38,248 nucleotides of DNA from Buttiauxella agrestis ATCC 33320 (GTDB lineage Bacteria > Pseudomonadota > Gammaproteobacteria > Enterobacterales > Enterobacteriaceae), in NCBI RefSeq assembly GCF_000735355.1, contig NZ_JMPI01000077.1:1-38248 (forward strand). The letters are read 5' to 3'. Positions 1-38,248 of the stretch are shown here, one piece after another. The notes under the pieces were generated by a model. It saw only the letters and a program-made list of their open reading frames with translations, was not told where the DNA came from and did not search any database. The position numbers and the translations under genes were made by a program. Every line of letters starts with the position of its first letter. The stretch's first letter is position 1.

Positions 1-26
1 ACGGAGGCGGTGCTACGAAAAGCCCT

Positions 27-42
27 CCGCGTGAGAACGCGG
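27..42. repeat. Short perfect inverted repeat
   Basis: CCGCGT and ACGCGG arms flank a GAGA loop. It lies left of direct-repeat copy 1, in the place where copies 2 and 3 have a long hairpin. It may be the edge of a third hairpin cut off by the window start. That reading is inference. Confidence 0.4.
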
Positions 43-130
43 CCGTGAGATACCCCACCGGGCACACAAACAGCATGAACACACCCGACACGACGGAACG
101 GCGTGGCGATATTAAAGCGACGGTTCACCG

Positions 131-317
131 GCGCGGTGAAGGCGTGGGCCAACGGCCCGCAGCAGGGGTTGACCTTGCCGTTGCCATCAGACCCTAGCGA
201 AGCCCGAAACCCGCAAGGGATTCGGCGGAGACTGGCCGCTGCCGTGCAGCTGCCCGTCGGAGTGGGGCTGACGACCCGGCCGGAACGGACGGAGAGCCGA
301 AGGGGGCCATTGCCCTG
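131..317 (-). repeat. Leading-region direct repeat, copy 1 (candidate ssDNA-promoter module)
   Basis: This GC-rich block recurs at 5162-5380 and 7897-8105. All three copies keep a GGGCC-NNN-GGCCC hairpin whose loop differs (AAC, ATC, GCA). All also keep a 9-bp stem, CCGAAACCC against GGGRTTCGG, with one mismatch at the same place and loop GCAA or GGAC. Conserved stems with variable loops argue for a structural rather than coding role. Small ORFs on both strands here are by-products of the repeat. By analogy with copies 2 and 3 it should serve minus-strand genes to the left, outside the window. Confidence 0.7.
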
Positions 318-529
318 ATGAGGTTATTTTTTGGGGTAATGGCACTCTGGTAGCAGTAGCAAAAAACGGTTACCCGGCATCAGCAAAAGTGCCAGAGCAT
401 CAGCAGCCCTCAGCAAGGTATGTATCAGGGGAAATAACGGAAACATCAGGAAGAGAGGCTAAGGGAGAAAGCGGGTGCGCCGCAGGGGTACGCCTTCTGT
501 TGGTTTTGCGGTCGCACTCAGAAGGAGAA

Positions 530-560
530 AGGGCTGCCAGTATGGTTAACTGACAGCCCT
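530..560 (-). terminator. Hairpin in the hok 3' region
   Basis: Two 11-nt arms (530-540 and 550-560) pair except for one G.T position around a 9-nt loop. The hairpin lies about 75 nt downstream of the hok stop on the minus strand and is followed by a pyrimidine-rich stretch. It could end the hok transcript or belong to the fold-back 3' end known for hok mRNAs. I see nothing else in 318-636. Confidence 0.5.
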
Positions 561-636
561 TCTGAAGGCGCTTGCGGCAATATCCAGAACATCATCAGCC
601 CTGAAAAGGTAGGGATTGCTCCCCACCTCCGGGTTG

Positions 637-795
637 CTACTTACCAGGTTCGTAAACTAGAAATGCAGCGATCTCCCTTGTTCCGTCCCGGTAGCGGATT
701 TCGCAGAGCGATTTCCGTGTCAGGTAAGTGAATATCAACAGTGTTAAACACACGATGAATACGCACCAGACAATGGTACTTCGCGGCAGTTTCAT
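637..795 (-). CDS. hok: Hok/FlmA-family type I toxin
   Basis: This is a 52-residue membrane toxin of a post-segregational killing locus. Residues 1-27 hold the single hydrophobic segment ([17 protein letters not shown]), followed by [13 protein letters not shown] and the C-terminal AYEPGK-like end of the family. Known Hok proteins depolarise the inner membrane when the plasmid is lost and the unstable antisense RNA decays. The start is the ATG at 795 after an AAGGAGAAG Shine-Dalgarno. It lies inside, and in frame with, the longer mok reading frame, so hok translation is expected to depend on mok. Length and residues match the family closely and the frame is intact. Confidence 0.95.
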
Positions 796-852
796 AGCCT
801 TCTTCTCCTTGCACAAAGCGTGGTAAGAGGCTAATCTGAATGTGTCTAGCAT
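637..852 (-). CDS. mok: Mok, leader frame coupled to hok
   Basis: A 71-codon frame starts at 852 and runs in frame into hok, adding 19 residues ([19 protein letters not shown]) before the Hok start. In hok/sok loci, translation of mok opens the hok ribosome site. The antisense RNA blocks mok rather than hok directly. The mok start lies in the stretch covered by the predicted sok RNA, which fits that scheme. The mok product itself is not known to be needed. Confidence 0.8.
809..837 (+). promoter_or_regulatory. sok antisense promoter
   Basis: TTGCAC (809-814), a 17-bp spacer and TAATCT (832-837) form a strong sigma70 promoter on the plus strand. It points away from hok into the mok leader, where the sok promoter lies in R1 and F. 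A start near 844 is predicted. Confidence 0.75.
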
Positions 853-905
853 TGGATCGCCTCGTGGTTAATTGAAAAATTACCTTCGGGGCTTTCTTCT
901 TTCTG
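844..905 (+). ncRNA. sok: Sok/FlmB-like antisense RNA
   Basis: Placed from the promoter at 809-837 and the roughly 60-70 nt usual for Sok. It would pair with the minus-strand leader including the mok start and ribosome site, blocking mok and so hok. An imperfect hairpin (GGT-AATT/AATT-ACC) lies inside. Both ends are estimates. Confidence 0.6.
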
Positions 906-1158
906 CCTCACAACAAGCCGACGGTGAGGCAAAAAGCCTCAAGCGCCATGGTCATTATACCGCAGCGGCACACTTCCTGCCCAGGAATAACATACTGAAT
1001 CTGTGAGCAAATTTAATGCCGGGTTCACCTTCTGTTTCCCGACGTTCCTGCCCATACGTCATCCCGTCACGGTATCCCCCACGCTGTCAGCGTCGAAAAA
1101 TCCTTATTCTGAACAGAAAAGACAATGTTATCGGGACTCAAATCCCTGCCAGGTTGTC

Positions 1159-1371
1159 TTACTGCGATGCACGCGCAGGCCAGCCAGCATAAACGAAAAG
1201 GGCTTTTGCCTGGTGTGAACGGCTGGATACGCGTTGTGCACTTTCCTGGGGGGTGTCCAGTTCATAGTGCTGGTTCATCGCCAGATCCACTGCCCCCGTC
1301 CGGTTCTGCGCAATGACCCGGTAATCAGCATACCCGCAGTGGTCACCCAGAATCACCGTATAGCGTTTCAT
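1159..1371 (-). CDS. Conserved small leading-region protein downstream of psiA
   Basis: Encodes 70 residues starting MKRYTVILGDHCGYADYRV. The start overlaps the psiA stop as ATGA (1368-1371), so it is probably translationally coupled to psiA and is the last gene of the psiB-psiA unit. I recognise no catalytic motif, signal peptide or membrane segment. The N-terminal part looks like a small alpha/beta fold. Similar short ORFs sit between psiA and flm/hok on F-like plasmids, but I know no function. Its place suggests expression during early plasmid entry. That is inference. Confidence 0.7.
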   Translation of the reverse strand: MKRYTVILGDHCGYADYRVIAQNRTGAVDLAMNQHYELDTPQESAQRVSSRSHQAKALFVYAGWPARASQ

Positions 1372-2099
1372 ACTCGCTCCTCCCGGTGTACCAGTTTGTT
1401 CGGAACCATCCAGCGTTCATGCGCCCTGACTGCCGGGGAGGCTTCTTTTGCCAGCGCCTGAACCTCATACATCAACGCCCAGTGCGGCTGGTTGTCCCAC
1501 TGCCACCGCTCAAGGGTTGCCAGCGACGGGAAACGCTCACTCCAGCGGAAAAACATGTCATCGAGCACATTTTCGCTGATATCTGTCTGCCGCCAGCGGG
1601 AGAACCAGCTGCGCACCGTTTCCGGGGTCTGGAATGCCAGGTCAATTTCGGCCTGCCCGACCCTGGACTGATACGCCTGCTGTTCGCTCATCCGGGCTTT
1701 GCTGCGCTGGCGCGAATATTTCTGCTCCCGGAGGTCCAGTTTCTGACGGAACCGCTCATCCTCCTTAAAGCGGGTTTCCGGGAACAGTTCGTATGCCGCA
1801 CTGACCGATAAGGGCAGATAACAGCAGGTTCCCCGGCTCTCGATCAGCGTATCGATGGCGCTTATCCAGTTGGCCTTACGTCCACGCAACTCCCGCTCAG
1901 TGAGCGTGGCGGCGAAATAGTTTATTTCCTTCAGCCCGATACGTTTGCTGCCGGTGAGGTGTCGGAAAAAGGCATGTGCCCAGGCATGTTCAGGCAGGCG
2001 TTTCCCCTGCGAAAGGCGATGCTCCACCTCCCCTACCGCACGCAGTGCTGCGCGCCGGCCTTCATGCAACGGGATAAGTGCAAGATGAGCCGGGATCAT
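1368..2099 (-). CDS. psiA: PsiA plasmid leading-region protein
   Basis: Encodes 243 residues, close to the usual PsiA length of about 240. Family landmarks are the region around AFFRHLTGSKRIGL (residues about 43-57), the central QKYSRQ segment, and the C-terminal ERFPSLATLERWQWDNQPHWALMYE block. PsiA is encoded next to PsiB on F, R6-5 and related plasmids. Its own biochemical role is poorly defined. The start at 2099 overlaps the psiB stop by ATGA, and its stop overlaps the 70-aa gene the same way. The three genes therefore form one coupled unit. Confidence 0.93.
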   Translation of the reverse strand: MIPAHLALIPLHEGRRAALRAVGEVEHRLSQGKRLPEHAWAHAFFRHLTGSKRIGLKEINYFAATLTERELRGRKANWISAIDTLIESRGTCCYLPLSVSAAYELFPETRFKEDERFRQKLDLREQKYSRQRSKARMSEQQAYQSRVGQAEIDLAFQTPETVRSWFSRWRQTDISENVLDDMFFRWSERFPSLATLERWQWDNQPHWALMYEVQALAKEASPAVRAHERWMVPNKLVHREERV

Positions 2100-2524
2100 A
2101 ACGCCTCCTCCTGTGTCAGCATTTCCGCGACACTGGTCGCCGAGCAGCGCATCCGTGCCAGAGCCGCCGTCTGTTGCAGCAGCACATTGATATCCTGCGG
2201 TTCAAACACCAGGGTTGTCATGAGCAGTCTCACGCACTGACCACAGGACGAAAGCAGCACCACCGACCAGGCAGGACTGATTTCACCCGGACTACAGACA
2301 CACAGGTGCCACTGTCCGTCAGGCGGTGTAAAACGACACTGCACCGGAAACAGCCCGCCGAACTCGGTCCGGTACTCGGCGTTAACCTGCCAGTGTTCGG
2401 GAGTCTCGAGGTGTCGCATGATGGCGTGTGTCAGGGTGCGCCTGAAGTCGTCACCCCGCTCACGCCATTCTTCGTATTCACAGGGCAGCATGGTTTTCAA
2501 ATCATCAATATTACGGCTGAACAT
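2096..2524 (-). CDS. psiB: PsiB, RecA-binding SOS inhibitor
   Basis: Encodes 142 residues of the PsiB family. In known plasmids PsiB binds free RecA and stops filament formation on incoming single-stranded DNA, so conjugation does not trigger the SOS response. The C-terminal part (VFEPQDINVLLQQTAAL) and the RRTLTHAIMRHLE region are family-like. I chose ATG at 2524. An AAGGAG lies 8 nt upstream, whereas the in-frame GTG at 2533 overlaps that Shine-Dalgarno. The gene is first in the coupled psiB-psiA-70-aa unit and follows the parB-like gene after a hairpin. Confidence 0.93.
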   Translation of the reverse strand: MFSRNIDDLKTMLPCEYEEWRERGDDFRRTLTHAIMRHLETPEHWQVNAEYRTEFGGLFPVQCRFTPPDGQWHLCVCSPGEISPAWSVVLLSSCGQCVRLLMTTLVFEPQDINVLLQQTAALARMRCSATSVAEMLTQEEAL

Positions 2525-2541
2525 GGTCTTCACTCCTTATT

Positions 2542-2559
2542 GCCGCCCCGCAGGGCGGC
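2542..2559 (-). repeat. Intergenic hairpin between the parB-like gene and psiB
   Basis: GCCGCCC-CGCA-GGGCGGC is a perfect 7-bp stem filling the short gap between the two genes. It has no T-tract, so it is unlikely to be a simple intrinsic terminator. It is one of a series of such junction hairpins in this region. Confidence 0.6.
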
Positions 2560-2568
2560 ACAGCGTAA

Positions 2569-4539
2569 TCAGGCGGCTTCTGCCGGGTTATGCGAATCGG
2601 TATCCGTCTGAACCGGGGATGCAACGGGTGCAGCCATCCAGGCTGGCACCCAGCGGTTGCCGCTCATCTGGCTTTCGGCGTATTCAGCCGCATCCCCTTT
2701 CTTCATCTTCTCCGCGTTTCGCGCCGCCCCCGTGAGTCCTGCGTCCGTGAGCGCGTCAACTATCTGCACTTTGGAAAGTTGCCCGAAGAATGTCACTGTT
2801 TCCGGTTGCCACCAGTCGCGCAGGTGGAAGTTCAGCTCAGCTTCCAGGTCGTTAAGTGGACTGCGGGAGGTGAAACCGTGCTCACGGGTCTGGACACCGT
2901 TCACGCTGAATGCGGTACACAGCGCCATCAGGGACATCAGTACCGCGCCGTCCAGGGTAAAGAAGGTGGTGAAATCTTTCTGCCAGCCTTCCGGCAGCAG
3001 CGCTTCCAGACGGTTTTTTTCCGCCATCAGCGCCCGCCAGGCGACACCCGTCTTACCGGACGGTGCGTTATCACACAGAGAATAGTGCGAGCAGGTCAGG
3101 CTGATTTGCAGGGGATGGCTCTGCGTGGAGCAGACCACAAAGACTTTCTGACACAACGACCAGACCAGCATGGCGACGGCTTTTTGCGGCTGCTGCATCA
3201 GGGCCGCCTGGACTGCCAGGGTACGTTCGGAGGACATTTTCGTGACCAGCGGCAGACTGATAGCATCGGCAGGATCGGGCTGACGGGTATACGTATGCAC
3301 CTGAGACGGGGTTTTCTCTCCCTCTTCGCTGTTATCGCGCAGCAGGACGCCACGCTGCACGGTCATGGCACCGTAAGACCAGGACACCACCACGCCTGTG
3401 GCGTCTTTCATCTCCTGTGTCCAGGCCCGGTCTGTCCCGGCACTTTCCATCGCCGCAATTTCCAGTTCAAGCGCTGCGGACTCATCACACTCAGATTCAA
3501 ACGCATCATACTGATCCTGAAGTGAGGCCAGTCGTTCTTCCTCTTCTTCGCTGTATACCGGGTTGGGTTCATCCTGCAACACATACACCTGCGCATCCTC
3601 ACCGTGATAACGCACAGACTCCATACGCGCCAGGCACCATGACCAGCCTTCGGTGGCTTTCAGGTCTTCGGCGGCCTGTGTCAGTTTTTCCAGCACACGG
3701 GTATCGAGCAGCACGGCGTCCACAAAACCCCCGTCATCAGCACTGAACAGGTCGCGGCGTATTTCGCCGTCGCGGAATGCGGTTTCCCCGACGAAGCGGA
3801 ATTTTGCGCAGTCGGTGGTGACTTCGCTCTCGGTGATCAGGCTGCGGATATCGCGTACCTCGGGCTTATTGTTCCAGCCTTTCTGACGGGCAGCCTCGAG
3901 CACCTGCACCTGACGGGCCGGATCACTCTCGAGCGCCAGGGCATGGCAGTGTTCGGTGGTCAGTTCGTCGCTGGCCAGCGCTTCAAGAATGACGGGGGCA
4001 AGGTCAGCGAGCTTTAACATGCGCTGCACATGACGGGGGCCATAGCCCAGTAAATCACCAATCTGCGCGGGTGTTTTTCCCTCAGCAGCCAGGGTACGGA
4101 AGCCGACGATTTGCTCTGCCGGGTGCATATCCCGACGCTGTCCGTTCTCGGTCATCGAGGCGACAACCGCCAGATCATCAGGAACACGCTTCACGGCGAC
4201 GGGCTGGTCGGATGAAAACGTGCCGATGTCGGCAAGATGCATCATCGCGGTCAGTCGGCGGCCCCCGGCGGCGACACCGAAACGCCCGCCTTCAAGGGCG
4301 TGAACCACCAGGTTCTGCAACAGTCCGACCGCCGCAATGGAGTCAGCCAGTTCACGGATACTGTCTGCCGCATAGGGGATCGTGCGCACATTCAGCGGGG
4401 AACGGACCAGGGCTGACAGGGGAAGATATTCAATCTGTACGGCTTCGAGGGCCGTTTTCAGGGCCACCGCCCCCGCTTTATCCGCGCGGGTCACGCTGGC
4501 TTTTCGGGTGCTTTTTGCTTTAGACTCGGTTACTGACAT
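2569..4539 (-). CDS. Leading-region ParB-like protein (YubM type)
   Basis: Encodes 656 residues. An N-terminal ParB/Spo0J-type domain (about 35-135) carries LPLSALVRSPLNVR, AAGGRRL and ENGQRRDMHPAEQ. A helix-turn-helix follows (about 155-185, AQIGDLLGYGPRHVQRMLKL). The long C-terminal part, with an acidic stretch near 325-350, is typical of the large ParB-like proteins next to psiB on F-like plasmids. Those are distinct from the partition ParB; this plasmid has a separate SopB at 13764-14726. Some relatives have been described as nucleases, but that is not proven here. The start at 4539 has an AGAGG site. It lies between DUF905 and psiB and is likely co-transcribed with both. Confidence 0.9.
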   Translation of the reverse strand: MSVTESKAKSTRKASVTRADKAGAVALKTALEAVQIEYLPLSALVRSPLNVRTIPYAADSIRELADSIAAVGLLQNLVVHALEGGRFGVAAGGRRLTAMMHLADIGTFSSDQPVAVKRVPDDLAVVASMTENGQRRDMHPAEQIVGFRTLAAEGKTPAQIGDLLGYGPRHVQRMLKLADLAPVILEALASDELTTEHCHALALESDPARQVQVLEAARQKGWNNKPEVRDIRSLITESEVTTDCAKFRFVGETAFRDGEIRRDLFSADDGGFVDAVLLDTRVLEKLTQAAEDLKATEGWSWCLARMESVRYHGEDAQVYVLQDEPNPVYSEEEEERLASLQDQYDAFESECDESAALELEIAAMESAGTDRAWTQEMKDATGVVVSWSYGAMTVQRGVLLRDNSEEGEKTPSQVHTYTRQPDPADAISLPLVTKMSSERTLAVQAALMQQPQKAVAMLVWSLCQKVFVVCSTQSHPLQISLTCSHYSLCDNAPSGKTGVAWRALMAEKNRLEALLPEGWQKDFTTFFTLDGAVLMSLMALCTAFSVNGVQTREHGFTSRSPLNDLEAELNFHLRDWWQPETVTFFGQLSKVQIVDALTDAGLTGAARNAEKMKKGDAAEYAESQMSGNRWVPAWMAAPVASPVQTDTDSHNPAEAA

Positions 4540-4571
4540 AGTTAATACCTCTCAGGTTTGATGATTGTCTG

Positions 4572-4600
4572 GCCCTGCGGAGTTCGCGCTCCGACAGGGC
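4572..4600 (-). repeat. Intergenic hairpin between DUF905 gene and parB-like gene
   Basis: GCCCTG plus GGAG pair with CTCC plus CAGGGC around a TTCGCG loop. It fills most of the gap before the parB-like start and has no T-tract. Confidence 0.6.
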
Positions 4601-4606
4601 ACCTTC

Positions 4607-4846
4607 TTACTGCTTTTTCACACCATAACGTTCGATATAGCGATTCAGCATCGCGCCACCGTCAGCCTCAAAATTCCAGTTACGCCAGATGAGCGGTCCG
4701 GTACTTTCCCGAACCACAAGGCGAAAATGCGTCCCCTGATCGTCTTCAATCGCCACATTGTGATACTGCTCCGCCACGTCCTGCGCCTGTTTGTGGGTAA
4801 ATACCCCATCAGGAAGACGCCCTGTTTCTGGTTCTGAAGCACACAT
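4607..4846 (-). CDS. DUF905-family protein
   Basis: Encodes 79 residues. The core [21 protein letters not shown] and the following [13 protein letters not shown]...WRNWNFE...LNRYIERYG match DUF905, a family known mainly from enterobacterial plasmid leading regions. The function is unknown. I chose the ATG at 4846, preceded by a strong GGGAGG site. The upstream in-frame extension would read through the long hairpin at 4952-5099 and is rejected. This is the first gene downstream of direct-repeat copy 2 and its hairpin, about 105 nt from the hairpin edge. Confidence 0.85.
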
Positions 4847-4951
4847 AAAACCTCCCTTCTTTCTTTTCAGCCCATATCTTCTGTTAGATTCCGGAGCCGC
4901 GGTGTTGACGTTTCGTTGTGACCGGCTCTGTTTATCGTCAGGTGATCCACA

Positions 4952-5099
4952 TCTCCCGTTGAGTTCCTTCGCCGCAAGGGCGTCGGAAACACCGGCGGAG
5001 TTGGCTGTCCAGGGCGCCGCTTGCGGCGTGCATTTCACCCTGGACTGACGAAACCGACTGTGTTGACTTCAGCCCCGGCGAAAGGGACTTAACGGGAGA
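4952..5099 (-). promoter_or_regulatory. Long nested hairpin A, candidate Frpo/ssi-type ssDNA promoter
   Basis: Nested stems are visible. TCTCCCGTT (4952-4960) pairs with AACGGGAGA (5091-5099). CGCCG (4970-4974) pairs with CGGCG (5076-5080). AGTTGG (4999-5004) pairs with CCGACT (5054-5059). GTCCAGGG (5007-5014) pairs with CCCTGGAC (5038-5045). Inside is CGCCGC-TT-GCGGCG (5015-5028). The inner part shares GGCGTKCATTTCA with hairpin B at 7685-7821. It lies between repeat copy 2 and the first minus-strand gene, where a promoter would act. F carries hairpin promoters (Frpo) used by RNA polymerase on single-stranded DNA. Assigning this element to that class is inference; I did not settle on -35/-10 positions. 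Confidence 0.6.
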
Positions 5100-5161
5100 A
5101 GCACCAGGAAGGATGAGCAGGGCACAACTACAACGACGCTGAGCGGCGGCGAATCGTCGTT

Positions 5162-5380
5162 GCCCCTCAGAGCGACGGTGGCTTTATCGCCGGCGTGGTG
5201 AAGGCGTGGGCCATCGGCCCGCAGCAGGGGTTGACCTGGCCGTTGCCATCAGACCCTAGCGAAGCCCGAAACCCGCAAGGGGTTCGGCCGGAGACTGGCC
5301 GCTGCCGTGCAGCCGCCCGTCGGAGTAGGGCTGACGACCCGGCCGGAACGGACGGAGAGCCGAAGGGGGCCATTGCCCTG
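5162..5380 (-). repeat. Leading-region direct repeat, copy 2
   Basis: About 219 bp, closely matching copy 3 from its GCCCCTCAGAGCG start and copy 1 from about 5192. It holds the shared GGGCC-ATC-GGCCC hairpin and the CCGAAACCC-GCAA-GGGGTTCGG stem. The block from ACGACCCGGCCGG onward is identical in all copies up to AAGGGGGCC. It lies just right of hairpin A. Small ORFs on both strands are not credible genes. I see no other gene in 5381-5560. Confidence 0.75.
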
Positions 5381-5560
5381 CTGTGTTTTTCATTACCATC
5401 ACAAGGGAAGCGTCATCGTTGAATGAAAAAGATGAAGAAAGGAAACAGGAAAATGAAAGGGAAGAGAAACAGCCACAGTGGCACGACGGAACAGCGTCAG
5501 GGCTCTCATCAACTGTTCACTGACCAGGTTATCACGCGCAGGAGGATGGACGGCGCGTCA

Positions 5561-5579
5561 GCGCCGGTCTTCCCGGCGC
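5561..5579 (-). repeat. Hairpin downstream of the NPPF methyltransferase gene
   Basis: GCGCCGG and CCGGCGC pair around a short TCTTC loop, about 75 nt past the methyltransferase stop. No T-tract is seen on the minus strand, so it is not a classical terminator. Confidence 0.5.
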
Positions 5580-5652
5580 CGCAGGCGCGCGGTCTTTTCC
5601 GGGCTGAACGTGCAGAGGTTGCCTGACCCAACCTCCGCACCGGGCGAGAATA

Positions 5653-6219
5653 TCAGTCTGCAACCAGACGTATAATCACCGTTGAAACATCCGTATAGGT
5701 AAACGTCCCTCGCGGCAGCGGCTCCCAGATATCTGACTGCGCTTTCAGTGCCTTTTCCTGCCGGGGACCGTTCAGACAAACGGCGGTCAGTACGCCACCC
5801 GGTGCCAGCAGGGTAAAGGCATGCCGGATATGCTTAATATCCTGCGCGTGTCCGAATGGCGGATTCATGACAATCCGGGTGTAACGCTTCCCGGGGGCAT
5901 ATTGCAGGAAATCACAGCAGGTCACCGCCACACCTTCAAATTCATTTCTGAGGTACTGACACAGCCCGGTATTGAGCTCAACGGCGTCACACGTTGCCCC
6001 CGGAGCCGCAGCCCGCACAGCCCTCAGAATGGCGCCGGTTCCGGCGTTAGGCTCGAGAATAATGTCACTGTCACGGATACTCGCGAGTGAGACCAGACGG
6101 GCACAAACCGGATCGGGAGAAACAAACAGCTGTGCGCTGGCGTGTACCTCTGCCACCGGGGCGCGTCCCTCGAGCCGTCCGCGCATCATTTCAATACGTT
6201 GTTTCAGAGCGCTATGCAT
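5653..6219 (-). CDS. Class I SAM-dependent methyltransferase with NPPF motif
   Basis: Encodes 188 residues. Motif I is ILEPNAGTGAILRA (about residues 54-67). An acidic residue in DAVELN follows. Catalytic motif IV is MNPPFGHAQD (about 118-127), typical of N-modifying enzymes acting on nucleic acid or protein. There is no separate target-recognition domain, and the protein is short. It resembles small methylases found in the leading region of F-like plasmids. The substrate is unknown. An anti-restriction or nucleic-acid modification role is inference from position. The start at 6219 is preceded by GGAGAAG. It follows DUF3560 after a short gap filled by a hairpin, so the two are probably one transcript. 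Confidence 0.85.
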   Translation of the reverse strand: MHSALKQRIEMMRGRLEGRAPVAEVHASAQLFVSPDPVCARLVSLASIRDSDIILEPNAGTGAILRAVRAAAPGATCDAVELNTGLCQYLRNEFEGVAVTCCDFLQYAPGKRYTRIVMNPPFGHAQDIKHIRHAFTLLAPGGVLTAVCLNGPRQEKALKAQSDIWEPLPRGTFTYTDVSTVIIRLVAD

Positions 6220-6237
6220 TTTTCATCTTCTCCGCAA

Positions 6238-6260
6238 CTCCCCGGCTCTGTGCCGGGGAG
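6238..6260 (-). repeat. Perfect hairpin between DUF3560 and methyltransferase genes
   Basis: CTCCCCGGC and GCCGGGGAG form a perfect 9-bp stem with a 5-nt loop (TCTGT) in the 48-nt gap. There is no T-tract. It may be an mRNA stabiliser or processing site. Confidence 0.65.
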
Positions 6261-6267
6261 CCGTTAT

Positions 6268-7647
6268 TTACAGGGCAGGAATTTCAACGGTTTTCAGGTC
6301 ACTGATGTAGACATTTGACAGGCTGTAAGCGCTATCCATTGCCCGCCGGAAACGATACGCGCCGTGGGTTTCACCGGCCGCCACGCCGCGGACGCTTTTA
6401 TAATCCCGGTGTTTTTCAGCCCACTGGGCCTTTGTCATCGTGATAAATCCGTCACCCGGGTAGTTAACGATCGGAGGGCGTTTTGTCGCTGATGTTGCGG
6501 TGGTCGCCTCTTCCTGCGAAGGCGGCTGATAATCGGTAATACGGTCAATGGTCAGGTTCATTGTTCTGTCGGGATACCCCATAAAGGTGTACCACGGCGT
6601 GACCACTGAACTGACTTCACCCCGACTTTTATTCACGCGGATAATGGTCAGCCATTCCCCGCGGCTGAGCACCCTGCCGCCTGGACGAAAATCCTGAGTG
6701 CGTGTGAACACCCCGCCGTTTTCCTCCAGCATGGCGCGCTCGTAGCTCAGGCGGTTGCGGTAATGAGCTGCCCAGCGCTGTTGGTGGCGGATCGTGCGTT
6801 CATGCCAGGATACGGCAATATCGCGGGCCTGCTGCGCCGTGATAATGTCCTCTTTCATTGCCGAATAGAGGCCCATATACCCCTCATACTGGCTTTTATC
6901 GGCCGGACGTGGATATTTCTCCAGAGGAAAAGAACAGGAGATATGCTCGTAATTACTCACCACCAGCGCCATGTTTAAATCGAGGTTCTCAGAGCGCCAG
7001 AGTTTCAGGCGTTTTTCGCTATCATTGATGGTCTTTTCTGACTTACGCAGGTCTGCCTCAATTTTTTTAATACGACGATAGCGCACATCTGAACGCTCTT
7101 TATAACGGGCATGCCGGATAGATGCCGCCGCCCTGTCCTCCCAGTATCCGGCCCGCTCAAACAGCATGACGGCGCGTTTCATCCCGTTTTCAATTTTCTT
7201 CGCATCATTTCGTGCACGGCGTTCGCTGTGATGGCCCACAAGGATGGGTTGCCCGAAGGGGATGGCAGAAGAGAGCGCAGACACTGCATTCAGTGTCTGC
7301 TCTGATTCGGTGGCGCGTTTTTCGCTGTAGCCGCTGAAGCGTTCCGCGCGTTCTTCCTGGCGATCAAACAGGGTACTGTCCTCATCCTCAATATCCCCGA
7401 CCAGAGACATCAATAAATCTTCACGTCCGGGCGTCCAGGCCGGGGCAACGAAAAGTGTCTGCTTCGGTGCCCACTTAAAGCCCGCCACGCTGACCCGGGC
7501 ATAAGTCTCTTCATCGAGACGGTGACGGGTATAAAGGCGCAGTTTGTTATCGTCCGGGGAATAGGTCGCCCGGTATGTCTGGCCGTGGTTTTCATCAGAT
7601 GCATTTGTAGGCTTCGTTGTCGCGCCCTGGACGTTTTGTTGTGACAT
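6268..7647 (-). CDS. DUF3560-family leading-region protein
   Basis: Encodes 459 residues. The N-terminal part (YRATYSPDDNKLRLY...ARVSVAGFKWAPKQTLFVAPAWTP) precedes the DUF3560 signature GHHSERRARNDA (about residues 138-149). A charged, probably coiled-coil stretch follows (about 165-225), then a C-terminal module with a VNYPGDGFITMTKAQWA segment. The function is unknown. The family is largely plasmid-borne and close to anti-restriction genes. The start at 7647 has a GGAG site 9 nt upstream. It is the first gene left of hairpin B (7685-7821) and so likely the first expressed from it. Confidence 0.87.
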   Translation of the reverse strand: MSQQNVQGATTKPTNASDENHGQTYRATYSPDDNKLRLYTRHRLDEETYARVSVAGFKWAPKQTLFVAPAWTPGREDLLMSLVGDIEDEDSTLFDRQEERAERFSGYSEKRATESEQTLNAVSALSSAIPFGQPILVGHHSERRARNDAKKIENGMKRAVMLFERAGYWEDRAAASIRHARYKERSDVRYRRIKKIEADLRKSEKTINDSEKRLKLWRSENLDLNMALVVSNYEHISCSFPLEKYPRPADKSQYEGYMGLYSAMKEDIITAQQARDIAVSWHERTIRHQQRWAAHYRNRLSYERAMLEENGGVFTRTQDFRPGGRVLSRGEWLTIIRVNKSRGEVSSVVTPWYTFMGYPDRTMNLTIDRITDYQPPSQEEATTATSATKRPPIVNYPGDGFITMTKAQWAEKHRDYKSVRGVAAGETHGAYRFRRAMDSAYSLSNVYISDLKTVEIPAL

Positions 7648-7684
7648 GTTTTGATTCTCCTTATGGGGTTAAAGTGATGCTTTT

Positions 7685-7821
7685 GTGAGTATTCGCCGTC
7701 GCACACTGGCCCGGACCACATTCAGGCGCGCTGGCAAGGCCGCCGGAGGCGTTCATTTCAGCCTTGCCAGAAGGAGCGAATGAGTGTGGTCAAATGCACA
7801 GCGACGGTCGGAATTACTCAC
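7685..7821 (-). promoter_or_regulatory. Long nested hairpin B, candidate Frpo/ssi-type ssDNA promoter
   Basis: Nested stems are visible. GTGAGTA (7685-7691) pairs with TACTCAC (7815-7821). CCGTCGC (7696-7702) pairs with GCGACGG (7801-7807). GACCACA (7714-7720) pairs with TGTGGTC (7785-7791). ATTC (7720-7723) pairs with GAAT (7778-7781). CTGGCAAGGC (7731-7740) pairs perfectly with GCCTTGCCAG (7761-7770). The loop region carries GGCGTTCATTTCA, shared with hairpin A. It lies 38 bp from the DUF3560 start and right next to repeat copy 3. Paired stems with internal mismatches resemble known ssDNA promoters. The function is inferred. Confidence 0.62.
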
Positions 7822-7896
7822 GAAAGTTCACCCACCACAGTGAGGTGAAACAGGGCACAAACGCGGGACGGCGTGGGCGACAGCGACAGCCGTTCC

Positions 7897-8105
7897 GCCC
7901 CTCAGAGCGCAGGCGGATTTATCGCCAGCGTGGTGAAGGCGTGGGCCGCAGGCCCGGAGCAGGGGTTGACCTGGCTGTTGCCATCAGACCCTAGCGAAAG
8001 CCCGAAACCCGGACGGGGTTCGGCGGAGACGGGCGGCGGCGTGCAGCTGCCCGTCGGAGTAGGGCTGACGACCCGGCCGGAACGGACGGAGAGCCGAAGG
8101 GGGCC
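7897..8105 (-). repeat. Leading-region direct repeat, copy 3
   Basis: About 209 bp, sharing the GCCCCTCAGAGCG start with copy 2. Its internal hairpin loops differ from the other copies (GCA instead of ATC or AAC, and GGAC instead of GCAA), while the stems stay complementary. It is followed on the right by unrelated sequence. Confidence 0.75.
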
Positions 8106-8534
8106 AGAAAGGAGGGACGTGCGTATTTTCAGGTCACAACGCCGTTTGCTGAACAACATGATCCGGAAAAAATGACTGTTCTCTTCAGCGCCCTGCCCAC
8201 TAAAAAAACCGGTTTAAACGGCGATGTCATGGCTTATTTTTAACTCACCCGCCTGGCTGTTAAATCAGAGCGTATCGACATTAAAACCTGCTATTTCAGC
8301 AGCTTAATGTGTTCCTTCTATCAGTGAATAATTGCTACGCACATACGCCCTGATCACCAGGTCGAACCCTGTTTCCCCTGTACCGTTCAGTCACCCCCAG
8401 CATCCACTATGATGGGTAACATTGCCGTCTGCGCCGCAGGCGCATCACGCATTGTTACCCGCAGGCGCCCGCCTGCCAGGGATTTAGCGCGGGCAGACCG
8501 ATGACATGGCCACTCACCACCGCACAGGTAAATA
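8106..8534. other. Non-coding stretch with nested hairpin at 8414-8460
   Basis: I see no credible gene here. The clear structure is GGGTAACA (8414-8421) paired with TGTTACCC (8453-8460), enclosing TGCGCC-GCA-GGCGCA (8430-8444). It has no T-tract on either side. It adds to the single-strand-structured character of the leading region. Confidence 0.6.
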
Positions 8535-8550
8535 GCCGGGTTTCCCCGGC
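8535..8550 (-). terminator. Hairpin after the DUF1380 gene
   Basis: GCCGGG-TTT-CCCCGGC lies 6 nt past the stop codon. On the minus strand it is followed by TATTTACC, so it could be a weak intrinsic terminator. Confidence 0.55.
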
Positions 8551-8556
8551 ATATTT

Positions 8557-8973
8557 TCAGGCCGCAAGCCGTGCTTTTAGCGTCTGCACATCGTTCATCG
8601 TGTGTTTATGCTGGTCAGACGTATTACGCCCGTCATCCCAGAATATGCCCTCTTCACGTATCAGATCGCGTTCCAGTTTTTTCAGCAGACGTTCAAGAAC
8701 CGATGCCGGGACGCTGATACATCTCCCGTCGTCTTCCCGCAGCGTCATAAGGACCTCACGGATACCCTTATTTGAGACCCCTTCTTCTCTGTAACACTCC
8801 ATATCCACTGAGCCGATCGTTTCCAGAAGGAGCATAACTTCCTCATCAGTGGGTTTATCGTGGTGGCAGGCAGTGTGTACCCCTTCTTCCGTCCAGATTA
8901 GCAACGCCAGCGGCTCATCCTGGGTGAACATTCTTTCGAGTTCCAGGCATAATTCTTCACGGGTTCCAAACAT
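8557..8973 (-). CDS. DUF1380-family protein
   Basis: Encodes 138 residues starting MFGTREELCLELERMF, the typical start of the plasmid-borne DUF1380 family. The centre has HHDKPTDEEVMLLLETIG, and the C-terminal half is helical and charged, with RDLIREEGIFWDD. It has no signal peptide or membrane segment. The function is unknown. The family is found in leading regions of F-like plasmids near the DNA methylase gene, as here. A GAGAGAATAACG stretch precedes the ATG. It lies downstream of the 73-aa gene after the hairpin at 9001-9017. Confidence 0.85.
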   Translation of the reverse strand: MFGTREELCLELERMFTQDEPLALLIWTEEGVHTACHHDKPTDEEVMLLLETIGSVDMECYREEGVSNKGIREVLMTLREDDGRCISVPASVLERLLKKLERDLIREEGIFWDDGRNTSDQHKHTMNDVQTLKARLAA

Positions 8974-9000
8974 CGTTATTCTCTCTTATGGGTTTGTCAT

Positions 9001-9017
9001 GCCGGGCAACGCCCGGC
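9001..9017 (-). repeat. Perfect hairpin between the 73-aa and DUF1380 genes
   Basis: GCCGGGC-AAC-GCCCGGC is a perfect 7-bp stem, 8 nt past the stop of the 73-aa gene. There is no T-tract. Confidence 0.6.
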
Positions 9018-9025
9018 GTCCTGAT

Positions 9026-9247
9026 TCAGTCCTGGAATGCTTCATCCAGCACAAGCGCTTCCCGATAAGCCTCCAGAAACAGCGCGTTAATACGTCGCAG
9101 TGTCTGTGACGCCATTCTCTCTGCCAGGCTCGCGGCGTCATAGCGGTACTGCGATTCCATCCGGTTCAACGTCGTGCGGAGATCACACATGCCGTTTGAA
9201 AGCGCGGCCACGTCGGCGCGCAACGTCTCCAGCCCGGGGTAATTCAT
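9026..9247 (-). CDS. Small protein coupled to the DNA methylase
   Basis: Encodes 73 residues (start MNYPGLETLRADVAALSNGMC). It is mostly helical and probably coiled coil, with heptad-like LRADVAALSNGMCDLRTTLNRM. The start overlaps the methylase stop as ATGA (9244-9247), which implies translational coupling. I recognise no family. A helper or regulator of the methylase is possible but unproven. Confidence 0.7.
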   Translation of the reverse strand: MNYPGLETLRADVAALSNGMCDLRTTLNRMESQYRYDAASLAERMASQTLRRINALFLEAYREALVLDEAFQD

Positions 9248-9927
9248 GCTGCCTCCGGTAAAAACGTGCTGTCGTTAGCTGCCGGCATTCTGACGGCACG
9301 TTGTACCTGTGCCAGCCGGCTCACTCCGGCTGCGTGGTACTGCTCCATCAGCTCGATACCGATATACCGGCGGCCGGTTTCAGCGGCGGCAACACAGGTG
9401 GAGCCGGAGCCGGCGAATGGATCAAGGACAATGCCGCCCGGCCGGGTAAATGACTCAATCAGGGGGTACAGACTGGCGACGGGTTTTTCCGTCGGATGGT
9501 GCCGGTTGCCGGTATATTTCCACGGGATCACATCGGATATCGGGTTATCCGGCGTCTGCGGGCGGCCTTTCGCCAGCAGGTAGGCATTTTCGTGGTTATA
9601 GCCGACAAACGTTGATTTCGATGCGTAGGTTTTGGCGAACACCAGGTGTCCGACAATGCGGAAACCTGCGGCTTTCCAGGCGCTGATAAACATATCGGCG
9701 CGGTTCCAGCCGTAAAAGCTGACCATCAGGCTGTCGTTTTTAAGCACGCGGTACATTTCATTACATGCCGGTTGCAGCCATTCACTGGTGTTGTCCCCGG
9801 CCAGCGTGCGGCCAGTGCGGTCTTTGTAGCCGACAAGGTATGGCGGATCGGTCAGAATAAAATCCACTGCCCGTGCCGGAAAACGGGACATCACCTGCAC
9901 GCAGTCACCCAGAATAAAACGCGACAT
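9244..9927 (-). CDS. Beta-class adenine/cytosine-N4 DNA methyltransferase
   Basis: Encodes 227 residues. Catalytic motif IV, TDPPYLVGY, is at the N-terminus (about residues 23-31). Motif I, LDPFAGSGSTCVAA, is near the C-terminus (about 170-183), followed by GRRYIGIELME. This IV-then-I order defines the beta class, like the orphan adenine methylase YhdJ. No restriction gene is nearby, so it is probably an orphan methylase that could protect the incoming plasmid or adjust its methylation. I chose the ATG at 9927, with AGGAGAAAGG just upstream. An in-frame extension to 10035 is unlikely because it has no such site. Confidence 0.9.
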   Translation of the reverse strand: MSRFILGDCVQVMSRFPARAVDFILTDPPYLVGYKDRTGRTLAGDNTSEWLQPACNEMYRVLKNDSLMVSFYGWNRADMFISAWKAAGFRIVGHLVFAKTYASKSTFVGYNHENAYLLAKGRPQTPDNPISDVIPWKYTGNRHHPTEKPVASLYPLIESFTRPGGIVLDPFAGSGSTCVAAAETGRRYIGIELMEQYHAAGVSRLAQVQRAVRMPAANDSTFLPEAA

Positions 9928-10000
9928 AACCTTTCTCCTCTCTGATAGACGGCACCCTGTTGCGCCGTGCCGCCACAAAAACCCGGCGGAAAGCGGAGGA

Positions 10001-10102
10001 CACAAGGGCGTCACCGGAAGCCGCAGCGCAGACATAAACGGGCTGAATGCGCCGTTTATAGCGAGAACGGGTGAGGATGACGGCGGTCAGCGAACCCTTG
10101 TG
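10001..10102. repeat. Nested inverted repeats upstream of the DNA methylase
   Basis: CACAAGGG (10001-10008) pairs with CCCTTGTG (10095-10102). Inside, ATAAACGG (10034-10041) pairs with CCGTTTAT (10052-10059). The gap 9928-10334 has no credible gene. It lacks the GC-rich direct repeat seen with hairpins A and B, but its place ahead of a minus-strand gene set is similar. It could be a third promoter or initiation structure. This is inference. Confidence 0.45.
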
Positions 10103-10334
10103 GCCGCAGCGGCCGGGTTAGCGTGAAGGCACGGCGTTCACCACTGGCCGTGAAGCGATCAGCGCCACGGCATAAACAGCGGAGGAAACCGACTTCCTTC
10201 TGGATTCATCAGGCCCGGAGAGGACCGTGAACGGTGGAATAAAACAGGGAGGTCAGGACTTCGGGGTGACGCGATGACCGGTCAGAACTAAACAAACGTC
10301 CGTGACGGCCTGACAATATCGGGCGAAACGACTT

Positions 10335-10604
10335 TCAGCTCTGGCTGTTATCCCGGTGAGTTTTTTCATCGAACGCCAGCATGGCTCCTAGGCATAACAG
10401 AACGGCATAGCTCACCTGAAGAAGGATTTTTACGATAAGCGGCAAACTATCAAATACCAGCAGTGGCACAATCATCAGGACACTGGCAATAATCATTACC
10501 CTTCCCGTTTTTTTCATCTGTTCACGCAGCTGGTTATCCGGTACACCGCTCTTCCTGAGCAAACCGGTAATGATTGTCTCAACCACGTTCCTGAACTGAG
10601 CCAT
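10335..10604 (-). CDS. Small inner-membrane protein
   Basis: Encodes 89 residues with a charged N-terminal third and two hydrophobic segments separated by a short turn (about VMIIASVLMIVPLLVF and IVKILLQVSYAVLLCLGAML). The C-terminus is polar. The start at 10604 has an AGAGGG site. I recognise no family. It is the most distal minus-strand gene of the leading block and is divergent from the SRAP gene. Plasmid-encoded small membrane proteins of this kind are often unannotated; no function is claimed. Confidence 0.6.
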   Translation of the reverse strand: MAQFRNVVETIITGLLRKSGVPDNQLREQMKKTGRVMIIASVLMIVPLLVFDSLPLIVKILLQVSYAVLLCLGAMLAFDEKTHRDNSQS

Positions 10605-10875
10605 ATTTTTCCCTCTGGGGAAATTTGTACATGTATTCAGAGCGCTTATCAGTACCTGATGTTTGATAAGACCTGCTGGCCTGAAGGCTGAGTTGGGTGG
10701 TTTTTGTCATTTTTCTGCCTTGCGAATACCCGCTGTCTAAGTGAGGTATGGCCAGCCTGCATTTTCCATCGCAACAGGTTTTCTAAATAATCATAGCGGA
10801 GCGCAGCGACATCCGTTTCTCATCTTCCTTCTGCAGTGTTCATCTATCCTTAGAAGACCACTGTGCGGAGGCAAT

Positions 10876-11517
10876 ATGTGCGGAAGATTCACGCAGTACA
10901 ACACACGCGAAGAATATCTTAGCTGGCTTGCTGACGAATCTGAGCGGGATATCCCCTACGATCCGGAACCCCTCGGTCGATACAATGTCGCACCCGGTAC
11001 GAAAGTTCTCCTGCTCAATGAACGGGATAACATTCTTCATCTCGATCCGGTGGTCTGGTCTTATGCGCCAGCGTGGTGGGGTAAACAACCGCTCATCAAT
11101 GCACGGGTTGAAACGGCCGCAACGAGCAGGATGTTTAAGCCGTTATGGACACATGGACGGGCAATCGTTTTTGCTGATGCCTGGTATGAATGGAAAAATG
11201 AAGGAGGAACTAAACAACCTTATCTGATTTATCGTGATGACCGGCATCCCCTGCTTTTCGCCGCTATTGGCCATCCCCCGTTTGAGCGAGGAGATGAACA
11301 CGAAGGTTTTGTTATTGTCACAGCAGCCGCCGATAAAGGTCTCATTGATATTCATGATCGTCGTCCTCTGACACTGACGCCATCAGCAGCCAGACGCTGG
11401 CTACGACAGGAGACGACAAGCCAGGAAGCAGAAGAGATAGCGCGGGAAGGAAGCGTGCCGGCAGATGAGTTTACGTGGCATGCCGTCAGTCGGGCTGTGG
11501 GTAATGTCAAAAATTAG
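10876..11517 (+). CDS. SRAP-domain protein (YedK/HMCES-like)
   Basis: Encodes 213 residues. The protein starts MCGRF, so Cys2 becomes N-terminal after removal of Met. In this family that Cys forms a thiazolidine crosslink with abasic sites in single-stranded DNA. Other landmarks are RYNVAPG (about 36-42), the DAWYEWK block with its Glu (about 105), and HDRRP (about 160), which is HDRMP in many homologues. I chose ATG 10876 because GCGGAGG precedes it and the family needs Cys at position 2. An upstream in-frame start would bury the active site. Its neighbour is umuDC, a fitting DNA-damage context, and it could protect abasic sites in entering ssDNA. Confidence 0.92.
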   Translation: MCGRFTQYNTREEYLSWLADESERDIPYDPEPLGRYNVAPGTKVLLLNERDNILHLDPVVWSYAPAWWGKQPLINARVETAATSRMFKPLWTHGRAIVFADAWYEWKNEGGTKQPYLIYRDDRHPLLFAAIGHPPFERGDEHEGFVIVTAAADKGLIDIHDRRPLTLTPSAARRWLRQETTSQEAEEIAREGSVPADEFTWHAVSRAVGNVKN

Positions 11518-11595
11518 GGGGCCGGGCTGATTGAGCCGATCGATAAATCGTTATAGTGGATCTACAAGGAATCACACAGAGTTATCCCCTGAAAA

Positions 11596-11604
11596 TGTGG
11601 ATAA
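11596..11604 (-). promoter_or_regulatory. Perfect DnaA-box sequence
   Basis: TGTGGATAA is the complement of the consensus TTATCCACA. It lies between the SRAP and umuD genes, about 5 kb from the iteron origin, so a role is uncertain. A chance match is possible. Confidence 0.35.
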
Positions 11605-11690
11605 GTCATCCAACTATTTTTCACGATAAAACAGGAAACTACAGGAAACAGAGAAGATACGGCTTGCAACCTGTCTGAATTAACAAATAA

Positions 11691-11710
11691 TACTGTATAT
11701 ATATACACTA
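11691..11710 (+). promoter_or_regulatory. LexA (SOS) box upstream of umuD
   Basis: TACTGTATATATATACACTA differs from the ideal TACTGTATATATATACAGTA at one position. It ends 19 bp before the umuD start, so it would overlap the promoter and keep umuDC tightly repressed until SOS induction. Confidence 0.93.
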
Positions 11711-11729
11711 TTATTTTCCGGAGTTATCC

Positions 11730-12158
11730 ATGCTACGCCCTATTCTCATCGCTTCAGATCCCCCTAAAATTTTATTGCCGTTATTTACAGAGAGCTGCCC
11801 TGCCGGGTTCCCTTCCCCAGCCCAGGATTATGTCGAATCTGAACTGGATCTGAATGAATACTGTATTTCCCGGCCCAGTTCGACTTTTTTTGTCAGGGCC
11901 CTGGGTAACTCCATGACCGATATTGGCCTGCACAGCGGTGATTTGATGATCGTGGATAAAGCAGAACGTCCGAAACATGGAGACATTGTCATTGCCGAAA
12001 TAGAGGGAGAATTCACCGTTAAGCGTCTGCTTCTGACTCCCCGCCCAGCCCTTCAGGCGATGAACCCGGCTTTTCCAACGTTGTACCCCATCCCGGAACA
12101 ACTCGAAATTTTCGGCGTAGTGACAGCCTTTGTGCACAAAACGCGGAGTGGTGACTGA
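11730..12158 (+). CDS. umuD: UmuD-like Pol V autoprotease subunit
   Basis: Encodes 142 residues of the UmuD/MucA/ImpA/SamA family. RecA filaments trigger self-cleavage, here expected at Ala25-Gly26 in PAGFPSP. Catalytic Ser61 (GNSM) and Lys98 (FTVKR) are both in place. Cleaved dimers join UmuC to form DNA polymerase V for translesion synthesis. The gene lies directly after the LexA box and its stop overlaps the umuC start (TGATG). Plasmid copies of this operon typically raise mutability and damage tolerance. Which plasmid subtype it belongs to cannot be fixed by eye. Confidence 0.95.
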   Translation: MLRPILIASDPPKILLPLFTESCPAGFPSPAQDYVESELDLNEYCISRPSSTFFVRALGNSMTDIGLHSGDLMIVDKAERPKHGDIVIAEIEGEFTVKRLLLTPRPALQAMNPAFPTLYPIPEQLEIFGVVTAFVHKTRSGD

Positions 12159-13432
12159 TGTTTGCCCTGGCGGATGTGAACGCATTCTATGCCAGTTGTG
12201 AAAAGGTCTTCCGGCCAGACCTGCGAGGAAAACCGGTAGCCGTGCTCAGCAATAACGACGGGTGTGTGATTGCCCGCTCGGCTGAAGCGAAGCGACTCGG
12301 GATAAAAATGGGAATGCCGTGGTTTCAGCTGAAAGCAATGCAATTTGCAGAACCGATTATCACCTTCTCCAGCAATTATGAACTCTACGCAAGCATGAGC
12401 AACCGAGTCATGTCTCACCTAGAAGAACTGGCACCGCGTGTGGAACAGTACAGCATCGATGAAATGTTCCTGGATATTCGCGGCATCGACAACTGTATTG
12501 ATTTTGAAGACTTCGGCAGACAGCTTCGTACGCATGTCAGAATGGGTACAGGCCTGACAATTGGCGTAGGTATGGGGCCGACTAAAACCCTGGCTAAATC
12601 TGCGCAGTGGGCGTCCAAAGAATGGACGCAGTTTGGGGGTGTTCTGGCACTGACTCCGGGTAATCGTCAGCGCACCGCGAAAATGCTCTCTCTTCAACCG
12701 GTCGAGGAAATCTGGGGCGTTGGCCGAAAGATTTCGAAAAAGCTTAACAGCATGGGGATCATGACTGCCTTGCAGCTTTCACATGCGAACCCGACCTTTA
12801 TCCGTAAAAACTTTAACGTCGTTCTGGAACGCACGGTCAGAGAACTGAACGGTGAAAGCTGTATCAGTCTGGAAGAAGCTCCTCCTCCAAAACAACAAAT
12901 TGTCTGCAGTCGCTCTTTTGGAGAACGCATCACAACTTATGAATCAATGCGCCAGGCTGTCTGTCAGTATTCTGAACGCGCAGCGGAGAAGCTACGGGAG
13001 GAACGGCAATACTGCAGGCACATAGCGGTATTTATCAAGTCCTCGCCGTTTGTCATCAATGAGCCTTACTACGGCAATTTGGCCAGCGAAAAACTGCATA
13101 CTCCAACTAAAGATACGCGCGACATCATTGCTGCCGCCATGAAAGCACTTGATCGGATCTGGCAGGACGGGCATCGGTACGCGAAGGCCGGAATTATGCT
13201 TAACGACTTTACTCCGACAGGCGTTTCACAACTGAATCTTTTTGATGAAATCCAGCCACGCCCCGCCAGCGATGAACTGATGAAAGTGTTGGATAGAATT
13301 AATCATTCAGGTTTGGGAAAAGTGTGGTTTGCTGGCAGGGGGATTGCGCCGGAATGGAAGATGAAACGAGAGATGCTAAGCCCGGCTTATACCACTCGCT
13401 GGGCTGAGTTACCTGTAGCAGCACTTAGATAA
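12158..13432 (+). CDS. umuC: UmuC-like Y-family DNA polymerase
   Basis: Encodes 424 residues, the usual UmuC/SamB length. Palm-domain metal ligands are Asp6 in ADVNAFYASCE and Asp101-Glu102 in SIDEMFLD. The helix-hairpin-helix region around EEIWGVGRKISKKL follows (about 185-200). A beta-clamp binding motif, QLNLFD, starts at about residue 358. It is the catalytic subunit of polymerase V and is translationally coupled to umuD by a 1-nt overlap. The frame is intact and all visible catalytic residues are present, so it should be active. Confidence 0.95.
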   Translation: MFALADVNAFYASCEKVFRPDLRGKPVAVLSNNDGCVIARSAEAKRLGIKMGMPWFQLKAMQFAEPIITFSSNYELYASMSNRVMSHLEELAPRVEQYSIDEMFLDIRGIDNCIDFEDFGRQLRTHVRMGTGLTIGVGMGPTKTLAKSAQWASKEWTQFGGVLALTPGNRQRTAKMLSLQPVEEIWGVGRKISKKLNSMGIMTALQLSHANPTFIRKNFNVVLERTVRELNGESCISLEEAPPPKQQIVCSRSFGERITTYESMRQAVCQYSERAAEKLREERQYCRHIAVFIKSSPFVINEPYYGNLASEKLHTPTKDTRDIIAAAMKALDRIWQDGHRYAKAGIMLNDFTPTGVSQLNLFDEIQPRPASDELMKVLDRINHSGLGKVWFAGRGIAPEWKMKREMLSPAYTTRWAELPVAALR

Positions 13433-13570
13433 TTCTTTAAAGTATTAGTAAACATATCGCTGGAATAGATAACGTTAAATCAGAGAAACTAACTTAATCA
13501 CAGCTCAACCTCTAACTGCGTTCTGGTTACTGCATCTCTCCATAAATCGAGAACAATTCACAATGGGAAA

Positions 13571-13738
13571 TTGGGACCGTGGTCCCAGTGACAGATTGGG
13601 ACCGTGGTCCCAGAGACAGGTTGGGACCGTGGTCTCAGAGACAGGTTGGGACCGTGGTCCCAGAGACAGGTTGGGACCGTGGTCTCAGAGACAGGTTGGG
13701 ACCGTGGTCTCAGAGACAGGTTGGGACCGTGGTCCCAC
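13571..13738. repeat. F-type centromere: seven 25-bp repeats (parS/sopC-like)
   Basis: Seven copies of TGGGACCGTGGTCYCA start at 13572, 13597, 13622, 13647, 13672, 13697 and 13722, an exact 25-bp period. Copies 1, 2, 4 and 7 have fully complementary 7-bp arms. Copies 3, 5 and 6 have GGTCTCA instead of GGTCCCA. The reverse complement of the perfect unit, TGGGACCACGGTCCCA, is the SopB-binding core of the F centromere, where the period is 43 bp with 12 copies. Its place just downstream of sopB matches F. Confidence 0.93.
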
Positions 13739-13763
13739 TTAATGATTGAAGTTAATCTTGGTA

Positions 13764-14726
13764 CTACTTAGCGGAAGATTGAAGATCCAGCAGAACAGCT
13801 TCTATACGTTTGACAACATCTGCTGGTAGCACCGAAGTATCCAGGCTGAGGATAAACTGATTTCCTTTGACCCGACTTATTGCGCCCGGGGCATATTGAC
13901 GCTTGGTCGTCTGTATACGGTCAGAACTTGATTTTACTTTTACACCATTCAATTCGGTAATGATGACTTCCGCATCCAGTTTTTCACCGCCAGCTTTTCG
14001 TTTCGAAATTTCTTTAACACGCGCGAGCAGAGTAGCTTCATGGCTGGCAAAAACTTTGGACAATTCCTCCCCAGCTCGGGCTGATAACTCGCCGGGATGA
14101 GAGAAAAGGGCAACCAACTCTTTCGGTAATTTTGCTGTATTCATACATCGGGAAATGATTTTACGGGAAATATGTTCTGCCTCTGAGAGAGCCGATACAT
14201 TGCCACCAAATTCATTATTAAGCCGCTTCATGTAACGATGACCACGCTCGTAAGCACTGGTAGGGCGATAATCATTCCCCAGCTTGCTTAACGAATCCAT
14301 CTGCTCATCATCCAGATCGCCAACCAGAATGCGGAAGTCACAGGCTGTTAATATCGCCGTCATACGACGTCGACTGCCATCAGCAACCTCGATGACATCA
14401 GCAACTTTTCTGCCAAACGCTGGATTTTGTTGGCCAGAAATAAGGAAGGAAGGGATAAGGTCATCCAATGCTTCTTCTGTCAGTAGCGCCTGGTCACGTT
14501 CGTTATTGACCCAGACTTTTGATTCCGTTTCAATTTTTTCACGAGAGATTGTTTCCAGCGTGAATCTTACATCCCGTCCACAAACTGGTAGCGTGATCGT
14601 ATTGCCTCTAGCCATCGCACTGACTCGCGCAATCAAAGAATCAACCACAGGTGCCGCGGGCGTTTCAGAAGCATATTTTGAAGAAGGCGTGGTCACGACC
14701 TTCGGAATAATAGGTGCCCGTTTCAT
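13764..14726 (-). CDS. sopB: SopB-like partition protein ParB
   Basis: Encodes 320 residues closely resembling F SopB. The conserved N-terminus is MKRAP, followed by VDSLIARV and [15 protein letters not shown]. The Arg-rich DGSRRR of the N-terminal nucleotide-binding domain is at about residue 120. The helix-turn-helix region contains [22 protein letters not shown], and the C-terminal dimer domain ends near IEAVLLDL. SopB binds the centromere repeats at 13571-13738, spreads on DNA and stimulates SopA ATPase. The start ATG overlaps the sopA stop by one base, so the two are coupled. Confidence 0.95.
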
Positions 14727-15892
14727 TATCGAACCTCCCAGTGAGGTTTGATCAGGCGATCAAAGATCTCCGTACACACGGGTTCCCAGATAGCCAGGGC
14801 ATTTCTCCATGCACCTGTTGATGAACGCTGATCAATGGCCTGTTCGAAAACAGTACGCATACGAATTTGTCCTTTACCTACTTCATCCGTCTCACGGACT
14901 ACATTTTTTAAAACCATACTTCCCCATGCGTCCCGGATTTGTTCTTCCATCCAGGGCGACTGACTCCCATTGTTATTACTGTATTTGGTCAGCAGAATTC
15001 GCACATCTGGTTCAAAGCCTTTCAGATCCACGTTCTTAAGTAGATCACGTAGCATATCGAAGAATTGCAAAGCGGAGGTGTAATCGAACAATTCCGCAGG
15101 GGTAGGGACTATAAGTACATCTGCAGCACAGACAACATTGATAGTCCCAATACCCAGGTTTGGTGCACTATCGATAACCACCACATCATAATCATGAGCA
15201 ACGGTTTCGATGGCCAGACGCAACATCATATGAGGTTCTGTCGGAAGCTTACCTTCGTCGTAACGACCCATCATTTCTGTTTCAATTCGATGAAGCGCCA
15301 GACATGAAGGGATGATATCGAGGCCGGGCCAGCATGTAGATTTGACCGCATAACTGGCATCGTCACGTTCACCCAGATAAAAAGGCAAAAGGGTGTCATC
15401 AGCGTGAATATGTAGATCCGGAACCCAGCCGTGATACATCGAAGCAGTGCCTTGCGGGTCATTCCCTTCAACTAATAAAACACGCAACCCTTTGAGAGCA
15501 AGATGCTGTGCAAGATGGACTGAAACCGATGTTTTATAAACGCCACCTTTATGAGCCGCTACACCAACAACAGGAGGGAGGGTGTTTTCAGGTCTACGAA
15601 GGCGGGTATTAAAAACATCACGCATATGGTTGATTTGTTCAATCGTGTATCCAACTCGTTGCTCCACACGTCCGCGCATTTCCAGATCAGGATGTGGAAG
15701 TCGACCACTTTTCTCAGCGTCACGAATAGCCTGCGACGATACACCAACCAAGTCTGATGCTTCACCAATACGCCAGCGACGAGTAATTTTTCGCGCTTCG
15801 GGGCTATCATCATTGAACTGCGCAACTGCAATAGCCCTTGTCATTTCGTGACCAGCGAAAATGCACTGATCCAGAGTGTCCATTAAACCCAT
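14726..15892 (-). CDS. sopA: SopA-like partition ATPase ParA
   Basis: Encodes 388 residues, a type Ia ParA. The N-terminal winged-helix part (about 35-90, [25 protein letters not shown]) binds the operon operator. The deviant Walker A, KGGVYKTS, is at about 114-121. Walker A' is in VIDSAPNLG (about 210-218). SopA-ATP forms gradients on the nucleoid that move SopB-bound plasmids. It represses its own operon through the CTTTGC motifs just upstream (15916-15993). Similarity to F SopA runs over the full length. Confidence 0.95.
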
Positions 15893-15915
15893 GTCATTAA
15901 TCCTTTATTGTTTTA

Positions 15916-15993
15916 CTTTGCAATAATTAATTAAATCTTGGAATTTAATGCAAAGCAACATAAAAATTGCAAAGCCCTTTGAATATTGCAAAG
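15916..15993 (-). promoter_or_regulatory. sopAB operator with four CTTTGC motifs
   Basis: One CTTTGC on the plus strand (15916-15921) and three GCAAAG (15950-15955, 15969-15974, 15988-15993) lie directly upstream of sopA. The last three are spaced exactly 19 bp apart. F SopA represses its operon by binding repeated CTTTGC sequences, so this is very likely the autoregulatory operator. Confidence 0.82.
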
Positions 15994-16070
15994 TTGGTCA
16001 CTTAATCAGCAGTGAAAGAATCGCTTATCAAAAAGATAAATCTTGTACAGAACGCAGCGCTCGCCGCAGT

Positions 16071-16095
16071 CTTTGACTAGCGAAGTCTGTCAAAG
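16071..16095. repeat. Inverted repeat between sopA and the origin
   Basis: CTTTGAC (16071-16077) pairs with GTCAAAG (16089-16095) around an 11-nt loop. It lies between the sopA operator and the iterons. It may separate the two units; no T-tract is seen. Confidence 0.4.
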
Positions 16096-16165
16096 CGAGG
16101 AAGCGCAATATCACGGTAAGAGAAAATGACTCGGTCACTTACGACATTCAGAGATAACCGCCAAA

Positions 16166-16273
16166 CTTTAGCCATTTCCCACAGTGTTTATTTTTCACTC
16201 AAAACGAGCATGTTCTTTAGGTATTTCCCACAAATCGTTGTATTCAGGCAGAGAACTTTAGGTATTTCCCATA
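16166..16273 (-). repeat. Three inverted-orientation iterons
   Basis: CTTTAGGTATTTCCCAYA-type units lie at 16166-16183, 16215-16232 and 16256-16273, with start spacings of 49 and 41 bp. They are the reverse complement of the iterons at 16385-16529, so the origin has two opposed iteron groups around an AT-rich segment. Confidence 0.85.
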
Positions 16274-16282
16274 GTTATGCGC

Positions 16283-16340
16283 TTATCAACAGGATATTTT
16301 TAAAGAGTTTTATTCTTTTTATCCTTTTTAAAACCTTTTA
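16283..16340. other. Probable replication origin core: DnaA-like box and AT-rich segment
   Basis: TTATCAACA (16283-16291) differs from the DnaA consensus at one base. It is followed by a T- and A-rich stretch to about 16340, a likely unwinding element. The segment lies between opposed iteron groups, upstream of rep, as in F ori-2. Origin function is inferred. Confidence 0.7.
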
Positions 16341-16384
16341 GCTCACGCTCAGACCTTTAACCACGGGGCTCCTGGAGCATGTCG

Positions 16385-16529
16385 TGTGGGAAATAGCCTG
16401 GGTTACTATGGGGTATACATAAAGTTGATATGGGAAACTGCCAAGGTTCCTATGGGAAATAGCTAAAGTAAGTATGGGAAACACCTAAAGTAAAATTCAA
16501 TTTCACAGATATGTGGGAAATACCTAAAG
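16385..16529 (+). repeat. Six direct iterons of the replication origin
   Basis: Consensus TATGGGAAATACCTAAAG. Five units start at 16385, 16407, 16429, 16451 and 16473, an exact 22-bp period (two DNA turns). A sixth is at 16512-16529. The second (16407) is the most degenerate. They are the expected binding sites for monomers of the Rep protein encoded next to them, controlling initiation, copy number and incompatibility. Confidence 0.9.
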
Positions 16530-16560
16530 AAGACCTTGACGGTCGGCTGGTATCTGCCAC

Positions 16561-16586
16561 TATGGGTAGAAAGAAAACATCCCATA
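16561..16586 (+). promoter_or_regulatory. Probable Rep autorepression operator
   Basis: TATGGG (16561-16566) and CCCATA (16581-16586) form an inverted repeat just before rep. Each arm is the conserved start of the iteron. In F, RepE dimers repress repE at an inverted repeat that shares its core with the iterons, so this is the likely equivalent. Confidence 0.6.
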
Positions 16587-16607
16587 ACTGTCTTGGAAAC
16601 CTGAAAT

Positions 16608-17321
16608 ATGACGGATATAGTCGAGACAAAACCTCATAACGCCTTAAAAATATCTCAATCAAATGAGTTGACGGAAGCCGCTTATTATTTGCCTTTACAG
16701 GCGAAAAGGGTTTTGTGGCTGTGCCTGATGCAAACCTATTATCAACAGGAACACTCTGGTGTTTTCACTGTGAAGGTTGCTGATTACCAGCGCTATTTTA
16801 AGGTTAGCCAGGCAACGGCCAGTACTGATGTGCGTAAGGGCATTGATGAGCTGGGGAACCGGCAGGTAACATTTTTCCCGTCAGAGGGAGAATATGAGGA
16901 GGTTCGTCGCCCGTGGCTTGCTGAGGCGGGACTGAAGCGAGGCAGAGGTCAATGGAACATTGAGATCAATCCAAAGGTCATGCCATATCTGACAGGGCTG
17001 ACGAGCCAGTTCACTACCTATACTCTGCTTGACTGTGGTCGGATTAACTCCGTTCGCGTGATCCGTCTCTATGAAAGTCTTTGCCAGTACCGTTCTTCAG
17101 GCATCTGGATAACTTCTGCTTCATGGCTTGCCGACCGTTATGAACTACCTGACTCTCAGCGTGCAAATTTTGCGGAGATGAAACGCACCTTTTTGCTTCC
17201 TGCTATTGAGAAAATTAACACTCTCACTCCTATAAAAGTCTCGATGAAAGAAGAGGATAACGGAAAACTTATTTTCTCCATTCTTGCTCGGCCGCTTCAG
17301 TTGCCTCCCATCGAAGGGTAG
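16608..17321 (+). CDS. rep: Rep_3-family replication initiator (RepE/RepB-like)
   Basis: Encodes 237 residues. The N-terminal winged helix starts with SQSNELTEAAYYLPLQAKRVLWL, as in RepE and pi proteins. The central NPKVMPYLTGLTSQFTTY and SVRVIRLYESLCQYRSSG blocks are signatures of the family. The C-terminal winged helix follows (about 155-230). Monomers bind the iterons at 16385-16529 to open the origin; dimers probably repress the gene at 16561-16586. Together with sopAB, umuDC and resD the set recalls IncR or RepFIA-type backbones, but the incompatibility type cannot be fixed by eye. Start ATG 16608 has only a weak ribosome site. Confidence 0.93.
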   Translation: MTDIVETKPHNALKISQSNELTEAAYYLPLQAKRVLWLCLMQTYYQQEHSGVFTVKVADYQRYFKVSQATASTDVRKGIDELGNRQVTFFPSEGEYEEVRRPWLAEAGLKRGRGQWNIEINPKVMPYLTGLTSQFTTYTLLDCGRINSVRVIRLYESLCQYRSSGIWITSASWLADRYELPDSQRANFAEMKRTFLLPAIEKINTLTPIKVSMKEEDNGKLIFSILARPLQLPPIEG

Positions 17322-17327
17322 CGACAA

Positions 17328-17345
17328 CTTCAGGTGTTTCCCATA
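17328..17345 (-). repeat. Solitary iteron downstream of rep
   Basis: CTTCAGGTGTTTCCCATA differs from the inverted iteron consensus at two positions and lies 6 bp after the rep stop. It could act as an extra Rep-binding site for copy control, like incC in F, or for control of the toxin-antitoxin promoter next to it. Confidence 0.6.
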
Positions 17346-17377
17346 ATCAGCGAAAATGACCCGCACCCGGACGTTAT

Positions 17378-17406
17378 TTGCCTGCAACACACCATATGGT
17401 TATAAT
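17378..17406 (+). promoter_or_regulatory. Promoter of the Xre/RES module
   Basis: TTGCCT (17378-17383), a 17-bp spacer and TATAAT (17401-17406). The spacer ends with the palindrome CCATATGG (17392-17399), a possible operator half. The antitoxin ATG is 23 bp past the -10. Confidence 0.8.
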
Positions 17407-17429
17407 AAAAATACCATCCGGAGGTGATT

Positions 17430-17873
17430 ATGAAAGTCTTTACACCCACAACATCCGCTCACAGCCCTGATAACCTGTGGAAACACGTCGGCCTGAACGT
17501 ATCCGACAGCCTGATGCTGGTAGACGAGATTGATAAAGGGCTGGAAGGCGAAGTGGCCAGCCGCATCGTCTCCTGGGCGCATATCACCCAGGCCGATTTA
17601 CGCCGCATGACCGGTATTCCCGGCACCACGTTTAACCGCAACAGTAAAACCCGTTTCAGTCCGGCACAGAGCGAACGTCTGGTGCGGTTCATCCGCGTGC
17701 TGGATAAGGCGGTGGATCTGTTTGAAGGGGATAAAGCGGCGGCGCAGCAGTGGCTCAATGAGCCCAGCCGTGCACTGGGCTGGAAAAAACCGGCCGACCT
17801 GCTGGCCTCCGAGTCCGGTGCCTGGGAGGTCATGAAACTCATCACCCGGCTTGAACACGGGGTGTACTCCTGA
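17430..17873 (+). CDS. Xre/MbcA/ParS-type antitoxin
   Basis: Encodes 147 residues. The N-terminal helical DNA-binding region includes IVSWAHITQADLRRMTGIPGTTFNR. The C-terminal toxin-binding domain (about 90-147) contains FEGDKAAAQQWLNEPSRALGWKKPADLLASESGA, the signature of antitoxins paired with RES toxins. I chose ATG 17430: CGGAGG lies 5 nt upstream, while an in-frame GTG at 17424 overlaps that site. It is expected to repress its own promoter at 17378-17406 and to cap the toxin active site. Its stop overlaps the toxin start. Confidence 0.9.
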   Translation: MKVFTPTTSAHSPDNLWKHVGLNVSDSLMLVDEIDKGLEGEVASRIVSWAHITQADLRRMTGIPGTTFNRNSKTRFSPAQSERLVRFIRVLDKAVDLFEGDKAAAQQWLNEPSRALGWKKPADLLASESGAWEVMKLITRLEHGVYS

Positions 17874-18328
17874 AGCTCTGGCGTCTGACCAAAACCCGTT
17901 ATCGGATGACTGCCTGGACCGGGCAGGGCGCAAAAGAAGCGGGCGGTCGCTGGAACAGTGTGGGGACCGCCATGGTCTACACCTCGGAAGCCGCTTCGCT
18001 GACCATGCTCGAGACCCTGGTGCATCTGCATGCCGCGAATCTGCTCGATTCCTTTACCCTGCTGTCGGTGGACGTGCCGGATGCGCTGATTCAGGTGATT
18101 GAAAGAGACAGCCTGCCGCAGAACTGGGCGGCGTCCGAAGCCCCGGCAGCCCTCGCCGACATTGGCGATCAGTGGGTGAGAAGCGGTGAAGCGGTGGCAC
18201 TGCGCATTCCGAGTGCGCTCTCACCGGTGGAGTACAATTTCCTGCTTAATCCCGCCCATCCCGAATACGCCGCGATTGTCAGCCAGGCGTACCCGGTGGA
18301 TTTCCGCTTTGATGAACGCCTGAAGTAA
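17870..18328 (+). CDS. RES-domain NAD-degrading toxin
   Basis: About 152 residues. The conserved Arg is in GAKEAGGRWNSVGTAMVY, the Glu in LTMLETLVHLH, and the Ser in SALSPVEYNFLLNP, the three residues that name the RES family. Characterised RES toxins stop growth by consuming NAD+. No ATG fits the start. The first ATG (17906) would drop the first conserved strand (KLWRLTKTRYR). I therefore propose the CTG at 17870, which overlaps the antitoxin stop as CTGA. The start codon is uncertain; the family assignment is strong. The pair should stabilise the plasmid and may also act against phage. Confidence 0.85.
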   Translation: MKLWRLTKTRYRMTAWTGQGAKEAGGRWNSVGTAMVYTSEAASLTMLETLVHLHAANLLDSFTLLSVDVPDALIQVIERDSLPQNWAASEAPAALADIGDQWVRSGEAVALRIPSALSPVEYNFLLNPAHPEYAAIVSQAYPVDFRFDERLK

Positions 18329-18405
18329 TTTCTGGTTTTAACCTGAATGAACAGATACACAGTGCACTGTGCTATTTTTAATGGATGATGACTCAGGAGA
18401 TAGCG

Positions 18406-18597
18406 ATGATGAAAGAAGGATTTTACTGGATACGGGTTGATGGCCAGATCCAGATTGGCCGCTACGTGGATCAGAGGGCCGAATATCCCGACACCGGTGA
18501 GATGATCACAGGGGCATGGGAGTTAGTGGGGATACAGTCAGATGTGATGAATACCCGGGATGTGGAAATCCTCAGTGACTTACTGACCCCGCCTTAA
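18406..18597 (+). CDS. Small uncharacterised protein
   Basis: Encodes 63 residues (MMKEGFYWIRVDGQIQIGRYV...), probably a small beta-rich fold with aromatic residues like short plasmid and phage proteins. ATG 18406 lies 5 nt after AGGAGA. The next codon is also ATG, so either may start. It follows the toxin gene by 77 bp, on the same strand. I know no function. Confidence 0.6.
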   Translation: MMKEGFYWIRVDGQIQIGRYVDQRAEYPDTGEMITGAWELVGIQSDVMNTRDVEILSDLLTPP

Positions 18598-18611
18598 ATA
18601 ATCTCCCTGTT

Positions 18612-18649
18612 ACCGGATACATCACAACAACCATGATGATATATCCGGT
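18612..18649 (+). terminator. Inverted repeat after the small gene
   Basis: ACCGGATA (18612-18619) pairs with TATCCGGT (18642-18649), followed by TTTC. It lies between convergent genes and could terminate plus-strand transcription. Confidence 0.5.
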
Positions 18650-18683
18650 TTTCATGCTGGCGCTTTATCAATAAGCACCGTAA

Positions 18684-18705
18684 ACCCCGACCTTCAGGGT
18701 GGGGT
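18684..18705. repeat. Hairpin resembling an IS200/IS605-type end, or a terminator
   Basis: ACCCCGACC-TTCA-GGGTGGGGT with one mismatch, followed by GTATGTCAGC. Hairpins of this form occur at right ends of IS200/IS605 elements. No tnpA or tnpB is present, so it may equally be the terminator of the convergent resD gene. Confidence 0.4.
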
Positions 18706-18725
18706 GTATGTCAGCATTGCAGTCC

Positions 18726-19481
18726 TTACCTGTTGTCACGCAGCAGCTGCAGGGCGTCACCTACCGGCAGGGTGAACGTCACGTTCTGGCTGGCGGCGAC
18801 ATCAAGCGCAAACACCTTCGTGTACACTTCGGTACTCTCATACTTTTCATGCCCCATCAGTGACTGCAGCACCTTTGGTGGGGTATGGCCATACAGCAGG
18901 TGCATCGCAAAACTGTGGCGGAACGTGTGCGGGGAGATCTCCACCGTAAAGGTGACGCCGTCACGCTCCGCCTGGTTCACGGCCCCTTTCAGCCAGTTCC
19001 TCACCGTCCGATCCGTGACACTCCACAGCGGCATGGCGCGTTTTTCCCCTGTCAGCGTATCAATCTCAAACTTCTCCCGGGTACTGGCAAACAGATTGCG
19101 CATCTCCCGGACATAATCCGCATCAGACAGCACCACCACCCGGTTGGCGGATTTGCCTTTCTGTGGGCGCCCACCGCCGGTACGTCGCTGCTTGGCGGTG
19201 CGGATCACCACATGCGGAATGTCATCATTCAGTCTGAAATCCCGTCGTCTTAACGCCAGCGCTTCATTAATCCGCGCGCCGGTGTTCCACAGCGTGTTGA
19301 CCAGACCGTGCTGTGTCCAGTCCGGCAGATAGTGGAGCAGGGCGGCCACTTCCGGTGCCAGCAGATATTTCGGCAGCTCGGTGTAATGCAGGGCCATCCG
19401 CCGCAGGGCGATCGCCCGACCGTAATCCGGTTGGCCACCTGACAGAGCCGGGACATTCAGGGTGACAGGATGTAACGACAT
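18726..19481 (-). CDS. resD: ResD-like tyrosine recombinase (multimer resolution)
   Basis: Encodes 251 residues, close to F ResD (D protein, 268). The first conserved Arg is in LWNTGARINEALAL (about residue 68). The box II residues are in SPHTFRHSFAMHLL (about 183-196), then LMGHEKY with its His (about 209), and the nucleophile Tyr in STEVYTKVF (about 219). In F it resolves multimers at rfsF beside an origin, aiding stable inheritance. The start at 19481 has a GAGG site. An 18-bp inverted repeat lies just upstream (19500-19562). All catalytic residues are present. Confidence 0.92.
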   Translation of the reverse strand: MSLHPVTLNVPALSGGQPDYGRAIALRRMALHYTELPKYLLAPEVAALLHYLPDWTQHGLVNTLWNTGARINEALALRRRDFRLNDDIPHVVIRTAKQRRTGGGRPQKGKSANRVVVLSDADYVREMRNLFASTREKFEIDTLTGEKRAMPLWSVTDRTVRNWLKGAVNQAERDGVTFTVEISPHTFRHSFAMHLLYGHTPPKVLQSLMGHEKYESTEVYTKVFALDVAASQNVTFTLPVGDALQLLRDNR

Positions 19482-19499
19482 GGCACCTCATTGCGTAAG

Positions 19500-19562
19500 T
19501 TGCGCTACGTGAATTCTGCAGGGGTTTGCCCCACAAAAACCAAAAGAATTCACGTAGCGCAA
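19500..19562. repeat. 18-bp perfect inverted repeat upstream of resD
   Basis: TTGCGCTACGTGAATTCT (19500-19517) is exactly complementary to 19545-19562, with a 27-bp centre containing a small GGGG-TTTG-CCCC hairpin. It starts 19 bp before the resD start on its upstream side. It could be a recombinase recognition site (F has rfsF for ResD), an operator or an RNA hairpin. The 27-bp spacing is longer than a simple tyrosine-recombinase core. Confidence 0.7.
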
Positions 19563-20409
19563 TCTGGTGGAAAACTGCGTCTATTTTCGCCTTCATGGCG
19601 CCGCTTCGCCACTGAAAAAACCCGCAGAGGCGTGCACGATGGTTTTCCGATTTAAGTCAATATACCAGAAAACGGAAAAATAAAAATGTCAGACAGGATC
19701 GGAAAAGGATCCGGGGACGATCCTTTTGGCCTGGATGATGGGGTGAAAGGAAGAAGAAGGCACAACATCCTGGAGAAAAGGGTGAAATCCCCCCTGAGTA
19801 AGCGGGTTGCCGGGAATTACAGAAAACGGAAAGCATGATACACAGACAGTGCCTCCACTGAGTCGTCAAAGTGCCGGGTTGTATCGCAAGCCGTAAAAGG
19901 CCTGGATAAATTAGATTAACTCAGAGATAAGGTTGTTTGCTGTGTTGAGAAGAGGTGTTTACTTTAACCGTGGAATGAAATGATGTTTGTAATCAAAAGT
20001 AGTTAATAAGTAACTGATATTTTGATTATAATATCTAGAAACCCACATTATCATCAGAGTAAATTATTTCTTCTTAAGCATGAAAATACAGAGAATGTTT
20101 TTATTCTAAGCCAAATAACGGTTAAACGATAAATGTCGTAATATATATTAAGGGGTTTCCAGAGAGCCATCTTGGTAACTTATACCGAATTTATACGCTT
20201 AGTGAGTGGAGGTATTAATGCATGCCAATTGGGGAGGAGCTATAGATAAATTAAAGAATGTTTGACTAGTCTTACTATTATTGAGAGTTGTTCCAGGATG
20301 TAGGATGGGTATTTAAATTTATGATGCATGAGCTGACAGGGCATTACAGAGGGATGTATGGTCTAAGAATAATATATATTCCTCAGGAGTAGGAATTCTA
20401 AAGGAATTG
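19563..20409. other. AT-rich stretch without a clear gene
   Basis: About 850 bp, increasingly AT-rich from 19,900. I see no ORF with convincing codon use or a ribosome site. Composition changes sharply from the GC-rich backbone at left, marking the start of acquired DNA. Confidence 0.6.
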
Positions 20410-20559
20410 ATGATTTTTATTGTCCATTTTTCGGTCGGTCAACTTTTTGGGGTTAAACAGAATGCCACCTACTCAACAATAACATTCGAGTTATTTGATG
20501 CTGGCTATCTCCTGGAACATGTCGGTAACAGATTGAAAATTACCTGCTGTCAGGAATGA
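20410..20559 (+). CDS. Possible 49-codon ORF (weak)
   Basis: A 49-residue frame starting MIFIVHFSVGQLFGVKQ, with AAGGA 4 nt upstream of ATG. Its stop overlaps the ATG of the next ORF as ATGA. The SD and overlap are the only support. It may be a remnant of a larger gene. No family recognised. Confidence 0.25.
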   Translation: MIFIVHFSVGQLFGVKQNATYSTITFELFDAGYLLEHVGNRLKITCCQE

Positions 20560-20765
20560 TTCACTATACGGGGGGGGACATGGTTATGGTAATCTTTACA
20601 TATTTTTTCTTAATATCATCGCAGTCTGATGATCAAAAGACAAACACGGTAACGCTTAACTTGTCAGATCAATGGAACAATGCTGAAAGCAGTTCTGATG
20701 TTAGCCAGCATAACGCTATGAACGACATTATTATCAGGTGCACCGTAAAACACTGTCATTCTTAA
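20556..20765 (+). CDS. Possible 69-aa protein (weak)
   Basis: A 69-residue frame with a hydrophobic stretch near the N-terminus (MVMVIFTYFFLIS) and a polar, Asn/Ser-rich tail. It overlaps the preceding small frame by ATGA. No family recognised. The surrounding DNA looks non-coding, so it may be chance or a remnant. Confidence 0.25.
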   Translation: MIHYTGGDMVMVIFTYFFLISSQSDDQKTNTVTLNLSDQWNNAESSSDVSQHNAMNDIIIRCTVKHCHS

Positions 20766-21787
20766 CTAACCCATAAAGCTGGTCGCCAGACCTCTCAGCG
20801 AGGTTATTTCATCTTTGACATTTTAAAACACCTTGGCATGTCGGCATACAGAATCTATAAATGATTGTGGTAGGCCTGTTAGTAAATTATGACGAATTGA
20901 AGCAAGTTTTTTAGCGATTTATATTTCTTTCTATTCACTTGAACATAAGAATTTTTTTTGATAGTCAGTCCGATGCTGCCTATGTGCATATCATGCAGTT
21001 GCTTTAACTCTATTTATATTGGCATTAAGTGATATTCATTTCCAACTAGTGTGATAATTATCTCCGCCGGTGCCTGAATCTTGCATGGATATGTTTAGAG
21101 AATCGACTAATCTCTGACGCATTAGTATGCCTTTCACACCGGTGGGGTCTTTAAATTCTAATTACATGTTGTATTAAGATTTTTACAGACTTGATAAAAG
21201 TTTCACCGAAGGGGATTTACTGAAAAAAATTATTTTTGCAATCAATTGATATATAAGGGTTTATTTTTCAAATCCTTTACCCATACTTTTTATTCATAAT
21301 AATCTTATAAAGAGTAGATTATTCTTAATTCAATTTTAATTCTTATTACATTGATTTAACTATCCTCATAATGAAAATATTAGTAACCTTGTTGACATCA
21401 GCGGTGTTGTGATGAGCAAACAATTTAGGATTACTAACATTTGATTACGGTAAATGTTGAACAAATGTAAAAATAATTAAATAATGGAAAAAATGACAAA
21501 ATATCATGTTGTTTATTGACGAAAAAACGTTTTTTCGGTTGATGGTTTTTTTGTGTTCCTAACACGCCATAGATACCAAAAAATTATCTTTTTACGGGTT
21601 GTTATTTTTGATATTTATTGCTATTACAGCATAAAGAACTATGAATGTTTAAATAATCAACATATTATGCTTATTATTATTGTGTATTGTTGCAATCAAT
21701 TACTACGGCATAGAATGCGTCACACAGATTGTAGGTGTATTTGCGAAGTGAATGCAGCAGCTATAGATAGCATCAGAGGATATATAG
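20766..21787. other. AT-rich leader region upstream of the fimbrial regulators
   Basis: About 1 kb of very AT-rich DNA. One reading frame on the plus strand (21553-21798) has rare-codon-like composition and no ribosome site, and overlaps the next gene, so I do not call it. Such A/T-rich upstream DNA in enterobacterial fimbrial loci is often an H-NS silenced control region. That is inference. A perfect palindrome lies at 21520-21537. Confidence 0.55.
21520..21537. promoter_or_regulatory. 18-bp perfect palindrome
   Basis: CGAAAAAACGTTTTTTCG is self-complementary. It lies 250 bp upstream of the winged-helix regulator. It could be an operator or, as RNA, a weak hairpin; no function can be assigned. 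Confidence 0.5.
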
Positions 21788-22171
21788 ATGGCAGATAAAT
21801 ACTTATATGGTTATCTTATTGGTCGTGACATTCAAGTTGATGTGATTAATCACCGCGTTATACATTTTCCAAAAGGAAAAGGGACCAAGATAATACGTAT
21901 GCTCTATTTAAGAGATACGATGATGCGCTTGCTAGTATTCTTACTGAAAAATTCCAATGTGCGGATCATTTCATATAACGAGATCATGATGAATGTTTGG
22001 GAAATGTATAATCTCAGTTCGTCAAATCAAAGACTATGGCAAGTTTTACATGAACTTGAAAATAAATTGCATTCAATAGGAGTAATGAAAGGTTTTTTTT
22101 CAAAAATTGAAAAAAAAGGTATCTCCGTGAATGCTGGTGTGCTCACAACACTTTATTATATTAAGATATAA
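21788..22171 (+). CDS. Winged-helix transcriptional regulator
   Basis: Encodes 127 residues with the layout of an OmpR/ToxR-type DNA-binding domain. A short N-terminal sheet (YGYLIGRDIQVDVINHRVIHF) precedes helices including MMRLLVFLLKNSNVRIISYNEIMMNVW, then a recognition-helix region SSSNQRLWQVLHELENKLHSIG and a C-terminal wing (FFSKIEKKGISVN). No membrane segment or receiver domain is present, so it is a free DNA-binding protein. GAGG lies upstream of ATG 21788. It is followed by a LuxR-type gene and the fimbrial operon, which it probably controls. No close family name can be given. Confidence 0.75.
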   Translation: MADKYLYGYLIGRDIQVDVINHRVIHFPKGKGTKIIRMLYLRDTMMRLLVFLLKNSNVRIISYNEIMMNVWEMYNLSSSNQRLWQVLHELENKLHSIGVMKGFFSKIEKKGISVNAGVLTTLYYIKI

Positions 22172-22203
22172 AGTTATAGCATGTGTAATAAAGGACTATT
22201 AAC

Positions 22204-22770
22204 ATGATTTCCATAATCTCTGATGATCAATTTTTCATAATAGGTATGTTGGCGTTACTCAACCTTGCTGGAAGAGATGCAATAATTATCAATTTAGAAC
22301 ACGTGACTAAACTTGAAAAGCTCCCTCAGAAAGAGGGGAGTTGTATGCTGTTAGCTATAGAGGATCACAGGCTAATACAAGATGCTTTGTTATTGGCTTA
22401 TGCATCAAATATAAAAGTTGTTTCTGTGATTGATAATAACAAATGTTTAGAATCGAACTCCAGGTGGATATATGGATTTATATCTAAAAAAGCTGATCTA
22501 TCAAATATCATTATGTGTGTTGATGCTATATTGAGTAATAGAATAAATTGGTTACAGAATTTCACTTTGCGAGAGATGGAAGTGATGAACGAACTGTCAA
22601 AGGGTAAATCAAATCATACTGTTGCTGAGGAGATGTTGATTTCTCATAAAACGGTTAGCGCGCATAAGTGCAATGCTTTGAAAAAAATGGGGCTTTGTAA
22701 ACTGAATGCGCATGCCATAAATATTTATGGAATATATAAAAACTTGCTTCAACAAAGAGTTTTTGGTTAA
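22204..22770 (+). CDS. LuxR-type (FimZ-like) transcriptional regulator
   Basis: Encodes 188 residues. The N-terminal half (MISIISDDQFFIIGMLALL) looks like a degenerate receiver domain. The two Asp at 7-8 resemble an acidic pocket, but no clear phosphoryl-acceptor Asp is seen. The C-terminal LuxR helix-turn-helix (about 120-180) is LREMEVMNELSKGKSNHTVAEEMLISHKTVSAHK...MGL. AAAGGA precedes ATG 22204. Many enterobacterial fimbrial operons have a regulator of this type at their head. It lies 209 bp upstream of the first pilin on the same strand and likely regulates it. Confidence 0.85.
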   Translation: MISIISDDQFFIIGMLALLNLAGRDAIIINLEHVTKLEKLPQKEGSCMLLAIEDHRLIQDALLLAYASNIKVVSVIDNNKCLESNSRWIYGFISKKADLSNIIMCVDAILSNRINWLQNFTLREMEVMNELSKGKSNHTVAEEMLISHKTVSAHKCNALKKMGLCKLNAHAINIYGIYKNLLQQRVFG

Positions 22771-22979
22771 AAATGTTTTTAATTATCTTAATCGATGCTA
22801 TGAAAGTTATTAACGGCATGATTATATAATCTATTTAAACATGTTTGATTTAACTCATGTTCACAAAAGTAGTTGTTGTATCAATGTAATGAAGTGCCCT
22901 TCTTAAATATATAAATATTTAAGATTCAATAGTTGTAACCAAAATCCATACGGATAGATAAACTTTAAGGAAAATTGTG

Positions 22980-23675
22980 ATGCTAAAAAATATGAAAATC
23001 AGATCTTGTGCATTGGCTATTATTGCGTGTTCAGCAAATAGCGCCATGGCGGCAGACAGTGTCGATGTTCACGTTATCGGTACTATTACTCCGGCAGCCT
23101 GTACCCCTACATTGTCGGGTGGGGGCAATGTTGATTACGGCACAATTCAGGCGAACACTTTGTCAAAAACTGATTATACAGTTCTGGCAGAAAAAACGCT
23201 GGATATGAGCATTACCTGTGATGCTCCAGTAAAAGTGGCTGTTAAAGCCATTAACGGACGCCCTAATTCAGCGGCAGGTTCGACCGAAGGCGCTGCTGGC
23301 TTTGGCGTATCTCCAGTGAGCCTGGGCTCGAAAGGCGCTGCTCATGTTGCGGGTCTGGGTCTGGATGGTACAACTAAAGTGGGGGGTTATAACATTGCGT
23401 TTGCCACTTCGGGCAATACTCTGGATGGCGCTTCAGCAGGTACATTAATCAGTGATGATAACGGTACTAGCTGGGCACAGGGTACTGATGCGATGAATGA
23501 TAGTGCAGTACGATATATTTCATGGGGTAACGAAGGCTCTAATGATGTTAAAGCTTTCACTACCATGAACGGTAAGTTACTGGTTCAAGGTTATATTAAT
23601 AAAGCCTCAGAACTGGATCTGTCTAAACCCGTTGCACTTGACGGCCTGACAACTATCGAAATTGTTTATCTTTAA
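22980..23675 (+). CDS. DUF1120 fimbrial subunit 1
   Basis: Encodes 231 residues. A signal peptide ends at AMA (residues 22-24). The mature protein starts ADSVDVHVIGTITPAACTPTLSGGG. Cys41 and Cys80 probably form the subunit disulfide, and the C-terminus LDGLTTIEIVYL has the aromatic penultimate residue recognised by periplasmic chaperones. DUF1120 subunits occur in Yhc/GltF-like fimbrial loci. I chose ATG 22980 (AAGGA 8 nt upstream) over an overlapping GTG. It is the first of three paralogues, all with Cys at 41 and 80, followed at once by a strong hairpin. That may favour its expression over downstream genes. Confidence 0.9.
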   Translation: MLKNMKIRSCALAIIACSANSAMAADSVDVHVIGTITPAACTPTLSGGGNVDYGTIQANTLSKTDYTVLAEKTLDMSITCDAPVKVAVKAINGRPNSAAGSTEGAAGFGVSPVSLGSKGAAHVAGLGLDGTTKVGGYNIAFATSGNTLDGASAGTLISDDNGTSWAQGTDAMNDSAVRYISWGNEGSNDVKAFTTMNGKLLVQGYINKASELDLSKPVALDGLTTIEIVYL

Positions 23676-23682
23676 TTGAATT

Positions 23683-23709
23683 CCTGTCGCAAATATTTTT
23701 TGCGACAGG
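23683..23709 (+). terminator. Perfect hairpin after pilin 1
   Basis: CCTGTCGCAAA (23683-23693) pairs perfectly with TTTGCGACAGG (23699-23709) around TATTT. It starts 7 nt past the stop and is followed by TTGTCTT. It may partly terminate transcription or protect the pilin mRNA. Confidence 0.75.
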
Positions 23710-23753
23710 TTGTCTTAAAAAATGGAAAGTTGAACTTAAAAGGAAGTCCTAAA

Positions 23754-24467
23754 ATGTTAAATAAAATGAAACTCAAAACTTTTGCGCTCGCCATTACGGC
23801 ATGTACCGTATATTCAGCAATGGCCGCAGATACAGCAGATGTACATGTTATCGGATCAATTTCTCCGGCGGCCTGTACCCCGACTATTTCCGGTGGCGGC
23901 ACCATTGATTACGGTAATATCAAAGCCAGCAGCTTGAAAGCTGACGATTACACTGTCCTTGATGTAAAGACCTTGGATATTGCCATTACTTGTAGTGCGC
24001 CTACTGTAGTAGGGATCCACGCCATTAATGGCCGACCAAATACCTTAGCCGGGGGCGGCCAATCCTCTGTTACTGGTCAGTCACAGCAGTCACCAGTTGT
24101 GTTACTTGGGATGCCTACCACTTATGCAGTTGGGTTAGGATTGGATGGTTCTACTCCTATCGGTGGGTATGCTGGCAAACTTGACACTTCATCAGTCTTG
24201 TTGGATGGCGTAGCAGTTGAAGGCCTAAATGCAACTAGTACAGATGGCTCAGGAACCTGGAGCAAATATTCAAAGGGTGTTTTGTATACCCCATTTGGTT
24301 TTGATTTATTTTCCTGGGGGGCTAGTGGGTCAAGTGTACCTGTGGCGTTTACAAACATGACCGGTAAATTGTCCGTTCAGGCTTATATAAACAAATCCTC
24401 AGAATTGCAGCTGTCAAAAACAATAAATTTAGATGGCCTCACCACAATTGAATTGGTTTACCTCTAA
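23754..24467 (+). CDS. DUF1120 fimbrial subunit 2
   Basis: Encodes 237 residues from ATG 23754 (AGGAAG 7 nt upstream). The signal peptide ends at AMA (24); the mature start is ADTADVHVIGSISPAACTPTISGGG. Cys41 and Cys80 are in the same places as in subunit 1, and the C-terminus is LDGLTTIELVYL. The middle (about 95-190) differs strongly from its neighbours, with Gly/Ser-rich insertions, while the ends are conserved. That pattern suits subunits assembled by the same chaperone and usher but exposing different surfaces. An upstream in-frame ATG at 23676 lies inside the hairpin region and is rejected. Confidence 0.9.
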   Translation: MLNKMKLKTFALAITACTVYSAMAADTADVHVIGSISPAACTPTISGGGTIDYGNIKASSLKADDYTVLDVKTLDIAITCSAPTVVGIHAINGRPNTLAGGGQSSVTGQSQQSPVVLLGMPTTYAVGLGLDGSTPIGGYAGKLDTSSVLLDGVAVEGLNATSTDGSGTWSKYSKGVLYTPFGFDLFSWGASGSSVPVAFTNMTGKLSVQAYINKSSELQLSKTINLDGLTTIELVYL

Positions 24468-24510
24468 TTGATCCTTAGGGCGCCTAATAAATATATTTAG
24501 CTATGGAATT

Positions 24511-24547
24511 TAAATAACCGGCCATCGATATTATGGCCGGTTATTTA
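24511..24547 (+). terminator. Perfect 15-bp hairpin after pilin 2
   Basis: TAAATAACCGGCCAT (24511-24525) pairs perfectly with ATGGCCGGTTATTTA (24533-24547), with a 7-nt loop. It lies between subunits 2 and 3. With A-rich upstream and T-rich downstream arms it could act as an intrinsic terminator in both directions. Confidence 0.78.
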
Positions 24548-24583
24548 GAATCAATGGAAATTTTAACTTTAAGGAAATTAACA

Positions 24584-25267
24584 ATGCTAAAAAATATTAA
24601 ACTTAAGTTCTGCGCACTGGCTATTTTAACGTGTACATCACAATTAGTCATGGCTGCCGACAGTACAGATGTACATGTTCTCGGAAGTATTGCACCTGCA
24701 GCCTGTACCCCGATATTGAGCGGAGGTGGTGTCGTTGATTACGGTACTATCAAAACGAATGCTTTAGCGGCAACGGACTATACAACACTTGATGTTAAGA
24801 CTGTCGATTTGTCTATTACTTGCAGCTCACCCACCCAAATTGGGATCAAAGCAATTAATGGCCGGATGGGTTCTCTTGCTGGTGGCACAGAAGGTGTCGG
24901 AGGTGGTTCAAATCCACCGGTAGCTCTGAGTGTGTCTAACCACGTAGTGGGTCTGGGCTTGGAAGGCGATGCGAAGATTGGTGGCTATGGTATTGGCTAT
25001 GGTGTTCCTATGCTTGATGGAGTAGCCGTTTCAAACGTGTGGCGTAACAGTGCCTCCACAAGTTGGTCAAATTCAGCGAGTCCAAATCTCTATGGAACAG
25101 GTGCTGAAATCATTACCAGTTGGGGGAACAATGCTCTTCCAGTAGCGTTCACTACCATGACTGTGCCCGTGAAAGTTCAGGCGTATATTAACAAGGCAAG
25201 TGAATTGGATCTGTCCAAACAAGTTAAGATGGATGGTCTTACCACGCTTGAGATGGTTTATCTGTAA
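24584..25267 (+). CDS. DUF1120 fimbrial subunit 3
   Basis: Encodes 227 residues from ATG 24584 (AAGGAAA upstream). The signal peptide ends at VMA (24); the mature start is ADSTDVHVLGSIAPAACTPILSGGG. Cys41 and Cys80 are conserved, and the C-terminus is MDGLTTLEMVYL. It is closer to subunit 1 in layout but has its own central region. An in-frame ATG at 24533 lies in the hairpin and is rejected. It is followed by a third hairpin and then the chaperone. Confidence 0.9.
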   Translation: MLKNIKLKFCALAILTCTSQLVMAADSTDVHVLGSIAPAACTPILSGGGVVDYGTIKTNALAATDYTTLDVKTVDLSITCSSPTQIGIKAINGRMGSLAGGTEGVGGGSNPPVALSVSNHVVGLGLEGDAKIGGYGIGYGVPMLDGVAVSNVWRNSASTSWSNSASPNLYGTGAEIITSWGNNALPVAFTTMTVPVKVQAYINKASELDLSKQVKMDGLTTLEMVYL

Positions 25268-25283
25268 TTAACGAGTAGTGCTA

Positions 25284-25312
25284 CCTGTCGTTATATCATT
25301 AATAACGACAGG
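25284..25312 (+). terminator. Hairpin after pilin 3
   Basis: CCTGTCGTTAT (25284-25294) pairs perfectly with ATAACGACAGG (25302-25312), loop of 7 nt. The outer CCTGTCG/CGACAGG is identical to the hairpin after pilin 1, suggesting duplication of the pilin-hairpin unit. The 25313-25499 leader that follows has no gene. Confidence 0.72.
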
Positions 25313-25499
25313 ATTTATATAACCCGCCAAATGTGATGGATGGTTATATAAGTAAAACTCTTGCGCTCTTAACAAATGCACATCTTCTCAGGTGAAGCTT
25401 ATATCAATTTTTATTTATTTAAGAAAGTAACAAATGCTTTCTTGCTATTTAATTGCCTGATGGATCGTTAACATTTTCCCTTCAACTAATGGTTTTTAT

Positions 25500-26198
25500 A
25501 TGAAAATTTCTTCATTCGCTAAAAGCGGTGCAGCAGCTCTTTTATTCTCTGCAGGTTTGGTCCATGCAACAGGGATCGTACCTGAAACTTCCGTCGTTAT
25601 TGTTGAACAAAGTGACGGTGAAGGCGCTATTAACCTCAAAAATACCGACAATTTTCCGGTACTAATGCTTTCAACGTTAGAAAATATACCTGAGGACAAA
25701 ACCCAATTATTAACCATCACCCCGCCAGCTGCTCGCGTCGAGCCCGGTAAAATCCAGCGTGTGCGTTTCATGATGATGGATAAAACCCCGCTGACCACTG
25801 AACATCTGGAGCGCGTGATTTTTGAAGGTGTACCGCCGCAGCAAAAAAATAAAAACGAAGTGCGAATGATTATACGACAAAACCTGCCGGTCATTATTCG
25901 CCCGGCAGGATTGGCTAGAGATGAGTCTCCCTGGAAAAATCTGACTTGGAAGCAAGCAGGCAATGTCATCACGGTTAGCAACCCTTCTGCTTATGTTGTC
26001 AGGCTTGGTCAGGGCGTTCAAACACTGCCAGACAATACCAACTGGACCCTACCAACCTCGTATGTGCTTCCAGGGCAAACCCTGACGCTTAAGGCAGAAA
26101 ATGCACCGAAAGCTGCGCAATCCGCGAAGGTAAGAATTTCTCCTGCCACTACCTGGGGTTACACCGTCAAAAGTTACGATGCAGTGTTATCGCACTAA
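25500..26198 (+). CDS. Periplasmic fimbrial chaperone (PapD family)
   Basis: Encodes 232 residues. The signal peptide is about residues 1-22 (AGLVHA). The mature protein has the two-Ig-domain layout. The G1 donor-strand region is VRMIIRQNLPVIIRP (about 120-134). The pocket Arg/Lys region is PAARVEPGKIQRVR (about 76-89), and an NP-SAY strand marks domain 2. It receives subunits from the Sec machinery, completes their fold and hands them to the usher. It shares an operon with the three pilins and lies 11 bp before the usher. Confidence 0.9.
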   Translation: MKISSFAKSGAAALLFSAGLVHATGIVPETSVVIVEQSDGEGAINLKNTDNFPVLMLSTLENIPEDKTQLLTITPPAARVEPGKIQRVRFMMMDKTPLTTEHLERVIFEGVPPQQKNKNEVRMIIRQNLPVIIRPAGLARDESPWKNLTWKQAGNVITVSNPSAYVVRLGQGVQTLPDNTNWTLPTSYVLPGQTLTLKAENAPKAAQSAKVRISPATTWGYTVKSYDAVLSH

Positions 26199-26209
26199 AG
26201 GATTTATCT

Positions 26210-28642
26210 GTGGATTCCCAGTATTACATTAAAGATATGCGTATCAGCCTTTCAGTACTCTCGTTAGCAATTGCTGTCGCTTTTTCTACACCGCTCATGG
26301 TTTCAGCAAAAGAGGGGGGGGCTTCCACTGATGACATTGAATTTGATACGCAGACAGTGAAAGCGCGTGGCGTCGATCCTGCTCTTGCGCAGTGGTTTAA
26401 CAAGGCGCCACGCTTTTTGCCTGGCACCACGGTGGTGGCACTGTCAGTCAACGGGGCACAAAAGAGTAAGCTGGAAGTCCATTTTGACAAACATGGAAAT
26501 TTTTGTCCTGACAAAGCATTCTTCAAAGCCGCTGGCCTCATCACCCCTTCGGGTTTTGAAAAAAATCCTGACTGTTTCGATTTAAAAACCAGTTGGCCAC
26601 AAGCCGAGCTGAATCTTGATCCGGGCGAGAATAAAATCGATCTTGTCGTTCCAGCCGATGCCCTTACAGTTGCCGGCCAGGATGCCAGTCAGTACGAACA
26701 TGGCGGTGTGGCCGGTATGCTCAATTACGACGCGCAATACATGGGCTCTTCAGGCAGCAGTTCAGGCACCGAGTTTGAGCAGCTTGATACCGAAGCAGGC
26801 TTTAACGCCAAAGACTGGATTTTTCGCAGCCGCGAAAGCCTATCCCGCCTCAATGGAGAAACGTCAGTTCGTCACCAGGCAGCGTATACCCAACACACTT
26901 TTGATGAGATGAAGAAAGTCTTGCAGGCAGGGCAGGTTAGCCTCGCCAACTCGATGTTCAGTACCGGTCAGGTGCTTGGAATGCAGATGTTTCCTGACAC
27001 TGCCTTACAGAACAGTAAGAGCGGCGCAGCGGTAGTTGACGGAATTGCCGACACTCAGTCAGTGGTCGAAGTGCGTCAGTCTGGTGTGCTGGTTTATAGC
27101 ACAACGGTTCCCGCTGGTCCTTTTCATTTGCAGAACTTTCCTCTGCTGAACACCCGTTCTGATTTGAGCATCAAGCTGACGGGTAACAATGGGGAAGTGC
27201 GTCAGTTTACCGTACCCGCTGCCGCTTTTTTAGCGAACGGGGCTGCGGTGGCCAGCGGTCTTTCTTTTGGGGCTGGGAAGCTCGATCAGGAAGGAAGCAC
27301 TAAATCCCCCATGCTGGCTACTGTAGGCACTGGCTGGGCATTGACGCCAAGAACAGTTTTGAATGTGGGGATATTAGGTTCATCGGTCTATCGTGCGGGC
27401 GCGGCCAGTCTTGGTATGCAGCCCTTTAATGCTACACAGCTGAATATTCAAAGCAGTTTTGCTCAGGACAGCGAGCACGGAGACAAAGGCATATCTACGT
27501 CGGTGAACGTGAACCACCAGTTGACGGAAAGAGTGTCTGCTAATGTAAATATGACCCAACAAACATCGGGTTATCAAGAATTCAGCGATGCCATACAAAG
27601 CGATGATCAGGATTCTGGTGGTCGAACCCATAACCAATATGGGGCGGGCATCAGTTGGGCTGTTGAGGACATCGGCACACCGTCTCTGTCCTGGGCACGT
27701 TCAACCACCTTTCAAGGACAAAGCACGACGTATGTGCGAGGGGGATGGAGTAAACAGATTGGTCGAGCTTACTTATCCGCAAGTCTTGAACATAATTCTG
27801 GCACTGACAGCATGGATGCGGATGACCGCCTCTATGTGAACATGAGCATTCCCTTCGGAAACCGAAGTGTTAGCAGCTACTACACTCATGCTAATACGGG
27901 TACCCGCTATGGCGGACGCTATAGCGACCGTTCAAGTCAAGACCGTGGCTGGAGCCTTGCTGCAGATCGGGATGAAGAAGGCCAAAATACGAATTTAACC
28001 AGTACCATGGATATGGTAACGCCAGTGAGCCAGCTCAGCGGCAGCATCAGCAGAGACTCGAATAATTTCACCAGTTGGTCTGGACATTCCAGTGGAAGTG
28101 TCGTGGCACACAATCATGGAGTGACTTTATCACCTTACCATGTGGGGGATACCTTCGGTATTGCTAAAGTGGGTAATGAGGGGGGTATCCGTCTGGATAC
28201 CCCATCTGGGCCCACATGGACAGACAGCAAGGGGTATGCCGTGTTGCCTACGCTTAATGGTTATAGGTCTTCAGCGATTCAGGTGGACACCCGTAGCCTG
28301 GATAAAAACGTCGATATCAATAATGCCTGGCAGGAAACCTCTCTGGCACGTGGTGCTGTGGGTTACATCAACTTTAGTGTGATGCATACCCGTCGTGTTC
28401 TGGTGACATTAACAGATGCACATGGGCAACCGGCTCTGCACGGCGCAAGCGTATTCAATAAAGAAGGCGAGTTCATCACTGTCGTTGGCGATAAAGGCAA
28501 AACGTTTATTCCTGACTCTAAACCGGGAATGCAGTTTGACGTCCAGGCTTCGGGCAAAACGATATGCACATTCACACTTTCACTACCTGAAGATGCTGAT
28601 ACCAGCGGGATCTTTGAGGTAGCGAATGCAAAATGCAGTTAA
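26210..28642 (+). CDS. Outer-membrane fimbrial usher
   Basis: Encodes 810 residues with the PapC/FimD layout. The N-terminal domain (about 55-130) begins WFNKAPRFLPGTTVVALSVNG. The 24-strand barrel has a plug, followed by two C-terminal domains, and the last residues contain a Cys pair (CTFTL...AKCS). It recruits chaperone-subunit complexes and secretes the pilus. The GTG at 26210 has AAGGA 7 nt upstream. An ATG at 26237 (MRISLSVLSLAIAVAFS) would give a cleaner signal peptide but has a weaker ribosome site. The frame is intact. It is somewhat shorter than typical 830-880-residue ushers. Confidence 0.92.
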   Translation: MDSQYYIKDMRISLSVLSLAIAVAFSTPLMVSAKEGGASTDDIEFDTQTVKARGVDPALAQWFNKAPRFLPGTTVVALSVNGAQKSKLEVHFDKHGNFCPDKAFFKAAGLITPSGFEKNPDCFDLKTSWPQAELNLDPGENKIDLVVPADALTVAGQDASQYEHGGVAGMLNYDAQYMGSSGSSSGTEFEQLDTEAGFNAKDWIFRSRESLSRLNGETSVRHQAAYTQHTFDEMKKVLQAGQVSLANSMFSTGQVLGMQMFPDTALQNSKSGAAVVDGIADTQSVVEVRQSGVLVYSTTVPAGPFHLQNFPLLNTRSDLSIKLTGNNGEVRQFTVPAAAFLANGAAVASGLSFGAGKLDQEGSTKSPMLATVGTGWALTPRTVLNVGILGSSVYRAGAASLGMQPFNATQLNIQSSFAQDSEHGDKGISTSVNVNHQLTERVSANVNMTQQTSGYQEFSDAIQSDDQDSGGRTHNQYGAGISWAVEDIGTPSLSWARSTTFQGQSTTYVRGGWSKQIGRAYLSASLEHNSGTDSMDADDRLYVNMSIPFGNRSVSSYYTHANTGTRYGGRYSDRSSQDRGWSLAADRDEEGQNTNLTSTMDMVTPVSQLSGSISRDSNNFTSWSGHSSGSVVAHNHGVTLSPYHVGDTFGIAKVGNEGGIRLDTPSGPTWTDSKGYAVLPTLNGYRSSAIQVDTRSLDKNVDINNAWQETSLARGAVGYINFSVMHTRRVLVTLTDAHGQPALHGASVFNKEGEFITVVGDKGKTFIPDSKPGMQFDVQASGKTICTFTLSLPEDADTSGIFEVANAKCS

Positions 28643-28654
28643 CAGGAATAAACC

Positions 28655-29242
28655 ATGAAATATCTATCAGGATTGTTGTTTTTCGTGCTGACGTTAAGCC
28701 AAGGGGTCTGTGCAGAAACCAACCAGCAGGCTGCTTTACCGGGGATGCCCCCTGTGGATGGCCGATGCCATCTTTCGGTGAGTAACAGTAACGTTGATTA
28801 CGGAGTACTGTCGCGGTGGCAATTACAGCAAGCTACAGGTGTTCCTCAGGCGCTGTCTCCTGGAAAACGTCTGGTTATGGTCAACGTAATGTGTCCGTAT
28901 AGCGAAAATATGCGCGTAACCCTTCATGGTGATTTGAGCAGCCACGGTGATTTTCGCTATGGCAACACAGGTCGGATGCGGGTGAATTTGTTTTCTGCAC
29001 AACTTGATGGTCAGGATGTCGACATCGCGCTGAGTACTCCCGAGGGTGTGCTGTTAAAAGGCCCAGTAAATACCCTTGGTATTATGCCCGAACAAACATT
29101 TACCACGGTCTTAAATGGACAAGTGACACAGGGTAAGGCCCTTACTTTTCGCCTTGAGCTTGAACCTATACTCACCGAAAGTGAAGCTCGTGCCACGAGT
29201 CGTCAGGTCAGCCAGGCAAATCTCAATCTCGAGCTTCGTTAG
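28655..29242 (+). CDS. Small fimbrial subunit, last gene of the operon
   Basis: Encodes 195 residues. The signal peptide ends near VCA (residue 20). The mature start includes GRCHLSVSNSNVDYGVLSRWQLQQ, resembling the DUF1120 start, and has a Cys pair (C38, C75). It lacks the three-pilin TIEIVYL end, finishing with NLNLELR. It could be the tip or a minor adaptor subunit. No two-domain adhesin with a separate lectin domain is present in the operon. The start lies 12 bp past the usher stop, so the genes are linked. Confidence 0.82.
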   Translation: MKYLSGLLFFVLTLSQGVCAETNQQAALPGMPPVDGRCHLSVSNSNVDYGVLSRWQLQQATGVPQALSPGKRLVMVNVMCPYSENMRVTLHGDLSSHGDFRYGNTGRMRVNLFSAQLDGQDVDIALSTPEGVLLKGPVNTLGIMPEQTFTTVLNGQVTQGKALTFRLELEPILTESEARATSRQVSQANLNLELR

Positions 29243-29293
29243 TATTTTCCTTAGACACTGATTACCTAAAGTGCCGTAAAGCCCCATCCTTCT

Positions 29294-29534
29294 GAATCGC
29301 ACCCCAAAAGTTGGACATCTAACTAAGTAGGGTGCATTTTTTGTGGCTAAGCCAATACATTCTATGGAATTCAGGATTGCTGGCATTAATTATTATTTAT
29401 CTGGTCAGGGAGGTACAACACGGACAGAAGCTCACTTTGTGCTTCACAAAAGTACAGTCAGACACGAGGTGGCATCATGGCGGAAGCATGGTACCCCTGA
29501 AATATCAACCGGCCTGTACAGGAAACGTCGGTGA
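29294..29534 (+). pseudogene. IS3-family (IS150-like) orfA remnant with its left end
   Basis: From about 29294, GCACCCCAAAAGTTGGAC resembles the IS150-group left terminal repeat. A frame from GTG 29343 reads MAKPIHSMEFRIAGINYYLSG and ends TVRHEVASWRKHGTPEIS, like the orfA helix-turn-helix. The rest of orfA and the whole of orfB are missing, so the element is a decayed fragment. It separates the fimbrial operon from the next genes. Confidence 0.7.
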
Positions 29535-29668
29535 TACTGCCCGATAACTTCGCGTAGCCTTAGCTGAGGACGCACTCAAAATCCTTTGTCTTCTTGTCCC
29601 TAAAGAATAAAACACACAAATTTCTGATAAGAAAATTTAAGTATTTGATTCAGGTGGGAAAAGTGAGC

Positions 29669-29899
29669 ATGGCAAAAAAAATACCTAAGCGACGTGTTCA
29701 GACAAGGGTTCAGAAACAGCTAAAAGCCATCTATCCTATACTGGTTGTTCCTGTAAAATTCCGGGGTAATTTTAAACGCTATCCCTTGTTCTTTCAGAAA
29801 TTTGCCAGACATAAAGTCGACATTTTAGCTTTGGAACCGAAGATGACATTTAAATTTCGGGTAGACACCAATTCGGATGTGGTTATGTGTTATCAATGA
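29669..29899 (+). CDS. Possible small basic protein
   Basis: A 76-residue frame from ATG 29669 (MAKKIPKRRVQTRVQKQLK), very rich in Lys/Arg. GGTGGG lies upstream. The stop overlaps the convergent FidL-like gene by 17 bp. No family recognised. It may be the spurious product of IS debris. Confidence 0.3.
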   Translation: MAKKIPKRRVQTRVQKQLKAIYPILVVPVKFRGNFKRYPLFFQKFARHKVDILALEPKMTFKFRVDTNSDVVMCYQ

Positions 29900-30353
29900 G
29901 GCAATAAAATAGCGGGGTTTTATTTAGAGTAAACAAATAGGCATCATTATTTATTCTGTTCATATGCAACGATAATCCCCGATCGCTATATAAATAAAAA
30001 TCAGGAATAAATCCACGCATTAATAACACATTCGCTAAATCGTCATATTTGTCCGTAGATACCATCACTATATTGTCGCCTGAAATGGTGTAATTGAATT
30101 GCAGGTTTTTAACGACAGTGGCGACGGGTTTTCCGTCAATACTAAAATTACCCTGGGTATTGATATACCCTCGACCGTTTGAAAAATGATAGGTCGTGGT
30201 ATTCATATACTGGTGATTTCCTTTGGTCAGTGTGGTGGATGACTCACAGGTATAATTATATTTTTTATAATAATCATGGGTGTAATACAGTAATGGTGTG
30301 ATGGCGAACAAAATAAGAGGGAGAAACATTAACAAAGATTTAATGTATTTCAT
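29883..30353 (-). CDS. FidL-like membrane protein
   Basis: Encodes 156 residues. A short cytoplasmic N-terminus is followed by one hydrophobic segment (about LLMFLPLILFAITPLLYY, residues 7-24), then a periplasmic domain rich in strands with two Cys (C36 and C150). It resembles FidL-like proteins encoded next to ToxR-type regulators such as MarT of Salmonella SPI-3. Its start overlaps the regulator stop by 14 bp (30340-30353), so both are coupled. A likely role is to stabilise or sense for the regulator, but that is inference. Confidence 0.78.
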   Translation of the reverse strand: MKYIKSLLMFLPLILFAITPLLYYTHDYYKKYNYTCESSTTLTKGNHQYMNTTTYHFSNGRGYINTQGNFSIDGKPVATVVKNLQFNYTISGDNIVMVSTDKYDDLANVLLMRGFIPDFYLYSDRGLSLHMNRINNDAYLFTLNKTPLFYCLIDNT

Positions 30354-31254
30354 TATCCGCCTCCAAAGAAATATAACTCTTACAACGACTCAGTGAGTCC
30401 TTAATAGATTTGTCACAAATAAGCAATGAAGATCCTTCCGGAAGGCGATTGATTGTTAAATAAGCCCATGATGCATTCTTTTCGCAACTTATATTTTGAT
30501 TTTTTAATATTTCACTGAACGCCTTCTTTGCCGTAGCTTCATCGTAATAAGAAGACAGAAGCTCGCAACCATCCACTTTACCCATTGGATGGTAATCTGC
30601 AAAAAAATATACCGAATTAAATCGCAAAATATACACACCCAGACCCAGCATGAAGAAAATCACTGCAGCCAATGCTGTCCAGTTACTGTATGACCGTTTA
30701 ATACTTACTGGCGACAGCGCTATTTTTTGATGATGTAATATTTCTGATTCCTCTTGTGGAGAATTAATAGGTTCATCTGAGGCAACATCTCCAGCCTCAT
30801 TATGACCAGTTTCGTCTGACCCCGCGGAAAATTCAGACTCGAATGCAGAGGGACGGTTTTCTGGAATGATTGGTATCTCTATGGGATTATTAATTAATGC
30901 AGGCTCACCAATATTAGCATTAAACAGAGAAACATCACCTGTAAATATAACCCCTTTCCGGGACAGTGTCTGCACAATATTTTCGTCAATCCCTGCTGAC
31001 TTGAGGCTTTTTCGCACAATTCCAATATTTTGATAGAGTGTATTCGAACTGACAGACGCACCTTGCGCGCCCCAAATATTATTGAACAAAAATTCCTGCG
31101 TAAGGAGTTCACCTTGACTCTCGACTAGTTGCAATAAGCACCGACTGGCGGGGATATGTAGGGAAATTTTTACATCTTGTGCCGTAACCATCCTCAGACT
31201 TCTTTCATCTGGATCGAAAATGACTTTATTGTTAATGAGATATTTGACGTTCAT
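30340..31254 (-). CDS. ToxR/CadC-type membrane regulator (MarT-like)
   Basis: Encodes 304 residues. The N-terminal winged-helix domain (about 1-105) includes CLLQLVESQGELLTQEFLFNNIWG and VSSNTLYQNIGIVRKSLKSAGI...QTLSRKGVIF. A polar, acidic linker is followed by one membrane segment (about 195-213, ALAAVIFFMLGLGVYILRF) and a periplasmic domain with three Cys-containing segments. This layout puts DNA binding in the cytoplasm and sensing in the periplasm. With the FidL-like partner it forms a MarT/FidL-type pair. It may help control the fimbrial operon upstream, as ToxR-type pairs often do, but it is separated by IS remnants. Confidence 0.85.
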   Translation of the reverse strand: MNVKYLINNKVIFDPDERSLRMVTAQDVKISLHIPASRCLLQLVESQGELLTQEFLFNNIWGAQGASVSSNTLYQNIGIVRKSLKSAGIDENIVQTLSRKGVIFTGDVSLFNANIGEPALINNPIEIPIIPENRPSAFESEFSAGSDETGHNEAGDVASDEPINSPQEESEILHHQKIALSPVSIKRSYSNWTALAAVIFFMLGLGVYILRFNSVYFFADYHPMGKVDGCELLSSYYDEATAKKAFSEILKNQNISCEKNASWAYLTINRLPEGSSLLICDKSIKDSLSRCKSYISLEADNEIH

Positions 31255-31324
31255 TACCCTACCATTTTTTGGTTTACTTTTTTAAAGCTTACACCATGAG
31301 TGTTTTTCTGTTCAAAATTTATTA

Positions 31325-31475
31325 ATGGTTCGAGAAGACGACGGCAGTGACGGTCAGTAAAGTTGAGCCGAAGCACGGCCAGACGCGTAGTCAGCCGGTT
31401 ACCGACAACGTCCTGCAAAATCTGCAGGCGATTAATTTCATTCATCGTGAAAAACACCGAACCGTATGCCGTCAT
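31325..31475 (-). pseudogene. N-terminal fragment of an ISNCY-type transposase
   Basis: The translation from 31475 (MTAYGSVFFTMNEINRLQIL) parallels the start of the intact transposase at 36793-38196 (MTALAAEFFTLDEVNRLKII) through CRRLLEP, then similarity ends. About 50 codons remain. It shows that a related element once sat here. Confidence 0.75.
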
Positions 31476-31560
31476 CAGTCGTGTCCTCAGAAGATAAAAA
31501 AACCGGAACAACGCCAATAAAGGGGGGCGGACGAATACTTGGACTCTCGGGAGAGAGTTA

Positions 31561-31812
31561 ATGCATTCATATGAGGACAGGGTTCGGGCTGTTGAACTTT
31601 ATTATCGATATGGCAAAATTACCACTGCTATGGCTACCGGCTACCGGCTTCTGCACGCGATGCTCCGAGAGAACAAGCACTGCATCTCTGAAAAGGTTGT
31701 CCGTAGGCTAATGACTGAGGAGCAACTCTTCGTTAAGCGAGCCAGGCAACGACGATACAGCTCTTACTGCGGAGAAATAGGACCGGCACCTGAAAATCTC
31801 TGTCAAGGCTAA
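31561..31812 (+). pseudogene. Internally deleted IS3-family transposase remnant
   Basis: The frame starts MHSYEDRVRAVELYYRYGK, like an IS3-family orfA, but then runs into TGYRLLHAMLRENKHCISEKVVRRLMTEE, which is orfB-type sequence, and ends in RRYSSYCGEIGPAPENL. The junction means the middle of the element has been lost. No inverted ends can be defined. Confidence 0.7.
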
Positions 31813-32015
31813 GTAGAGATGTCCGCTGTAGAGCAAAGTTCAGATGTCCGCTTGGTGCTGAAGCTTACATTGTTTGCAACTTGTGGGAACTTCCGATTAC
31901 TAAGCCGGAGTATGATCAAAAATTTTATGGTACTTACACAGACATCCTTATAAATTGTTTGTAAGACGAGTAAGGTTTTAAACGCTATTGTAATTTTCCA
32001 GGGAGTGATCATATT

Positions 32016-33224
32016 GTGAATTTTTTACTGCTAGGCGCAGGTGCTTCAAAAGCGTACTCTGATAGTCCAACAGGGGTGAGAATGCCCATCGCAAGGGATT
32101 TTTTCTCCACATTTTCACGTTTAGATATTTCATCTAATCCATGGGTTCTTATTGATGGGTTACTAGATTTTGTCATTAGAATAAAGGGAGAAGATCCAGC
32201 CGAATTTTTCTCGAAAGATGTAGACATCGAAGAATTATATACCGAAATTGAGGAGAACCTAAATTTATACATAGGCGAAGAGGCTACATTAGAAAGAATC
32301 AGAGCTTTTAAGGCTTACACTCAGCTCATATTTATTTTTTCTGCGACAATAAACTCTATTCAAAACGGTTCTGTTTCACGTCCGCATTCTACTTTGGCAA
32401 AAAAATTATCCCAAAATGACATGATAGTTACTTTTAATTGGGACACATTAATGGACCGAGCATTAAAACTCGAAACTGGATGGAACACTGATAGTGGATA
32501 TGGGTTTCGTCCCAAAAGTATATATAGAGATGAATGGCAGGCACCAAGTGACTCACAATCAAAAGCTCCTCAACTTATTAAGCTGCATGGTTCAGTAAAT
32601 TGGTTAAGCAGCCATCCAATGAGTCCTAAAAAAGACGTGATACTAACACAAGAATCTGCGCCAGATACTGTGTGGGTGTACGAAGGAACTAGTGAGCCTT
32701 ACGCATGTTTTGCCGGAAGATATACAGAGGGTTATGAAGACTTCTCTTATGGATACTATCCCCCAAATATTCTAGATGACCGTGGTCGTATGGTTGATGA
32801 TGGGCATGTTTTGATTCGTGCCAGAATGAAGTTGCCTTGGATGGCTGAAGGAACTGCAAGTGATAAAGGTTTAGTTTCCATTCCATTAATAATCCCTCCA
32901 GTAAAGAAAAAGAATTATCATGGATATGGCATGTTGTTTGATAATTTATGGGAAAATGCTCAAGTAGGGATTGAGAAAGCAGAACATATAATCATAATTG
33001 GTTATTCATTTCCTCGAACAGATCTAAAAAGCAATAAACTTTTTACTGATGCATTCATGAATAGAAAAAATATTCCATACGTTACTATCCTAGACCCGCA
33101 ACCCGAAAGAGTCGCCTATAAATTTAAATTTGAACTTGGGATACCAGATACTCACTTAAGAGTATTGAAGGGCTATTTTTCAGAAGAAACCGACATTGAT
33201 GGATTATTAAAATTTACAAAATGA
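32016..33224 (+). CDS. Stand-alone SIR2-domain protein, candidate NADase defence effector
   Basis: Encodes 402 residues. The Rossmann-type start is LLLGAGASKA (residues 4-13), with GAGAS at 7-11. TFNWDTLMDRAL (139-150) carries Asn141 and Asp143. KLHGSVNW (189-196) has the catalytic-type His191, and IIIIGYSFPRTD (325-336) is the last nucleotide-binding block. This matches the SIR2-like fold used as an NAD+-degrading effector in several phage-defence systems (Thoeris, DSR, SIR2-pAgo). No TIR, Argonaute, NTPase or sensor gene is next to it. GTG 32016 follows a GGGAG site. It lies between IS debris and a metabolic cluster. The catalytic core is intact, but defence function and trigger are inference. 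Confidence 0.88.
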   Translation: MNFLLLGAGASKAYSDSPTGVRMPIARDFFSTFSRLDISSNPWVLIDGLLDFVIRIKGEDPAEFFSKDVDIEELYTEIEENLNLYIGEEATLERIRAFKAYTQLIFIFSATINSIQNGSVSRPHSTLAKKLSQNDMIVTFNWDTLMDRALKLETGWNTDSGYGFRPKSIYRDEWQAPSDSQSKAPQLIKLHGSVNWLSSHPMSPKKDVILTQESAPDTVWVYEGTSEPYACFAGRYTEGYEDFSYGYYPPNILDDRGRMVDDGHVLIRARMKLPWMAEGTASDKGLVSIPLIIPPVKKKNYHGYGMLFDNLWENAQVGIEKAEHIIIIGYSFPRTDLKSNKLFTDAFMNRKNIPYVTILDPQPERVAYKFKFELGIPDTHLRVLKGYFSEETDIDGLLKFTK

Positions 33225-33382
33225 AAGCATACAAGTTGAATTACCCTTGGTGCCCCGGATTTTTGTCTCCTACGGTTAAAGTAACTTTTCGAAAATGGGG
33301 GGAAGTGTCTAGTCAGTTGCTCCAAGCCTGAGTTCGCCTTTATTTGACCGTGGTGGATTTAAGACTACATGTGGTTATAGAA

Positions 33383-33406
33383 CGGCCCTAATTAAAATTC
33401 GGGCCG
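33383..33406. terminator. Bidirectional terminator between SIR2 gene and OYE gene
   Basis: CGGCCC (33383-33388) and GGGCCG (33401-33406) flank an AT-rich centre that is itself partly paired (AATT...AATT). It lies between convergent genes. No long T-tract is seen on either side, so confidence is moderate. Confidence 0.55.
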
Positions 33407-33417
33407 CTTAGATAAAT

Positions 33418-34536
33418 TTAACGAATAGTGAACCAGCCTGTCGTTTCCTCAATTACGCGCCAGAGTTTCTGGGGTATAGCAAGTTGCTCTACGTCTGATG
33501 CAGCAATATTGAGAGCAATTTTTCCTTCAACTTTACCCCCTGCAAACTTAACCCAGTCTGGGTTCATAACCATTCCCTGACCTACTGCCGTCAAAGATAC
33601 TCCTGCTTTAACAGCATCCTCGGCTTGCTCTGGTGTTCGCAACTGCCCGGCAACAATCAGAGGTATACGTCCAGCCAGGTGATCGCGCACGATTTCGATG
33701 ACTTTGGGGCCATTCGGTGCATCAACGGGTCTGGCTTCAAGTGCATTACCGAGTGATACATGAAGATAATCAATACCCTCATCGACCAGGCGGTCAACTA
33801 GCTCAAGCGACTCATCAATGCGCAACCCATCTTCGTAATGCTCATCCAGTGAAATGCGGTATCCCATCAGGAAGGGATTGGTTGCATGCTCAGCAATCGT
33901 CTTACGCACACTCTCGATGACGCCGAGAGGGAAACGCATACGGTTTTTAAAAGAGCCGCCCCATTGATCTTCTCTTCGGTTGGAATGAGGGGAGAAAAAG
34001 TTCTGAAGTAAAAAGCCATGGGCACCATGTAACTCAACACCATCAAATCCTGCTTCTATCGCACGGCGAGTTGCTTCCCCGAAATCCTGAATAACAGTTT
34101 CGACTTCAGTGCATGTCAGTTCACGAGGGGTAACGGACGGTGCGAAAGGACCGGCGTCACCGGGAATAGCGCTTGCAGCAACAATATCCGAAACCAGTTC
34201 AGGGCTGGTTTTCACGCCTGCATGGAATATTTGTAAGATTGCCGGTGCTCCACCGCTTTTTGCAGCAATAGCCAGGCGCTTCAAACCGGGAATAAATTTG
34301 TCGTCATACGCAGCAAACTCTCCCGTAAACCCAATACCGTTTTCCTGAACATGTGTACAGCCAGTAATGACCAGACCGATGTCCTGAACGCGTCGACGAT
34401 AATATGCTTCTTCCTCATGAGATACCGTGCCGTCATCATTACCAGCCCAGGTCGTCATCGGGGCCATCACAATACGGTTGCGCAGCGTCACACCTTTACC
34501 AAGTGGAAATCTTTCAAGTAGTGGAGTTTGTTTCAT
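33418..34536 (-). CDS. Old Yellow Enzyme family NAD(P)H:flavin oxidoreductase
   Basis: Encodes 372 residues. N-terminal RNRIVMAPMTTW binds FMN. The substrate pocket His pair is ELHGAHGFLLQNFFSPHSNRRED (His170, His173), and C-terminal VGQGMVMNPDWV closes the barrel. This is the YqjM/Xen-type branch, which reduces activated C=C bonds. At the position of the usual proton-donor Tyr there is Phe (residue 175), so activity may be altered. It is the last gene of a minus-strand cluster with a hydrolase and a LysR regulator, starting 13 bp after the hydrolase stop. Confidence 0.88.
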   Translation of the reverse strand: MKQTPLLERFPLGKGVTLRNRIVMAPMTTWAGNDDGTVSHEEEAYYRRRVQDIGLVITGCTHVQENGIGFTGEFAAYDDKFIPGLKRLAIAAKSGGAPAILQIFHAGVKTSPELVSDIVAASAIPGDAGPFAPSVTPRELTCTEVETVIQDFGEATRRAIEAGFDGVELHGAHGFLLQNFFSPHSNRREDQWGGSFKNRMRFPLGVIESVRKTIAEHATNPFLMGYRISLDEHYEDGLRIDESLELVDRLVDEGIDYLHVSLGNALEARPVDAPNGPKVIEIVRDHLAGRIPLIVAGQLRTPEQAEDAVKAGVSLTAVGQGMVMNPDWVKFAGGKVEGKIALNIAASDVEQLAIPQKLWRVIEETTGWFTIR

Positions 34537-34548
34537 GGATAGTCATAC

Positions 34549-35607
34549 CTATGCGAGATTTTTCTTGAAGAAAGGAGCCAGTTTACTCGCTGCAACCGTT
34601 GCACCTTGTCCATCATAGAGGTCCATATGTGTTGCACCCGGAATGATATGCAGCGTTTTTTGAACAGAAGCCGCAGTGTTGTGTAATTCCTGGCTGTGCC
34701 AGAGCGACCCTGCTTTACTACCGGCTACAATCAGAAGTGGTTGTGTTAAAAAGACATCCGCCCCTTCAAATCCGGTGAATGACGCCAGCGTACTGATACT
34801 TGTCATCAGCATTTGATTGGTAGAAGTCGGATATCTTCCGCGTTCAGTCAGATAGTAGTCCGCAGCTTCCTGAAGATCTTTTGGTGCACTGGTATCACCC
34901 AATTTGGGTACATAGTTGACATAAACCGGTGCGCCGCCCGCTGCTTCTGCTGTACGCTGTTTAGCAACAGCATCCAGAGTCGCAATGAGTTCAGATTCAG
35001 ATGTTGTTCCCTCCCAGCCTTTACGGGTCGCCGCTCCGACATCCACGGCACTGACTGTTGCCAGCGCTTTGATTCGACGTTCCGTCATTGACGCTTTAAC
35101 CGTGATACCACTACCTGCACAAACGCCTAATGCGCCAATGCGATTATTATCGACATAAGGGAGAGTCGTCAGGTAATCGACTGCGCTATAGAAATCGACA
35201 ACGCGTTTCATGGGATCATCGATAAAGCGCGGTAATCCGCCACTGGCCCCCTGATGGGAGGCATCAAACGCCAGAGTGACAAAGCCTTCTTTAGCCAGTT
35301 TTAGGGCATAAAGGCCAGCAGTCTGTTCCTTAACGCCACCACCTGGGTGGACAACGACAATAGCAGCGTATTGACGGTTTTCGCTGAAATCCGGAGGGAC
35401 GTAGACGTTTCCGGACATCATTATTTCATTGTTCCGGAACAGGACGCTGCTGACGGTGACGCCATCTACGTGTGTCGTGGTGCCAGATGTACGAGGGGTA
35501 GGTGAGAGCAGGGCTGAAGCATGACCCGCCATCAGTAATCCTGCTGAGGCCACTGAACTCGTCAGGATAAAATTACGGCGACTTAACCCACCTGTTTTTT
35601 TACTCAT
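34549..35607 (-). CDS. Tat-exported dienelactone-hydrolase-like protein
   Basis: Encodes 352 residues. The N-terminus has a twin-arginine signal (SRRNFILTSSVASAGLLMAG, residues about 9-28) and an Ala-x-Ala site near 29-32. The alpha/beta-hydrolase fold has HPGGG (about 87-91), a nucleophile elbow GVCAGSG with Cys163 in place of Ser, and a His in PGATHMDLYDG (about 334). Dienelactone hydrolases use Cys as nucleophile. Folded export by Tat would place it in the periplasm. Substrate is unknown. It is co-oriented with the OYE gene. Confidence 0.85.
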   Translation of the reverse strand: MSKKTGGLSRRNFILTSSVASAGLLMAGHASALLSPTPRTSGTTTHVDGVTVSSVLFRNNEIMMSGNVYVPPDFSENRQYAAIVVVHPGGGVKEQTAGLYALKLAKEGFVTLAFDASHQGASGGLPRFIDDPMKRVVDFYSAVDYLTTLPYVDNNRIGALGVCAGSGITVKASMTERRIKALATVSAVDVGAATRKGWEGTTSESELIATLDAVAKQRTAEAAGGAPVYVNYVPKLGDTSAPKDLQEAADYYLTERGRYPTSTNQMLMTSISTLASFTGFEGADVFLTQPLLIVAGSKAGSLWHSQELHNTAASVQKTLHIIPGATHMDLYDGQGATVAASKLAPFFKKNLA

Positions 35608-35640
35608 TGCAAGACTCCTTCATATACATGATGGCGGCCC

Positions 35641-35676
35641 TGGCCGCTGAAAGCACATGGATTGTTTCAGCGGCCA
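35641..35676 (-). terminator. 12-bp perfect hairpin between LysR and hydrolase genes
   Basis: TGGCCGCTGAAA (35641-35652) pairs with TTTCAGCGGCCA (35665-35676) around a 12-nt loop. It lies in the 190-bp gap (35608-35799), just before the hydrolase leader. It could attenuate read-through from the LysR gene. Confidence 0.6.
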
Positions 35677-35799
35677 TCTTAATCTCTTTAGTATTGAGAA
35701 ATTAGATGCTTAATTTCGCATGGGCTTAGAAGGAGGTTTTATTAATAGGGTTATAAGTAACTGAGTTCGATATGGACCAGGAAAAACAGTGCTCAAAGG

Positions 35800-36690
35800 T
35801 TATGGGGCACGGAGTGCTTCGAGCACAAGTGCAAATGCCGGAGAATGTTGTAGACGGCTGGGGTAGTAAAGATGATAGGGAGGGCGCGGTGGACACCAGT
35901 CAGTAAGCACCTGGACTAACATCCCGTTTTCAAGGTGGTTCTCCACGGAATCTAGCGGCAGATAAGCAAGTCCCAGCCCATCCAGGGCGGCCTGCCTCAT
36001 CATATTTATTGTACTGAAAGTCGCTCGTCCATCAATACGGACCTTAATTTCCGTCTCATCCTTGCGAAACTCCCAGGTATAGAATCCGCCATGAGTGGGC
36101 AGGCGTAATCTGATACAGCTATGATCTTTTAAATCACGAGGCGTTACCGGATGGTTTTTTCGCTTGAAATAAGAGGGCGCTGCGACCACTGCAAAACGGA
36201 AATCCCTGGCAATAGGCAGGGAAACCATATCCATATCGACCTGTTCGCCCAACCGAACGCCAGCATCATAACGTTCAGCGACAATATCTTTAAGTCCGTA
36301 CTCGCTGATAATTTCAATGTTGATATCGGGATACTCAAGCATCACCGGGGCGAGTTTAGGCCAGAGAATTGTATCGGCTGCATGTTCAACGGCAGTAATA
36401 CGCACAGTACCGGCTGGTTTTTCTCGCAATCCGCTCAGCGCAGCTATCTCACTTTCAATTTCGTCAAAATGGGGTCCTATACGGGAAAGTAGCCGCTCGC
36501 CAGCTTCAGTCACAGAAACGCTACGCGTGGTACGGGTAAGAAGACGAAGACCAAGGTCTGCTTCAAGAGTCCTCACCGTGTAGCTCAGCGCCGACTGTGA
36601 GACACCTAACTGAGCGGCAGCTTTTGTGAAGCTTTTTTCTCGGGCTACTGCGATAAAAGCTTGATAATCGTTAACATTTTTACGACGCAT
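35800..36690 (-). CDS. LysR-family transcriptional regulator
   Basis: Encodes 296 residues. The N-terminal helix-turn-helix (about 1-62) is YQAFIAVAREKSFTKAAAQLGVSQSALSYTVRTLEADLG. The effector domain spans about 90-296, with a typical DGLGLAYLP near 236. It is transcribed in the same direction as the hydrolase and OYE genes downstream, so it is probably their local regulator. The effector is unknown. Regulators of this group often sit next to oxidoreductases and respond to electrophiles or aromatic compounds; that is inference here. Confidence 0.88.
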   Translation of the reverse strand: MRRKNVNDYQAFIAVAREKSFTKAAAQLGVSQSALSYTVRTLEADLGLRLLTRTTRSVSVTEAGERLLSRIGPHFDEIESEIAALSGLREKPAGTVRITAVEHAADTILWPKLAPVMLEYPDINIEIISEYGLKDIVAERYDAGVRLGEQVDMDMVSLPIARDFRFAVVAAPSYFKRKNHPVTPRDLKDHSCIRLRLPTHGGFYTWEFRKDETEIKVRIDGRATFSTINMMRQAALDGLGLAYLPLDSVENHLENGMLVQVLTDWCPPRPPYHLYYPSRLQHSPAFALVLEALRAP

Positions 36691-36762
36691 TTATTAAACC
36701 AGTTTCTAAGTTGGGAGTCATTAGAGGCATTAACAAAATAATCCGGATAGAGGCAATTTGTC

Positions 36763-36787
36763 CATTATTAACGCCTGGCAAATAATG
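36763..36787 (-). terminator. Hairpin downstream of the ISNCY transposase
   Basis: CATTATT (36763-36769) pairs with AATAATG (36781-36787), 6 bp past the transposase stop. A likely weak end of the transposase transcript or part of the IS end. Confidence 0.45.
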
Positions 36788-36792
36788 TTGAG

Positions 36793-38196
36793 TTATGTTT
36801 GTTTCTTCCCAAATATTTCTTCAGAGCGCGATTGAAGTTTCACCAGTGCATTGAACATATCGTCCTGATCCAGGGAACGCTGAGATTTCTTCGTCGTGGG
36901 GGCTTTACGCCTGCGTGAAGGACCGTCTCCGGATGGCACAGACTGTGACCGGTTATTATCCCGTTCTGCCTGCACCAGTTGCGCCATTTCCAGCGCCCGA
37001 CCCAGACGTTTGTTGTCTACAATCGCCCCTTGGTCGATTTCAGAAAGCTTGTCATAGGTGGAGTAGGGAAGTGATACGCCATTTAGCCGGAGCTCTTTAT
37101 GTCCGTCAGGGTAATGCCAGACATCGATGTATTTGCCAATCGCCCGACGACTCAGTTCGCTGTCTTCAATTAAATAAAGAACTTTGTCGTACTGTACTGT
37201 GAGTGATTTCGACACCTTGCGAGCCTCACGCCAGTTAAACACCATATCAAGGTCATCATCGACATCCTGTTCCCGATGAACATCAAACTCCTGACGAGGC
37301 GCTTTTGCAAAACGACGGTTGTAATCGTTCATGAACTCTTCGGCAAATGCGTTCGCAGCCTCCCTGGTGCTGATGCCCTGGAGCCTGAGCTCCTTAACCA
37401 GTCGGTCCTGAAGCGTCAGGTGTGCTCGTTCAACACGACCTTTGGCTGCACTGGTTTCTGCACAGATGGTCTGAATGTTCAGTTCATGCATCGCACGGCC
37501 AAACTGAGTTTCGCCGTCACCGCCAGTCGCATTTTTATTGTTTATCCTGAATACACTGGCTTTGTCGCTATACAGCGCCAGCGGTTTGCCGTGTTTTTCA
37601 ATATAGCCCCGGGTCGCTTCAAAATAGGTAAACGTAGACTCCGATTTTACGAACCGCAGCTGCATAAGGCGACTGGTAGCGTCATCAACGTAAACCAGTG
37701 CCGTACACTTAGGTCCTCGGTTTTCAAACCAGTGATGGTCACAGCCGTCGATTTGTATGAGTTCACCGGCACAGGCACGGCGGTAACGTGGCTGCTGAAT
37801 TTTTGGCGCACGTTGCTTACGCGGCACCCACAGACTGGCCTGAGCCATCAGCTTGCGGACCGTTTCTTTCGAAAGATGAACGCCGTGAACCTCAGACAGT
37901 TTTTCACAGGCCAGCGTCGGACCGAAATCGTTATAGCGTTCGCGAATAATGTTCAGCGCGTATGCGGCCAGTCCCGGAGGCAACTGGTTGTTGCTGGATT
38001 TACCACGACGACGGCTGGTCATGCCAAGCGGACCATCTTCACGATAACGCGCAAGCAGACGGCGACACTGACGGTCGGAAATACCAAGCCGTTGCGCTGC
38101 CATCTGCGTTGTCAGACGCCGGTCGATGACGTCCTGAATGATCTTGAGTCTGTTAACTTCATCCAAAGTAAAAAACTCCGCTGCGAGAGCCGTCAT
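36793..38196 (-). CDS. ISNCY-family transposase
   Basis: Encodes 467 residues from ATG 38196 (AAGGAT upstream). An N-terminal helix-turn-helix region (about 10-60) has LDEVNRLKIIQDVIDRRLTTQMAAQRLGISDRQCRRLL. The DDE/RNase H core follows: QIDGCDHHWFENRG (Asp near 150), ALYSDKASVF (Asp near 215), and GRVERAHLTLQDRLVKE (Glu near 258). The C-terminal region ends in a basic segment. All catalytic acidic residues are present and the frame is intact, so it may be active. A degraded relative lies at 31325-31475. An in-frame extension beyond 38196 has no ribosome site. Confidence 0.88.
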   Translation of the reverse strand: MTALAAEFFTLDEVNRLKIIQDVIDRRLTTQMAAQRLGISDRQCRRLLARYREDGPLGMTSRRRGKSSNNQLPPGLAAYALNIIRERYNDFGPTLACEKLSEVHGVHLSKETVRKLMAQASLWVPRKQRAPKIQQPRYRRACAGELIQIDGCDHHWFENRGPKCTALVYVDDATSRLMQLRFVKSESTFTYFEATRGYIEKHGKPLALYSDKASVFRINNKNATGGDGETQFGRAMHELNIQTICAETSAAKGRVERAHLTLQDRLVKELRLQGISTREAANAFAEEFMNDYNRRFAKAPRQEFDVHREQDVDDDLDMVFNWREARKVSKSLTVQYDKVLYLIEDSELSRRAIGKYIDVWHYPDGHKELRLNGVSLPYSTYDKLSEIDQGAIVDNKRLGRALEMAQLVQAERDNNRSQSVPSGDGPSRRRKAPTTKKSQRSLDQDDMFNALVKLQSRSEEIFGKKQT

Positions 38197-38248
38197 GGTA
38201 ATCCTTACTTGATTATACACGCCGGACATCTTAACTTAGCCAGAGGGA

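Follow-up and report, generated by a model that had tools for sequence, protein, structure and literature searches.

Candidate Frpo-type hairpins and covarying single-stranded DNA partner domains in the leading region of an F-like conjugative plasmid from Buttiauxella agrestis

Results

The leading region comprises four units

The stretch of Buttiauxella agrestis ATCC 33320 DNA analyzed here (38,248 nt, hereafter the window) represents part of a leading region, that of a conjugative plasmid of F-like type, along which units D, C, A and B follow one another outward from oriT. Our reading, to which we assign a probability of about 0.8, is that each unit is bipartite on the transferred strand (T-strand), combining a Frpo-type hairpin promoter with a separate folded single-stranded DNA domain located 3' of it, and that both would form on entry and disappear after synthesis of the complement. 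Promoters of the Frpo type have been described before and occur commonly. More surprising than this part is that the GC-rich repeat beside each hairpin is a separate, covarying multi-helix domain.

The original prediction had described two units, each with a long hairpin and a GC-rich repeat. Both of them, A and B, are real, while C and D had been missed. Contig C76 joins the window through an exact 66-nt overlap and carries what we take to be the F nic core, so that there are four units and not two. The two further units account for additional copies of the repeat: the third spans 125-309, and contig C76 carries the fourth. The nic core is common to F and this plasmid, in matching orientation and on the expected strand in both, and the leading genes lie on the minus strand; the plus strand is therefore the transferred strand. 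Taken together, the nic core, the genes and the contig link show that the hairpins precede leading genes within the leading region and lie on the transferred strand, as is typical of Frpo-type promoters. The outer boundary is formed by umuDC-like genes at 11730-13432, and parts of a published catalog describe such genes as marking this boundary likewise (PMC11541004). The relevant features are as follows.

1..66, plus strand: 3' part of hairpin C; the rest lies on contig C76, and the whole hairpin is seen in the joined contigs
177..311, plus strand: folded T-strand domain of unit C; model R1 135.4 bits (outside the seed, close to seed copies)
1368..2099, minus strand: psiA (Pfam 2.5e-36)
2096..2533, minus strand: psiB (Pfam 3e-68)
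2569..4539, minus strand: ParB-like protein (Pfam ParB_N 5.4e-08, HTH_ParB 7e-08)
4607..4846, minus strand: DUF905, first gene after hairpin A (Pfam 1.2e-33)
4952..5099, plus strand: hairpin A, candidate Frpo-type single-stranded promoter of unit A; precedes DUF905/parB/psiB/psiA
5025..5037, plus strand: GGCGTGCATTTCA, apical motif of hairpin A; once in the window
5118..5127, plus strand: CAGGGCACAA, between hairpin A and its domain
5239..5374, plus strand: folded T-strand domain of unit A (core of the GC-rich repeat); model R1 125.1 bits (in seed); mini-hairpin GCGAAGC at 5259-5265; covariation
5653..6219, minus strand: small methyltransferase, second gene after hairpin B (Pfam MTS 3.7e-05, barely above the cut-off)
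6268..7647, minus strand: DUF3560, first gene after hairpin B (Pfam 6.7e-34, in agreement with its earlier label)
7685..7821, plus strand: hairpin B, Frpo-like candidate of unit B; precedes DUF3560/methyltransferase
7748..7760, plus strand: GGCGTTCATTTCA, apical motif of hairpin B; once in the window, two mismatches to the core TGCATTTCACCC
7851..7860, plus strand: CAGGGCACAA, between hairpin B and its domain
7974..8108, plus strand: folded T-strand domain of unit B; model R1 119.7 bits (in seed); mini-hairpin GC-GAAA-GC at 7994-8001; covariation

Hairpins A and B are candidate single-stranded promoters

Each hairpin lies directly before one block of minus-strand leading genes and adjoins a GC-rich repeat on its other side, and 38 bp separate the start of hairpin B from the ATG of DUF3560 at 7647, all as predicted. 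When folded as single-stranded DNA, the plus strand reaches -47.2 kcal/mol for hairpin A (z -7.0 relative to shuffles) and -38.2 kcal/mol for hairpin B (z -5.8). The complements also fold, more weakly (z -4.6 for the minus strand of A and -5.2 for that of B), and none of 200 shuffles matched any of the four folds. The stable fold of the plus strand on which the original prediction depended thus exists and exceeds that of the complement, and the transferred strand of both A and B forms the long stable stem-loop that characterizes Frpo-type promoters. The inner motif reported for both hairpins is present as GGCGTGCATTTCA in A and GGCGTTCATTTCA in B, and CAGGGCACAA occurs twice in the window, each time between hairpin and repeat, and nowhere on the opposite strand of the window. 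The core TGCATTTCACCC of GGCGTGCATTTCA is found exactly in F Frpo1, with one mismatch in the ssb unit of ColIb-P9 and with four in F Frpo2. In sequences that were read by eye and left unscored, TTGACT is present in the 3' arm of hairpin A, and a convincing -10 element was not made out.

Strand asymmetry was assessed in a larger hairpin set, in which 42 of 47 segments contained the apical core at a limit of four mismatches, which is loose and admits chance matches, and from which 21 hairpins were chosen by eye. The T-strand folded better than its complement in 21/21 of these chosen hairpins, compared with 85/200 control windows. Stem imperfections follow a non-random pattern: the T-strand folds contain 68 G.T pairs together with 59 G.A and 4 C.T single mismatches, so that G.A mismatches predominate, as against 25 G.T pairs, 8 G.A and 23 C.T single mismatches in the complement folds. 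The hairpins of the window itself contain just two (A) and one (B) of the G.A mismatches.

Comparison with F gave a divided picture. Hairpin A with its flanks is 74% identical to the Frpo1/Frpo2 regions over 119 nt (blastn, E 3e-14), while hairpin A alone yields only pieces of 22-29 nt (E 5e-5 and 6e-4) and blastn at E 0.01 finds nothing in F that matches hairpin B. The proposed relationship to F Frpo is one of homology for the region of A and, as B is not alignable, one of shared architecture for B. Frpo1 and Frpo2 are needed in vivo for early expression according to part of the work on F (PMC9849209). The stable plus-strand fold, the identity of the transferred strand, the homology of the A region and the position of the hairpins before leading genes support the assignment of A and B as putative Frpo-type single-stranded promoters, as far as sequence comparison can indicate this.

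The GC-rich repeat is a covarying domain

The GC-rich direct repeats noted originally are indeed present (5162-5305/7897-8040 at 82%, 5297-5372/8031-8106 at 93%), and copies A, B and C match the covariance model R1, defined here, over its full length. For the window-type domain, 40 units plus copy C provided 39 distinct sequences, 34 of which passed a 92% identity filter and 33 of which were aligned (L032 was omitted). RNAalifold on the first MAFFT alignments recovered helix P1 partly, and the structure was then taken from column covariation. It contains 39 pairs, 26 of them with changes on both sides, a result equaled by 0/500 shuffles, and its covariation score is 0.304 compared with 0.106 for shuffled and 0.029-0.058 for slid alignments, in a test that is not independent because the structure was derived from covariation in the sequences later counted. 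In helix P1, pair 18-104 does not form in 12/32. Counted across the 39 pairs, G.T and A.C occur equally often (15 vs 15); when the end pairs 18-104 and 117-138 are left out, G.T outnumbers A.C by 14 to 4.

F contains a second version of the domain in the same place, which also covaries (8/17 pairs with two-sided changes, score 0.263 vs 0.092). Of 30 F-type loci, 23 gave a match; the alignment started from 28 rows, which were reduced to 25 by removal of the ColIb flank and two weak rows and to 23, one of them shortened at the 5' end, by removal of two near duplicates. One Cedecea plasmid carries both versions.

Several other identities for the repeat were considered and rejected. No known RNA family matched it in Rfam at gathering score, and a search of the unit A stretch at E up to 1 returned nothing over the domain and two hits below threshold, each of which overlaps hairpin A. 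The sole Rfam match in the window at gathering score is sok, located elsewhere. Open reading frames cross the repeat on both strands, but one-base indels between copies and the covarying stems fit poorly with coding function. As to phage derivation, neither the window-type core nor an F query consisting of 50 bases of the F-type domain plus flank has a phage match. Literature titles and abstract openings contained no description of the partner domain.

Distribution and orientation

In five mapped plasmids, the domain resides on the T-strand in 18/18 copies. A strict long hairpin with T-strand bias is located 5' of 20/41 domain copies and 3' of 5/41; the pairing of hairpin and domain is therefore not absolute. 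The window-type core has matches in 766 plasmid records and the GC-rich block leading into the F-type domain in at least 5000, the latter with a query that overlaps the F-type domain by just 20 bases, and any function may thus be widespread. A model search with stricter filters among 394 genomes of the order gave 11, and BLAST among 295 genomes of the family gave 26, both searches scoring few candidates per genome. Weaker domain copies are present on contigs not known as plasmid.

Discussion

The sequence, the strand, the folds, the covariation, the repeated pairing of hairpin and domain and the homology between the A region and F Frpo were all observed directly. The entering single strand probably forms hairpins which can serve as promoters for the host. 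The plus strand would fold as T-strand on entering the recipient, and host RNA polymerase would take the hairpin stem as a promoter and read the T-strand toward its 5' end, so that the adjacent minus-strand block would be transcribed, i.e., DUF3560 and the methyltransferase from unit B and DUF905, parB, psiB and psiA from unit A. Once the complementary strand is made, hairpin and domain would both vanish and early expression would end. For the use of the hairpins by RNA polymerase and for the shut-off, we infer a parallel with published work on F and ColIb-P9. What the partner domain contributes is a matter of conjecture: it might help the hairpin by keeping the stretch free of SSB, by delaying complementary-strand synthesis or by recruiting a host protein, and its mini-hairpins might let it resist nucleases.

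Known systems share individual traits with this arrangement. F Frpo1 and Frpo2 likewise lie in the leading region and on the transferred strand, form a long imperfect hairpin and have a GC-rich block 3' of each on the T-strand, and the A region is homologous to them; F differs in having two units instead of four and a partner domain of another sequence type, and hairpin B remains unmatched there. ColIb-P9 and other IncI1 plasmids, whose imperfect repeats hold Frpo according to part of a published account (PMC3817090), have Frpo/ssi repeats that combine a hairpin with the same type of domain on the T-strand in several units per plasmid, and the two domain copies of ColIb-P9 score 106.7 and 103.3 bits with model R1. 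ColIb-P9 differs as a MOBP plasmid with another gene order, and the accessible part of that account does not single out the domain as a structure of its own. Leading-region promoters catalogued as Frpo-like correspond in position, strand and proposed role, whereas the catalog, in the sections available, counts promoters and does not describe a partner domain (PMC11541004). The smallest helix of the domain has the GNA/GNNA loop type of extraordinarily stable DNA mini-hairpins, which PMC4686876 defines and describes for DNA fragments and aptamers; here they form part of a conserved natural element.

Among other explanations, one that is possible though rather unlikely is that the partner domain is a single-strand initiation (ssi) site. 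As a loading structure for primase or primosome, it would start the complementary strand and so switch the neighboring hairpin off. A strand-specific folded single-stranded DNA adjoins Frpo here, the ColIb-P9 domain lies beside two long T-strand hairpins, and Frpo-type sequences have also been named ssi, as stated in part of PMC7690428. However, published Frpo already supplies a primer, and although the phage G4 complementary-strand origin is likewise a functional structured single-stranded DNA in E. coli, model R1, run unfiltered on G4 and phiX174, reached 7.3 bits at best, so that a G4/phiX-type priming site was rejected.

It is improbable that the domain works as RNA, be it in leading-gene transcripts from the minus strand or in RNA read from the plus strand. 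Its architecture is like that of structured RNAs, the domain is on the strand that codes for neighboring genes in two weaker copies from outside known plasmids, and RNA energies are nearly equal between strands, with the T-strand ahead in just 18/33 window-type and 16/23 F-type domains. DNA energies, in contrast, favor the T-strand in 31/33 and 21/23, the smallest hairpin has a GNA/GNNA loop on the plus strand in 29/33 with 15/20 GNNA loops not conforming to GNRA, and the lack of an Rfam match at gathering score also argues against an RNA.

We consider it quite improbable, too, that the repeats are chiefly mobile or recombination sequences by which blocks of leading-region genes are shuffled. 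Several copies are nearly identical (95-96%), 3/7 Pantoea copies have no hairpin and 5' flanks that diverge at the domain boundary, and part of PMC3817090 describes an IncI1 leading region that is present or absent between Frpo-bearing repeats, but base-pair covariation and strand bias would be left unexplained. That the hairpins are not single-stranded promoters but cruciforms, terminators or protein sites working in double-stranded DNA or in RNA is very hard to credit: both strands of A and B outfold shuffles, but the asymmetry in energy and mismatches, the homology between the A region and a published single-stranded promoter and the tie between strand and direction of transfer speak against it.

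Returning to the bipartite reading, we lean slightly toward the broader view that enterobacterial conjugative plasmids harbor a conserved natural family of folded single-stranded DNA, comparable at the DNA level to structured RNA families, which is present only while the T-strand is single-stranded, works with the single-stranded promoter, contains GNA/GNNA mini-hairpin blocks and exists in at least two interchangeable versions, the window/ColIb-P9 type and the F type. Within an already known class of promoters, the Frpo part provides an example with four units. The partner domain, also found beside the promoters of F and ColIb-P9, would be a rare conserved and covarying functional single-stranded DNA fold in bacteria, and it makes accessible to experiment the role of the bases beside Frpo, promoter access under SSB and the timing of early expression relative to complementary-strand synthesis.

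Hairpins A and B and the single-stranded promoters of plasmid F

The original prediction placed two long hairpins in the leading region, each followed by a GC-rich repeat, and saw in them single-stranded promoters of the Frpo type known from plasmid F. Both hairpins are indeed present:

4952-5099, plus strand: hairpin A (DNA fold -47.2 kcal/mol, z -7.0)
7685-7821, plus strand: hairpin B (DNA fold -38.2 kcal/mol, z -5.8)

Folded as single-stranded DNA, the plus strands of A and B are stable, and both hairpins fold better than their shuffles, 0 of 200 of which matched any of the four hairpin strands (A and B, plus and minus); the minus strands gave z values of -4.6 and -5.2. The predicted positions of the apical motif GGCGTKCATTTCA and of the spacer word CAGGGCACAA were likewise confirmed. 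In sequence, the stretch around hairpin A matches both Frpo regions of F; for hairpin B no match to F was obtained at E 0.01. The leader and 5' arm of hairpin A align with F Frpo at 74% over 119 nt (E 3e-14) and the 3' arm and beyond at E 6e-11 and 4e-7, while the 148-nt hairpin by itself yields short pieces only (best E 5e-5). Hairpin B retains the length, the place and the apical motif, with two mismatches from the core TGCATTTCACCC; this core is exact in Frpo1 and has four mismatches in Frpo2 and one in the ssb unit of ColIb-P9.

The transferred strand and the leading region

The final 66 bases of another contig of the same genome, C76, are identical to the first 66 of the window, and one of the repeated hairpin and GC-rich repeat units, unit C, spans this joint. 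C76 encodes a TraM-like protein (NCBIfam 4.2e-12; 46 bits versus a cut-off of 104), an ORF judged from its position to be of the DUF932/YgeB type (NCBIfam 19.8 bits, far under the cut-off) and an ORF that we read as a putative transglycosylase. A single copy of GCGTGGGGTGTGGTG, which we take to be the nic core of F, is present in each of the F and C76 stretches, on the minus strand in F and on the plus strand in C76, with the leading region 3' of both, and the plus strand of the window was therefore taken as the transferred strand (T-strand). Counted from the nic core, unit D lies at about 2.0 kb, C at 3.9 kb, A at 9.0 kb and B at 11.7 kb. The minus strand of the window encodes PsiA, PsiB, a ParB-like protein, DUF905, a small methyltransferase, DUF3560, DUF1380 and a DNA methylase. 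Two further features were located:

793-948, minus strand: sok antitoxin RNA (Rfam 86.4 bits), between units C and A
11730-13432: umuDC-like genes, at the end of the leading region

F carries its flmAB genes between Frpo1 and Frpo2 (PMC9849209), as sok lies between units C and A, and umu-like operons form the boundary of many such leading-region islands (PMC11541004). The small methyltransferase gene behind hairpin B (5653-6219, minus strand) is matched by rRNA adenine methyltransferase models only far under their cut-offs. A chaperone-usher fimbrial usher gene (26210-28642, plus strand; Pfam) lies outside the leading region.

From 42 segments carrying the apical core at up to four mismatches, 21 with a clear hairpin were picked by eye. 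With DNA energies the T-strand was more stable in all 21 (the plus strand was so in 85 of 200 random control windows) and with RNA energies in 20. The T-strand folds contain 68 G.T pairs and, as single mismatches, 6 A.C, 59 G.A and 4 C.T, whereas those of the complement contain 25 G.T pairs and 15 A.C, 8 G.A and 23 C.T mismatches; as G.T is scored as a pair and A.C only as a single mismatch, the fair comparison is strand against strand and not within one strand. Such a bias is what one would expect if folding of the T-strand were under selection, the numbers being weakened by the picking by eye and by kinship among the hairpins.

The GC-rich repeat holds a predicted folded partner domain

The predicted GC-rich direct repeats were recovered at 5162-5372 and 7897-8106 (82-93% alike), and a genome search added copies at 125-309 of the window (96%) and C76:46011-46196 (95%). 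A 540-nt unit A query matched at least 5000 plasmid records, at least 151 of them over at least 80% of its length, with none at 90% identity or more among the plasmid matches listed. Among 295 genomes sampled from the family, a search detected the 186-nt repeat core in 26; it also matched 766 plasmid records but none in the phage collection. The GC-rich repeat is a separate family.

The domain formed by this core is about 130 nt long and comprises six helices: P0 encloses all others, P1 encloses P1a, P2 and P3, and P4 follows P1. The final alignment holds 33 of 39 distinct copies. Two-sided changes occur in 26 of 39 pairs, 91.3% of cells pair (78.4 when shuffled), the covariation score is 0.304 (0.106 shuffled, 0.029-0.058 slid) and 0 of 500 shuffles reached any of five measures, figures that are more a description than an independent test, since the structure was derived from covariation in the same sequences. 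The three-base core of P1 varies between CCC/GGG, CAC/GTG, CCG/CGG and CAG/CTG; the last P1 pair, 18-104, is broken in 12 of 32 copies. Copies outside the seed (ColIb-P9 and genome G019) match the resulting covariance model, R1, at 84-107 bits and bring more compensatory changes.

Five plasmids were mapped: the window's own, one each from Cedecea, Pantoea and the Pectobacteriaceae, and ColIb-P9. Their 18 strong R1 matches all lie on the T-strand, which for the relatives was assigned from F-like gene order; two other-strand 21-base fragments (E 0.44 and 0.69) and one fragment with E 5.2 are not counted. Energy calculations give the T-strand the greater stability in 31 of the 33 copies with DNA parameters and in 18 with RNA parameters. 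When the end pairs 18-104 and 117-138 are excluded, G.T exceeds A.C by 14 to 4; when they are included, the two are equal at 15 to 15, so this comparison alone is not decisive for the strand. The smallest hairpin, P1a, has a GNA loop in 9 and a GNNA loop in 20 of 33 copies, together 29 when a closing C-G pair is counted where present (12 of 33 without it); of the remaining four copies, three have a five-base loop and one has GAAT. A pyrimidine occupies the third place in 15 of the 20 GNNA loops, which are thus not GNRA. PMC4686876 describes DNA mini-hairpins with GNA or GNNA loops on at least two G-C pairs as nuclease-resistant and extraordinarily stable, with a melting temperature of 78 C for GCGAAGC; the unit A domain contains exactly this sequence.

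An F-type version of the domain

A different GC-rich block adjoins each Frpo of F, and its outer part covaries independently. Two-sided changes occur in 8 of 17 pairs, the score is 0.263 (0.092 shuffled) and 97.6% of cells are paired, the structure again being set from the sequences in which covariation was counted. In five sequences GCGTC/GACGC has become GCGAC/GTCGC, and 14 of 23 sequences contain GCGNAGC, N taking each of the four bases among them. G.T to A.C stands at 5 to 1; the T-strand is more stable in 21 of 23 with DNA and in 16 with RNA energies. ColIb-P9 combines an F-like 5' flank with a window-type domain. The Cedecea plasmid carries three window-type and two F-type copies. One of its F-type copies stands in the unit that precedes DUF905, a place taken in the window by a window-type copy; the two versions thus occupy equivalent places. 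Since R1 finds no match in F, they are equated by place and not by common ancestry.

Hairpin and domain are not always paired

Of 41 domain copies, 20 have a qualifying long hairpin (z of -3.5 or below, T-strand better by at least 2 kcal/mol) in the 330 nt 5' of the domain, and 5 have one on the 3' side. Some 5' misses are longer hairpins with inserts, others have no hairpin; in Pantoea, three of seven copies have unrelated 5' flanks right to the domain edge. In these hairpin-less copies (28012-28138, 29116-29242 and 34455-34581 of L037) the 5' flanks diverge near the edge and two copies keep similar 3' flanks, a pattern that breakpoints at this position would give. Long T-strand-biased hairpins also occur in ColIb-P9 at about 23962-24131 (-47.8 versus -31.4 kcal/mol), without a window-type domain match, and in the Cedecea plasmid at about 28961-29320 (-42.2 versus -31.3 kcal/mol), there followed by a stable block that window-type and F-type domain searches left unmatched.

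Weaker domain copies of 66.8, 46.5, 44.0 and 31.2 bits lie on contigs not known as plasmid (410, 16, 53 and 235 kb); the last may be a chance match. The 66.8-bit copy (L063, about 5786-5906, minus strand) shares an island with a CBASS-type cyclase, a SAVED endonuclease, an ORF of 325 aa and another that is integrase-like. The 46.5-bit copy, on the organism's own contig C12 (5635-5760, minus strand), adjoins ORFs of 660 and 383 aa that look like McrB and McrC; in PADLOC the former has generic restriction-enzyme matches and the latter none.

Proposed function

Hairpins A and B are most likely promoters of the Frpo type that work on the T-strand only while it is single-stranded. In vivo, the genes behind Frpo1 and Frpo2 of F depend on these promoters for their early expression (PMC9849209), and leading regions commonly hold Frpo-like promoters (PMC11541004, PMC12826799). 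The F Frpo is given as a 328-bp region (PMC8744291, PMC7690428). A search of literature listings and of passages from papers on such promoters gave no description of the partner domain; repeats in the original Frpo and ssi papers may well include its sequence.

Each hairpin would serve the minus-strand gene block to its left, and the partner domain would be a second folded single-stranded DNA element of the same unit. It may support the promoter under SSB, delay complementary-strand synthesis, recruit a protein, prime synthesis or resist nucleases. A priming site ranks second among these and appears rather unlikely. We favor, with a probability of about 0.4, a partner domain that acts as a helper of the promoter.
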